Assembly (NCBI GenBank): GCA_963922205.1
Contig: CAWUHX010000080.1
Location: 256,814 to 320,813, forward strand
Direction: 5' to 3'
From: Romanomermis culicivorax
Lineage: Eukaryota; Nematoda; Enoplea; Mermithida; Mermithidae
DNA: 64,000 bases
Shown: positions 1 to 64,000 of the stretch, piece after piece
Numbering within the stretch: position 1 is the first letter of the stretch
Layout: each line of letters begins with the position of its first letter
The notes under the pieces: model-generated
Databases searched by the model: none
Told to the model about the DNA's origin: nothing
The model's input: only the letters and a program-made list of their open reading frames with translations
Translations under genes and position numbers: made by a program

Positions 1-603
1 AGTTGTTTACTCAGTTTTGATAGACTTTTTCTAGTCATTTTTCCCTTAACTTATGAACAAAATAAGGCTAGGTTGAGAAGTTTGTACAAACAATTGACCA
101 TCGGAATGATTATTATCAATTTGTCTATGTTCTTTATAAGCTATTTTGATAATTTTGATGAATTGGACCAAATTGTGCTGATATGTTGCATGCGAAATTC
201 CATGGGCAAATATTATGATATGTACTTCAAAAATTTACTGCTCTGCTACAACATTTTCACCATATTTAATTATTTGGTAATTGTAATTTATCTACAAAAA
301 GAATTTATTATCAAGTACTTGCGATGCGGAATGCGAATATCGCCCCAACAACGTATCATCAATACGGATGATGACAACGGCAAATTGACGAAGGTTTTAT
401 TTTTCTACACCACTGTCTATTTAACTACGAATATGGTTTTTTCGACCAGTCTCAAACTGTTAAGTGTGGACTTGTCTGTTAAATATGGAATTTATTTGGC
501 ACCATTGTCGTCAATTGAAAGTTCAATATTGTTTGTGGATTTTATCATATTTTTGCCACATTTCAGATCATATGTGAAACGAATCTTTGGAAAAAAGCAG
601 TGA
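1..603 (+). CDS. C-terminal part of a srsx-like seven-transmembrane receptor
   Basis: The frame is open from base 1 to the TGA at 601-603, so the gene enters from the left and no start is visible. The first residues contain a rhodopsin-family TM3-end motif (DRLFLVIFPLTY, the DRY-type box). Four hydrophobic segments follow that fit TM4 to TM7, ending in a short basic cytoplasmic tail. Such chemoreceptor-like GPCRs, notably the srsx family, are abundant in nematodes; membership is my inference from the motif and spacing. No ligand can be inferred. It is the only host-type gene in the window, and no intron is needed in the visible part. Confidence 0.72.
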   Translation, partial: SCLLSFDRLFLVIFPLTYEQNKARLRSLYKQLTIGMIIINLSMFFISYFDNFDELDQIVLICCMRNSMGKYYDMYFKNLLLCYNIFTIFNYLVIVIYLQKEFIIKYLRCGMRISPQQRIINTDDDNGKLTKVLFFYTTVYLTTNMVFSTSLKLLSVDLSVKYGIYLAPLSSIESSILFVDFIIFLPHFRSYVKRIFGKKQ

Positions 604-1799
604 TCATCCTATCTAGGATAAAGTTTACAATTTTTCATTTGAGAGCACATGGAATGGGATAAATCTTCAAGAAAGGTATAAAGTTCACTACTTTGCAGAG
701 TTCCTGAATTTTATAGTGACAACACCATTTTTGATTACTGTTTGACCTTACATGCTGCTTCTCAGGATTACCATTCGTGCATGTATGAAGAAATAGCACA
801 TGTAATTTTCATTTTCTTAGTACCCATGATGATTATGTTTCATTCTTTACAATCAAAAGTGTGTCATTTTATCAATCAATTACATCATTTTTTATTGATT
901 ATTGAGTTGACTGTAATTAATTACCTTAATATATTCATCGCCCATGTACATAATTGCTTAAATGTATATAAGTTATCATAGTAAATAATCATAACTAATA
1001 TGAATACAAAGTGGTGTTCGAGAAAATGAATATACTGCTGCGTTTATTAGAATTTAACACGAAAATCATTTATGGAATATTGTGGCCCATCGATTGATAT
1101 ATGTATCGAGGAAAATAACGTTATCATTCGTTTCGAACTGACTTACAAGTGTTTGCAGTTGTTAGCAACAACATGCCAACAAGTTATCGAAAAGACGGAT
1201 GTAGATGATGATGATAAAATATTGAATAATGTTGATTATGATGAGGATTTTTTAAAATAATGACATTGAAATTGAATTGTGAATATATCTTGTGGATAAT
1301 TATTTGAGTGTGAAGAATTAAAAAAACACACCCCCTCAAATGGAAACACTCTCTAACATAGGTTTAAAAAATAAACAGACTGTGATACTAATTATTTTAG
1401 TCTGAAATTTAATAGTTTAGCTAGAGTAGACATTCAACAAATACATTTGTTAGATGCTATCGACAAAGCAAAGCTATGCAAAATAAAAGACCCATTTCAT
1501 AAATTCATCATTAATTATACAAACATTTACATATAAGTCCAGCCAGTTTTAAACAGCTGAAATATTGAGCTATTTTTTGTATGTTGTCAAGAAGCTAATT
1601 GCAGAGATTATAAAAATAGTAAAAAAAGAAAAAGAATGAAAACAAAAACAAAGAATACATATTGTTGTTAAATTGTTGGTTGCCAGTGAAAGCAGACCTC
1701 AACATGAGAAAAAAAGAAAATAAAAGCAATGCATTATTGGATATTAGCATAAAGTAGTTTTTTTCTGAATACATAGAATAAAAAAGTATAAAAACTTTT
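604..1799. other. AT-rich intergenic DNA, no convincing gene
   Basis: About 1.2 kb of AT-rich DNA. A 62-codon ATG frame at 1072-1260 with an acidic, Asp-rich end and a 79-codon frame at 742-981 are present. Neither has a recognisable domain, and both could be chance. Confidence 0.6.
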
Positions 1800-2146
1800 T
1801 CCTTACTAATGACTAACAATATAATACACCATACAATTATATAATAAAATAATAAAATACAATGCCATACAATGCACATTACAGTAAAACAGTTGGATAA
1901 AAAATACAGTGCTTGCATTACATTGTAATAAAATAAAATGCAATACAATAAAATTTAATAAAATGCAGTGCGATATAAATAAATAAATTGCAATGCAATA
2001 CAATATGGTAACAATACAATATAATACAATACAATATAAAACAATACAGTAAAAACCAACAATACAATACAATATAATGCAATACAGTACAAACCAACAA
2101 TGAAATAAAATAGAATAGAATACAGGATAATAGAATACAATACAAT
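1800..2146. repeat. Degenerate AATAC/ACAAT-type simple repeat
   Basis: Runs of imperfect aatacaat and aaaat units fill this stretch up to the start of the 5' LTR of element P. Several minus-strand frames read through it with Tyr/Ile/Leu/Cys-rich low-complexity peptides; these come from the repeat and are not genes. Confidence 0.8.
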
Positions 2147-3260
2147 TGTCACGTGCCGACAAATTTCGTCAAACGTCACGTGATTCACATCACAATTTTT
2201 CGTTATGTTTTTTGTTACGTTTTGTGTTACAGTAATTTGCATCAATTTTGCGGTTTGTTTTTATAATTTTTACATGCAATTTATGTGTGTACTTTTATGT
2301 TTCGTTTCTGTTTCTGTTTGCGCACTTTTATTTCCGTTTTGATTTATTATTTTCCATCACACACGTAAACTACGGCATGTACCCGCTAGTCAAGAATTTT
2401 GGTTAGAGATAAGCTCTCCGAGCTCATCGCTGTAATTGGAGCACAACGTGCACCTCTTATCAGTAAAAACTAGTAACGTTTCACAACATGAAACGACTAG
2501 TTTGAAATTCTCACCAGTGACGTTCCTATGTTAAGCATGGAGAGTGGAAACTCGCCCCAATGCTTAACGTTGTGAACTGGAAAATGTCTATGTGACCATA
2601 GGCATCTTCTGCAACGATTTCCCCTGCAGAAGTTAGCTTGGGGGAGTGTTAACTCCGCCCAAGGCATACTGTAGTTTATGGAGCCCTTTAAAAGGGCATG
2701 TTTCGTTAGTTTGTCACTCATTATTGGGCCTAACTGGTGTTGCATCTTTTTAGCCTTGCGTCTTGCATTTTGCCATTTGTCGTTATTATTATATTGTTAT
2801 ATTGTCAACTGCGTTCGCCGCTCGTCCAATAAATTTGCATACACTCGCCTCCGGCCTTTATATATATCACCAGCTACAGTAGACCGACTGTAGGAGCTCA
2901 ACCCCCTGTCGCCGTTAATCGAGAACCCCATCCCCCTCATCAAGGAAATGTTTGATATCACCGCCTGCTGATCTGCAGCTGCATTACCCCACGCCGAATT
3001 GCTCGGATTCCCGTACCTGTTCATCGCTGTCAGTAGGACCCCACGCTTTGACCCCCAGAACCCCTCGCCCAGCGCCAAGTACTTTGAGAAGAGGATTTAG
3101 TGAGTCTTCTCAGGGGTTGTTATTGTTGAGGGCATATTTGTGGGAATCTCCCCTAAGCTAGTTTCCCTCGGAAGTACCCTCAGTTGAGAAAGCCCTCAGA
3201 CCCTTAAGGTCAGGGCCAATAAGGAGATTTAGGTTAACAATCGGGTCCCCTACAGTATGC
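2147..3260 (+). repeat. 5' LTR of element P
   Basis: Starts with TG at 2147 and matches 31380-32491 along its length. A TTTAAAAG element near 2687 and an AATAAA at 2828-2833 fit a U3-R-U5 layout. The right limit is uncertain: TACA at 3254 would be a standard end, but both copies share GTATG beyond it and the 3' copy is then cut by element M. A primer binding site was not identified. A small hairpin (TGCCATTC-TTC-GAATGGCA) lies just after, at about 3257-3275. Confidence 0.85.
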
Positions 3261-3538
3261 CATTCTTCGAATGGCACCCTTCTCATTCCCAGTCAATGAG
3301 GACTAGGGATTGGCACCCCTGACCCAGCCGCGTTGTCCATTTTTCTACAGCAGAACCGTAGGACAAGGCCGAGGTACACCATAGGTTTACCTGTTGTAGT
3401 ACCAGCTGGGTTAGGTTCCCAAAACAGAGACCATTAACGGAGTCACCCCATGGGGTCAGCATGTCCCTTGCAGTGTCATGGCCGTATTCCCTATGGAATA
3501 TGGTATGGGGTTTCCCATCAATGTGACTGATCACCAAT
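3261..3538 (+). other. Leader of element P, left of the Polinton
   Basis: Non-coding leader between the 5' LTR and the Polinton insertion. Its last bases carry one copy of the AATGTGAC motif that continues on the far side of the Polinton. The final six bases, ACCAAT, are the left target duplication. Confidence 0.65.
3533..3538. repeat. Polinton target-site duplication, left
   Basis: ACCAAT directly before the first AG of the left inverted repeat. It is identical to 17980-17985, and 6 bp is the size known for Polintons. Confidence 0.93.
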
Positions 3539-3790
3539 AGTAGTATATAGACCCCCCCCCTTTGGCGTAAAATTGAGAACCGCCTGTGTTAAAGATAGCC
3601 CTTGTAATGCATGGGAGAACAGCTGGGAGCACTGCTAGCTAAAATAGAGTGCACCCGTTCGCACTGGCCTTTAGGCCAGCCCCAGTGTCAGCCGCGAGGA
3701 GGCCGGTACACATGTGACACCAAAATTTTTTTGGGGATTTTTTATTTATTTGTTTTTTTGGTTTTTTCGATTTTTTGATTTTTTTTATAT
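3539..3790. repeat. Left terminal inverted repeat of the Polinton
   Basis: Begins AGTAGTATATAGAC followed by a C run, then about 250 bp that reappear inverted at 17337-17979. The inner end is an A/T-rich tract of T runs. AG is the known Polinton 5' terminus. Confidence 0.93.
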
Positions 3791-3874
3791 GCACGAATAT
3801 GTGTAATTTTTAAGTATCCACCTTTTACAAGGAATACCCGCCATATCTAAAGATGTGACTCGCAATGCCCAACT

Positions 3875-3977
3875 CTAGGCCGTCATTGGCTTTCTCACCA
3901 TGCACCTAGCGCCATTGCACTGCTGGCTTCTACCTGACCCTAGGCCGTCAGTGGCTCCTCACCATGCACCTAACACC
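3875..3977. repeat. Two direct repeats of about 39 bp
   Basis: CTAGGCCGTCA-TGGCT---TCACCATGCACCTA occurs at 3875-3913 and, with a few changes, at 3940-3977, between the left inverted repeat and the 3' end of the polymerase gene. Function unknown; the position would suit a replication- or termination-related element, but that is only a guess. Confidence 0.7.
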
Positions 3978-4128
3978 CTGTAGAAGCATTATGCGAAAGA
4001 TAACAAATAAACATGCAATAATAATAAAAAAAACAATGTGAACAACAAACAATAACATAAATATGGTAGTTTTTTTTTCCTTTGCCTATTTTTGTACATT
4101 TTTATGTTTTTTTTCGTCTTTTTGTGAT

Positions 4129-7100
4129 TTATATATCCAATGGAACTGTTGTTACGCCATCATCTAGCACTTTTCTTTTTATGTACAGGTAAGGCAGCCC
4201 CTGCTTCTTTTGTAAATATGACCACATTTTATTATCATTACTTCTCATTTGAAAACCAATGTTTTCACCTACTTGAGGGACTTTAGTATTGAGCACTGAA
4301 GCATACTTTTCAAAGTTCAAGGCATTAATTTTCTTCATCAATCCTTTGCAACTGACTTTGGTCTCTCCTTCACCAATGCCGATATAGGTTTTGGCTGCAA
4401 GACAGCACATGGCTGTGCCTTGCCATTCGATGAAGACCAGGGGTTCTTTTGTCTTCCTTGTTGATAACAAACCATTTAGGGTATATTTCTTTTATAAACT
4501 TGTCTTTTAACTCTGGTTTAACGGCGTCCAATAAATTTGTACACGATAATGCCAGATAAATACTGTCTGTATCGGTTTCCATGCACTGATACATTGACTT
4601 GTCGAAATAAATTTGCAAGACGTCGTAAAAAAATTCCAACATTTTGATCTTTGCCCAGTTGTAAACTGATAAACCAACAACAATTGGTAGATCCAAAGAT
4701 ATTTGGTCTTTTCGCATATGAACTTCAAAACAGTTTTCAGATATGCTTTTGATTTTCTTGATGTAAGGGCTGTAACTGGCATCCACAGCTCTTTTCTTAT
4801 CACAGTAGAACACATCAATATGCTTTTCTTTATTTGTCAATGTTTTCCCATATCCAGTATTACCCAATAATTTGTAAGTGTCCGCCAGCATGGCTAAATC
4901 TGGGTCTTGATCTCCTTCTCTCCTGTGTTTTGTCACTTTATCACAAAATGATTCAAATGGGCGGCCTTCATCATACCGAATAACTTCATAAATTTTTCCT
5001 AATTTTAGTCCATGGTTTACTAGGAATCTTATCATGGGTGTAGACATCATGATTTCCTTGCCAAAATAACTGCTTATCAGACTGGCTCTTGGTTTTTTCA
5101 ATTGATCCGTTTCTTGTGCATATCTCTTTATATGTTCTCCAATATCATCCAATCCAATGTTAGCATGCTTAATAATTGGTGGGAAATCTGCATATTTTTC
5201 TTTTAAGCTTTCTGGGGTTGAAATGTCCACTTTCGCAAAACCGAAAACTGATCCATTCAGTATAGCATTTGCCATCTGGGAATTTGTAATGAACCGTTGA
5301 TTGTAAAATGCCCGTAAGTTTTTCTTGTTTTCTTCAATGGCCTCCTTTTCAACGATCCAGTTAGCTGCTTCTTGGGCATTCTTATTTTTATTCTTTTGAC
5401 CAATTGGGCATCCGTGGCAATGCCAATAACATCCATAAAATTCGTATATCATGGCCAGTTCTGAGCAAAATCCATCGACTGGTAGGTAGCGAGGGCCGAC
5501 TTTCTTCTCTGGTCAATTGCCAAGATGCTGAATGAAACGCCCACACTTATGACTTTCTTGTTCCAACCATTCAATGGAAGCAGATTTTGATGAGCTCACT
5601 TTCTTAAAGCCTTTGTGACCTGTTGGTTTCCAATGATCAAAATGCCCAGTGGGAGTTGGCATTGCTTGAGCCCATAAATATAAAGCATTAAAATCTAATC
5701 CAATAATTGACTTGACAATTTGATCTGGATTGTTTCTTATGAATGTTTTGTCTTTGATTGCCAGCCTATTCATTACCATTGCTAAGCCTCCACGCATGCT
5801 CGATTTGAGTGAGTAGTGTAGATCTTTTGATTTTTCAGAAAACAGAGCGAAATGGGTATCTGGAATGCTTTTGAATAAGTAACGTTCAGTCACTCCAGGT
5901 AAGGACATCGCCTCTTTGAAAATATCAATGTTGAAGTTTGACCAGTAGATTTCTGCCATGTTCATACAGGCTTCCAGGAATGGTATTACATCCCTCAAAT
6001 TGTAAAATTTTAAATAATCAAGCATTGTGGTCATATTTTCCTCATTCCAATATCTTTGGCATTCTTCATAATCTTCCTGGCTGATGCCTACCTTGCGAAG
6101 GGTGCTGTAGAAGCAATCAATTGGTGGAAGTTGTTCTTCATAAAGTTTTTCAAACGAGTCCAAATATTCGTATGGGAAGTGAGCTTTTGTCAATTTTGCC
6201 TTGTACGCCCTCATGAAAGCGTCCAAACTAAATCCAGGGGCAGTGTATACACTTGCATCTAAAAATTTAAGTGTATCTGTTGATAAGCACAGGTAGGAAC
6301 CATTACGCAGTATTGCTCTTGGCCACATTGTGAATTCCTCTGATTGTACTGCTGCATCAACTAGTTTAGGGAATAAGTTTCGTTTGATCAAGTTTATATC
6401 ATATTTTCCTGAGTTAAATCCAAGACAGGTTAACTGCCTACAATATCTGGATAATCGACTTTTTAGCCCACATATAAAATTCAAGCGGCCTTTTTCCCTT
6501 CGGCTGTCTTTTTTGTTTTTGGCCAAGTTTTCTATGCACTTTTCGCAGTCTTTAATCTGTTGATCTAGTTCAGCAAATGTTGAGGCAAATTGCTTTGTTA
6601 AAATTTCATTTTGTGCAGCACTTATTGATTCCAAATAATCGAGCATTGCTTGTATGAGTGAATCTGGGTCTTCATCAATAAAACATTCTGGTTCTTCAAA
6701 GCCAGGTAGATTGGTGGCCACTGCGCTGGACACAGGAGTATGTTCGGCAGTGTAGATTAGCTTTTCCGAATTTGGCTGGGTGTTTTTTATCAAGAGTGAT
6801 TCAAAGTCATAAACAGCAATGAATGGGCAATATCGATCTGATTGAGGCACATAAATATCCGATGCATCTAGTTGTTCGAACAATGACTTCTTTACTTGGA
6901 AGACTCCACCGGGAAATTTGTGTCTCGTCTGTCCATTATGGCAATAAGTTTTTACATGAGCATTTAAATTCCAGGCTTTTTTGAAAAGACGACCACAGTT
7001 AAGGCACCCATATCGCTTTGCATATTGATCCAAATTAGTTATCAATGAAAAGTGGGCTTGCGAGTGTTCTGTTAGGCAAACATCCAAATTCATTAGGTTG

Positions 7101-8218
7101 CTATGTTTTCTCATAACGTTTCGCCAGCATGTAGCATCCCCATTTTCAGCAGTATGGAAAATTTGAATGTCAATGTTGAATAAGTCCTCTATTAGAGCCA
7201 AGTCATTAAATGGTACACCACTGAATTGGTCAACAATGGCTGGGATGTTTTTGCTCTGACAATATTTTGTAAAGCTTTGGTAAATAAAATTTGAATCTTC
7301 GAAGCTTCCTACCAAACAATGTGCTAGGCATCGAAACATGCACAAATTGTCTTTGAACCTATTATGGTTACTATCTTGAGTCATGGCCAGAATGTTATGT
7401 CTTTGATGGGCGATTTGCTCTGGCAAATTAAAGTTCAGACATCCTGCTACAAAATTTGTCTGTGGTACAACATAAAATTCAATATTTGTCACATTAGCCA
7501 AAAGCCATTTTGTATTGGGTCTTGTAAATTTTTCAGTAATGTCTATTTGTTGTAAATCTTGGGCTATTCTTGCAACGTCATCACTGTTCTTGATCAGCGC
7601 TGGATTATCCAATAAAGTAAAATTATTTTGGCAAGCATACCAATATTTAAGTTCGTCAGTTTCTTGATTTTTTAAAATGCACCCGACTGCAGCATCAACC
7701 TTGAAGCATTGTTTTTCTTTTAAATATATATCGCTAAGCATGTGTAGAAAATTTCCATTGTTTGCACTCCATCTATAGTTGTAGGTGTGGTCTAAGAAAT
7801 TTGTTGTTGTCTTATGCGTTTTAATTAATCGCCAATAGTTGGAAATTTCATTGTGTAGTTCAGCTGGATAATCAGCCAAATCTGGGCTTTCCAAATCCGC
7901 ATTTATTTCATAGCTGGTGCTGGGAGCTTCTTCTAATTCTGATGAAGGCGCTTCTGGTTTAATAAGCAAGCACCTGCTCACATGGTCATTTGACATTAGC
8001 TTTTTGCAGTCTGTAAATATGGCATTGCAGATTGCACATTCAAAGGCATCTGGATGCTTCACATTATAATGGCGTTTAAGGTTGTTCTCCTGACTGAACA
8101 CACTTTTGCACTGGGGGCAACGAAATCTAAATCCAAGGTGAATGGAATTTGTATGTTGAGCCAGGTATCTTTGATTTGAAAATGTTTTTCCACATTCAAG
8201 GCAGGAGATTTTCTCCAT
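4129..8218 (-). CDS. Protein-primed DNA polymerase B with N-terminal zinc fingers and OTU-like region (broken)
   Basis: Replicates the element by protein priming. From the N-terminus: two C2H2 fingers (about 8000-8210), an OTU-like stretch (DNLCMFRCLAHCL near 7330 with an HF about 280 nt on), and a third C2H2 finger (about 6950-7015). The exonuclease motifs follow: ExoI YDFES near 6800, ExoII FNSGKYD near 6400, ExoIII YNLRD near 6000. Then polymerase motif A DFNALY near 5690, B KLLGNTGYGK near 4860 and C DTDS near 4565. The ATG at 8218 precedes the first finger. Two breaks are seen: an in-frame TGA at 5513-5515, and a frameshift near 4440-4470, after which the last roughly 110 codons continue in another frame. 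All catalytic motifs are intact. The OTU assignment is by motif resemblance only. Confidence 0.95.
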
Positions 8219-9131
8219 AATTGGGGAAATAATTAATCCAATGAATAAAAAGTTAAATCCAAAAGGTAAAATCCAAAGCGAAAAATCCAAAGATTAATAT
8301 TATTAAGTAATCCAATAGAATATAATTGAGAGCTTGTAAGCAAATCAACCATTCACTTGTTTGACAAAATTAAAGAATAACTTTTCTCAAATTTTCTCTC
8401 CTTTTATACTTTTTTGAGTCCTATACCTCATATACATAAAAAACTACAGTAAGAAGGGTAAGCAGCTACTTACTTGCTTGTCACATGACATTATCAACAA
8501 AAATTTGCACAAAAATTTCCTGAAATATCTGGAAAAATCCTGTTTTTTCTGGTTTCTTTATGATTCATGCTTTTTCTCTTTTTTTGATCTTTTTAAAATT
8601 TTAATTTATATGGAATGCACACATAAAAACTTTTTGTCTTTTCTGGAAGCATCATTATGCTGCCGTCATTCCCTCCCAGCCATACTGGATGCTATTTTAC
8701 TGACATCATTTTCTCTAGCTAGCTACCTTTTCTTTTGTGTATGATGACATCATCACTTTGTGAAAATTGCCTGGCTAAGCAGCTATAATGCACTTTTCTC
8801 AAGAAATTTTAGTATGTCTTATATATAAAAAAAATATTGCACAATGTTACAAATCATTGGATCAACAAAGCAGAGCAGAAGCTCAAACTTATGGATCACC
8901 TGACCGGAGGTTACTGTAGAATTCAGTTGAGCAGATATTGCCAGCTGACCTCTAGGGTCAAGGCAGCTAAATAACTTTAGTTATCTTTTCAGTCAACTTA
9001 TGACGTAGGCATAAGCTAGCCATTTTTTTTTGACCAGTTAGCTTATTGAGTATGAATAGCATTACCCAGTGTATTGAACATCGTAGGCTTGTTTTTATGC
9101 ATAGACTTGTGCAGAATGAAAATTGATTGTT
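8219..9131. other. Divergent intergenic region of the Polinton
   Basis: Separates the minus-strand polymerase from the plus-strand gene block, so it should hold divergent promoters. On the minus strand, TATAAAAGGAG (8408 downward) lies 190 nt before the polymerase ATG. A TGACC-TCTA-GGGTCA inverted repeat lies near 8950. No convincing gene was found. Confidence 0.6.
8398..8408 (-). promoter_or_regulatory. TATAAAAG box, candidate polymerase promoter
   Basis: On the minus strand the text reads TATAAAAGGAG. It is the only such box between the polymerase ATG (8218) and the plus-strand gene block. At 190 nt from the ATG, it implies a longer leader than for the plus-strand genes. Confidence 0.4.
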
Positions 9132-9142
9132 TATAAAAGTTG
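9132..9142 (+). promoter_or_regulatory. TATAAAAGTTG box upstream of the 71-aa membrane protein
   Basis: TATAAAAGTTG, 35 nt before the ATG at 9167. Member of the box family repeated before most plus-strand Polinton genes. Confidence 0.65.
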
Positions 9143-9166
9143 TCACTATATGTGAAAAGCATAAAA

Positions 9167-9382
9167 ATGGATAGCAATAAAACTATCGGACATTTTCTAG
9201 CTTGCCTAGAAAGATACAACGGCAAGACTATTTATCACGAGATTTGGTACTGCATTGCATTATTAGCAGTTTTGACGATTTTGACATTTCTAAAATTGTT
9301 GGGAAAGCATCTAGAAAAGCTTTTTAGTAAAGAATCAAATAATACCAGGAATAATGCTAGGTTTAATCTAGCCAATGTATAA
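9167..9382 (+). CDS. Small single-pass membrane protein, 71 aa
   Basis: Function not recognised. The ATG at 9167 is preferred over an upstream non-ATG extension because it lies 35 nt from a TATAAAAGTTG box. Residues about 27-45 form one hydrophobic segment (YCIALLAVLTILTFLKLL), with a Lys/Asn-rich C-terminal tail. First gene of the plus-strand block, directly before the integrase. Small membrane proteins are common in Polintons and adinto-like viruses; a role in membrane interaction is inference. Confidence 0.6.
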   Translation: MDSNKTIGHFLACLERYNGKTIYHEIWYCIALLAVLTILTFLKLLGKHLEKLFSKESNNTRNNARFNLANV

Positions 9383-9391
9383 ATAAAAGTT
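9378..9391 (+). promoter_or_regulatory. TATAAATAAAAGTT box upstream of integrase
   Basis: A variant combining TATAAATA with AAAAGTT, 38 nt before the integrase ATG and overlapping the stop codon of the preceding gene (9380-9382). Confidence 0.55.
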
Positions 9392-9415
9392 CTCCTAATC
9401 ATCAACTTTGTAAGA

Positions 9416-10468
9416 ATGGATGAGCTACTAGAAAAAATATATTACAACCCACACACTGGGTACTGCAGTGTTCAAAATCTGTACAAGAGGGCTAGGGCTG
9501 AAGACCCTAAAATAAAATTATCTAGTGTTAAGGATTGGCTACAAAAGCAGTCAACGTATACAATACACAGGTATGCTAGGCGTCCATATCCCAGAAATGC
9601 AGTGCTTGTCAGTGATATTGATGAGCAGTGGCAAATGGACCTTGCTGACTTGAGTTCCTTATCAAAGTATAATGATGGCTTTAAGTTCTTGCTAAATTGT
9701 ATTGACGTTTTATTAAAGTTCGCCTGGTCTGTGCCCTTGAAGAACAAGTCTGGAAGTTCTATTCTGGATGCTTTTAATCTTATTCTAGGTTCTGGTCGAA
9801 ACCCCCAAAAGATACAAACAGATGCTGGTACTGAATTCACAAATAAATCTTTCCAGGCTCTCTTAAGGAAACTCAATATTGATTTTTTTACAACAGCTAG
9901 TGAGACTAAGGCTAGCATTGTTGAACGTTTCAACAGGACATTGAAAGAGAGAATGTGGAGGCACTTTACAAAGAACAGAACCTATAGGTATTTAGACGTC
10001 CTACCAGATTTACTGAAAGGTTACAACTCCAGTAAGCATAGAACCATTGGAATGACCCCTAACCAAGTGAATGATGCCAATAAAGCAAATATTGTAGAAA
10101 AGTTGTTTAGTAAATGCAAGATGCACGTCCAGTATAAACTACAGCCTGGTGACAAGGTACGTATCAGTAAAGTAAAGGGAACCTTCGAAAAGGGGTACAC
10201 CCCAAATTGGAGTGATGAAATTTTTATTGTTCACGAAAAGAAAGCCAGGCAGCCCCCAGTATATGTAATTAAGGACCAGCTTGGTGAAGTTGTAAAGGGA
10301 ATTTTTTACGAACCAGAATTACAAAAAATTGATGAGATCCCTGATGTATGCATAATAGAAAAGGTGGTAAGAACTAGAAAGAGAGGTGGAAAGATTGAGT
10401 ATTTGGTAAAGTGGCGAGGATATCCAGAAAAATTCAACAGTTGGGTAACTGAATTGATTAAGCTGTGA
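9416..10468 (+). CDS. Polinton integrase, retroviral-type with chromodomain
   Basis: Inserts the linear element DNA, producing the 6-bp duplication. The 350-aa protein has an rve fold with catalytic residues visible as D75 (QMDLADL), D136 (QTDAGTEF) and E170 (SIVERFNRTLK). A C-terminal chromodomain lies at about residues 308-345 (CIIEKVVRTRKRGGKIEYLV, then W, G, W positions). Chromodomains in this family are thought to steer target choice. The ATG at 9416 is the first in frame. The gene is intact, unlike the polymerase. It follows the membrane-protein gene by 33 nt with its own TATA-like box. Confidence 0.97.
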   Translation: MDELLEKIYYNPHTGYCSVQNLYKRARAEDPKIKLSSVKDWLQKQSTYTIHRYARRPYPRNAVLVSDIDEQWQMDLADLSSLSKYNDGFKFLLNCIDVLLKFAWSVPLKNKSGSSILDAFNLILGSGRNPQKIQTDAGTEFTNKSFQALLRKLNIDFFTTASETKASIVERFNRTLKERMWRHFTKNRTYRYLDVLPDLLKGYNSSKHRTIGMTPNQVNDANKANIVEKLFSKCKMHVQYKLQPGDKVRISKVKGTFEKGYTPNWSDEIFIVHEKKARQPPVYVIKDQLGEVVKGIFYEPELQKIDEIPDVCIIEKVVRTRKRGGKIEYLVKWRGYPEKFNSWVTELIKL

Positions 10469-10534
10469 GTTACAGTATGCCATATAGCAAGTGATCTGCA
10501 AGATCAAATAGGCTGATCTGGGCTCTTATTTTAG

Positions 10535-10571
10535 TATATAAGGCGCTGAAAACTGAAGTACTTCATTCAGT
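10535..10571 (+). promoter_or_regulatory. TATATAAGG box with palindrome and Inr-like TCAGT
   Basis: TTAGTATATAAGG (TATA at 10535), then a perfect 12-bp palindrome TGAAGTACTTCA at 10554-10565, then TTCAGT ending about 35 nt below the TATA. All lie within 54 nt of the ATG at 10589. This differs from the TATAAAAGTTG class. Confidence 0.55.
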
Positions 10572-10588
10572 AAATTTGATTAACTGCA

Positions 10589-10882
10589 ATGGAGTCGAAA
10601 AAAGTCAAAGCTCCCATAGAATTGTGCGCTAGAAATATGCCAAGACCGATGTATCCACTTATGATACAGTTGTGTTATTTCTGTCAGAAAAATAGCTCTG
10701 AAAAAGAATGCTTTCAAACCAAAAATGGCTACACCTATTTTACGATAGGCATGTGCCAAAAATGTATGGAATACAATCAAGCCTTGCAAGATGCTGGAAA
10801 GGCGATGCTAAGGAAACAACTCGAAGAACGTGAAAAATTATTTTTCAATGGTCAAAATAAAGATGAATCATTGAATAATTAA
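10589..10882 (+). CDS. Small zinc-binding protein, 97 aa
   Basis: Unrecognised family. Two CXXC knuckles (CYFC near residue 29 and CQKC near residue 58) plus an extra Cys suggest a single zinc-binding fold, followed by a charged helix rich in Lys/Glu (about residues 68-85). Starts at the only sensible ATG. It lies alone between two intergenic spacers and has the TATATAAGG-type promoter, not the virion-gene type. A regulatory or host-interaction role is a guess. Confidence 0.7.
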   Translation: MESKKVKAPIELCARNMPRPMYPLMIQLCYFCQKNSSEKECFQTKNGYTYFTIGMCQKCMEYNQALQDAGKAMLRKQLEEREKLFFNGQNKDESLNN

Positions 10883-11242
10883 AAAAAATTTTGTAAAAAA
10901 TGAAAATAAAGTGAAAAAAAAATAAAAATAAAAATAAAAAATAAAAAACAAAAAAAAACCCCCAAAAATATATATATATATAAAAAAATGCAAATTTTAT
11001 CTTGTTCACTCAATCATCTATGCACAGGTGCGCAAAGTGCATAAGTGCACAGATGCCTTTCACGGGGGCGGCGGCGGCGGCGGGCTCCCAAGACCTACAG
11101 TAGGTCAGGAATATTTGATCATCAAGTACAATTACAGTTTTTACATCATAAATTTAGTATATAAGTAGGAATTTTTTTTTGAATACCAAAGCTGATTGAT
11201 TTGTTAAACTTTCTAATCTGCTGACTGGTCGTATTTTTAAAA
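10883..11242. other. Spacer with poly-A tracts, GGC run, palindrome and TATATAAG box
   Basis: A-rich low-complexity DNA (10883-10990) is followed by an abrupt GGC repeat near 11065-11085 in otherwise AT-rich sequence. A perfect 15-bp palindrome GACCTACAGTAGGTC follows at 11092-11106, then TTTAGTATATAAG (TATA at 11158), 85 nt before the next ATG. No gene seen. Confidence 0.6.
11158..11165 (+). promoter_or_regulatory. TATATAAG box upstream of the 113-aa gene
   Basis: Shares TTAGTATATAAG with the box at 10535. Lies 85 nt before the ATG at 11243; the palindrome at 11092-11106 is 52 nt upstream of it. Confidence 0.5.
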
Positions 11243-11584
11243 ATGGAGTGCACCTTTATCATTTTCGCCCTTAGAATGGGTACCTTTCTGTACAGGCCTT
11301 ATAGGCAGAGAGATGTTGCCAAATACGCATCTTTCTTCTGGGAACGTTTGGCAGAGGGCTATAAGGGTCATTGGAAATTATTGGCTAAAATTATTAATGA
11401 TAGAGATGGTCTGACAGGCAGAAGAAAACTAGTTGGATTTTGGCATTTCGCCAAAGCTTTGGAAGGACTAGTAAAGACCTTCAGTGCAGAACCATTATTG
11501 TACGAAATTTGGATGAATTTGACCCCGGAAGCGAGAAGGGAATTTTTTAGAGATGATGACCCTGGCATTGATTGTACGGATTGA
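11243..11584 (+). CDS. Unknown Polinton protein, 113 aa
   Basis: Not recognised. A soluble, Trp/Phe- and Arg-rich protein with probable alpha-helical content and an acidic tail (DDDPGIDCTD). No signal peptide or clear membrane segment. The ATG at 11243 opens the frame. It sits just upstream of the ATPase-capsid block but has the TATATAAG-type promoter, so it may be expressed apart from the virion genes. Confidence 0.65.
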   Translation: MECTFIIFALRMGTFLYRPYRQRDVAKYASFFWERLAEGYKGHWKLLAKIINDRDGLTGRRKLVGFWHFAKALEGLVKTFSAEPLLYEIWMNLTPEARREFFRDDDPGIDCTD

Positions 11585-11699
11585 TTGTGTGTAATATAGT
11601 GCATGAAAAATCAATAAAAATGAATAAAAAACAAAAAACAGAAGAAAAAGCAAAAAAAAAGAGTGCACGATTCTGGTGTATGCCAGGTGTTGCACAAAA

Positions 11700-11710
11700 T
11701 ATAAAAGTTA
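11700..11710 (+). promoter_or_regulatory. TATAAAAGTTA box upstream of ATPase
   Basis: TATAAAAGTTA, 41 nt before the ATPase ATG at 11741. Confidence 0.65.
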
Positions 11711-11740
11711 ATTAGCATATAATTAAAAAATAAAATAAAA

Positions 11741-12364
11741 ATGAGTTTATGTTTCAAGCATCCATTTACATGCATTGTTGCTGGTCCAACCAAGGCTGGC
11801 AAAACCACTTTTGTGAAAAATTTATTGTTAAACATGGAGTATCTAATTGATCCTATTCCTCAACATGTATGGTGGTACTTTAGTGAAAAACAACCAGCCT
11901 ACAAGGAGCTCGAGGGGAAGGTCTCCTTTTTCCAAGGGCTACCAGATATGAGTTTTATCAGGGAATTGGCCCCTAAGCCTCAGCTCTTGGTACTCGATGA
12001 CCTTATGCAAGAAATGAGCAACAATGGCCAACTTGTTGAGCTTTTTACTAGAGGGTGTCACCATCTTAACGTCTCTGTTATTCATATTGTACAAAATGTA
12101 TTTTTTAAGGGTCTTCGTACTTCTAGAATAAACGCTGAGTATCTAGTCTTAATGAAGAATCCCTCCGATAAATTGCAAGTAAAAACTTTATCCAGGCAAC
12201 TATTTCCAGACAATGTCAAATACTTTTTAGAGTCTTTCGAAGACGCCACTTTCCAGCCCTATAGTTATATAATTATTGACTTATCACAAACTACTCCAGA
12301 AAAACTTAGGCTCAGAACTGATATTTTTTCAAAATTTCCTACAGTTTATTTGCCAAAAATATAA
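11741..12364 (+). CDS. A32-like DNA-packaging ATPase (FtsK/HerA type)
   Basis: Pumps genome DNA into the capsid in related viruses. The 207-aa protein has Walker A at residues 15-23 (GPTKAGKTT) and Walker B at 82-88 (LLVLDDL with D86 and D87), followed by a conserved helical region. Length and motif spacing fit Polinton/adenovirus-like packaging ATPases. The ATG at 11741 is 41 nt from a TATAAAAGTT box. The reading frame is intact, and its stop codon overlaps the next promoter box. Confidence 0.96.
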   Translation: MSLCFKHPFTCIVAGPTKAGKTTFVKNLLLNMEYLIDPIPQHVWWYFSEKQPAYKELEGKVSFFQGLPDMSFIRELAPKPQLLVLDDLMQEMSNNGQLVELFTRGCHHLNVSVIHIVQNVFFKGLRTSRINAEYLVLMKNPSDKLQVKTLSRQLFPDNVKYFLESFEDATFQPYSYIIIDLSQTTPEKLRLRTDIFSKFPTVYLPKI

Positions 12365-12370
12365 AAGTTG
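12360..12370 (+). promoter_or_regulatory. TATAAAAGTTG box overlapping the ATPase stop codon
   Basis: TATAAAAGTTG; its TAA is the ATPase stop (12362-12364). The next ATG (12396) is 36 nt downstream. Confidence 0.65.
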
Positions 12371-12395
12371 ATTATTTTCAGTTTATTGAGAAATC

Positions 12396-12740
12396 ATGGC
12401 ACATGATCGCCTAAGACGCAATATTGACTATGTTAGGGTGTTGGGGAAAGCTAAACCCAAACAAAGAAAAGCCCTAATTAGCACAGCTGATAAAGATTTG
12501 ATTCTCTGTCTTTGCGAATGCATCCTAAACCTGCTTCATGGTAATATAAAAGTTGACAACAACACTATGAGCAAGTTGAGTTCTCATAAAAAAAATTTAC
12601 GCACATTGGCTGATAAGAAAACTAGCTTGAAACAAAGAAAAGATATTTTAGAGCAGAAGGGAGGATTTCTACCAGTCTTGTTAGCCCCTATATTAGGAAT
12701 AGTGGGACAGCTAGTTGCGGATGCAATTACGAAAAAATGA
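12396..12740 (+). CDS. Small basic Polinton protein with C-terminal GGFLPVLLAPIL hydrophobic motif
   Basis: 114 aa; basic N-terminal and middle parts, then a conserved-looking hydrophobic end (QKGGFLPVLLAPILGIVGQL). This layout recurs in Polinton/adinto-like genomes as a small virion-associated protein of uncertain role; core-protein or membrane-active functions have been proposed for similar proteins (my recollection, not provable here). Its end overlaps the next ATG by 4 nt (12737-12740), so the two may share a transcript. A second TATAAAAGTTG lies inside the gene at 12545. Confidence 0.75.
   Translation: MAHDRLRRNIDYVRVLGKAKPKQRKALISTADKDLILCLCECILNLLHGNIKVDNNTMSKLSSHKKNLRTLADKKTSLKQRKDILEQKGGFLPVLLAPILGIVGQLVADAITKK
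12545..12555 (+). promoter_or_regulatory. Internal TATAAAAGTTG box
   Basis: Lies inside the 114-aa gene, 22 nt before an in-frame ATG at 12567 and 192 nt before the next gene's ATG at 12737. It could drive a shortened product or the downstream gene, which otherwise has no box of its own. Confidence 0.5.
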
Positions 12741-13429
12741 TGCACACAAATAAGATGATTCTCGTTCCTCATGATATTGGTCGGAGGGAAGAGCTGGCCA
12801 CCAGTGTAATGTCAAATTTGGATAAAGATATGAGTGACATTCTACAAAACAGAGCATTAGCTTCTGATGCTAAAATAATTTTATATAATCAGGTTTTGCA
12901 CAGACATAGGCAAGTTGAACAGGATCAAACAAGACCCTTTGAACTAAAATTAACGGAGCAAGCTACCCCTTCAGTTAGCAAAGAAGAGGTTGATGCGGGA
13001 AAAAGTTCGCCCGAGAAAGATGAACTTTATCAAAAGACCATGAAAATTGTTCCAAAGAAATGGCATAGTCAGGCTGATATTTTGTACGACTATGCTACTA
13101 ATAATCCACACATGGAATGGTCTGATAAGGGGGAAATGATTATTAATGGCAACAAAATTACGGGAACTAATATTGTTGATTTGATTTCTGATGTTGTACG
13201 CATGGGGTCCAAAAGACAACCAGCACTGGGAGCAGATATATTTGTAAAAAATTTGATTAAGGAAAATGTTCCCAGGGATGTTTTTGTAAACAAGTCTAGA
13301 TTAAATGTTGGAAGTGACGCTGAAGATGTTTACGCCTCTCCAGTTGGGCCACCATCAGCACGTAAAAAAGTAAAAACCCCTAAAAGCAATAGAAGAATTG
13401 GGAGGTGGCTAGATTTTGGGCAAGTATAA
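12737..13429 (+). CDS. Conserved-type Polinton structural/accessory protein, 230 aa
   Basis: Not assigned to a characterised family. The N-terminal third is helical (HTNKMILVPHDIG start). A middle region has regularly spaced Trp/Gly (about residues 105-180), and the tail is basic (ARKKVKTPKSNRRIG). Proteins of this layout lie between the ATPase and MCP genes in other Polintons and are usually labelled PX/PY; this is a family-level resemblance only. Start overlaps the previous gene, stop overlaps the next TATAAAAGTTG box. Confidence 0.75.
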   Translation: MMHTNKMILVPHDIGRREELATSVMSNLDKDMSDILQNRALASDAKIILYNQVLHRHRQVEQDQTRPFELKLTEQATPSVSKEEVDAGKSSPEKDELYQKTMKIVPKKWHSQADILYDYATNNPHMEWSDKGEMIINGNKITGTNIVDLISDVVRMGSKRQPALGADIFVKNLIKENVPRDVFVNKSRLNVGSDAEDVYASPVGPPSARKKVKTPKSNRRIGRWLDFGQV

Positions 13430-13435
13430 AAGTTG
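13425..13435 (+). promoter_or_regulatory. TATAAAAGTTG box overlapping the 230-aa gene stop
   Basis: TATAAAAGTTG; its TAA is the stop at 13427-13429. The ATG at 13468 is 43 nt from the box start. Confidence 0.65.
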
Positions 13436-13467
13436 TTAATTACCTATGCGAATAAGAAACTAAAAAG

Positions 13468-13896
13468 ATGAGGCAGTATTTTAATCCAGAAGATTACGCA
13501 ACTTGGCACCAGTACTATACTGAGCAAGCTGACCAGACGGGCTATGGGCGGCTCATTGGCTTCAAAGGCACCCCGTACCAACGTGGTGGTGGTTTAGGTA
13601 GCTTTTTTAGGTCCCTGTTTAGAATGGTGGTGCCTGTCATAAAATCTGCCGCTGGCCATATTGGAAAACAAGCCTTGGCGACCGGAGCCCACATTGCCGG
13701 GGACCTGGCGCAAGGAAGACCAATAGTAGAATCCCTTGAAGAACATGGGCGATCAGCCCTCTCCACATTAGCGCATAAAGCTGGTCACGCCCTACAACGT
13801 CAGACTGGTGAGGGTTTGGGTAGCAGGCCGAAAGGTATAAAAGTTGACAAACGTGACATATTTACCAGAAAAAAGAAAAAGAATGTCTCTCATTGA
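13468..13896 (+). CDS. pVI/core-like small virion protein, 142 aa
   Basis: A Gly-rich amphipathic segment (RGGGLGSFFRSLFRMVVPVI, about residues 38-57) is followed by an Ala/Gly-rich helical part and a very basic end (RKKKKNVSH). Such a layout resembles membrane-lytic or core proteins of adeno- and adinto-like viruses (inference). Its 3' end overlaps the MCP start by 14 nt in another frame, and the MCP promoter box lies within its coding sequence. Confidence 0.75.
   Translation: MRQYFNPEDYATWHQYYTEQADQTGYGRLIGFKGTPYQRGGGLGSFFRSLFRMVVPVIKSAAGHIGKQALATGAHIAGDLAQGRPIVESLEEHGRSALSTLAHKAGHALQRQTGEGLGSRPKGIKVDKRDIFTRKKKKNVSH
13836..13846 (+). promoter_or_regulatory. TATAAAAGTTG box upstream of MCP
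   Basis: TATAAAAGTTG inside the end of the preceding gene, 47 nt before the MCP ATG at 13883. Confidence 0.65.
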
Positions 13897-15130
13897 TTCA
13901 ATTTCAAGTGTTAGCACAAAGTCCGAACTGGACTTTTTCACTGTGCCACCAATGCAGGTGGTTATAAAACGGGGCTATTGGGACGAAATAAATCCAATAA
14001 ATCCAGTTACTAATGATGGACCTTACGAATTTCGGATTCCACCAGATCCCCATATGATTCAACTAAGTAAAAACTATTTGTGCATGCTTTTGAAGTTGAC
14101 TATTCCAGCTCCAATTCCCGGGGCAGCCCAAATAATTGCCCCTATCAATTTAATTGCAAAGACCTTTTTCAGACAAGTGAAGCTCTTTCTTAATGGTCGC
14201 CTTGTCCACGATAGTGGGGACAAGTATGCTTACAGAGCCTTTTTTGAGACTGATCTCAACTTCGGCAGTGATGCGAAGAACAGCCATCTACAGTCTTCTC
14301 TATACACTCCAGAGGCTGGTGATAAAATTGACACAGCCGATTGTGAAGGGTTCAAAGACAGGGTAAAATACTTTGAAAATGGAAAAGTAGTGGAGGTGAC
14401 AGCCCCACTCCATATCGACTTGTTTATGCAAGACCGATACTTACTCAGTAATACGGAAGTAAAGTTAGAACTGATTAGAAATAGCAATGCATTTGTTTTG
14501 CAGTGTCCAGCTGGTGATATAGATAATGCAAAACTTGAAGTTTCTCAAATGAAGCTTTTGATAAGAAAAGTTGAAGTCCTTGATAGTGTGGGATTGGCGC
14601 TAGAAAAGACTATACTCAAAACACCAGCCAAGTACCCAGTGAGACGGGTGCAAGTGATGAGCTTGCATATTGCGAGTACCACACAATCCACACCCCTTAA
14701 CACATTATTTACGGGTCAGCTACCTCGCAGAATGATTATGGCATGTGTTGATGCAGATGCCTATCGTGGAGAGCTGAAAAAATCTCCATTTAATTTCAAA
14801 TGCTATAGCATCAGTGAGGTTAAAATAATTTGCGGGGGACAAACATTTCCAGCCAGTCCATTCAAGCTGGACTTTGCCAATGATAAGTACATTCGTGCTT
14901 TTGATCAACTTTTTGAAACCCTGGACATTGCTAAGGATAACAAGGGCAATGGGATAACTAGAAGTAATTTTAAAAATGGCCAATGTTATTTTGCTTTTGA
15001 TTTGACCCCGGATGAAGATGACAGTGGGCACTGGGATTTAATTAAAGAGGGTACAACAAGCATCGAACTGACTTTTGCAAATAGAATTCCAGACACAGGT
15101 TATAGAAGTTATAATATATGCAGAATTTGA
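13883..15130 (+). CDS. Major capsid protein, double jelly-roll type
   Basis: 415 aa, intact. The ATG at 13883 (MSLIDSISSVSTKSELDFF) is chosen over an upstream non-ATG frame opening because it follows a TATAAAAGTTG box. Typical Polinton MCP features are the N-terminal SELDFFTVPP-like opening, the early IPPDPHMIQLSKNYLCMLLK stretch and the C-terminal TGYRSYNICRI-like end. The family forms pseudo-hexameric capsomers of an icosahedral shell (established for Polinton MCPs by modelling). Placement between small virion proteins and the protease matches other Polintons. Confidence 0.93.
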   Translation: MSLIDSISSVSTKSELDFFTVPPMQVVIKRGYWDEINPINPVTNDGPYEFRIPPDPHMIQLSKNYLCMLLKLTIPAPIPGAAQIIAPINLIAKTFFRQVKLFLNGRLVHDSGDKYAYRAFFETDLNFGSDAKNSHLQSSLYTPEAGDKIDTADCEGFKDRVKYFENGKVVEVTAPLHIDLFMQDRYLLSNTEVKLELIRNSNAFVLQCPAGDIDNAKLEVSQMKLLIRKVEVLDSVGLALEKTILKTPAKYPVRRVQVMSLHIASTTQSTPLNTLFTGQLPRRMIMACVDADAYRGELKKSPFNFKCYSISEVKIICGGQTFPASPFKLDFANDKYIRAFDQLFETLDIAKDNKGNGITRSNFKNGQCYFAFDLTPDEDDSGHWDLIKEGTTSIELTFANRIPDTGYRSYNICRI

Positions 15131-15181
15131 TAATTTAATAATGATTGATAAGAATAGACACATTTTTAACGATTATACTGC

Positions 15182-15688
15182 ATGAATACTAGTCAGATTT
15201 CAAGTCTACTAAACAGTGACCAAGCCCTGAGACAGATTTTTAATCGAGTGTTCCCTATTGATTGTTTGCCTTTCATTGATACAGTTCCAGCTGCATTAGT
15301 CATAAACTTAGATGAGCACAATGAACCTGGTTCCCACTGGGTGGCATTATATATTGACGTAAGGCATAACTGTGATTACTTTGATAGCTACGGACTATAT
15401 CTGAGCAAGCCACTATTGGAATTCATAAAGAAAAACTCATATTCCTCTAATTTTAACAGAAAGTGTGTTCAACAATACCTTACATCTTCCTGTGGTCAAC
15501 TGTGCATCTACTTTTTGCTATGGAGGGTTAGGGACGTATCTATGAGGAACCTTGTTGGCAGCTTAGAACAAAGCTACGCTGATGAATATGTCACTGGCTT
15601 CATTAATCAACTCTTTAGGATAAATACTGTTGTGCAAGAGGATACTTTTGTCCTTGATCAGTTAAGCAGAAACTATAAAAGTAGTTGA
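15182..15688 (+). CDS. Adenain-like maturation cysteine protease
   Basis: 168 aa with the catalytic triad of the Ulp1/adenain family: H52 (GSHWVALY), D68 (DYFDSYG) and C104 (SSCGQLC, preceded by Q97/Q98 for the oxyanion hole). It would cleave virion precursors during maturation. The ATG at 15182 is clear. No exact TATAAAAGTT box precedes it; a one-mismatch TATAGAAGTT lies at 15111, inside the MCP end. The promoter box of the next gene overlaps its 3' end. Confidence 0.95.
   Translation: MNTSQISSLLNSDQALRQIFNRVFPIDCLPFIDTVPAALVINLDEHNEPGSHWVALYIDVRHNCDYFDSYGLYLSKPLLEFIKKNSYSSNFNRKCVQQYLTSSCGQLCIYFLLWRVRDVSMRNLVGSLEQSYADEYVTGFINQLFRINTVVQEDTFVLDQLSRNYKSS
15674..15687 (+). promoter_or_regulatory. 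TATAAAAGTAGTTG box upstream of mCP
   Basis: TATAAAAGTAGTTG, overlapping the protease stop. Lies 44 nt before the mCP ATG at 15718. Confidence 0.6.
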
Positions 15689-15717
15689 TTGAGCTTAGAA
15701 TTAAATTTTATAAAAAA

Positions 15718-16506
15718 ATGGATCACTCACAGTTTTTTATTACTTTACCCAGTAACGCCCAAACTGACTCGAGTAATACTGCTTCGAGTTTTATTGTAAG
15801 GTTACCCTATAGGCTCGTTTTGCACGGGGAGTGGGAGTGCGCCCTTTGTGAATTTATATACCCAAATACTTGGTATAATTTAGTTCCAGATGACCATATA
15901 ATTTCGTTTTATGATATAGTAACTAATACGAGTCATAAACTCAAAATACCATGCACACGTTATGAAGCCATCACTGATTTGGTTGAAGCCATTCAACAGT
16001 CTCTAAGCTATTTGAGTGAACAGGAAAAGGTCACATATACAGAATTTATTGCCCTTTCATACAGAAGGCTGGCACGAGCAGTTATACTGAAAATTGACCT
16101 TACGAGGATTAAAAGCTTTAAAATGAGTGACCATTTGTTGTACATGTTAGGCTTTGACAAGGATCAATTTCAAAAAGACCCCGTTAATCCTGACCGGATA
16201 AAAATTGCTGCTAAGCATCCTGCAGACATGAAGGCTGGCTTAGAGACCATGTACGTTTATTGCAATATTATTGAACAGCAGATTGCTGGTGATATTCTAG
16301 CACCACTGCTCCGTATTGTCAATATAGAAGGGAACTTTGGAGACATTATTGATAAGATTTATATCGCCCCTCATTACATACCACTTTTGATAAAAGATAT
16401 AGAAACAATTGAGATTTCAATTAGAACTGATACTGACAAACCTATCGAGTTTGCGACTGGAAAAACTATAGTCAAACTACACTTTAGAAAAAGAAGTATA
16501 TTTTAA
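15718..16506 (+). CDS. Minor capsid (penton-like) protein
   Basis: 262 aa from the ATG at 15718, 44 nt after a TATA-type box; an upstream TTG extension is unlikely. The opening (HSQFFITLPSNAQ, then NTASSFIVRLP and WECALCEFIYPNTW) and the end (IEFATGKTIVKLHFRKRSIF) are typical of the Polinton protein assigned as mCP, a single jelly-roll penton. With MCP, protease and ATPase it completes the morphogenesis module. It ends 2 nt before the ATG of the TBP-like gene, so both may be on one transcript. Confidence 0.88.
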   Translation: MDHSQFFITLPSNAQTDSSNTASSFIVRLPYRLVLHGEWECALCEFIYPNTWYNLVPDDHIISFYDIVTNTSHKLKIPCTRYEAITDLVEAIQQSLSYLSEQEKVTYTEFIALSYRRLARAVILKIDLTRIKSFKMSDHLLYMLGFDKDQFQKDPVNPDRIKIAAKHPADMKAGLETMYVYCNIIEQQIAGDILAPLLRIVNIEGNFGDIIDKIYIAPHYIPLLIKDIETIEISIRTDTDKPIEFATGKTIVKLHFRKRSIF

Positions 16507-16508
16507 AA

Positions 16509-17067
16509 ATGGAAGTTCAAAATATGACTGTAACAGCTGAGCTAGGCTGCAAACTTCATTTAGATTCCCTTATGAAAAAATTGGATAACACAAAGCTAAG
16601 CAGTGGGAAATTTAGATCCCTAATTTGGCACGTTGCAACTCCCAAGTGCTGCCTATTGTTATATGAAAATGGGAAGCTAGTTTGTGTGGGAATTAAAAAT
16701 GTTGATCAGGCCGTGAGTGGTATAGATTTCGCCACTGAGACACTAATCAGCCTAGGTTACAGGGCTAGACCAAGAAAATTCAAGGTGTGCAATATAGTTG
16801 GATCCCACACTACCATATATGGTATAAATGTGGAAAATTTCTATAATGCCTTAGCAATGTGACTACACACCAGAGCTATTCCCAGCTCTAAAATACATGA
16901 TCACTAAATCAGGACCTTGTGCACTGATTTTTCATAAAGGGAAAATTATCATTACTGGTGCTAAATCAATAAAGGAATTGCAAGCTAACTTTCAAATTGT
17001 ACTTGGCCAGATCAGGCAATCTGATTGTCAAGTGCATGCAAATGAAGTAGAATCGAGAATACTGTAG
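16509..17067 (+). CDS. TATA-binding-protein homologue encoded by the Polinton (frameshifted)
   Basis: Two halves match the two repeats of the TBP core. Half 1 (16509-16862, 117 aa) has an opening with QN and LGCKLHL, F35, Y52 in LLLYENGK, and CNIVGSH with N95. Half 2 (about 16864-17067, +1 frame) has YTPELFPALKY and ALIFHKGKIIITGAK. The intercalating aromatics (F35, Y52 for Phe, Phe in ELFP, Phe in LIF) and both minor-groove Asn (N5, N95) are present. Together about 184 residues, the size of a TBP core with no N-terminal domain. In repeat 1 the usual TGAK reads VGIK. The halves are separated by a TGA at 16860-16862 and a one-frame shift, either a true mutation or a sequence error. Not homopolymeric there. 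Confidence 0.92.
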
Positions 17068-17076
17068 GAAAATACC

Positions 17077-17097
17077 TATATAAAGAGCTGAGCTCTT
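17077..17097 (+). promoter_or_regulatory. TATATAAAG box with 15-bp palindrome
   Basis: TATATAAAG at 17077 overlaps a perfect odd palindrome AAGAGCT-G-AGCTCTT at 17083-17097. Lies 44 nt before the ATG at 17121 and just after the TBP-like gene stop. Confidence 0.55.
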
Positions 17098-17120
17098 GGG
17101 TTCTGTTATTCTATTTTAAA

Positions 17121-17329
17121 ATGATGCCTTGTAAACGTTGTGGAAAGGTGCTGTGCATAATGTTCACTACGATTTATGCAAATATGTTCAGTCTGGACAT
17201 TATCGAGAACTAGGGCCAGATCCTTTACCAGCTATTAAAATAAAAAGACCAAAAGAACCTAGTCATTGTGACCATAGCTTTTCTATCGGGTCTATGTGGA
17301 GGTTCAGTTTCAAAATTATAAAACCATAA
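17121..17329 (+). CDS. Small zinc-binding protein (frameshifted)
   Basis: The ATG at 17121 gives MMPCKRCGK. Within a few codons the sensible frame moves to the one that runs to the TAA at 17327-17329 and carries His, Tyr, Cys and Gly positions such as HNVHYDLCK. C-x2-C followed by H and C suggests a small zinc knuckle. A one-base shift lies in or near the GGAAAGG stretch at about 17140-17147. Function unknown; last gene before the right inverted repeat, with its own TATATAAAG promoter. Confidence 0.55.
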
Positions 17330-17336
17330 AAAATAA

Positions 17337-17979
17337 GAAAAAAAAATCAAAAAATCGAAAAAACCAAAAAAAAAATAAATAAATAAAAAATCCGAAAAAA
17401 AATTTTGGTGTCACATGTGTACCGGCCTCCTCGCGGCTGACACTGGGGCTGGCCTAAAGGCCAGTGCGAACGGGTGCACTCTATTTTAGCTAGCAGCTGC
17501 CAAGCTGCAATTAAAATATATGCGAAAAAAAGCCAACGTATGATTTGTGCTCGGGGCACTATATCGTACATGCTTTTGGAAAGAATGTGTCTGTGTTGTG
17601 CATTGGGTCATACACAAGAAAAGTTTTGGGTTTGGATAGTAGTAGCTGAAGTAGCTGATGACGTATGAACATGCTGGAAAGATTAACTGTGCATTGTTTA
17701 TTGAATGCTAAAAAAGTTATGTAGCATAAAAAAGTGCTTTTGTTTATGAAAAGTTAGCAGGATAAAATGATGATGACGTAAATGCTGGAAAGTTTTCATT
17801 ATAGCTAACTATAATCATGACGGAGCTGGCCAAGCTGACCAAATTTATGCACATGGACGTGACGTTGCATGTTTAACACGTGTGTGCTCCCAGCTGTTCT
17901 CCCATGCATTGCAAGGGCTATCTTTAACACAGGCGGTTCTCAATTTTACGCCTAAGGGGGGGGGGGTCTATATACTACT
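17337..17979. repeat. Right terminal inverted repeat of the Polinton, with extra segment
   Basis: Inverted match to 3539-3790 in two blocks: about 17337-17495 (inner) and about 17885-17979 (outer, ending CTATATACTACT). About 390 bp between the blocks (roughly 17496-17884) have no counterpart on the left. Small substitutions also distinguish the two repeats. Confidence 0.9.
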
Positions 17980-17985
17980 ACCAAT
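17980..17985. repeat. Polinton target-site duplication, right
   Basis: ACCAAT directly after the terminal CT of the right inverted repeat; identical to 3533-3538. Confidence 0.93.
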
Positions 17986-18093
17986 TCAGTTAATGTGACA
18001 TGGCTCCCATTCTGTTTAATGTGACATGGCGAGGCTGGAAAATCGACCTTTAAGTCTGACTTTACAGTCCTTAGGGAAGAACGTTTCAGCCTT

Positions 18094-18215
18094 TTGAGTG
18101 AGATACCTCTTTCAATTAGGTAAATTTTCGGTTTGAGTGGGGACACCTCCGTCAGATCATGAGAATCGCCACTTGAGTGGGGAAACCTCTCTCAGGTCTG
18201 TTGATTCGCATTCAA
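18094..18215 (+). repeat. Three ~40-bp direct repeats
   Basis: TTGAGTG followed by a GG-(A)CACCTC-type core and TCA recurs at 18094, 18133 and 18173 (spacing 39 and 40). A degenerate fourth copy follows. Confidence 0.6.
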
Positions 18216-19337
18216 AGTGGGATTACTGACCCTTAGGGTGAAATTTTTGCCCTCATGTTAGTCGGATACGCCTGTAAGAAGGCACACTGCCCCTTAGATG
18301 GGAATAGGCCCTTATGTTCGAGTTTAACGCCACCTCAGATAGTGCCGCATTTGAGTAATGATTCTTGTGAGTAAATTAATGCCTTATGAGTACAGTAACA
18401 CCCGTAAGCTTTAATTAATCCCCTGGTGTCCCATTTTTCCCCCAGAGTTGATCCTCAAGAGTCATAAATTCCCAGAGTCGAGTAAATGGAGTATTCTGCC
18501 TGCAACCTCCTCTGAGCTCTCTCTTTCTTTTTCTTTCCATTTTTCTCTTTAATTTGGGCCTCCATCCACTGTGTGTGATCCGATAGGTTACTGTAGCCCC
18601 GTATGGCCTTTTGGTTACTGTATGACTGCAATTTGCACATACTCTAACTACAGCATACCTGGGTACGGGTACTTGAGTATCACAGCCCATGAGGTTTTCA
18701 CAGCCCCTGAGGGTTTCGGGATCTCCGATCACGAGATACAGTACACCTTCCACTCTTGATTCTGGACGTCAAGTGTGGTCGTGATTTGTTATCTGTGTCT
18801 GGTATGTGTGTCAACACACTTTTTCAAAATTTTCTTATCTTCACTGAGCACTAGCCAAGTTGCTCATCTTTCCGGCCAAACAAGCCAAAATTTTACTGTT
18901 GACACATATAACACCGTACTTAGCAGATCACATTGCTTATCTCTCGGGCCTCAAATCTTATTTTATTTACTTTACTTTTTATTTTCTTGGTCTTCTATGC
19001 ATAACATGAAACCCAATTATCATAACTTTTTCACCCAATAAATTTTCTTATCTCAAAAATCAACTAAAATAAACTAATAACCCATTTTCTTTCCTTTCTA
19101 TACAAACAAATTAAAAAATTTATCCTTTTTCCTACAAAAAACAAATAAAAACATTCTCTTTTCACTTCTATTCAAATTTATCAAAAAAAAACATTTTCTT
19201 CACCAGTCACACATATGTCATAGTTGGCAACCCTTCAGTAGGTCATTCTTATTATTTTTTTCACTACTGTACGATCTCTTCTTCTTCCCTCTCTCTAGGT
19301 GGTTGCATGTGGTGACGATCTCACCCATCATGACCAC

Positions 19338-20150
19338 TGACATCAGCAACAACTACTTATTGTGTTGTTGTTATGAGGTGATGTGTCTTGGCGACCCTAC
19401 CTCTGACGTCCGCAACTACCTCACATGCTGCTGTTGCACTGAGGCATACCTAGCTAGGTTATGCCTCTGACGTCAGCAATGGCTGCATAGCATGTGGCCA
19501 TTAAGGGGTTGATGGTTCTCTGTGTCTTTCCCCTGCATCTGCAACAGCTGCATCCCTTGCTGTTGCTTTAAGGGGTGTGTGGCCCTTGGACTCTACCTCT
19601 GACGTCAGCAATGGCAACATAACAGGTCGTTATTGCGGGATAGTGACCATACCGCACTGTCTTTCTGACGTCTGCAACAGCAGAGGCTCATGTTGTTGCA
19701 CTAGGATTGGTTGGCTATTCGGACTTCAGTCCTTGACGTCAGCAACAACAATGCATCCTATTGTTGTTCGGAGATGTGAGGCCTTACAAACCGCACATCT
19801 GGCATCTGCAACAACTGCATCTCATATCATTGTTGTAGGGTAACTGAGACTCAGCTATTACCTTATGATGTCAACAACGGCAATGCTCCGTGTTGTCATA
19901 GCAGGGTTGCTGGCCTTAGGGCCCTATCTACTGATGTCCATCATGATAAGTCTCTATTCCAGTATCAGAATTAAGACTTTACAGTCTTAATCTGGCGCCA
20001 GCAACGGCGATGCCCTGTATTGCCGTAAGAAGTCTGTAGCGGTAGGCTCATACTTTTTGGTGTACATACTGCAATATGAGACTATGGCACCTACGTGTGG
20101 TGGTGTATATCACATCTTTTAACGTCAGCACCGGGTTACTGTGGGTTTCC
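19338..20150 (+). repeat. Array of ~13 tandem 66-bp hairpin units with TGACGTCAGCAAC core
   Basis: A TGACGTC-like core recurs at 19338, 19404, 19468, 19534, 19600, 19666, 19734, 19800, 19866, 19932, 19993, 20058 and 20120, with spacing mostly 66. After the core, most units hold a different inverted repeat. Examples: GCAACAG/CTGTTGC (19541 with 19560), AATGGC/GCCATT (19478 with 19497), GCAAT/ATTGC (19608 with 19632), TGCAACA/TGTTGCA (19673 with 19694), AACAACAAT/ATTGTTGTT (19744 with 19760), ACGGC/GCCGT (20004 with 20022). Pairing kept while sequence changes points to selected RNA or DNA secondary structure. Confidence 0.85.
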
Positions 20151-21977
20151 AAGATGTAATTTGAGTCTTAGGTGATGATTGGAGTATTACCTTCTCACCT
20201 GCGGCTCTTGTTTGAGGGTTGTGTCTGTGTGTCACTGGTGCCTGGGACACATCAGTAGACATACTCACTCAACCTGAGATGCACTCTGTCTGTGATACTG
20301 ATCAAGTTGTCTGCAAGGGTAGCGGCACTGATGGATCAGCATGTAACTACCTTATAAGCTTTAAGTGCAGGTTTGAACGGGTTTACGCTCAGCCTCAGCT
20401 GGGTTGGTTGTTCAACATACACTACCGTTAGGCATTTGCAGTTGGTAATGCCTTTGTCTGGCAACTGCAAGGGTTGACAACCTTCCTGTAAATTTCTTAT
20501 CTAAATTCTCACATTTCTTTCTCATCTATGCTCTTCTTTAGTGTCCCCACCAGAATAATTCCTCAGGAATTATGGCACAGCCACCGGTTGGGCCTAAAGT
20601 GTAAAAGGCCTCTCTGTAATCATTTCTTTACACTCAAACGCCTTCGTTAGCTGGCCTAATAATGTTCGCACTAGAGTTGCTCTTAATCCTGAGTCCGCCT
20701 CCCTTGGTTTGTCCCTATAGCATAATATGCCGCTAGTCCACCTAAGCGAAGGTGTTCGAGTTCGCCTAACACATTACAACTAAGTCTGCCTTAGCCCCTC
20801 ACTTTACACTCATTTATTCGAGACAGACTGTACCCCTGATCTCAAGATGCGTTGAGCCTAGCCTCAATTCATAGGAGGAAGCCTGCATTTCCCCACCTCC
20901 ATTTAGGCACAGCTGGGCCAAGGACCCCCATGCCACCCATTTACTGACTGAGTGTGTCAGAATAGCACCTCGGTACCTGGTGCTCTCTATCTCCAACTGG
21001 TGACCTAGGGATCCTCACTTCATCTCAGTGACTTGAATCCCGGCCCCCAGCTGTATATAATACTCCTGCAGAGTTCCAGTTCTGTTCAAGATGGGCACTC
21101 CCATTTTGGGCACCGTTGTAGAATACATGCGAATGTCCTCCTCTCGGGATCCTCCTGTCTAGTCATCACACTTTTCAGAGTTCACAATTGCTCCTAGTGA
21201 GTGAGGCCAATTGCGTAATAGCGCATCCCCTTTGCGTAATCTGGTGTGTAAACTAATTTTGTCCCTATCTATTTACACCCACTAAGTTTACTTTAAGTTG
21301 TCCCCCTTTACTTCTTATTTCTTAAGCTACTCCATGCCCTACTCCTGGTGAGTAGGACTTTGTCGGTTATGAGCCCTCCCATATCCAAGGTTTGTAAACT
21401 AGCACAACGGACTTGACGTCCAAATAAAATTCCCTTTTGGGCGGTTTTATCCCTATGTCCTCACGTCGTCCTTTCTTTTACGGTTGGGAAACCACCATTT
21501 CCTTTAAATTTCTTCATTTTTTGGTTCAAATAACTGGGTCTAGCCCCATTAATTTCTAAAGTTTGGGTATAATCTTCCCTCTCTTTACACACGGGTTATC
21601 CCCTCTTTAAGTACATAGGTGACCAGATAAATTCCTTTCTGAGTCAACCTATCCTTCCTTCTGGCCATTCTGAGAGCTAAAACTTTGTTCTTTTCTAGCC
21701 CCATCGTTGAGTGGTTGCCAGTTGTTGTAAAGAACAAGAGTTACAGCCTCAAAATGCCATTGCGTAAACGATCTCGTAATTCCCGCACTTCTTTGCCACG
21801 CGACTACAAAAGTAACACTTACTTCACTTTCACAAAATAGAGACACCTAGATGTTCCTGTCGCCTTAGTACTAAGCTTAAGCAGACAAGTGAGCCCCTCT
21901 CTATTCAGTTTGATTGAATAGCTTCACAGGCAAGATTATCAGTCTTAGCTACCTTACAGGAAGACGAACTCTCAACT

Positions 21978-24319
21978 ATGAAGTCAGAAGTTGATCTACC
22001 TTCACTGATTGAGAATAAGGTCCAAGCTGCATTTGAGAATGCCCTTGGACCGCTCAACCAAAAGCTGGAGGCTATGAATGGCAGAAGGCACCCTCCTGTG
22101 TCCAGCTTCATGGCCCCTCCTGTCTTTTCAGGTGCTTTTGGTGAGTCCATAATGGATTTTATATCTCACTTGACCCGCTGCTTTACACTTCAAGGGGTAA
22201 CAGAAGTGGATCATGCATATAAAATTGCATTCTTGGAGTCCTGCCTAACAGGTCCTGCGCTCGCATCCTACCAGGACTTTAGCAGTGGTACTCCGCAGCC
22301 TACCCGCTAAGAAGAGTTCACGGCTTTTCTAAGGAGAGACTTTCCAGTAGGGCGTGACTCAGATCTGCATCAGCAGTTGATCCAAGATCATCTGCAAAAG
22401 CTGACTGAGTCGGCGATAGTCTACCTTGAGCACCTTAAGAGACTGTCCAGGGTGGCTTATCCCGATCTCGCAACTGATGTTAGGGATTCAATTGTAAAAC
22501 CTATCTTTCTTAGAGGGTTGAGCCCAGTCCTTCAAGAATGTATTGAGTTCAGGGAGTTCACAACTCTTGAAGAGACTCTTAAAGCAGCTTGTTATGCAGA
22601 ATCACAAATTTTTCGGGATGAGATTAGGTATACTGCCCCATCTAATGCTGTTTTCTCTTCAGAACAAAAGACTGCCGATAACATCAGGTCAATGTCGAAT
22701 CAAAGGGGCACCGCTCAACGTCCATTGGCAACGCCGTCCGACGAGATTGGATGTTTACAATCGGAGATGGCCCGGCTCATGGCTCACATTGCCCGACTTA
22801 CGGCTCAGCAATGGGTGCCGCCTCCGAGAAATTTGATGCCGTCAATGACACCATCCATGGGCGCCCAAAACGCTGGCGATTGCCCGTCAGGGGCACATTT
22901 ACAGATGTGCTCCTACCATGGACGTTGCACCCAGGACGACGCTAATTGCCGGGCCCAACATCCCGATAGCGCTGGCCCTAGCATTGCCACCGCCACTGGC
23001 ACCAGCCCTTGCTATTTTTGTCGAACGAGGGTGCACCCGACTGACCGATGCGACAGACCCTGCCCGCATTGCCCAAAATTACGAGTGCACAGGGCCACGG
23101 CCTGCCCAAATCCAAATTCGACATTGTCTGGTGAGACTAACTTTGGTAATTCTGGTTACTCTCGTCAGGGGGCAAGTGGAAATTTTCGGCGTTATGCTAA
23201 TCCAACTCCTCACAGGACAGGGAACCAATATCGGTCACCCCAACGGCAGAATAATGCCGTAGGGGCTACCGATGGTCTTCTTCACCCAGATCTATTTGAT
23301 CTGGATGATGAAGTTCTGGCTGAACATCTTCGGGATCACTCACGACTGTGTTATCCTGTCTGTGTAATCAGTATTGGGTTTTCAGCTGCCGCAGTGGTCT
23401 CGATGACTCTGTTGTCAGCTGTGCCGCCGCTGCTGCCGAAATACGCGACGCCAGTCAACGTAAACCCGTCAACGACACCAAAAACGACTGGCGACGTCAG
23501 CGCAATCGCCTCGTATCGACGGACGGAAGGTACACCAGCGCCCCTGGCAGGTGTTATCGCCCAGGGGAAGCCGCCCGGAATTCCCATGGACTCCACGTTG
23601 GAGGTTGTCCGTCAAATGGAATCGATGAATCTGCTAGGTAAACTACTTTCTTTTTCTGACATTTCAGGTCTGGAGATCAGATATCCTTATAAGTCACCGG
23701 CTTTAACAATTTCTTGTTTGCAGATTCCTCATCTGTCACCGACGCGATGCCCGCCATTTGGTCAACGGATTTGGCCAAAAAGTATCCGCACCTCCCATGG
23801 GCGCTACTCAATGAGCTGTTCGAGGTTGAGGCCCTTATGGCCGCCGATGTGGTGCTATCTGCGCCAGCAGCATTGCGGATATTGGGACCAGACGTTGCTC
23901 AATGAGCACTCGAGATTATCCCCGACGGAACAATTCTCGTCACTCCGGTGGACAAGATCCTGTTGGATGGTGAACCATCATCGCCAGCAGTGGACGCTGT
24001 CCGCGGCCCTCTGGAGGAAGCCAGTTGCAACATGCGGCCTACAGCAGTTGTTGCCACATCACCGACAACAACGACAACGGGAGCCCAAACACTGGTGGCG
24101 ATTGCTCAACAGCAACCGGTCGCCAATGCCTTTGGAGAACTGTTGCACGCCGTCAATGACAAAGTCAGCGTAATCGAGGCGTCACCATTTCCGATGGCAA
24201 CCCTCCCGCGGTCCCCAAAGATTGGCATTCCTCGCAAAGTCCGCCCATGCCGAGGCTTGGTCATCGACTTCCCGGGAGAGGACCCGGTATCGTCCCACAA
24301 CAATGACAACGAAGAATGA
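21978..24319 (+). CDS. gag of element P (interrupted, possible intron)
   Basis: The ATG at 21978 opens a Retrotrans_gag-type capsid region. The frame has a TAA at 22308-22310, then continues in the same frame as clear gag sequence ([16 protein letters not shown]). Two zinc knuckles follow near 23005-23095: [14 protein letters not shown] (CX2CX4HX4C) and a CX2CX5HX4C variant. After about 23635 the frame becomes implausible. A candidate intron (23638-23723) would join it to a sensible frame that runs, past one TGA at 23903-23905, to 24319, where it overlaps the env-like ATG. A broken copy; would form the particle and package RNA if intact. Confidence 0.8.
23638..23723 (+). other. Candidate 86-nt intron in gag
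   Basis: Donor AG|GTAAAC at 23638 and acceptor TTGTTTGCAG ending at 23723. An alternative acceptor TTTCAG ends about 50 nt earlier. Splicing at the distal acceptor keeps the reading frame into a plausible coding stretch; the unspliced frame looks random. Inference from frames only. Confidence 0.4.
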
Positions 24320-25820
24320 AGCCGCCCGACGGCTGAAAACAGTAAAATTTGGTGTATATTTACCAGCACCGTTTGTAAATAGTTTGTATATAATAAATTG
24401 GGCCTTTGTGACACTACTGTTCTTAGGAATGAGCTCTGCAATACATGCTACTCAGTACCAATTTTGTGGTCTTTCAGGAAGCAGTCATCCACTTGAGCTA
24501 CCCCAAAAAGTTGAATGCAAACCACCAAAATCTTCGTGGAGTCCATGATGCATGAATGTTACAGTATATGTACCTATTTCTGATCCAATCACTACTTTAG
24601 CATACAAGTGCACTTTGCGAAACTGTAAGGTGTGCACTAACACTGGTTTTTTCGGATCTAGGGGCATTACTGCAGACGTCATAACCACTCAGCATCTAGC
24701 ACCTGCGGCATGTATGCTAGCACATCGCACGAAGGTGTTTGGTTTACAAAAGCTCGTGGAAATACATCCTGGCTTTTATAGCACTAACCAAACACTGGAA
24801 TTGATGTACTCATGGTGCTGCAATGACGTGTGCAAGACAGTGACTAACCTCTTCATCGAGGAGGGACAGGTCGCTTTGTGGGATGGCACTACTGCTCTAA
24901 GTACCTTAGGAGATGTAGGTGGATGCAGTCCCACTGCAGGTTAATGCACTACTCTAGACGAGGTAATTGTTTGGCCTGCCACAAACTTTACAGCACAGTG
25001 CCATTATCGGCCTCAGGGTAAATACACTGGGTCTTTATCAGGGAACCATATCATTATTGATGATTTGCAGGTTGCCCTGAAGATCCCAGGAAACTCTCAC
25101 GTCTTTCGCTTGTGTCCTGACCTCCAGTTGAACACAGTGCAAATGGATCAGGGTCTTCTTCTACTCATCCACGGAAGATTTAATTTGACCCAAAAATTTT
25201 TCGGATTGGCGAAGGACTCCCGTCCTGACTCTGTCAATGCCAAACTGAACTACCTGGCTCAGCAGATCAAAGAGTCAGAAATTGACAGTTTTCGATTCAT
25301 TTGGCTTGAGTTGTGTTCTCATGCTCAATGCCACCTTGATCTGACTTGGCAGTTGCTTCGTTTTGACCCTACACTAGGAGCCCGGGCATTCCTGCAAAGA
25401 AATGATCTGACTGCGGAATTTAGGGGTGAAGCACTGACGATATGGCTATATCAAAAGGTCAACGCCACTTATGTCTACCATTCGTACCGGGTGGGGGACA
25501 TGTGTTACAAGTATCTACCCGTACAGGTTGGCGGTACCATTTATTTTGCCACCCCCGGTGGCCTAGATCTCACTAAATTCAGTCCAAAAGTGCCGTGTGA
25601 CCACCACTTCACGGTGATTTTCTGAAATCACTTGGGCTGGTTTACTGAGTCCAGCACGGTCCATGTGAGCCACATTCTGCTTGAACTGTTCTTGAAACAG
25701 CGCTTCAATGTCACTCACTTTGACGCTCCTGCACTCTTTCACGATCAGTTGGTGATGACCCCCTAAAGTTTTGCTTTCTTTAAACAGTACGTTTATAAGA
25801 CTGAGCAAATTTAAGCGGTC
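24303..25820 (+). pseudogene. env-like glycoprotein gene of element P, ectodomain (decayed)
   Basis: The ATG at 24303 overlaps the gag end. A hydrophobic signal-type segment (INWAFVTLLFLGMSSA, about 24395-24445) leads into a Cys-rich region with WCCNDVC near 24810 and N-glycosylation-type NVT and NQT sites. The same frame continues to 25820 but is cut by stops at 24546 (TGA), 24942 (TAA), 25623 (TGA) and 25764 (TAA). It looks like a retroviral-type surface glycoprotein, but I cannot assign it to a named class. It lies between gag and pol instead of after pol. Not functional as it stands. Confidence 0.6.
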
Positions 25821-26606
25821 TTGAACCGGTTGGTAAACTATACCGCTATTCTATCCCTACAACCAGCTACTCTGTATCAAGCAGTTGCCGAGGTAGGGAC
25901 TGACATCAAAGCCTCACTGAAAGGTGTTGGTCTGGCAGCAAACCATGTGATTACTGGTCAGCAGCACAACCTCATACAGGGCTTACAGTCTCTTTTGAGC
26001 GAACCAGTGCAGTTGATTTTTAACACACTCATCGCTCTGGCAGTACTGGCAGGTACAGGATTTCTCATCTACGTTAGGATCTCCTATTACCTCAGTTACC
26101 GCCTGCGGAAAAGACAGGTTCAGTTTATTAGCCAATACTCTCCGTTGAACCTCCTCCAGAAAGTTCAGCGTTGGGTAGGTTTTCATTACGTACAGAACCA
26201 TGTGCCAACTCAGTTAGATAGGATCATTCTGTGTTTCGTCGTACTAGTTGACCACAAGGAAACTCCTGCTTTCCTTGACACTGGATGCCCATGGACCATC
26301 ATTAGTCAACGTCTTCACAAAGCGCTGATTAAAGAGAGTCCGAAGGCGGTGATGGCTTTCCAGCAGCATCACGACTTTAACCCATTGATGAGTATCAATG
26401 GGAAAGCAGTCCATACTCTCCTATCGGGACCCTATGAGATCATGTTGCTTGGAACCCATCAGCCACACACACGAGTGGATATACATCTCCATGTGTGCAA
26501 GACTATGTCTCCTTTCTGGGCACCAGTTGATCTGATTCTCCGATTGGACTTTCTAGAACAATTCCAGAATATTACATTTGATTACCAACAAATGTCTGTC
26601 AGTTGA
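25821..26606 (+). CDS. env-like C-terminus with membrane anchor, continuing into a retropepsin-like domain
   Basis: A 261-codon stretch in the same frame as the env-like ectodomain; the formal start is not an ATG, so it is a continuation after stops. Residues about 74-100 form a membrane span (LIFNTLIALAVLAGTGFLIY) followed by a basic cytoplasmic stretch. From about 26260 the same frame carries an aspartic-protease signature (AFLDTG, then VDLILRLDFLEQF matching the ILG-type second motif). Direct fusion of an envelope anchor to a protease domain is odd; it may instead mark where pol begins. Confidence 0.55.
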   Translation: MNRLVNYTAILSLQPATLYQAVAEVGTDIKASLKGVGLAANHVITGQQHNLIQGLQSLLSEPVQLIFNTLIALAVLAGTGFLIYVRISYYLSYRLRKRQVQFISQYSPLNLLQKVQRWVGFHYVQNHVPTQLDRIILCFVVLVDHKETPAFLDTGCPWTIISQRLHKALIKESPKAVMAFQQHHDFNPLMSINGKAVHTLLSGPYEIMLLGTHQPHTRVDIHLHVCKTMSPFWAPVDLILRLDFLEQFQNITFDYQQMSVS

Positions 26607-26664
26607 ATGTGGTAGAACTGCCACTTCTTCTGACAACGGCTGAAATTGATCAGGTCGATCCCTG

Positions 26665-27159
26665 GTGGGAGAACACACGTTCACTATCAAGGGCCTCGTA
26701 CAGGTCTGGTCTCCATTAAGATCAAGGACTTCTTCCATTTCTCGGCCACCCTCGCGAGCTTCCTCAGTTGCCTCATCACGTGGGTCAGCCAGAGGTAATC
26801 AGACCTCTTCTAGACGAGCCAGTGGACATTTTATGGCCAGGTCAGGGTCAAACTGTCCTCGACCCCCGCCTGGAAATTCTACAGTTGCACTAGAGAAAGG
26901 CCATTTTCGCGAGCCTAGTGATTCTGATGACCCTGCATCCCCTGTACTAGAGGTGCCACCACTCTCTGATGCTGAGGTCGAATCACTGGGAGCTACTCAG
27001 AGCTCAGGAGAGAGATCAGATCATGTACTTACTGTTCAGGTTCATCCCACTCCTGGGACCAATCCGAAAAAAATCGGTTGGTTATGCTCTGGTAGGATTA
27101 CTCCGACGCACCGGTTTGCCAATACCGAGGTGAACCGATGGGCCAGAGTCGAGTCTTGA
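26665..27159 (+). CDS. Ser/Arg/Pro-rich linker of the P polyprotein
   Basis: A 164-codon frame rich in Ser, Arg and Pro with an acidic stretch ([20 protein letters not shown]). No domain recognised. Lies between the two retropepsin-like domains, in a frame different from both; ends with TGA at 27157-27159. Possibly a disordered pol N-terminal linker. Confidence 0.4.
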
Positions 27160-27184
27160 TGACTCCCTGCCTGACCCAGGTCAT

Positions 27185-28024
27185 GTGGTGTCAGCGTTCT
27201 ACCCCACTGAGATGAGGAACCCTCATATCAGAGTTTTACTGAACAATTGGGTAGAAGCCAAAGCTCTAATTGATACAGGAGCAGTTTCCTCGCTCCTGGA
27301 TCACAAGTTGGCGGTTCAGTTACCGGACTTGGTACTCACAGAGACTAGGGCTCGCCCTATAGCAGCCAATGGGTCTCGGATTCTACTGCTAGGTGCTGCC
27401 TATGTCACAGTGACAGTGGCTGATGTCTCTGAACGGATCCAGGTACAAGTTCAAGAGAACTGTTCGGCTGAACTAGTCTTGGGGACGAACTTCATCGGAT
27501 GGTTTGATTGCGTCAGCTTGAACTGGGAGAAATCCTTTCTTCAGTTCAAGGAACTTCGGGTTCCGTGTTAGGGCCTCATTCACAATTGTCCTTCTGCTCG
27601 TGGGGCACTACCCTTGCAGGAGTTGATAGTCCTTGAGCCTCGCTCGCTGACACAATTTACTGCACCTGTACCTTCAATATATGCAACTGTGGCCGAAGTA
27701 GCTTTCTTTCCTAAGCCCCTGTTGAGACTACAACGCAGTGTGTATTTTGCTGGTACTGTGAGCACTGTGACAAATCGTGGCATACCCCTACAGGTAGTCA
27801 ACCCGAGTACACACCCAGTGGTTCTCTACCCGCACACGACGATCGGTCATGTGCAGATGCACACTGATTTCTCACAGGGATCGGCGGTCAAGTTTGATAC
27901 CATTCTTGACCGAAAGTGGGTTGAAGCGAATGCTGTGATATCTTCTGATATCCCCTTACAGGATAAAACAGCGTTGCTCGATCTACTGGTCGCATTTACT
28001 GACCTCTATGCTATTGATGAATAG
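27185..28024 (+). CDS. Retropepsin (second) of element P pol
   Basis: Aspartic protease signature ALIDTGAVSSLL near 27265 and LVLGTNFIGWFD near 27480, the ILG-type flap partner. The frame has a TAG at 27569-27571 and continues in frame to the next TAG at 28022-28024 through pre-RT spacer sequence. Together with the domain near 26260, this gives two retropepsin-like domains in one element. Confidence 0.75.
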
Positions 28025-28045
28025 GACACAGGTATCACTGACCTC

Positions 28046-29282
28046 TTGCACAATGAGATCAGCACGGGTGATGCTAGCCACCATTTCCCTTACCGCACCG
28101 CGCCCAAGGAAAAAAGGATCTCATCATACAAGAAGTCAAAGCGCTCCAGGACAAAGGTATTATTCAGCCTAGCACTTCTCCCTGGGCTACTAACACCGTT
28201 CTGGTTCGCAAGAAAAATAGGTCACACTGGATGTGTGTGGACTTTCGTGGTCTTAACGAGGTCAGGAACAAGGATGTTTATCCTCTCCCATTGATTGATG
28301 ATATCCTCGACACACTCAAGGGTATGAAATACTTTACTACCCTTGATCAGGCTAACGCCTACTGGTCTATACCTATTGCCGAGGCAGACAAAAAAAAACG
28401 GCGTTTAATACACCTATTGGACTTTACAAGTTCAACTATCTGCCTTTTGGTCTTTGCAACGCACCTGGGACGTTTCAACATCTCATGGATCTGCTTCTCA
28501 CGGGATTGCAGTGGCGCACCACGCTGACCTATCTCGATGACATCTTGGTGTTCGGGAACTCTCACACCCAGATGCTTGAAAGCTTGACGGATGTGTTTAC
28601 GCATCTCCGTCAGGGTGGGATGAAGCTCAGACTGAGCAAGTGCAAATTTTCGCACTCTGAGGTAGAATATCTAGGTTACTGTATCTCACAGAACGGACTA
28701 GAGCCGGATAAAGTCAAATTGGCTGCCGTCCAGGATCTACCCATCCCACAGAACGCTAAAGACATCAAGTCTTTTCTTGGTCTTGTGTCTTATTATAGGC
28801 GTTTCATCCCTGGTTGCGCCTGGCTCAGGGAGCTGCTGACCAAGCTCTTACGGAAGGAAATTACCTTCCTGTGGTCAAAACCTCAGCAAGCAGCGTTCGA
28901 CGAACTCCGAAGGCTGTTGATGAACCGTCCTGTTCTGCCCCATCTGGACTTTACCAAATCCTTCATACTTCAAACTGATGCAAGTATTTCAGGAATAGGA
29001 GCAGTTCTGAGCCGGTTAGATGATAATGGATACGACCATCCCGTTGCATACACCAGTAGAGGGTTAATGGCAGCTGAGAAGAACTACACTATTACCGAGT
29101 TAGAGACTCTCGCTGTTGTCCATTTCCTTAAGCACTTTCGGCCTTACCTCTTTCAACATGAGGTGGTCCTTCAGACTGATCACACTGCTATTAAGGCTGT
29201 GTTGGAGAAACCAAATCCTTCGGCCTGGATAGCTCAGTGGGGCCTCGCATCAGCTGAATTAAAGCTGACAATTCGGACGTGA
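28046..29282 (+). CDS. Reverse transcriptase-RNase H of element P (frameshifted)
   Basis: RT motifs are present: WMCVDFRGLNEV near 28230, LDQANAYW near 28345 and the YLDD catalytic box near 28530. The RNase H part follows (FILQTDASISGIGAVLSR near 28965, ELETLAVVHFLKHF near 29100 and QTDHTAIK near 29175). The frame changes at two A-runs, 28110-28115 and 28390-28398, and stops with TGA at 29280-29282, after which the NADPLSRLP tail continues in frame. Frame breaks at homopolymers may be sequence errors; both window copies share them. Confidence 0.9.
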
Positions 29283-30908
29283 AAAAGTCAGTCTAATGGT
29301 AATGCTGACCCATTATCACGCCTTCCTGATCCTAATTCCCTTGCTGGGGAGAGTATCGATGATACTCCCCTATACAGACCCGAGGGAGAGATTATGATGA
29401 TCTCCAATGGTGCTCAGCGCCTGGCGAGAACATTTCAAATGATCTCCGATGGTGCACAGCACCTGGCGAGATCATCCCAAAGGACCACCGATGGTGCGCA
29501 GCGCCTGGCGGGGTCTGAGTCTTATGTAGAGATATCACAGGATGCACAGCACCATGACCTTCTCGCAGCTCAATTTGAGGATCCGGAATTACCCTCCATT
29601 CTTAAGTCACTAAAACCCTACGGTGACCAGAATGATGTTAATGGCTACCACCGGTTGGATAACATCCTTCAGAAGTGGACAGGCGAGTCCAACAAGATTG
29701 TTGTTCCTCGATCAATGGTTACTACCATGATTGAGGCTCACCATGATGACATTCTTGCTGGACATTTTGGTGCAAAACGTACCGCGAGGCTTATAGCCCG
29801 CAGGTACCACTGGCCTTCCCGCAGTGCGGACGTCGAGTCCTTTTGTCAGCGATGTGATCTTTGCCAATGGAATAAACCCGCGAGACAGAAGACCTGTGCA
29901 ACTCTGAAACCGATCTCCATTACAAGACCGTTTCATCGAATGGGTATCGACTGTATGGGACCAATGACCACTAGTGAAAGTGGAAACCATTTTATTGTAG
30001 TCTTTATCGACTACTTTACCAAATGGGTTGAAGCTTTCGCTACTCGGGACATTACTGCGCAAACTGTAGCTCGACTTTTTGTTACACAAATTGTCTGCAG
30101 ACATGGGGCACCGCAGATTCTTCAGTCTGATCGTGGTACTGATTTCATATCCAAACTGATGACTGAAATCACTGCCATTTGTTCAACTAAGAAAATCCAC
30201 TCGACCGCTTATCACCCGATGACAAATGGAGAAGTGGAAAGAGCTAATCAAACGCTAGCTACACGGCTACGTATGTATGTCCACCAAGGTCATAGTGATT
30301 GGGATGAACACCTACTGTATTCTGTGTTCGCCGTCAACATTAGCATGAATGAGTCCACAGGGTATTCACCCTTTGAGCTCATGTATGGTCGTACCCCGAT
30401 GCTACCTGTTGATGCGGCGCTCTCATTCAACCCTCTGGCCCATATCATAGATGTTTCTACTTATGATATGGAGGTCAAACAGCATTTTACAAATGCCTTG
30501 ACCTTGATCCAGAGCCGAATTGAGAGATCACAGGTGGCTCATGCCAGATCTTACAATGGCATGGCATGAGATGTCTCCTACAAAGTTGGGGATCAGGTGC
30601 TCAAACTGCGTAACACCAGCAAACGTGGTCTGACGCCTAAATTGCTGCCCATTTATGATGGGCCCTACTTTGTCATGAATGTGGCATACCCCAATGTCAC
30701 TATTCAGCTTGAGACAGATCAAGAAGATACTGTGCATGTCAATCAGCTTAGACACTACATGTCACCTGCTCAGCCTACTGGAGTAGAGGAGATACCTTCC
30801 ACTTCACAGGTCATCGAGACAGCACCTTTGTTGATTCCATCAACAAACCGAGATTTTACACAAGATCTCATTGACCCACATCATGATGCAGAGGTCTCCG
30901 ACTCATAA
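29283..30908 (+). CDS. Integrase of element P
   Basis: After the RNase H tail and a small tandem peptide repeat comes an HHCC zinc region (HHDDILAGHFG ... CQRCDLC, 29735-29870). The rve core has D in GIDCMGP, D in QSDRGTDF and E in NGEVERANQTL. A TGA at 30567-30569 interrupts it, but the same frame continues to 30908 with a GPY/F-type module (YDGPYFVMN). Gene order RT-RNase H-integrase and the GPY/F module place the element in Ty3/gypsy. Broken by stops at 29280 and 30567 only. Confidence 0.92.
29397..29522 (+). repeat. Three 42-bp in-frame tandem repeats in pol
   Basis: Units start at 29397, 29439 and 29481. Each encodes a 14-residue peptide of the form MIS(N/D)GAQ(R/H)LAR----. They lie between RNase H and integrase, where a spacer is tolerated. 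Confidence 0.9.
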
Positions 30909-31379
30909 TCAGGCCGCTCCTCTCTTCTTTACTTACGGACAGGGTCGTCCTTTTTCGAAGGAGGGCTGGGCCCCTCACTGAATACCCACTCCTGCTCCAT
31001 GCTGGGACAGCAGTGTAAAGAAGAGAATGAGCAGCGATCAATGCATCCAACTAGGGTATTGCCTCAAATCCCAGGCGCATCCGTGCGATAGCCTATATCT
31101 GGCCTCTAAAATTTTTCTTTTAGTCTCGTTTCAGATTTCACAAATCAATCGATAATTGGCAACTTCACCAATCTGATCAATTGACGTCAGCAACTCCACG
31201 CATCTCCAATTGACGTTAGCAACTCCACGCACCATTGACATAATTCCGCAAGCCAAAATGCACTGAAAAACCACTGGACCATTGACCACCTGCCATCACC
31301 ATCACCTGAACGTTTGACCTCCACTGACATGCTGCATACCAACACAAGGACAAGGACCCCCTTTTTCGAAGGACTGGCG
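30909..31379 (+). other. 3' non-coding region of element P with CRE-like repeats
   Basis: TTGACGTCAGCAACTCCACGCA at 31181 and TTGACGTTAGCAACTCCACGCA at 31210 (29 nt apart) repeat the core of the leader hairpin array. A purine-rich TTTTTCGAAGGA(C/G) motif occurs twice (near 30951 and 31362); the second lies just before the 3' LTR and may be the polypurine tract. No gene. Confidence 0.6.
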
Positions 31380-32489
31380 TGTCAGGTGCCGATGAATTTC
31401 GTTGAAAGTCACGTGATTCACATCACAATTTTTTGTTATGTTTTTCCTTACCTTTTGTGTTACAGTAATTCACATCAATTTTGCGTTTCATTTTTATAAT
31501 TTTTACATGCAATTTATGTGTGTACTTTTTATGTTTCGTTTCTGTTTCTGTTTGCGCACTTTTATTTCTGTTTCGATTTATTTTTTTGTTATACATGTAG
31601 ACTACGGTATGTGCCCGCTAGTCAAGAATTTCTATTAGAGATATGCTCTCCGAGCTCATCGCTGTGATTGGAGCACAACGAGCACCTCTTATCAGTAAAA
31701 ACTAGCGACATTTCACAACGTGAAAGGACTAGTTTGAAATTCTCACTAGTGATGTTCCTATGTTGAGCATGGAGAGAGAAAACTCGCCCCAATGCTTAAC
31801 GTTGTGAACTGGAAAATGTCTATGTGACCATAGGCATCTTCTGCAACAATTTCCGCTGCAGAAGTTAGCTTGGGGGAATGTTAACTCCGCCCAAGGCATA
31901 CTGTAGTTTATGGAGCCCTTTAAAAGTGCATGTTTTGTTAGTTTGTCACTCATTATTGGGCCTAACTGGTGAAGCATCTTTTTAGCCTTGCATCTTGCGT
32001 TTTGCCGTTCGTCATTATTATTATATTGTTATATTGTCAACTGCGTTCGCCGCTCGTCCAATAAATTTGCATACACTCGCCTCCGGCCTTTATATATATT
32101 ACCAGCTACAGTAGACCGACTGTAGGAGCTCAACCCCCCAAGGCCGTTAATCGAGAACCCCGTCCCCCTCATCAAGGAAATGTTTGATATCACCGCCTGC
32201 CGATCTGCAGCTGCATTACCCCACGCTGAATTGCTCGGATTCCCGTACCTGTTCATCGCTGTCAGTAGGACACCACGCTTTGACCCCCAGAACCCCTCGC
32301 CCAGCGCCGAGTACTTTGAGAAGAGGATTTAGTGAGTCTTCTCAGGGGTTGTTATTGTTGAGGGTATATTTGTGGGAGTCTCCCCTTAGCTAGTTTCCCT
32401 CGGAAGTACCCTCAGTTGAGAAAGCCCTCAGACCCTTAAGGTCAGGGCCAATAAGGGGATTTAGGTTAACAATTGGGTCCCCTACAGTA
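31380..32489 (+). repeat. 3' LTR of element P (end truncated or abutted by element M)
   Basis: Starts TGTCAGGTGCCGATG and matches 2147-3260. Identity runs up to CCTACAGTATG, where the LTR of element M begins (TG at 32490). It differs from the 5' LTR by scattered substitutions. Confidence 0.85.
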
Positions 32490-33082
32490 TGTTATATGTT
32501 GTTTTGGGTCGGGGCGGAGATGATGCGGCGTGAGCAGGATTGGGATTCCGAGGTTGCGTCCTTAATGTACGTGCGTCCCATGCCCACGTTTACCCGATAA
32601 CCTAATTACTAGTACTTGAACCCCGACGATGATTAACCCAACAATTAAAGAAAGCTTAGTTTCTTTAGTTGTCTCCCTTATTTCTCAATACTAAGAGGCG
32701 AAGGAGCTTTCCTACCTATTTATTATTATACGATAAAAGTACGAAAAAACTTACGTGACAAAACGCGACGGGCGAGGCGAAGAGAAAAGAATAACAATAA
32801 ATCGACTCCCACGCACGGGCGAGAAAAGACGAGAAGACGTGGTGGGAGGCTGCTAATATGTACTAGTGGTGGCCGGCGGGGCGCACAACTAGTAAGAAAA
32901 AAAAAGGCACACAAAAAATACGTTAATCAATAAGTGAAGAGAGAGACCAGGGCACGCGTACTGACGTGGGCTACAGTAAGATGGCCACTGGTGGTCCGCG
33001 TTGCTCTCCCCACTTGCCACCTGCGGGCCTGTGACGTATTTTGACAAAACAATGAAAAATCGGCGGAAAACACACTACAACA
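32490..33082 (-). repeat. 3' LTR of element M, copy 1
   Basis: On the minus strand it starts TGTTGTAGTG (33082) and ends CAACATATAACA (32490), with an AATAAA at 32724-32719. A purine tract AAGGGGGGAGGGG (33098-33083) lies directly before its start, as expected for a polypurine tract. The partner 5' LTR lies beyond the right edge of the window. Confidence 0.8.
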
Positions 33083-33098
33083 CCCCTCCCCCCTTGCA
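33083..33098 (-). promoter_or_regulatory. Polypurine tract of element M, copy 1
   Basis: AAGGGGGGAGGGG on the minus strand directly abuts the TG of the 3' LTR. It would prime plus-strand DNA synthesis. Confidence 0.7.
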
Positions 33099-33490
33099 GT
33101 AGATCGCCCTAAGCGATCGTCAAGAAATGCCAAAAATCATGCAAGGGGAAGGGCTCCGCCACTACAGGCCGTCACCGGGGTTGCCGAAGAATTCTTTGGC
33201 GTCACACAGCGGGGCCGGCGGAGTTGTTGGGGTAGTTTGAGCCGATGTTTGGGGCGGCGACCATAAGCCCAGCGGGGAAGTGTACGGACAAAACGGGGCA
33301 AGTGGGGGCGTATAGCGGGCCACCGGCGGTCAACTTACTGTGTGTTTGCAGCGTCGGCTGCACGTGCGCTGGAAACTAGTACAAAAGTATAAAGCAAAAT
33401 GAGATTAGAAATAAAACAACCAGATGAAAAATGAGGTTAAGACACACAAAAACGAAGAAAAAACAGTGTTACTGTACAAAAAGCTCTTGT
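33099..33490. other. 3' untranslated region of element M, copy 1
   Basis: About 390 bp between the stop of the env-position ORF and the polypurine tract. No gene seen. Confidence 0.5.
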
Positions 33491-36400
33491 TCAATGGCGG
33501 CGACGGTAACGAGTATCGGATGCGGAGCGGTGATTTCGTGGAGGATCGCTGCGGTCGCGTTCGTTTCGTCGGTAGCGATCGTTGTGGTAGCCGTGGGGAT
33601 CGTATGGGTCGTCGTGACCATCAAAACGGACGTTACGGGAATAGCGGGATCGACCGTAGTCAGAGGTATCCCGGCGGCGCGACGATGAGGTTGACGTTTG
33701 AAGTTGAAGCAGCGAGAGCGGGTTCACGCCCGGAGCTGGCAACTGAGTGGCAATTAACAACGGTCTGTCGGACGGCGTCCCTGTTGGCGGCAATGGTCGC
33801 GGTGGCAAAAGATTCCACCGGGCCGAAAAGTCGTGCCGACGCAGCAGGGGCGCGGGGCGATCCGTCTCGCTGTGGTACTGCAAATAAATTCTTCGGATGT
33901 CGGCGATTTCGGGCGGCTGTGGAAACGATGCGTAGCTCGGGTAAGCCATCCAGCTGTCGATGAGTCCGACAGCCGTGTTATAGGCTTGGAGCAGGCACGA
34001 AGGATTATCCAGGCCGCAGGCTTCGTATAGGAAAAGGGTCAAGTGGGCGGTGTGAACGGCGTCAACGACGCCGAGCTCCTCGGCCCAAAGACCGGCGACC
34101 CATTTCAATATCACCGTGGCGACGGCGTGCGAGATCGGGGGTTGTTGTTCTACGTATGTGGGGCGATAATGGTCGCGGAAATATTGGTACAGCGCCAGCG
34201 AAGCGTTCGTGGCGCATATGTGCACGGGCATGATGATATGAATGCGAAGGCGCCCGAAAAAATTGATCAGCACCATTTCGTGCAGCGTGCGTGGTGAGAA
34301 AAATTCGACGGTTGGGTCAATATGTGGCGGGTAGCCCGGTGTGACGATCGTAACGCAATGCGCGTGTAATTCGGCAAGTGTGTAGCCTCGCTAGGCAACC
34401 GGGGTTTGATGGCTGGTGCAGAACTTGGTGGCAACGGAGCTCCAAGAACCGGTTTAGTGGCGATGATCATTTGCGGCTTTTTGAACGCAGTAACCGGAGC
34501 CGACGTCGGGGCCGTAGGCGGCAGCGACGTGGTGTGGGTTACCGTGGTCGTTATGGCGGTTGTCCGAGCCGTAGGCGGCTGCGACGTTACCGTAGGCGTA
34601 GTCGAGGGTGTTGCGGGCTCCACGTCCATAGGAGGCGGTGGAAGCAGAGCTTTGAATTCATCTTTCGGCGGATTTTTCAGGGCTTCCAGGCGGCGTTGGA
34701 TTTCGGCGTCCCGATGCAGCGGACTGATAAAGTCCGTCAACTTGGGCGGTGACCGGCGGAACTGATGGCGGTGCGCTTCTTCGTAAAAACCGGTCGTATG
34801 TACCTTACGTGTTTGTTCACTTTGCGTACGATGCGGCGGTGCGTCATCGCGGCGTTCGTGTTGGCGGCTTTCCCTGCCAGTTGGTGGAGTTTGTTTCGTT
34901 TCTCTACGGTGGCGGTCATCACGGGAGTGAGACTCGTGGCGTGAACGATGGCTGTCGGGTTTGTGAGCAGGCGGCGGTTTCGTTGCCTGTTTTGGAAGAA
35001 TCGCGCTTGGGTTTCGGCGTTGACGTGGCGTGCGAAGAGCGTTCAGCTTCTCCGCGGGCTCTCTGTTTATCGCGTTGTTCGCGGCGTCGAGTGGTGCGTT
35101 CGCTGGGCGTTCGGCCGCGCTCAGCACGCGAGGTGCTGGGTGGCGGCGTACGCCGCGTACTCGGTTCATCCGTTGTTCTTGTTTTGTGAGATTTGCGGTA
35201 TGCCGATTCTTCCTGGAGCTGTTGTTTTCGTTTAATTGAGTGTTCATACCGACCGGGTCGTCGGATAGGATTACCGTAGCGATCTAGAGCCGGCACAGAC
35301 GTGCTGGATGCCTGTGGGGTTTGGACATCCACAGGCGCCGTCGGCGGCACTAGAATCGCTGGTTGCGACGGTTGCTGAGTCGGTTGTGGTTGCGATGTGA
35401 CCGGCGGCGGTAACGGAGCCGGTGGTTGCACTACGGGTTGGGCCATCGCGGGAGCTATTTGAGCTACTTGCGGGGCCGGGGCGATCAACGTCGGTGGCGG
35501 CAACAAAATTTGTTGTATCTGTTCTTTCAACGCTTCGGGGAAATCTTTCCACTGATGTTCGGGAAACAGCATACCGGGCGGCAGTGGCGGAAAATGATAC
35601 GCGGCGAGTGCTGCGGCCAAGGCGTCCCATTGCGTAGCTGAAATAATTTGTTGAGAGAAACGTACGGGAGCACTATACCTGGCCGCGGCAACAGTAGCAA
35701 TGAGCGGAGGTCCCGGCAAAACTGCCGGCGTCGCCAAATATATTCGTGGATCCACGGCGGGTGCCGTGGTGATTGTCGTAGCAATTGGTTCCATAGAGGC
35801 GACGTCCATAGACCTGGATTGATCCACCGTACTTTCTTCGGGTATGTCGGTCAACATTTGTTCTGACGTCAACGTCTCGGAGTCAATCGCGGCGGGTTGG
35901 ACGGGTGTAGACTCGTCCATCGGAGCCGGGGCAATGTTGGAAATTTCATCGAGCGTCAATTTCAAGAAATCCTTGATTTGCACGGCAGTTGCCGTTATAT
36001 CGGAAGGCGCGGCTGCCATAGGAAGGGCCGACACGTCTGTTGACGGCGGCAGCTTCGCTATGTTGAGGTCAAAGATTGGCGTTTCGAGGAGTTCGTCGTC
36101 GGCGGGTTCGACTTCGACGTCGATAGGGCGGTCGAGGAGTTCCTCGGCGGTGAGCGTTTGCACCGAAGCCGTAGTCGGCATGGGGTACGCATACACCGGC
36201 GCGGGGAACGAAAAACGGTTTTGGTAGTCGATGAGCGCGATGAACGTTGAATAAAAATGGAAACGGCTGTGTGGATTGGCCGTGTAGTCCTGTTCATCGA
36301 TTTCAATTTCTTCGACCGACGTTTCCATATGAAAGTTTTCGTTGAACACAATCGGGCGTAACGCAAAGCGATTGCAAATGTACGTGCCTGGATCGCTAGA

Positions 36401-38682
36401 AAAACTGGGCTCGCGTTCCGGGATGCGGTTCATCCAATTCGTGAGAAGCGAATTGGGGTTGCCGTCGCTGCGGTACCACATGCACTCGTAAAACGCGGCG
36501 CGGATGTCTGGCGTCATAGATTGAGCGTGGCGGAGGAGGACGTCGTTGACGAAGGCGTATTCCGCGGCGGAACATGGTGGAGCTGGGAGTGCGGCTAACG
36601 GCATAAAAGACGTTAGCTTTCGGAACCACTCTCCGTCAACCTGTAAAAAGTTAAGGATGGTTGAAGGGTGATAACGATAATGGGTACCGTTATAAGTGCG
36701 CTCGCGTAGGGGTTGGTGGGCGGCTACGCGTTCTGTCCAAAGATCGTCAACTTCGTGAGGGAGCGGCGGTAAGTTGGGGTCGTTGTATGGCATACGATCG
36801 CGGACGGCCAACTTGTATATCGGTGAAAGCGGAAAGTTGAGCAGCTCAATGATCCGATGGATGAGATTGCTTTTCATAGCCGACGTGACGCCTACTTGGA
36901 GACGTTTGGGATCATCGAACACCGATTGTGGTTTTAGAGCCGGATCTTCGTCATCGGAAACGTCTGGTGACTTGTTCCATTCGTCCTTCTGTTTCTTTTT
37001 CTTCTTCTTCGGCACTTTTGGAACGGGGAGAAGCTTCGGGTGAGTTGTTCGCGTCAAGGGTTTGACGTCCCGGAAGCCGTTGGGAACCGTTCCTAACAGA
37101 AAGACCGACCGTGGTCGGACGATGTGCAATCATACATGAAAAATTTATAAGCCGAAAGAACTTCATCTCGCATGATTGCGGGTAAGGCCACTTGCGATGT
37201 CGTCGGGTATATTCGGTTGGCGTAGTCGGGGGCAGGACATCCGACAGCGCGACGTTGTGAAAAGTTGCGATGACGTATTCGGCGAGATGGTCGATTTCGG
37301 CGGCATCCAACGAGTCATGGGGAAACAACGCGGGAGCGTTGTAGACCTCGGGGATGAAGCCGTAACGACCAAATGCCAAGAACAATAGCAGCAGATAATA
37401 GGCGTCGAGGGCCGCGTAGGCCAGGACGTCGGATTGCAGGAACGACGTTGTTGGGTTGTTGAAAAAGCGTAGTGCTCCGGGAAAGCGTAAAGTGAGCTTT
37501 GACACGTCCAGCGCCCACATTGCCGAAACTGTGGCTTTGAGCGTGCGTTTTTCTGGAAAGAAACCGATTCCTCGTGCCAACTCATACAATGACGGGGATA
37601 TGTCGATGTTGCAAATGACGCGGTACGTGTCGAAGTGGATTGCTTTCACGACGGGGTCTTTGTTCTTCTTTTGTCGGTCGGTTCGGAATTGGGTTCCCAG
37701 AAGCGCGTAGATTCCCGCCCAGTCGTCGGCTCCATCGAAAGAGACTACGATGGTGTGGTCGCCGTCGACTAGGGCGAAAAGCGCGGTCCAGTCTTCCGGG
37801 GTGGCGGTGAACGTTTCGAAGACGAACATCGTGCCATTCGGGAACGCAAGTTGAACGTAGCGGGGGTAACTAGACGCCGTGGGGTCGGCTGGCATTTGTA
37901 CGGTGAATTGAAACTGTTTGAAGTCAGCAGCCGTGATTGATTCGGTGTCAAAGCCGCCAGCGTGTAGCCGCGGAAGTTTGGTGTGGGTTGGGTGGCCAAG
38001 GCCTGCCCCAAACTTCCGGGTGAAAGGAATATCGGCGGCGGCAAGACGTTCGGGGGTCACGCCTACATGGAAATGTACCACGACTCCAAATCGGCGACGC
38101 GAGTCAAGCGTTTGACGTTGTTTTCTAAAACAAGAGCGAATGCGATACTCATCAGTCAGCACATGGGGACACCACGTCGAATGAGCGACAATGGCGTTTG
38201 AAGGATGATGTAAATGTGAATCAGGAGGGAGGCGTTGTGGGTGTTTCAATCCGCTAGTAGGAAACATGCTTTGAGGCGGCGTTGGCTTGGGCGGCGATGT
38301 CACCTTGATGGGCGCATTTGGACAACTGGATCGGGCTACGATAGCGAGATAACGAGAGTTGTGGTATGCGGAAATCAAAGCAGCAGCCGGTTGTGGACTG
38401 AGGAGGCCACAACTTGACGATGACGGGATCGCGGCGGCTGACCATGGAACTCTGACCCAAGACTACAGAGGGGGAGATACCCATGGGGGTCCCAAGCAAA
38501 AGCATGCAAGTATAAGCAGCAAAAGCATAAAATGAGAAAATACCGTCGCAGGCGAAACTTAGATCGTTCTGGTGGGGCTGCTGTTCGGCCCACCGGACGT
38601 ATCGTTCGTTGACGTTTATCGATTCACGATACGGCGGAGGCTCGTCGGCCGTGGAGGTTGATCCCGTCGACGGCGTCGTCAT
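33491..38682 (-). CDS. Element M env-position ORF with DEDDy 3'-5' exonuclease domain, copy 1 (frameshifted)
   Basis: Starts at the ATG at 38682 ([11 protein letters not shown], with PPPY at about residue 15-18) and runs leftward in several overlapping frames: 38682-38254, 38378-36951, 37129-34919, 35247-34267 and 34276-33491. The exonuclease domain lies at about 37960-37350 (see the fuller account for 53686-58875). The C-terminal half is Pro-rich, then Arg/Ser/Asp-rich. In this copy a missing A near 37094 and a missing G near 37224 split the frame that is open in copy 2, while the N-terminal joining region is less broken than in copy 2. Sequence errors at a low-coverage contig end are the likely cause. 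Confidence 0.75.
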
Positions 38683-39191
38683 TTTGAAAAAATAAAATTT
38701 TTGAGAGCGGCTTGAAAATGCGACTATTGCTGATGGAAGCGAAAGATGGAAATGAAATAGTAAAAGAATAAGCCGCTGAAAGGTGAAGAAAGTGTAAAGT
38801 AGGAAAATGCAAACACTATCATCACGAAAAGCAACACAAACACCACTGTGTTAATGGAGAGTAAAATCAACCTTTCCCAATTAGTCTTATGAGAGTGATA
38901 GCGGCCAGGGTCGGGCGGAAGTAAACCGAATGGCCTCGCGCCAAACAGAACCTAACATTAAAGAAGAAACCCCCTCCTATTGTGAAAGTGTGGGAACCGG
39001 GGCAGGATGTAAAGTGACATTGTAGAGTCGGCTGAAGGCAAAAACGACGGATTGAGTGGAAACGTGTTGAAACTGCCATGCGTCCTTGCTCGTTATCGAG
39101 GTCGCCATGATCTAAATTAAACAAACATAAAGATTATTTACAACGCGGCGTGATGGAGCGCCGTATCACAAAAGAAAAATTTCAAAGCGAA
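38683..39191. other. Spacer between pol and exonuclease ORF of element M, copy 1
   Basis: About 500 bp. A 43-codon ATG frame on the minus strand near 39110-38980 is possible but unsupported; otherwise I see nothing. Confidence 0.4.
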
Positions 39192-39817
39192 CTATTGCCG
39201 GCGAGAAGTGTGGAGCGTGCGGGGTCCACCTTCTTCGTTGTCAAATGCATTCTTTGCCGGTCGTGGGACGAACGGTTTTAGAAGTGTGATGGAGACGGTC
39301 TGCGGGCGGCCGGGCGCGTCGAGTGTGTCAATGGCAACAACGTTTTCGGCTGTGCGGGAGGCGTCCGTGATGAGGAAAGGCCCAATGAAGTCGGGTTGAA
39401 TCTTGTTGGCTTTTCGCGTGTTGGTCAAAAGAACTAAGTCGTTGACGGCGAAATCGCGTTTTCAAGCTTTGCGGTCAAAATATTCTTTGCTGGCGGCTGC
39501 GGCATCGAGGTTAGCTTTGATCTTTTCGTGCATCTTGAGTTGGGCTTGCGTTAGAATATGTTGATAAGCGTCGTAATTCAACGGCAAGGTGAGGCGGCGG
39601 GCGCAGTCGTAGTCAAAGGTGATGCGCGGTTCATATCCTCGTAATAAACTGAACGGCGAATGGCGTGTGGCTGTATGCGGCGTGGCGTTGTAAGCAAACA
39701 CGGCGTAGGGCAGGTAGCGCTTCCAGTTGTCTGGATCGTCGGCGGTATACTTTTCGAGTTGGGCGATCAATGTTTGATTGAAACGTTCGACCATTCCGTT
39801 GCACTGGGGGTGGTACG
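39192..39817 (-). CDS. Element M pol, integrase C-terminus only, copy 1 (cut by gap)
   Basis: Contains the end of the integrase core ([10 protein letters not shown] is cut by the gap edge), an in-frame TGA at 39462-39464 and a GPF-type module (FIGPFLITD) to 39192. The rest is missing because the contig ends here; the full gene is at 59384-64000. Confidence 0.85.
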
Positions 39818-39917
39818 NNNNNNNNNNNNNNNNNNNNNNNNNNNNNNNNNNNNNNNNNNNNNNNNNNNNNNNNNNNNNNNNNNNNNNNNNNNNNNNNNNN
39901 NNNNNNNNNNNNNNNNN
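39818..39917. other. Assembly gap of exactly 100 N
   Basis: A round-number gap that conventionally means unknown size. The sequence on its left continues, without loss, at 60010, so the gap is not biological. Confidence 0.99.
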
Positions 39918-39942
39918 AGCAGTGGTATCAACGCAGAGTACT
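39918..39942 (+). other. Library adapter remnant (SMART/ultra-low-input PCR adapter)
   Basis: The 25 bases after the gap (AGCAGTGGTATCAACGCAGA plus GTACT) match the template-switch/PCR adapter used in SMART cDNA and in amplified ultra-low-input long-read libraries. Genomic sequence resumes at 39943, equal to 19748. Confidence 0.97.
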
Positions 39943-40345
39943 ACAATGCATCCTATTGTTGTTCGGAGATGTGAGGCCTTACAAACCGCACATCTGGCAT
40001 CTGCAACAACTGCATCTCATATCATTGTTGTAGGGTAACTGAGACTCAGCTATTACCTTATGATGTCAACAACGGCAATGCTCCGTGTTGTCATAGCAGG
40101 GTTGCTGGCCTTAGGGCCCTATCTACTGATGTCCATCATGATAAGTCTCTATTCCAGTATCAGAATTAAGACTTTACAGTCTTAATCTGGCGCCAGCAAC
40201 GGCGATGCCCTGTATTGCCGTAAGAAGTCTGTAGCGGTAGGCTCATACTTTTTGGTGTACATACTGCAATATGAGACTATGGCACCTACGTGTGGTGGTG
40301 TATATCACATCTTTTAACGTCAGCACCGGGTTACTGTGGGTTTCC
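39943..40345 (+). repeat. 66-bp hairpin array, copy 2 (units 7-13 only)
   Basis: Same sequence as 19748-20150; the first six units are absent because the contig starts at the adapter. Confidence 0.85.
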
Positions 40346-42172
40346 AAGATGTAATTTGAGTCTTAGGTGATGATTGGAGTATTACCTTCTCACCTGCGGC
40401 TCTTGTTTGAGGGTTGTGTCTGTGTGTCACTGGTGCCTGGGACACATCAGTAGACATACTCACTCAACCTGAGATGCACTCTGTCTGTGATACTGATCAA
40501 GTTGTCTGCAAGGGTAGCGGCACTGATGGATCAGCATGTAACTACCTTATAAGCTTTAAGTGCAGGTTTGAACGGGTTTACGCTCAGCCTCAGCTGGGTT
40601 GGTTGTTCAACATACACTACCGTTAGGCATTTGCAGTTGGTAATGCCTTTGTCTGGCAACTGCAAGGGTTGACAACCTTCCTGTAAATTTCTTATCTAAA
40701 TTCTCACATTTCTTTCTCATCTATGCTCTTCTTTAGTGTCCCCACCAGAATAATTCCTCAGGAATTATGGCACAGCCACCGGTTGGGCCTAAAGTGTAAA
40801 AGGCCTCTCTGTAATCATTTCTTTACACTCAAACGCCTTCGTTAGCTGGCCTAATAATGTTCGCACTAGAGTTGCTCTTAATCCTGAGTCCGCCTCCCTT
40901 GGTTTGTCCCTATAGCATAATATGCCGCTAGTCCACCTAAGCGAAGGTGTTCGAGTTCGCCTAACACATTACAACTAAGTCTGCCTTAGCCCCTCACTTT
41001 ACACTCATTTATTCGAGACAGACTGTACCCCTGATCTCAAGATGCGTTGAGCCTAGCCTCAATTCATAGGAGGAAGCCTGCATTTCCCCACCTCCATTTA
41101 GGCACAGCTGGGCCAAGGACCCCCATGCCACCCATTTACTGACTGAGTGTGTCAGAATAGCACCTCGGTACCTGGTGCTCTCTATCTCCAACTGGTGACC
41201 TAGGGATCCTCACTTCATCTCAGTGACTTGAATCCCGGCCCCCAGCTGTATATAATACTCCTGCAGAGTTCCAGTTCTGTTCAAGATGGGCACTCCCATT
41301 TTGGGCACCGTTGTAGAATACATGCGAATGTCCTCCTCTCGGGATCCTCCTGTCTAGTCATCACACTTTTCAGAGTTCACAATTGCTCCTAGTGAGTGAG
41401 GCCAATTGCGTAATAGCGCATCCCCTTTGCGTAATCTGGTGTGTAAACTAATTTTGTCCCTATCTATTTACACCCACTAAGTTTACTTTAAGTTGTCCCC
41501 CTTTACTTCTTATTTCTTAAGCTACTCCATGCCCTACTCCTGGTGAGTAGGACTTTGTCGGTTATGAGCCCTCCCATATCCAAGGTTTGTAAACTAGCAC
41601 AACGGACTTGACGTCCAAATAAAATTCCCTTTTGGGCGGTTTTATCCCTATGTCCTCACGTCGTCCTTTCTTTTACGGTTGGGAAACCACCATTTCCTTT
41701 AAATTTCTTCATTTTTTGGTTCAAATAACTGGGTCTAGCCCCATTAATTTCTAAAGTTTGGGTATAATCTTCCCTCTCTTTACACACGGGTTATCCCCTC
41801 TTTAAGTACATAGGTGACCAGATAAATTCCTTTCTGAGTCAACCTATCCTTCCTTCTGGCCATTCTGAGAGCTAAAACTTTGTTCTTTTCTAGCCCCATC
41901 GTTGAGTGGTTGCCAGTTGTTGTAAAGAACAAGAGTTACAGCCTCAAAATGCCATTGCGTAAACGATCTCGTAATTCCCGCACTTCTTTGCCACGCGACT
42001 ACAAAAGTAACACTTACTTCACTTTCACAAAATAGAGACACCTAGATGTTCCTGTCGCCTTAGTACTAAGCTTAAGCAGACAAGTGAGCCCCTCTCTATT
42101 CAGTTTGATTGAATAGCTTCACAGGCAAGATTATCAGTCTTAGCTACCTTACAGGAAGACGAACTCTCAACT

Positions 42173-44514
42173 ATGAAGTCAGAAGTTGATCTACCTTCAC
42201 TGATTGAGAATAAGGTCCAAGCTGCATTTGAGAATGCCCTTGGACCGCTCAACCAAAAGCTGGAGGCTATGAATGGCAGAAGGCACCCTCCTGTGTCCAG
42301 CTTCATGGCCCCTCCTGTCTTTTCAGGTGCTTTTGGTGAGTCCATAATGGATTTTATATCTCACTTGACCCGCTGCTTTACACTTCAAGGGGTAACAGAA
42401 GTGGATCATGCATATAAAATTGCATTCTTGGAGTCCTGCCTAACAGGTCCTGCGCTCGCATCCTACCAGGACTTTAGCAGTGGTACTCCGCAGCCTACCC
42501 GCTAAGAAGAGTTCACGGCTTTTCTAAGGAGAGACTTTCCAGTAGGGCGTGACTCAGATCTGCATCAGCAGTTGATCCAAGATCATCTGCAAAAGCTGAC
42601 TGAGTCGGCGATAGTCTACCTTGAGCACCTTAAGAGACTGTCCAGGGTGGCTTATCCCGATCTCGCAACTGATGTTAGGGATTCAATTGTAAAACCTATC
42701 TTTCTTAGAGGGTTGAGCCCAGTCCTTCAAGAATGTATTGAGTTCAGGGAGTTCACAACTCTTGAAGAGACTCTTAAAGCAGCTTGTTATGCAGAATCAC
42801 AAATTTTTCGGGATGAGATTAGGTATACTGCCCCATCTAATGCTGTTTTCTCTTCAGAACAAAAGACTGCCGATAACATCAGGTCAATGTCGAATCAAAG
42901 GGGCACCGCTCAACGTCCATTGGCAACGCCGTCCGACGAGATTGGATGTTTACAATCGGAGATGGCCCGGCTCATGGCTCACATTGCCCGACTTACGGCT
43001 CAGCAATGGGTGCCGCCTCCGAGAAATTTGATGCCGTCAATGACACCATCCATGGGCGCCCAAAACGCTGGCGATTGCCCGTCAGGGGCACATTTACAGA
43101 TGTGCTCCTACCATGGACGTTGCACCCAGGACGACGCTAATTGCCGGGCCCAACATCCCGATAGCGCTGGCCCTAGCATTGCCACCGCCACTGGCACCAG
43201 CCCTTGCTATTTTTGTCGAACGAGGGTGCACCCGACTGACCGATGCGACAGACCCTGCCCGCATTGCCCAAAATTACGAGTGCACAGGGCCACGGCCTGC
43301 CCAAATCCAAATTCGACATTGTCTGGTGAGACTAACTTTGGTAATTCTGGTTACTCTCGTCAGGGGGCAAGTGGAAATTTTCGGCGTTATGCTAATCCAA
43401 CTCCTCACAGGACAGGGAACCAATATCGGTCACCCCAACGGCAGAATAATGCCGTAGGGGCTACCGATGGTCTTCTTCACCCAGATCTATTTGATCTGGA
43501 TGATGAAGTTCTGGCTGAACATCTTCGGGATCACTCACGACTGTGTTATCCTGTCTGTGTAATCAGTATTGGGTTTTCAGCTGCCGCAGTGGTCTCGATG
43601 ACTCTGTTGTCAGCTGTGCCGCCGCTGCTGCCGAAATACGCGACGCCAGTCAACGTAAACCCGTCAACGACACCAAAAACGACTGGCGACGTCAGCGCAA
43701 TCGCCTCGTATCGACGGACGGAAGGTACACCAGCGCCCCTGGCAGGTGTTATCGCCCAGGGGAAGCCGCCCGGAATTCCCATGGACTCCACGTTGGAGGT
43801 TGTCCGTCAAATGGAATCGATGAATCTGCTAGGTAAACTACTTTCTTTTTCTGACATTTCAGGTCTGGAGATCAGATATCCTTATAAGTCACCGGCTTTA
43901 ACAATTTCTTGTTTGCAGATTCCTCATCTGTCACCGACGCGATGCCCGCCATTTGGTCAACGGATTTGGCCAAAAAGTATCCGCACCTCCCATGGGCGCT
44001 ACTCAATGAGCTGTTCGAGGTTGAGGCCCTTATGGCCGCCGATGTGGTGCTATCTGCGCCAGCAGCATTGCGGATATTGGGACCAGACGTTGCTCAATGA
44101 GCACTCGAGATTATCCCCGACGGAACAATTCTCGTCACTCCGGTGGACAAGATCCTGTTGGATGGTGAACCATCATCGCCAGCAGTGGACGCTGTCCGCG
44201 GCCCTCTGGAGGAAGCCAGTTGCAACATGCGGCCTACAGCAGTTGTTGCCACATCACCGACAACAACGACAACGGGAGCCCAAACACTGGTGGCGATTGC
44301 TCAACAGCAACCGGTCGCCAATGCCTTTGGAGAACTGTTGCACGCCGTCAATGACAAAGTCAGCGTAATCGAGGCGTCACCATTTCCGATGGCAACCCTC
44401 CCGCGGTCCCCAAAGATTGGCATTCCTCGCAAAGTCCGCCCATGCCGAGGCTTGGTCATCGACTTCCCGGGAGAGGACCCGGTATCGTCCCACAACAATG
44501 ACAACGAAGAATGA
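42173..44514 (+). CDS. gag of element P, copy 2
   Basis: Same as 21978-24319, including the in-frame TAA (42503-42505), the two zinc knuckles (about 43200-43290) and the candidate intron (43833-43918). Confidence 0.8.
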
Positions 44515-46015
44515 AGCCGCCCGACGGCTGAAAACAGTAAAATTTGGTGTATATTTACCAGCACCGTTTGTAAATAGTTTGTATATAATAAATTGGGCCT
44601 TTGTGACACTACTGTTCTTAGGAATGAGCTCTGCAATACATGCTACTCAGTACCAATTTTGTGGTCTTTCAGGAAGCAGTCATCCACTTGAGCTACCCCA
44701 AAAAGTTGAATGCAAACCACCAAAATCTTCGTGGAGTCCATGATGCATGAATGTTACAGTATATGTACCTATTTCTGATCCAATCACTACTTTAGCATAC
44801 AAGTGCACTTTGCGAAACTGTAAGGTGTGCACTAACACTGGTTTTTTCGGATCTAGGGGCATTACTGCAGACGTCATAACCACTCAGCATCTAGCACCTG
44901 CGGCATGTATGCTAGCACATCGCACGAAGGTGTTTGGTTTACAAAAGCTCGTGGAAATACATCCTGGCTTTTATAGCACTAACCAAACACTGGAATTGAT
45001 GTACTCATGGTGCTGCAATGACGTGTGCAAGACAGTGACTAACCTCTTCATCGAGGAGGGACAGGTCGCTTTGTGGGATGGCACTACTGCTCTAAGTACC
45101 TTAGGAGATGTAGGTGGATGCAGTCCCACTGCAGGTTAATGCACTACTCTAGACGAGGTAATTGTTTGGCCTGCCACAAACTTTACAGCACAGTGCCATT
45201 ATCGGCCTCAGGGTAAATACACTGGGTCTTTATCAGGGAACCATATCATTATTGATGATTTGCAGGTTGCCCTGAAGATCCCAGGAAACTCTCACGTCTT
45301 TCGCTTGTGTCCTGACCTCCAGTTGAACACAGTGCAAATGGATCAGGGTCTTCTTCTACTCATCCACGGAAGATTTAATTTGACCCAAAAATTTTTCGGA
45401 TTGGCGAAGGACTCCCGTCCTGACTCTGTCAATGCCAAACTGAACTACCTGGCTCAGCAGATCAAAGAGTCAGAAATTGACAGTTTTCGATTCATTTGGC
45501 TTGAGTTGTGTTCTCATGCTCAATGCCACCTTGATCTGACTTGGCAGTTGCTTCGTTTTGACCCTACACTAGGAGCCCGGGCATTCCTGCAAAGAAATGA
45601 TCTGACTGCGGAATTTAGGGGTGAAGCACTGACGATATGGCTATATCAAAAGGTCAACGCCACTTATGTCTACCATTCGTACCGGGTGGGGGACATGTGT
45701 TACAAGTATCTACCCGTACAGGTTGGCGGTACCATTTATTTTGCCACCCCCGGTGGCCTAGATCTCACTAAATTCAGTCCAAAAGTGCCGTGTGACCACC
45801 ACTTCACGGTGATTTTCTGAAATCACTTGGGCTGGTTTACTGAGTCCAGCACGGTCCATGTGAGCCACATTCTGCTTGAACTGTTCTTGAAACAGCGCTT
45901 CAATGTCACTCACTTTGACGCTCCTGCACTCTTTCACGATCAGTTGGTGATGACCCCCTAAAGTTTTGCTTTCTTTAAACAGTACGTTTATAAGACTGAG
46001 CAAATTTAAGCGGTC
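44498..46015 (+). pseudogene. env-like ectodomain of element P, copy 2 (decayed)
   Basis: Same as 24303-25820, with the identical in-frame stops at 44741, 45137, 45818 and 45959. Shared stops mean they were in the source molecule and are not independent errors. Confidence 0.6.
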
Positions 46016-46801
46016 TTGAACCGGTTGGTAAACTATACCGCTATTCTATCCCTACAACCAGCTACTCTGTATCAAGCAGTTGCCGAGGTAGGGACTGACA
46101 TCAAAGCCTCACTGAAAGGTGTTGGTCTGGCAGCAAACCATGTGATTACTGGTCAGCAGCACAACCTCATACAGGGCTTACAGTCTCTTTTGAGCGAACC
46201 AGTGCAGTTGATTTTTAACACACTCATCGCTCTGGCAGTACTGGCAGGTACAGGATTTCTCATCTACGTTAGGATCTCCTATTACCTCAGTTACCGCCTG
46301 CGGAAAAGACAGGTTCAGTTTATTAGCCAATACTCTCCGTTGAACCTCCTCCAGAAAGTTCAGCGTTGGGTAGGTTTTCATTACGTACAGAACCATGTGC
46401 CAACTCAGTTAGATAGGATCATTCTGTGTTTCGTCGTACTAGTTGACCACAAGGAAACTCCTGCTTTCCTTGACACTGGATGCCCATGGACCATCATTAG
46501 TCAACGTCTTCACAAAGCGCTGATTAAAGAGAGTCCGAAGGCGGTGATGGCTTTCCAGCAGCATCACGACTTTAACCCATTGATGAGTATCAATGGGAAA
46601 GCAGTCCATACTCTCCTATCGGGACCCTATGAGATCATGTTGCTTGGAACCCATCAGCCACACACACGAGTGGATATACATCTCCATGTGTGCAAGACTA
46701 TGTCTCCTTTCTGGGCACCAGTTGATCTGATTCTCCGATTGGACTTTCTAGAACAATTCCAGAATATTACATTTGATTACCAACAAATGTCTGTCAGTTG
46801 A
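46016..46801 (+). CDS. env-like anchor plus retropepsin-like domain, copy 2
   Basis: Same as 25821-26606: membrane span near 46260, AFLDTG near 46470. Confidence 0.55.
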   Translation: MNRLVNYTAILSLQPATLYQAVAEVGTDIKASLKGVGLAANHVITGQQHNLIQGLQSLLSEPVQLIFNTLIALAVLAGTGFLIYVRISYYLSYRLRKRQVQFISQYSPLNLLQKVQRWVGFHYVQNHVPTQLDRIILCFVVLVDHKETPAFLDTGCPWTIISQRLHKALIKESPKAVMAFQQHHDFNPLMSINGKAVHTLLSGPYEIMLLGTHQPHTRVDIHLHVCKTMSPFWAPVDLILRLDFLEQFQNITFDYQQMSVS

Positions 46802-46859
46802 ATGTGGTAGAACTGCCACTTCTTCTGACAACGGCTGAAATTGATCAGGTCGATCCCTG

Positions 46860-47354
46860 GTGGGAGAACACACGTTCACTATCAAGGGCCTCGTACAGGT
46901 CTGGTCTCCATTAAGATCAAGGACTTCTTCCATTTCTCGGCCACCCTCGCGAGCTTCCTCAGTTGCCTCATCACGTGGGTCAGCCAGAGGTAATCAGACC
47001 TCTTCTAGACGAGCCAGTGGACATTTTATGGCCAGGTCAGGGTCAAACTGTCCTCGACCCCCGCCTGGAAATTCTACAGTTGCACTAGAGAAAGGCCATT
47101 TTCGCGAGCCTAGTGATTCTGATGACCCTGCATCCCCTGTACTAGAGGTGCCACCACTCTCTGATGCTGAGGTCGAATCACTGGGAGCTACTCAGAGCTC
47201 AGGAGAGAGATCAGATCATGTACTTACTGTTCAGGTTCATCCCACTCCTGGGACCAATCCGAAAAAAATCGGTTGGTTATGCTCTGGTAGGATTACTCCG
47301 ACGCACCGGTTTGCCAATACCGAGGTGAACCGATGGGCCAGAGTCGAGTCTTGA
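46860..47354 (+). CDS. Ser/Arg/Pro-rich linker of element P, copy 2
   Basis: Identical to 26665-27159. Confidence 0.4.
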
Positions 47355-47379
47355 TGACTCCCTGCCTGACCCAGGTCAT

Positions 47380-48219
47380 GTGGTGTCAGCGTTCTACCCC
47401 ACTGAGATGAGGAACCCTCATATCAGAGTTTTACTGAACAATTGGGTAGAAGCCAAAGCTCTAATTGATACAGGAGCAGTTTCCTCGCTCCTGGATCACA
47501 AGTTGGCGGTTCAGTTACCGGACTTGGTACTCACAGAGACTAGGGCTCGCCCTATAGCAGCCAATGGGTCTCGGATTCTACTGCTAGGTGCTGCCTATGT
47601 CACAGTGACAGTGGCTGATGTCTCTGAACGGATCCAGGTACAAGTTCAAGAGAACTGTTCGGCTGAACTAGTCTTGGGGACGAACTTCATCGGATGGTTT
47701 GATTGCGTCAGCTTGAACTGGGAGAAATCCTTTCTTCAGTTCAAGGAACTTCGGGTTCCGTGTTAGGGCCTCATTCACAATTGTCCTTCTGCTCGTGGGG
47801 CACTACCCTTGCAGGAGTTGATAGTCCTTGAGCCTCGCTCGCTGACACAATTTACTGCACCTGTACCTTCAATATATGCAACTGTGGCCGAAGTAGCTTT
47901 CTTTCCTAAGCCCCTGTTGAGACTACAACGCAGTGTGTATTTTGCTGGTACTGTGAGCACTGTGACAAATCGTGGCATACCCCTACAGGTAGTCAACCCG
48001 AGTACACACCCAGTGGTTCTCTACCCGCACACGACGATCGGTCATGTGCAGATGCACACTGATTTCTCACAGGGATCGGCGGTCAAGTTTGATACCATTC
48101 TTGACCGAAAGTGGGTTGAAGCGAATGCTGTGATATCTTCTGATATCCCCTTACAGGATAAAACAGCGTTGCTCGATCTACTGGTCGCATTTACTGACCT
48201 CTATGCTATTGATGAATAG
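47380..48219 (+). CDS. Second retropepsin of element P, copy 2
   Basis: Identical to 27185-28024; ALIDTGA near 47460, in-frame TAG at 47764. Confidence 0.75.
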
Positions 48220-48240
48220 GACACAGGTATCACTGACCTC

Positions 48241-49477
48241 TTGCACAATGAGATCAGCACGGGTGATGCTAGCCACCATTTCCCTTACCGCACCGCGCCC
48301 AAGGAAAAAAGGATCTCATCATACAAGAAGTCAAAGCGCTCCAGGACAAAGGTATTATTCAGCCTAGCACTTCTCCCTGGGCTACTAACACCGTTCTGGT
48401 TCGCAAGAAAAATAGGTCACACTGGATGTGTGTGGACTTTCGTGGTCTTAACGAGGTCAGGAACAAGGATGTTTATCCTCTCCCATTGATTGATGATATC
48501 CTCGACACACTCAAGGGTATGAAATACTTTACTACCCTTGATCAGGCTAACGCCTACTGGTCTATACCTATTGCCGAGGCAGACAAAAAAAAACGGCGTT
48601 TAATACACCTATTGGACTTTACAAGTTCAACTATCTGCCTTTTGGTCTTTGCAACGCACCTGGGACGTTTCAACATCTCATGGATCTGCTTCTCACGGGA
48701 TTGCAGTGGCGCACCACGCTGACCTATCTCGATGACATCTTGGTGTTCGGGAACTCTCACACCCAGATGCTTGAAAGCTTGACGGATGTGTTTACGCATC
48801 TCCGTCAGGGTGGGATGAAGCTCAGACTGAGCAAGTGCAAATTTTCGCACTCTGAGGTAGAATATCTAGGTTACTGTATCTCACAGAACGGACTAGAGCC
48901 GGATAAAGTCAAATTGGCTGCCGTCCAGGATCTACCCATCCCACAGAACGCTAAAGACATCAAGTCTTTTCTTGGTCTTGTGTCTTATTATAGGCGTTTC
49001 ATCCCTGGTTGCGCCTGGCTCAGGGAGCTGCTGACCAAGCTCTTACGGAAGGAAATTACCTTCCTGTGGTCAAAACCTCAGCAAGCAGCGTTCGACGAAC
49101 TCCGAAGGCTGTTGATGAACCGTCCTGTTCTGCCCCATCTGGACTTTACCAAATCCTTCATACTTCAAACTGATGCAAGTATTTCAGGAATAGGAGCAGT
49201 TCTGAGCCGGTTAGATGATAATGGATACGACCATCCCGTTGCATACACCAGTAGAGGGTTAATGGCAGCTGAGAAGAACTACACTATTACCGAGTTAGAG
49301 ACTCTCGCTGTTGTCCATTTCCTTAAGCACTTTCGGCCTTACCTCTTTCAACATGAGGTGGTCCTTCAGACTGATCACACTGCTATTAAGGCTGTGTTGG
49401 AGAAACCAAATCCTTCGGCCTGGATAGCTCAGTGGGGCCTCGCATCAGCTGAATTAAAGCTGACAATTCGGACGTGA
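48241..49477 (+). CDS. RT-RNase H of element P, copy 2 (frameshifted)
   Basis: Identical to 28046-29282, with the same A-run frame breaks (48305-48310, 48585-48593) and YLDD near 48725. Confidence 0.9.
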
Positions 49478-51103
49478 AAAAGTCAGTCTAATGGTAATGC
49501 TGACCCATTATCACGCCTTCCTGATCCTAATTCCCTTGCTGGGGAGAGTATCGATGATACTCCCCTATACAGACCCGAGGGAGAGATTATGATGATCTCC
49601 AATGGTGCTCAGCGCCTGGCGAGAACATTTCAAATGATCTCCGATGGTGCACAGCACCTGGCGAGATCATCCCAAAGGACCACCGATGGTGCGCAGCGCC
49701 TGGCGGGGTCTGAGTCTTATGTAGAGATATCACAGGATGCACAGCACCATGACCTTCTCGCAGCTCAATTTGAGGATCCGGAATTACCCTCCATTCTTAA
49801 GTCACTAAAACCCTACGGTGACCAGAATGATGTTAATGGCTACCACCGGTTGGATAACATCCTTCAGAAGTGGACAGGCGAGTCCAACAAGATTGTTGTT
49901 CCTCGATCAATGGTTACTACCATGATTGAGGCTCACCATGATGACATTCTTGCTGGACATTTTGGTGCAAAACGTACCGCGAGGCTTATAGCCCGCAGGT
50001 ACCACTGGCCTTCCCGCAGTGCGGACGTCGAGTCCTTTTGTCAGCGATGTGATCTTTGCCAATGGAATAAACCCGCGAGACAGAAGACCTGTGCAACTCT
50101 GAAACCGATCTCCATTACAAGACCGTTTCATCGAATGGGTATCGACTGTATGGGACCAATGACCACTAGTGAAAGTGGAAACCATTTTATTGTAGTCTTT
50201 ATCGACTACTTTACCAAATGGGTTGAAGCTTTCGCTACTCGGGACATTACTGCGCAAACTGTAGCTCGACTTTTTGTTACACAAATTGTCTGCAGACATG
50301 GGGCACCGCAGATTCTTCAGTCTGATCGTGGTACTGATTTCATATCCAAACTGATGACTGAAATCACTGCCATTTGTTCAACTAAGAAAATCCACTCGAC
50401 CGCTTATCACCCGATGACAAATGGAGAAGTGGAAAGAGCTAATCAAACGCTAGCTACACGGCTACGTATGTATGTCCACCAAGGTCATAGTGATTGGGAT
50501 GAACACCTACTGTATTCTGTGTTCGCCGTCAACATTAGCATGAATGAGTCCACAGGGTATTCACCCTTTGAGCTCATGTATGGTCGTACCCCGATGCTAC
50601 CTGTTGATGCGGCGCTCTCATTCAACCCTCTGGCCCATATCATAGATGTTTCTACTTATGATATGGAGGTCAAACAGCATTTTACAAATGCCTTGACCTT
50701 GATCCAGAGCCGAATTGAGAGATCACAGGTGGCTCATGCCAGATCTTACAATGGCATGGCATGAGATGTCTCCTACAAAGTTGGGGATCAGGTGCTCAAA
50801 CTGCGTAACACCAGCAAACGTGGTCTGACGCCTAAATTGCTGCCCATTTATGATGGGCCCTACTTTGTCATGAATGTGGCATACCCCAATGTCACTATTC
50901 AGCTTGAGACAGATCAAGAAGATACTGTGCATGTCAATCAGCTTAGACACTACATGTCACCTGCTCAGCCTACTGGAGTAGAGGAGATACCTTCCACTTC
51001 ACAGGTCATCGAGACAGCACCTTTGTTGATTCCATCAACAAACCGAGATTTTACACAAGATCTCATTGACCCACATCATGATGCAGAGGTCTCCGACTCA
51101 TAA
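49478..51103 (+). CDS. Integrase of element P, copy 2
   Basis: Identical to 29283-30908, including the three 42-bp repeats (49592-49717) and the in-frame TGA at 50762. Confidence 0.92.
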
Positions 51104-51574
51104 TCAGGCCGCTCCTCTCTTCTTTACTTACGGACAGGGTCGTCCTTTTTCGAAGGAGGGCTGGGCCCCTCACTGAATACCCACTCCTGCTCCATGCTGG
51201 GACAGCAGTGTAAAGAAGAGAATGAGCAGCGATCAATGCATCCAACTAGGGTATTGCCTCAAATCCCAGGCGCATCCGTGCGATAGCCTATATCTGGCCT
51301 CTAAAATTTTTCTTTTAGTCTCGTTTCAGATTTCACAAATCAATCGATAATTGGCAACTTCACCAATCTGATCAATTGACGTCAGCAACTCCACGCATCT
51401 CCAATTGACGTTAGCAACTCCACGCACCATTGACATAATTCCGCAAGCCAAAATGCACTGAAAAACCACTGGACCATTGACCACCTGCCATCACCATCAC
51501 CTGAACGTTTGACCTCCACTGACATGCTGCATACCAACACAAGGACAAGGACCCCCTTTTTCGAAGGACTGGCG

Positions 51575-52684
51575 TGTCAGGTGCCGATGAATTTCGTTGA
51601 AAGTCACGTGATTCACATCACAATTTTTTGTTATGTTTTTCCTTACCTTTTGTGTTACAGTAATTCACATCAATTTTGCGTTTCATTTTTATAATTTTTA
51701 CATGCAATTTATGTGTGTACTTTTTATGTTTCGTTTCTGTTTCTGTTTGCGCACTTTTATTTCTGTTTCGATTTATTTTTTTGTTATACATGTAGACTAC
51801 GGTATGTGCCCGCTAGTCAAGAATTTCTATTAGAGATATGCTCTCCGAGCTCATCGCTGTGATTGGAGCACAACGAGCACCTCTTATCAGTAAAAACTAG
51901 CGACATTTCACAACGTGAAAGGACTAGTTTGAAATTCTCACTAGTGATGTTCCTATGTTGAGCATGGAGAGAGAAAACTCGCCCCAATGCTTAACGTTGT
52001 GAACTGGAAAATGTCTATGTGACCATAGGCATCTTCTGCAACAATTTCCGCTGCAGAAGTTAGCTTGGGGGAATGTTAACTCCGCCCAAGGCATACTGTA
52101 GTTTATGGAGCCCTTTAAAAGTGCATGTTTTGTTAGTTTGTCACTCATTATTGGGCCTAACTGGTGAAGCATCTTTTTAGCCTTGCATCTTGCGTTTTGC
52201 CGTTCGTCATTATTATTATATTGTTATATTGTCAACTGCGTTCGCCGCTCGTCCAATAAATTTGCATACACTCGCCTCCGGCCTTTATATATATTACCAG
52301 CTACAGTAGACCGACTGTAGGAGCTCAACCCCCCAAGGCCGTTAATCGAGAACCCCGTCCCCCTCATCAAGGAAATGTTTGATATCACCGCCTGCCGATC
52401 TGCAGCTGCATTACCCCACGCTGAATTGCTCGGATTCCCGTACCTGTTCATCGCTGTCAGTAGGACACCACGCTTTGACCCCCAGAACCCCTCGCCCAGC
52501 GCCGAGTACTTTGAGAAGAGGATTTAGTGAGTCTTCTCAGGGGTTGTTATTGTTGAGGGTATATTTGTGGGAGTCTCCCCTTAGCTAGTTTCCCTCGGAA
52601 GTACCCTCAGTTGAGAAAGCCCTCAGACCCTTAAGGTCAGGGCCAATAAGGGGATTTAGGTTAACAATTGGGTCCCCTACAGTA
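51575..52684 (+). repeat. 3' LTR of element P, copy 2
   Basis: Identical to 31380-32489 and abutted by the element M LTR in the same way. Confidence 0.85.
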
Positions 52685-53277
52685 TGTTATATGTTGTTTT
52701 GGGTCGGGGCGGAGATGATGCGGCGTGAGCAGGATTGGGATTCCGAGGTTGCGTCCTTAATGTACGTGCGTCCCATGCCCACGTTTACCCGATAACCTAA
52801 TTACTAGTACTTGAACCCCGACGATGATTAACCCAACAATTAAAGAAAGCTTAGTTTCTTTAGTTGTCTCCCTTATTTCTCAATACTAAGAGGCGAAGGA
52901 GCTTTCCTACCTATTTATTATTATACGATAAAAGTACGAAAAAACTTACGTGACAAAACGCGACGGGCGAGGCGAAGAGAAAAGAATAACAATAAATCGA
53001 CTCCCACGCACGGGCGAGAAAAGACGAGAAGACGTGGTGGGAGGCTGCTAATATGTACTAGTGGTGGCCGGCGGGGCGCACAACTAGTAAGAAAAAAAAA
53101 GGCACACAAAAAATACGTTAATCAATAAGTGAAGAGAGAGACCAGGGCACGCGTACTGACGTGGGCTACAGTAAGATGGCCACTGGTGGTCCGCGTTGCT
53201 CTCCCCACTTGCCACCTGCGGGCCTGTGACGTATTTTGACAAAACAATGAAAAATCGGCGGAAAACACACTACAACA
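52685..53277 (-). repeat. 3' LTR of element M, copy 2
   Basis: Identical to 32490-33082; polypurine tract at 53278-53293. Confidence 0.8.
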
Positions 53278-53685
53278 CCCCTCCCCCCTTGCAGTAGATC
53301 GCCCTAAGCGATCGTCAAGAAATGCCAAAAATCATGCAAGGGGAAGGGCTCCGCCACTACAGGCCGTCACCGGGGTTGCCGAAGAATTCTTTGGCGTCAC
53401 ACAGCGGGGCCGGCGGAGTTGTTGGGGTAGTTTGAGCCGATGTTTGGGGCGGCGACCATAAGCCCAGCGGGGAAGTGTACGGACAAAACGGGGCAAGTGG
53501 GGGCGTATAGCGGGCCACCGGCGGTCAACTTACTGTGTGTTTGCAGCGTCGGCTGCACGTGCGCTGGAAACTAGTACAAAAGTATAAAGCAAAATGAGAT
53601 TAGAAATAAAACAACCAGATGAAAAATGAGGTTAAGACACACAAAAACGAAGAAAAAACAGTGTTACTGTACAAAAAGCTCTTGT

Positions 53686-56600
53686 TCAATGGCGGCGACG
53701 GTAACGAGTATCGGATGCGGAGCGGTGATTTCGTGGAGGATCGCTGCGGTCGCGTTCGTTTCGTCGGTAGCGATCGTTGTGGTAGCCGTGGGGATCGTAT
53801 GGGTCGTCGTGACCATCAAAACGGACGTTACGGGAATAGCGGGATCGACCGTAGTCAGAGGTATCCCGGCGGCGCGACGATGAGGTTGACGTTTGAAGTT
53901 GAAGCAGCGAGAGCGGGTTCACGCCCGGAGCTGGCAACTGAGTGGCAATTAACAACGGTCTGTCGGACGGCGTCCCTGTTGGCGGCAATGGTCGCGGTGG
54001 CAAAAGATTCCACCGGGCCGAAAAGTCGTGCCGACGCAGCAGGGGCGCGGGGCGATCCGTCTCGCTGTGGTACTGCAAATAAATTCTTCGGATGTCGGCG
54101 ATTTCGGGCGGCTGTGGAAACGATGCGTAGCTCGGGTAAGCCATCCAGCTGTCGATGAGTCCGACAGCCGTGTTATAGGCTTGGAGCAGGCACGAAGGAT
54201 TATCCAGGCCGCAGGCTTCGTATAGGAAAAGGGTCAAGTGGGCGGTGTGAACGGCGTCAACGACGCCGAGCTCCTCGGCCCAAAGACCGGCGACCCATTT
54301 CAATATCACCGTGGCGACGGCGTGCGAGATCGGGGGTTGTTGTTCTACGTATGTGGGGCGATAATGGTCGCGGAAATATTGGTACAGCGCCAGCGAAGCG
54401 TTCGTGGCGCATATGTGCACGGGCATGATGATATGAATGCGAAGGCGCCCGAAAAAATTGATCAGCACCATTTCGTGCAGCGTGCGTGGTGAGAAAAATT
54501 CGACGGTTGGGTCAATATGTGGCGGGTAGCCCGGTGTGACGATCGTAACGCAATGCGCGTGTAATTCGGCAAGTGTGTAGCCTCGCTAGGCAACCGGGGT
54601 TTGATGGCTGGTGCAGAACTTGGTGGCAACGGAGCTCCAAGAACCGGTTTAGTGGCGATGATCATTTGCGGCTTTTTGAACGCAGTAACCGGAGCCGACG
54701 TCGGGGCCGTAGGCGGCAGCGACGTGGTGTGGGTTACCGTGGTCGTTATGGCGGTTGTCCGAGCCGTAGGCGGCTGCGACGTTACCGTAGGCGTAGTCGA
54801 GGGTGTTGCGGGCTCCACGTCCATAGGAGGCGGTGGAAGCAGAGCTTTGAATTCATCTTTCGGCGGATTTTTCAGGGCTTCCAGGCGGCGTTGGATTTCG
54901 GCGTCCCGATGCAGCGGACTGATAAAGTCCGTCAACTTGGGCGGTGACCGGCGGAACTGATGGCGGTGCGCTTCTTCGTAAAAACCGGTCGTATGTACCT
55001 TACGTGTTTGTTCACTTTGCGTACGATGCGGCGGTGCGTCATCGCGGCGTTCGTGTTGGCGGCTTTCCCTGCCAGTTGGTGGAGTTTGTTTCGTTTCTCT
55101 ACGGTGGCGGTCATCACGGGAGTGAGACTCGTGGCGTGAACGATGGCTGTCGGGTTTGTGAGCAGGCGGCGGTTTCGTTGCCTGTTTTGGAAGAATCGCG
55201 CTTGGGTTTCGGCGTTGACGTGGCGTGCGAAGAGCGTTCAGCTTCTCCGCGGGCTCTCTGTTTATCGCGTTGTTCGCGGCGTCGAGTGGTGCGTTCGCTG
55301 GGCGTTCGGCCGCGCTCAGCACGCGAGGTGCTGGGTGGCGGCGTACGCCGCGTACTCGGTTCATCCGTTGTTCTTGTTTTGTGAGATTTGCGGTATGCCG
55401 ATTCTTCCTGGAGCTGTTGTTTTCGTTTAATTGAGTGTTCATACCGACCGGGTCGTCGGATAGGATTACCGTAGCGATCTAGAGCCGGCACAGACGTGCT
55501 GGATGCCTGTGGGGTTTGGACATCCACAGGCGCCGTCGGCGGCACTAGAATCGCTGGTTGCGACGGTTGCTGAGTCGGTTGTGGTTGCGATGTGACCGGC
55601 GGCGGTAACGGAGCCGGTGGTTGCACTACGGGTTGGGCCATCGCGGGAGCTATTTGAGCTACTTGCGGGGCCGGGGCGATCAACGTCGGTGGCGGCAACA
55701 AAATTTGTTGTATCTGTTCTTTCAACGCTTCGGGGAAATCTTTCCACTGATGTTCGGGAAACAGCATACCGGGCGGCAGTGGCGGAAAATGATACGCGGC
55801 GAGTGCTGCGGCCAAGGCGTCCCATTGCGTAGCTGAAATAATTTGTTGAGAGAAACGTACGGGAGCACTATACCTGGCCGCGGCAACAGTAGCAATGAGC
55901 GGAGGTCCCGGCAAAACTGCCGGCGTCGCCAAATATATTCGTGGATCCACGGCGGGTGCCGTGGTGATTGTCGTAGCAATTGGTTCCATAGAGGCGACGT
56001 CCATAGACCTGGATTGATCCACCGTACTTTCTTCGGGTATGTCGGTCAACATTTGTTCTGACGTCAACGTCTCGGAGTCAATCGCGGCGGGTTGGACGGG
56101 TGTAGACTCGTCCATCGGAGCCGGGGCAATGTTGGAAATTTCATCGAGCGTCAATTTCAAGAAATCCTTGATTTGCACGGCAGTTGCCGTTATATCGGAA
56201 GGCGCGGCTGCCATAGGAAGGGCCGACACGTCTGTTGACGGCGGCAGCTTCGCTATGTTGAGGTCAAAGATTGGCGTTTCGAGGAGTTCGTCGTCGGCGG
56301 GTTCGACTTCGACGTCGATAGGGCGGTCGAGGAGTTCCTCGGCGGTGAGCGTTTGCACCGAAGCCGTAGTCGGCATGGGGTACGCATACACCGGCGCGGG
56401 GAACGAAAAACGGTTTTGGTAGTCGATGAGCGCGATGAACGTTGAATAAAAATGGAAACGGCTGTGTGGATTGGCCGTGTAGTCCTGTTCATCGATTTCA
56501 ATTTCTTCGACCGACGTTTCCATATGAAAGTTTTCGTTGAACACAATCGGGCGTAACGCAAAGCGATTGCAAATGTACGTGCCTGGATCGCTAGAAAAAC

Positions 56601-58875
56601 TGGGCTCGCGTTCCGGGATGCGGTTCATCCAATTCGTGAGAAGCGAATTGGGGTTGCCGTCGCTGCGGTACCACATGCACTCGTAAAACGCGGCGCGGAT
56701 GTCTGGCGTCATAGATTGAGCGTGGCGGAGGAGGACGTCGTTGACGAAGGCGTATTCCGCGGCGGAACATGGTGGAGCTGGGAGTGCGGCTAACGGCATA
56801 AAAGACGTTAGCTTTCGGAACCACTCTCCGTCAACCTGTAAAAAGTTAAGGATGGTTGAAGGGTGATAACGATAATGGGTACCGTTATAAGTGCGCTCGC
56901 GTAGGGGTTGGTGGGCGGCTACGCGTTCTGTCCAAAGATCGTCAACTTCGTGAGGGAGCGGCGGTAAGTTGGGGTCGTTGTATGGCATACGATCGCGGAC
57001 GGCCAACTTGTATATCGGTGAAAGCGGAAAGTTGAGCAGCTCAATGATCCGATGGATGAGATTGCTTTTCATAGCCGACGTGACGCCTACTTGGAGACGT
57101 TTGGGATCATCGAACACCGATTGTGGTTTTAGAGCCGGATCTTCGTCATCGGAAACGTCTGGTGACTTGTTCCATTCGTCCTTCTGTTTCTTTTTCTTCT
57201 TCTTCGGCACTTTTGGAACGGGGAGAAGCTTCGGGTGAGTTGTTCGCGTCAAGGGTTTGACGTCCCGGAAGCCGTTGGGAACCGTTCCTAAACAGAAAGA
57301 CCGACCGTGGTCGGACGATGTGCAATCATACATGAAAAATTTATAAGCCGAAAGAACTTCATCTCGCATGATTGCGGGTAAGGCCACTTGCGATGTCGTC
57401 GGGTATATTCGGTTGGCGTAGTCGGGGGGCAGGACATCCGACAGCGCGACGTTGTGAAAAGTTGCGATGACGTATTCGGCGAGATGGTCGATTTCGGCGG
57501 CATCCAACGAGTCATGGGGAAACAACGCGGGAGCGTTGTAGACCTCGGGGATGAAGCCGTAACGACCAAATGCCAAGAACAATAGCAGCAGATAATAGGC
57601 GTCGAGGGCCGCGTAGGCCAGGACGTCGGATTGCAGGAACGACGTTGTTGGGTTGTTGAAAAAGCGTAGTGCTCCGGGAAAGCGTAAAGTGAGCTTTGAC
57701 ACGTCCAGCGCCCACATTGCCGAAACTGTGGCTTTGAGCGTGCGTTTTTCTGGAAAGAAACCGATTCCTCGTGCCAACTCATACAATGACGGGGATATGT
57801 CGATGTTGCAAATGACGCGGTACGTGTCGAAGTGGATTGCTTTCACGACGGGGTCTTTGTTCTTCTTTTGTCGGTCGGTTCGGAATTGGGTTCCCAGAAG
57901 CGCGTAGATTCCCGCCCAGTCGTCGGCTCCATCGAAAGAGACTACGATGGTGTGGTCGCCGTCGACTAGGGCGAAAAGCGCGGTCCAGTCTTCCGGGGTG
58001 GCGGTGAACGTTTCGAAGACGAACATCGTGCCATTCGGGAACGCAAGTTGAACGTAGCGGGGGTAACTAGACGCCGTGGGGTCGGCTGGCATTTGTACGG
58101 TGAATTGAAACTGTTTGAAGTCAGCAGCCGTGATTGATTCGGTGTCAAAGCCGACCAGCGTGTAGCCGCGGAAGTTTGGTGTGGGTTGGGTGGCCAAGGC
58201 CTGCCCCAAACTTCCGGGTGAAAGGAATATCGGCGGCGGCAAGACGTTCGGGGGTCACGCCTACATGGAAATGTACCACGACTCCAAATCGGCGACGCGA
58301 GTCAAGCGTTTGACGTTGTTTTCTAAACAAGAGCGAATGCGATACTCATCAGTGACACATGGGACACCACGTCGAATGAGCGACATGGCGTTTGAAGGAT
58401 GATGTAAATGTGAATCAGGAGGGAGGCGTTGTGGTGTTGTCAATCCGCTAGTAGGAAACATGCTTTGAGGCGGCGTTGGCTTGGGCGGCGATGTCACCTT
58501 GATGGGCGCATTTGGACAACTGGATCGGGCTACGATAGCGAGATAACGAGAGTTGTGGTATGCGGAAATCAAAGCAGCAGCCGGTTGTGGACTGAGGAGG
58601 CCACAACTTGACGATGACGGGATCGCGGCGGCTGACCATGGAACTCTGACCCAAGACTACAGAGGGGGAGATACCCATGGGGTCCCAAGCAAAAGCATGC
58701 AAGTATAAGCAGCAAAAGCATAAAATGAGAAAATACCGTCGCAGGCGAAACTTAGATCGTTCTGGTGGGGCTGCTGTTCGGCCCACCGGACGTATCGTTC
58801 GTTGACGTTTATCGATTCACGATACGGCGGAGGCTCGTCGGCCGTGGAGGTTGATCCCGTCGACGGCGTCGTCAT
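53686..58875 (-). CDS. Element M env-position ORF with DEDDy 3'-5' exonuclease domain
   Basis: Best seen in the 1042-codon open stretch 58242-55114. Residues 27-36 hold ExoI ([11 protein letters not shown]33, E35), 102-112 ExoII ([12 protein letters not shown]107 or D108) and 205-219 ExoIII ([15 protein letters not shown]210, D214). This is a complete DEDDy set with the RNase D/WRN-like spacing. A basic patch ([11 protein letters not shown], near 57200), a long Pro/Ala/Val-rich region and Arg/Ser-rich sequence follow. The frame then moves to 55442-54462 and 54471-53686, ending in an RS/RD/DRY-rich tail. An ATG at 58875 with a PPPY motif begins the gene, but the joint to the exonuclease frame is obscured by indels. 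Likely role: nucleic-acid processing for the element; this is inference. Occupies the slot where env would be. Confidence 0.82.
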
Positions 58876-59383
58876 TTTGAAAAAATAAAATTTTTGAGAG
58901 CGGCTTGAAAATGCGACTATTGCTGATGGAAGCGAAAGATGGAAATGAAATAGTAAAAGAATAAGCCGCTGAAAGGTGAAGAAAGTGTAAAGTAGGAAAA
59001 TGCAAACACTATCATCACGAAAAGCAACACAAACACCACTGTGTTAATGGAGAGTAAAATCAACCTTTCCCAATTAGTCTTATGAGAGTGATAGCGGCCA
59101 GGGTCGGGCGGAAGTAAACCGAATGGCCTCGCGCCAAACAGAACCTAACATTAAAGAAGAAACCCCCTCCTATTGTGAAAGTGTGGGAACCGGGGCAGGA
59201 TGTAAAGTGACATTGTAGAGTCGGCTGAAGGCAAAAACGACGGATTGAGTGGAAACGTGTTGAAACTGCCATGCGTCCTTGCTCGTTATCGAGGTCGCCA
59301 TGATCTAAATTAAACAAACATAAAGATTATTTACAACGCGGCGTGATGAGCGCCGTATCACAAAAGAAAAATTTCAAAGCGAA
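58876..59383. other. Spacer between pol and exonuclease ORF of element M, copy 2
   Basis: About 500 bp with no supported gene; a splice acceptor for the downstream ORF might lie here but none stands out. Confidence 0.4.
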
Positions 59384-62300
59384 CTATTGCCGGCGAGAAG
59401 TGTGGAGCGTGCGGGGTCCACCTTCTTCGTTGTCAAATGCATTCTTTGCCGGTCGTGGGACGAACGGTTTTAGAAGTGTGATGGAGACGGTCTGCGGGCG
59501 GCCGGGCGCGTCGAGTGTGTCAATGGCAACAACGTTTTCGGCTGTGCGGGAGGCGTCCGTGATGAGGAAAGGCCCAATGAAGTCGGGTTGAATCTTGTTG
59601 GCTTTTCGCGTGTTGGTCAAAAGAACTAAGTCGTTGACGGCGAAATCGCGTTTTCAAGCTTTGCGGTCAAAATATTCTTTGCTGGCGGCTGCGGCATCGA
59701 GGTTAGCTTTGATCTTTTCGTGCATCTTGAGTTGGGCTTGCGTTAGAATATGTTGATAAGCGTCGTAATTCAACGGCAAGGTGAGGCGGCGGGCGCAGTC
59801 GTAGTCAAAGGTGATGCGCGGTTCATATCCTCGTAATAAACTGAACGGCGAATGGCGTGTGGCTGTATGCGGCGTGGCGTTGTAAGCAAACACGGCGTAG
59901 GGCAGGTAGCGCTTCCAGTTGTCTGGATCGTCGGCGGTATACTTTTCGAGTTGGGCGATCAATGTTTGATTGAAACGTTCGACCATTCCGTTGCACTGGG
60001 GGTGGTACGCCGTTGTTTTAACTTTTCTAATTTTGAGAAGTTCGCAGATATCTTGCATGAGTTTTGACGTAAAGCATCCGCCTTGATCAGAAAGGAGTAC
60101 AAGTGGGCTGCCGTGCGTGAGGACGACGTTGTTGATAAAACATTCCACTATTGTTGAGGCTTTTTGATCTGGTATCGGATGTGCGGAGACGAATTTTGTA
60201 AAGTAATCCTGAAAAACAATAACGTAGGGATGCTTCTCACCTACTGGCGAAATGTTGACGATGTCGGTGGCCACGATTTCGAATGGGTGTTTGGGTTTAA
60301 TTGGCAACAATGGCGGAGGCGGTGACGTGCGCGGCGTTGTTAGTTGGCAAATTTTACAGGTTTTGATCCAATCCCGAACGTCTTCTTCCATGCGGGGCCA
60401 CCAAAAGTGAGCTTTAATGGCTGCTAGCGTACGATTTGTCCCTTGATGGTTCAAAATTTTTGCGCCGTGGAATTGATGAAGAGTTTGGTCGACCATGGAG
60501 GCGGGTACGACTAATTGCTTGACCTCTTTAATTTGCGGGTATAAAAGTTGATCCTCGAGGAAGAAAATCGGTGGGTGTTTGGCGGCGTTATCCGTTTTGA
60601 GGGAGGCGATGACTTTTGTAATGGCCGGGTCCGCGGCTTGAGCTTTCAAAACTTCTTTGTGAGCGGCGATCGTAATGACCTCGGCCGGAGGCGGTTCGTG
60701 GTCGGCGTCTTTAGGCATTGAATTAGAGAGTGTGGGTGAACTGATGGTCTTTCTCGTCATTGCAGGAGTGATGGCGTTGATTTCGGCGTCGACTTCCGTG
60801 GGTAGTGGAGCCACTGCTGGGTGTATTTCCGGTATCGTTAAGTCAGTTTCCGTAGTTGCACCAGCAGGGTGAAAATTCTCACCGAAAATCATTGTGGTCA
60901 AGTTTTCAGCGTTCTGGATTGGGGATTTGTCGCGGTCATCTTTCCTAGACAGAAAATCGGCGCAAGCGTTATCCTTACCTTTAACATATTCCACTTTGTA
61001 ATCGTAGTCTTGGAGGCTGATCGCGAAGCGTTGGAGTCGTGAAATGCGGTGTTTCTCCTCTTTGAACCATTCGAGCGGCTTGTGGTCGGTGCGGACGATA
61101 ACTCTCTGGCCGTACACATAGTGGCGATACATCCGGAAGCCGTAGACAATGGCGAGGCATTCACGCTCAGTTGTACTGTAGCGGGTTTCGGCATCCGTGA
61201 GTACGCGGCTATTGTAGGCGATGACCCATTGATCGGTTTCGTTTTCTTGATACAAAATTGCTCCGATGGCGGTCGTACTAGCGTCGGTCTGAATAACGAA
61301 TTGAGCTTTGCCATCGTAAACCGGGTAGTGGAGAAAGGGCGAAGATGTAAGGGCTGTCTTGATGCCTTTGAATGCGGCGTGGTGTTCATCCCTGGCGAAG
61401 TATTGGGCGTCTTTGCGTAAGAGTCCATACAAAGGACTGGACAAGGTCGCCAAATTCGGAATGAATCGCTTGCACCATTGAACTAGACCTAAAAAACTCT
61501 GCATACCTTTTTTAGTCTTCGGAAATTCGTATTCGGCGATCGCTTTGACTTTCTCGGGATCGGCGGCGATTCTGCGGGCAGTAAGTAGATGTCCCAAAAA
61601 TTTGACTTGCGGCGGCAGGAATTCGCATTTGTCTGGCCGAAGCGTAAGATTAGCCGCGCGGAGGGCGTCGAAAATGATTTGTAAATGTTCCAAATGTTCT
61701 TCAAATGAATTCGAGAAAATGATGATATCGTCGATGTAAACGAGGCAGATTTTCCAGATATACGGGCGGAGGATTCGTTCCATTAAGCGTTGAAATTCGG
61801 CGGGCGCGTTCTTCAAGCCGAAGGGCAAAACTTTGAATCGAAACAAACCTTCTTGGCAGATGAAGGTTGTTTTATCACGGGAATCGGCGTCGAGGGGTAC
61901 CTGCCAATACCCTGCTTTGAGGTCGAGTGTGGTGAAGAATTTCGCGTGTCCCATTGCGTCCAGGTAATCGTCGATGTGAGGGATCGGAAATTTGTCGCTC
62001 GGCGTAATGTCGTTTATACTGCCGTAATCGACAACGGGTCTCCAAGAGCCGTCTTTTTTCTTTACCAAAAATAGCGGTGCGGCCCAAGGTGAGCGGGATG
62101 GTTCGATAAAATCATTGTCCAGCATTTCTTGAATATGGCGACGGACAATCGGTCTCTGCTCCATCGCGGCGCGGTAATAATGGCGGAATACCGGCTTTGC
62201 TGTGCCGGTGTCGATGCTGACGGTCAATTCGCTAGTGATAGTTGGTTTGTCTCCGGGGAGGCTGAAAACATCGGGGTGCTGTCGGAGCATCCTGAGGGCT

Positions 62301-64000
62301 TTTGCTTTTTGCGCGGTAGAAACGTAGGTCTTTTCGGTCATTTTGTTCAGGGCGTATTCCAGCTTTTGTTGTGCGGTGTTGCCGGGGAATGATTTGTCCA
62401 GTGCGGCCGGCTCGTGGTCGGTTAAGTCGCGGTCGGCGGCAGCGGTTGCTATCTGGCAATCGGCGTGGGTTTCGGAGTACTCCAGCGTGTGCTTTGCCAT
62501 CGCAATGAGCTGATTTGGTCGGAGTTTGATACTATTGGGCGTATTGTTGATGAAGAGGAGCGGACAATGACCGTTGGTGATGTTGACCACAGCGGTTTCG
62601 ACTGGGAGTTCTGCCGCAACGTTATCCGTGGCGAGTGGTTGTACGATCACGTCGGGCACTGTCGCCGATGTTGTGGGAAAAACGCTACTTTTGACCCATT
62701 GTTGGCAGTGCGGCGAAATCGAAACGGAAACTTGGGCGACGAGAAAAATTGGTTCGGCGAGCTCAGTAACCTCCAGGCGCCGAGGGGGCGGTTGGTGTGG
62801 ACTAGGTTGAGCCTGCCGTATCGGTTGTTCAACTTCGATTTCTTCGGGTTGGCTAAAAATATCGGATTTATCATCATAAAAACTTACTCGTTCGTCCTCT
62901 GGTATTTCTTCTAAAACATTATCGTTAGCGGCGTTGAGAAACAGTTCCGTTTGCGGGCAGATCGAGGCGATTACCTTGAGCGGCAGTTTAACGTCTTGAA
63001 TTTCTATGTAGTTGTCTTTGAAATTCAAAATGGCGTGGATATCGGGATGCGCGAGGAAGTCGGTTCCAATGATGAATTGATCGTTTCCGTCGTCGTCAAG
63101 GATTACGCATTTGATCATGTGCTCTCCGAACGCGGATTCCATCGTAACGACTACCGGGCCGTGAGCGTTGACTACGGCGCCGTCCGCTACTTTGATTTTT
63201 CCACAAATCAGGAGTTGAAGCGATTGCTTGTCGAAAGCGCGTTTGACTAACCCTGATGAGAGGACGGAACATTGGGCACCTATGTCGATGAGCGCGTGTG
63301 CTTTGACGGCTCCAATTTTGATTGGGATTTGGAAAGCTCTTGTAGAAGCGTACTTGCGAACAAACGATTTGGAAGATGGCGTGAGGTTATCAATTTGACA
63401 AACGGACGAACGGATATGACAGGGATCTTGAAAAGCGCGGCCCGTTGCGTTCCAACGGACAATGCCGGGGCTAACAATGGGCGCGGCGGAAGCAATTTCT
63501 TTGGATGGAACAACCATATTGGCCGCTGACGTTGATTGATTGTTAACGCGTGTTTCGAGTGCGGGTATTGGCGCGGTAATTGGTGCCGGAAGGGCGGGTA
63601 GGGTAATTTGCAATTCTGAAGATTGAGAACTAGCACGCGATGAATCCGTCGGCGTCGTGACATATGGAGCCGGTACCGCGTTGTAATGGATATGTTGTTC
63701 CCACGGCGCTGGAAATTGATGGTTCGGGTAAAGGGCGTAGGTATTCTGAACAAAATCATTTGGGCGTTGTATAGGGTTACCTTCATAGAAATGGTTTCGC
63801 GCGCCGCGGGCGTAGTTCGCGCCTTGTTGGGGCGGTCCTCCGCGGCGGAGTCGCCAATCACGTTGTCCACGGACGTCGTTTGAATTGTTTCGAAAATCAA
63901 CTTGCCGTGGTTGGGCGACGTAATTTGGGCGGTTTGGTTCAAGTCGGGCTGACTGTTGAGCATTTTGCCGTTTGAGCCAGACGCAGTCTTCGGTGTTGTG
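59384..64000 (-). CDS. gag-pol of element M (gag end, PR, RT, RNase H, integrase), partial
   Basis: The frame is open from the window edge (64000) to a TGA at 59654-59656. The first residues (HNTEDC) look like the second half of a CCHC zinc knuckle. Retropepsin near 63290 reads [12 protein letters not shown], with Ile in place of Thr/Ser of D-T/S-G. RT follows: [24 protein letters not shown] near 61735. RNase H: QTDAS near 61290, [19 protein letters not shown]. Integrase: HHCC zinc region near 60470-60350, D in ATDIVNI, D in LSDQGGCF, E in [10 protein letters not shown] near 59990. After the TGA the same frame continues to 59384 with a GPF-type module. One stop only, otherwise intact. Confidence 0.95.

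Follow-up and report, generated by a model that had tools for sequence, protein, structure and literature searches.

The nematode Romanomermis culicivorax harbors a Maverick lineage in which a gene for a TATA-binding protein (TBP), encoding the TBP core without an N-terminal tail, is a standard gene. One copy lies in the window (the whole stretch of 64,000 nt that was analyzed), and the original prediction that this Maverick encodes a TBP of its own is now strongly supported, with an intron-less, selected gene found beside the capsid genes in most of the members examined. A TBP gene in company with the conserved TATA boxes described below points to an element that supplies its own factor for starting transcription. 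TBP and TBP-like proteins are already known from giant viruses, mirusviruses, poxviruses, and herpesviruses, and what is new here is the kind of element that carries one. Several groups of eukaryotic DNA viruses are considered relatives or descendants of Polintons, and we know of no account of the timing of capsid expression in them; an element-encoded basal transcription factor with matching promoters makes that question directly testable. The element TBP also serves as a natural experiment that shows which parts of the TBP surface a parasite can do without when it reuses RNA polymerase II (Pol II). Should related elements of other hosts also carry a TBP, the gene would count among the old ones of this virus class.

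The Element and Its TBP Gene

The element is a Maverick/Polinton (Polintoviricetes), with terminal inverted repeats that have AGT-type ends, a 6-bp target site duplication (TSD), a Polinton-type family B DNA polymerase (PolB), an rve/chromo integrase, an A32-like packaging ATPase, and a protease (Table 1). Its PolB has 1126 relatives, the best of them at 62% identity, and sea cucumbers are represented among the hosts. The major and minor capsid proteins (MCP and mCP) found no match in Pfam, NCBIfam, or PDB sequences, and no RNA polymerase gene is among the frames annotated in the element. The right terminal repeat contains 383 nt (17501-17883) without a counterpart in the left arm. Because this stretch is present in all four other copies fetched from group A (the subfamily closest to the window's gene, see below), where all 641 nt of the right arm could be aligned, it is a feature of the family.

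Table 1. Features of the window element, its promoter boxes, and distant TBP genes elsewhere in the genome
Feature	Position	Strand	Remarks
Maverick/Polinton, 14,441 bp, ends AGTAGT...ACTACT	3539..17979		TSD, termini, terminal repeats
Target site duplication ACCAAT, left	3533..3538		exact 6-bp copy
Target site duplication ACCAAT, right	17980..17985		exact 6-bp copy
Left terminal inverted repeat	3539..3786		
Right terminal inverted repeat	17339..17979		
DNA polymerase B gene, broken by in-frame stop and frameshift	4129..8218	-	DNA_pol_B_2 1.7e-07
TATAAAAGTTG, 35 nt before ORF81	9132..9142	+	
Integrase (rve + chromo)	9416..10468	+	rve 3.3e-09, Chromo 2.4e-09
TATAAAAGTTA, 41 nt before ATPase	11700..11710	+	
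Packaging ATPase (Pox_A32-like)	11741..12364	+	Pox_A32 5.7e-07
TATAAAAGTTG, 36 nt before ORF116	12360..12370	+	
TATAAAAGTTG, 43 nt before ORF146	13425..13435	+	
TATAAAAGTTG, 47 nt before MCP, within ORF146	13836..13846	+	
Major capsid protein (MCP)	13883..15130	+	name from position and earlier sequence note
Cysteine protease (Peptidase_C48/C5-like, weak)	15182..15688	+	Peptidase_C48 3.4e-04; Peptidase_C5 0.0065, below cut-off
TATAAAAGTAG, 44 nt before mCP, at protease gene end	15674..15684	+	
Minor capsid protein (mCP)	15718..16506	+	name from position and earlier sequence note
TBP-like gene piece 1: repeat 1 and start of repeat 2, premature stop	16509..16862	+	
TBP-like gene piece 2, +1 frame: rest of repeat 2 and stop	16858..17067	+	
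Distant intron-less TBP gene, subfamily E	L062 1495-2007		
Distant intron-less TBP gene, subfamily F	L063 3002-3535		
Distant intron-less TBP gene, subfamily F	L064 2982-3509		

As originally described, the TBP gene lies within the transposon, starting 2 nt past the mCP stop and internal to the right terminal repeat. One frameshift near 16857 divides the window copy into a piece 1 of 117 aa (16509-16859) and a piece 2 of 69 aa (16858-17064). The motifs on which the prediction was built are all present in the translations (LGCKLHL, YTPELFPALKY, GKIIITGAK, N5, N95, and VGIK in repeat 1), as are aromatic residues at four positions (F35 and Y52 in piece 1, F8 and F25 in piece 2); we take the Asn pair to be the minor-groove contacts and the four aromatics to mark the DNA-kinking positions. 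When the pieces were searched separately in Pfam, each matched PF00352 (TBP) only, piece 1 at 3.7e-17 with 62.4 bits over profile positions 3-82 and piece 2 at 1.3e-12 with 47.8 bits over positions 31-83, where the cut-off is 22.9 bits. Two PF00352 stretches are found in seven of seven relatives scanned (E 1.3e-34 to 2.4e-44), compared with one per piece in the window copy. A search of PDB sequences returned 35 distinct matches for each piece, 34 of them named TBP, TFIID, or TBP fusion and the remaining one, 4wzs_D, carrying a locus name only. Compared with 30 cellular TBPs, piece 1 is 26-30% and piece 2 31-47% identical, and a strict TBP DNA pattern has one match in the window and none in 100 shuffles. 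For piece 1 a structural match to TBP is given by its predicted model (mean pLDDT 90.9), for which Foldseek ranks 1-44 in the PDB are all TBP entries or TBP-containing transcription complexes, with a top TM-score of 0.88. The same model matches predicted viral TBPs weakly (two matches with E <= 0.001), and piece 2 folded alone gives a poor model with a pLDDT of 59.9.

The TBP copy in the window died recently, and it is the family that makes up the functional unit. Compared with the divergence of the protein, the frameshift is recent, because the two terminal-repeat arms differ by few mismatches (five, plus gaps, in aligned blocks of 162 and 97 columns). One could instead propose that a programmed frameshift joins the two pieces and that the window copy is functional, given that the stop at the shift is UGA with C as the next letter, a slow-terminating context. 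We find this hardly credible, since four copies that are 97-98% identical to piece 1 read through the same place uninterrupted and the polymerase of the window element is broken too.

A Gene Family under Selection

Comparison of piece 1 with the genome of the window (359 Mb) gave 150 scored matches among 219 candidates, the window included; 98 of the 150 have no internal stop, and 67 are also at least 170 aa long. By identity to piece 1 the matches fall into subfamilies A (97-98%), B (about 75-77%), C (about 69-71%), and D (about 43-45%), with E and F more distant. Intact versions at the same locus, which the original prediction asked to look for, do exist, in that complete TBP frames follow mCP in other genome copies: mCP lies directly upstream of TBP in all 20 fetched copies (by its 3' end only in L022) and in three of three further ones, and the TBP frame measures 170-195 aa in 17 of the 20, being shorter in L016, L020, and L028. 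Viewed from the capsid side, 84 of 102 MCP rows have a same-strand TBP match at most 2.5 kb downstream, seven have TBP only at 2.7-15.5 kb, and 11 have none within 20 kb. These pairing counts are lower bounds, as 101 of 1580 MCP candidates were scored and some rows are fragments; 87 of 170 TBP matches are unpairable with any listed MCP row.

The substitution pattern across copies indicates that the element TBP is under purifying selection. Of 14 pairs tried (L026, a near-duplicate, being excluded), eight gave dN/dS values, five were saturated, and one had no synonymous change. The ratio is 0.11-0.23 in all five estimable between-group pairs, 0.15 for L023/L024, and 0.27 for L018/L019, which differ by very few changes; L029/L030 looks neutral, with a dN/dS of 0.85 and P 0.43 in a simpler test. 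That simpler test found a deficit of nonsynonymous changes in six of seven pairs (P <= 3e-05), with P 2e-07 for the unsaturated pair L023/L024. In a simulation of neutral drift, a yeast TBP core brought to 30-45% identity acquired a mean of 6-8 stops, and just 6 of 1000 runs ended with one stop or none.

The gene of the host is a different one. The best matches to yeast TBP, at C95:239337-240082, are 70-75% identical and form two exon-like blocks in different frames, which reads as a canonical, intron-split host gene separate from the element TBP. The phylogeny proposed with the original prediction agrees: in a tree of 23 rows, which holds no animal TBP paralogue (TLF/TRF), the host TBP groups with eukaryotic TBPs (98/99) and the element TBPs A-D form a group of their own (98/98), to which E and F attach weakly (88/89, flagged for long branches). 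LGCKLDL-like motifs and NxVGS point to eukaryotes, not archaea, as the source. We give almost no weight to the idea that a host TBP pseudogene was captured once, in the window copy only, which would have undone the prediction. The frameshift of the window copy fits it; the roughly 150 genome matches with their 67 long stop-free frames, the purifying selection between groups, the intron-split and different host TBP, and the rarity of stop-poor outcomes under neutral drift all speak against it.

In the distant subfamilies E and F, the first DNA-contact positions of TBP are close to canonical. The E gene adjoins a frame, presumably a polymerase N-terminus, that is 45% identical over 167 aa to the frame downstream of TBP in a group D element. 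No recognized element gene was seen in 3.7 kb around either F gene, and subfamily F is not claimed as Maverick. A protein-database search with piece 1 produced no candidate sharing three words, and one with an alignment that included cellular TBPs scored 7997 sequences, 7993 of them cellular TBPs. Scans of IMG/VR with both TBP pieces, MCP, a PolB piece, a PolB alignment, and an element-TBP alignment confirmed no relative. Two contigs retrieved with the TBP DNA pattern (L001 and L002) carry one identical TBP that groups with archaeal TBPs and were rejected.

Conserved Boxes before Capsid and Packaging Genes

On the window element TATAAAAGTTG occurs five times on the plus strand and never on the minus strand, where an order-3 Markov model gives a mean of 0.06 and a maximum of 2 in 300 runs; it occurs once in the other 29.4 kb of non-duplicated window. 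Allowing up to one mismatch yields eight plus-strand matches, six of them 35-47 nt before genes (Table 1) and two within genes (12545 and 10095). Six of the 12 listed plus-strand genes are without a box of this type, including ORF267, ORF100, and ORF119; the integrase gene has TATAAATAAAAGTTC.

The promoter count was extended to 39 fetched loci of four subfamilies, using only the starts that could be located and excluding L046 (C117), in which no element gene was seen. The core TATAAAAG stands 25-65 nt before 74 of 78 located starts in the four subfamilies (ATPase 12/13, ORF116 13/13, ORF146 11/14, MCP 16/16, mCP 22/22), counts that include near-identical copies and hence are not independent, and it is found in all 20 gene-by-subfamily cells. 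The background rate is 3.2% of random 48-nt windows from the same loci. At these 39 loci the box is absent before protease starts (0/21) and TBP starts (0/23). The TBP gene in two D copies read has its own TATAAATA about 72 nt upstream, and no such upstream box was seen in seven A-C copies, where a transcript shared by mCP and TBP would account for its absence. The letters after TATAAAAG are TTG, TTA, or TAG in A-C and different in D, and the DNA-contact changes of the element TBP and this subfamily-specific 3' flank may have evolved together. The original suggestion that the element redirects transcription to its own promoters thus gains indirect support from conserved boxes before the capsid and packaging genes.

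Other boxes and small genes were seen nearby. ORF100 (10589-10882) and ORF119 (11243-11584) share an upstream TTTAGTATATAAG box, which has two occurrences in the element and none in the rest of the non-duplicated window and is possibly another promoter class; ORF100 has two CxxC motifs and looks zinc-ribbon-like by eye. Right after TBP lies a small zinc-finger-like gene (Cys-Cys-His-His-Cys, 17122-17328), frame-broken in the window copy, with a TATATAAAG box about 45 nt upstream in the window; in groups A, B, and C there are copies with related DNA, or a related reading, after TBP.

Surfaces Kept and Surfaces Changed

In yeast numbering, N69, N159, F99, F190, F207, S163, and T215 are kept in all eight tabulated element rows, F116 is Tyr in A-C, and V71T is accompanied by T124V in all nine A-D rows compared and in neither E nor F. 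Among the positions that we take to contact TFIIB, every row compared has E188, L189, and P191, and E186 is changed in A-D. On helix H2, whose residues presumably contact TFIIA, NC2, and Mot1, no A-D row retains K133, R137, K138, Y139, or R141; K145 is retained in B2 and C, and K127 in every row. The first stirrup has a new sequence in A-C and reads YNP in D. For surface positions chosen by hand for their presumed contact roles, and with groups A and D tested, group A equals the host at 16 of 21 DNA/TFIIB positions and at 2 of 14 TFIIA/H2 positions (Fisher P 0.0005), and group D does so at 15 of 21 and 4 of 14 (Fisher P 0.018). It had been proposed that VGIK in place of TGAK in repeat 1 could change contacts or specificity. 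The part on contacts stands, with V71T/T124V and, in A-C, F116Y; a changed DNA specificity is not required because TATAAAAG is, as we assume, an ordinary strong TATA box.

A Proposed Role and Its Alternatives

We consider it fairly probable that the element TBP nucleates Pol II transcription of the capsid and packaging genes. The protein would bind and bend the TATAAAAG boxes and, once bound, would recruit TFIIB and host Pol II, the outcome being a dedicated program for capsid and packaging genes. Because the DNA contacts and most TFIIB contacts are kept while the changes fall on most basic H2 positions and, in A-C, on the first stirrup, the element TBP probably acts outside TFIID and escapes control by TFIIA, NC2, Mot1, and the TAFs, rather than reading a new DNA sequence. 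Host TBP is expected to bind such ordinary TATA boxes too, which makes supply of TBP and escape from its regulators a more likely gain than new specificity. The same expectation counts against the proposal as a whole, as do the genes for TBP, protease, ORF267, ORF100, and ORF119 without a box, the 11 MCP rows without TBP within 20 kb and the seven with a more remote TBP, the neutral look of the pair L029/L030, the single occurrence of TATAAAAGTTG in the rest of the window, the changed E186 in A-D, and the K145 kept in B2 and C.

The ordinary nature of the boxes could also mean that host TBP serves them and that the element TBP is a competitor, occupying host TATA promoters or tying up TFIIB and so damping host transcription. 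A bare core without most of the presumed regulator contacts could resist removal from DNA. Nevertheless, the boxes are concentrated before capsid and packaging genes, and a pure competitor need not keep the TFIIB contacts E188, L189, and P191, so that we judge competition unlikely. Less likely still is that the protein acts not in transcription but in replicating, packaging, or integrating the DNA, for instance through a bend that it puts into the TATATA-containing element ends. The termini do read AGTAGTATATAG and the gene adjoins the capsid genes, but the TFIIB contacts are kept, a TATA regulon exists, and terminal binding has no other support. Returning to transcription from the element's own promoters, it is possible, although we hold this with less assurance, that an anciently captured, virus-specific TBP without the surfaces for TFIID, TFIIA, NC2, and Mot1 control forms, with a dedicated TATAAAAG capsid and packaging regulon, a self-contained promoter-recognition module.

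Comparison with Known Systems

The most economical reading, a TBP that works with host Pol II on the promoters of capsid and packaging genes, gives the element protein a role comparable to that of the TBP-like proteins of beta- and gammaherpesviruses. These proteins (EBV BcRF1, KSHV/MHV68 ORF24, CMV UL87) are members of a viral pre-initiation complex, and the likeness lies in a virus-encoded TBP-fold factor, the use of host Pol II, and late (capsid) genes with a box where TATA would stand (PMC4893493). Compared by description, the herpesvirus proteins are about 10% identical to TBP, use TATT boxes, and need partner proteins (PMC4893493), whereas the element TBP is a true core, 26-47% identical to cellular TBPs, with TATAAAAG instead of TATT boxes and no partner genes known. 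TBP homologues are also described in giant viruses (ASFV B263R, PMC11311002; mimivirus R453, PMC2245910), in mirusviruses (PMC10132985), and in mirusvirus-like elements of an alga (PMC10675990). The ASFV protein works beside a viral RNA polymerase (PMC11311002), unlike the TBP of the window element, which has no such gene among its annotated frames. The TBP/TFIIB-like pair of poxvirus VITF-3 resembles the element TBP in that it is related to TBP and serves viral genes of a single temporal class, and differs by an elaborated ring-forming fold, a viral polymerase, and an AT-rich element without a defined TATA consensus (PMC12917281).

Vertebrate Mavericks share with the window element the AGTAGT/ACTACT ends, their commonest end motif, as well as PolB, integrase, ATPase, protease, and accessory regions, although their gene order differs; the terms TBP and transcription factor are absent from the text of that paper (PMC8097293). 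Among the open-access papers listed in literature searches, none reports a TBP in a Polinton. Relative to cellular eukaryotic TBPs, the element protein has the two-repeat core, the minor-groove Asn pair, the four kinking aromatics, and most TFIIB contacts, but it is without most of the H2 basic residues, the N-terminal tail, and introns, and it carries V71T/T124V in A-D and F116Y in A-C.

Outside the element, the window holds a 20-kb duplication (19745-39817 and 39940-60009, 99.94% identical) that flanks a gap of 100 N and is probably an assembly or unmerged-haplotype duplication. An LTR-retrotransposon-like coding region with an H2C2/rve integrase spans 22311-30569, and its frames at 24.5-26.6 kb may, as an impression only, be envelope-like.
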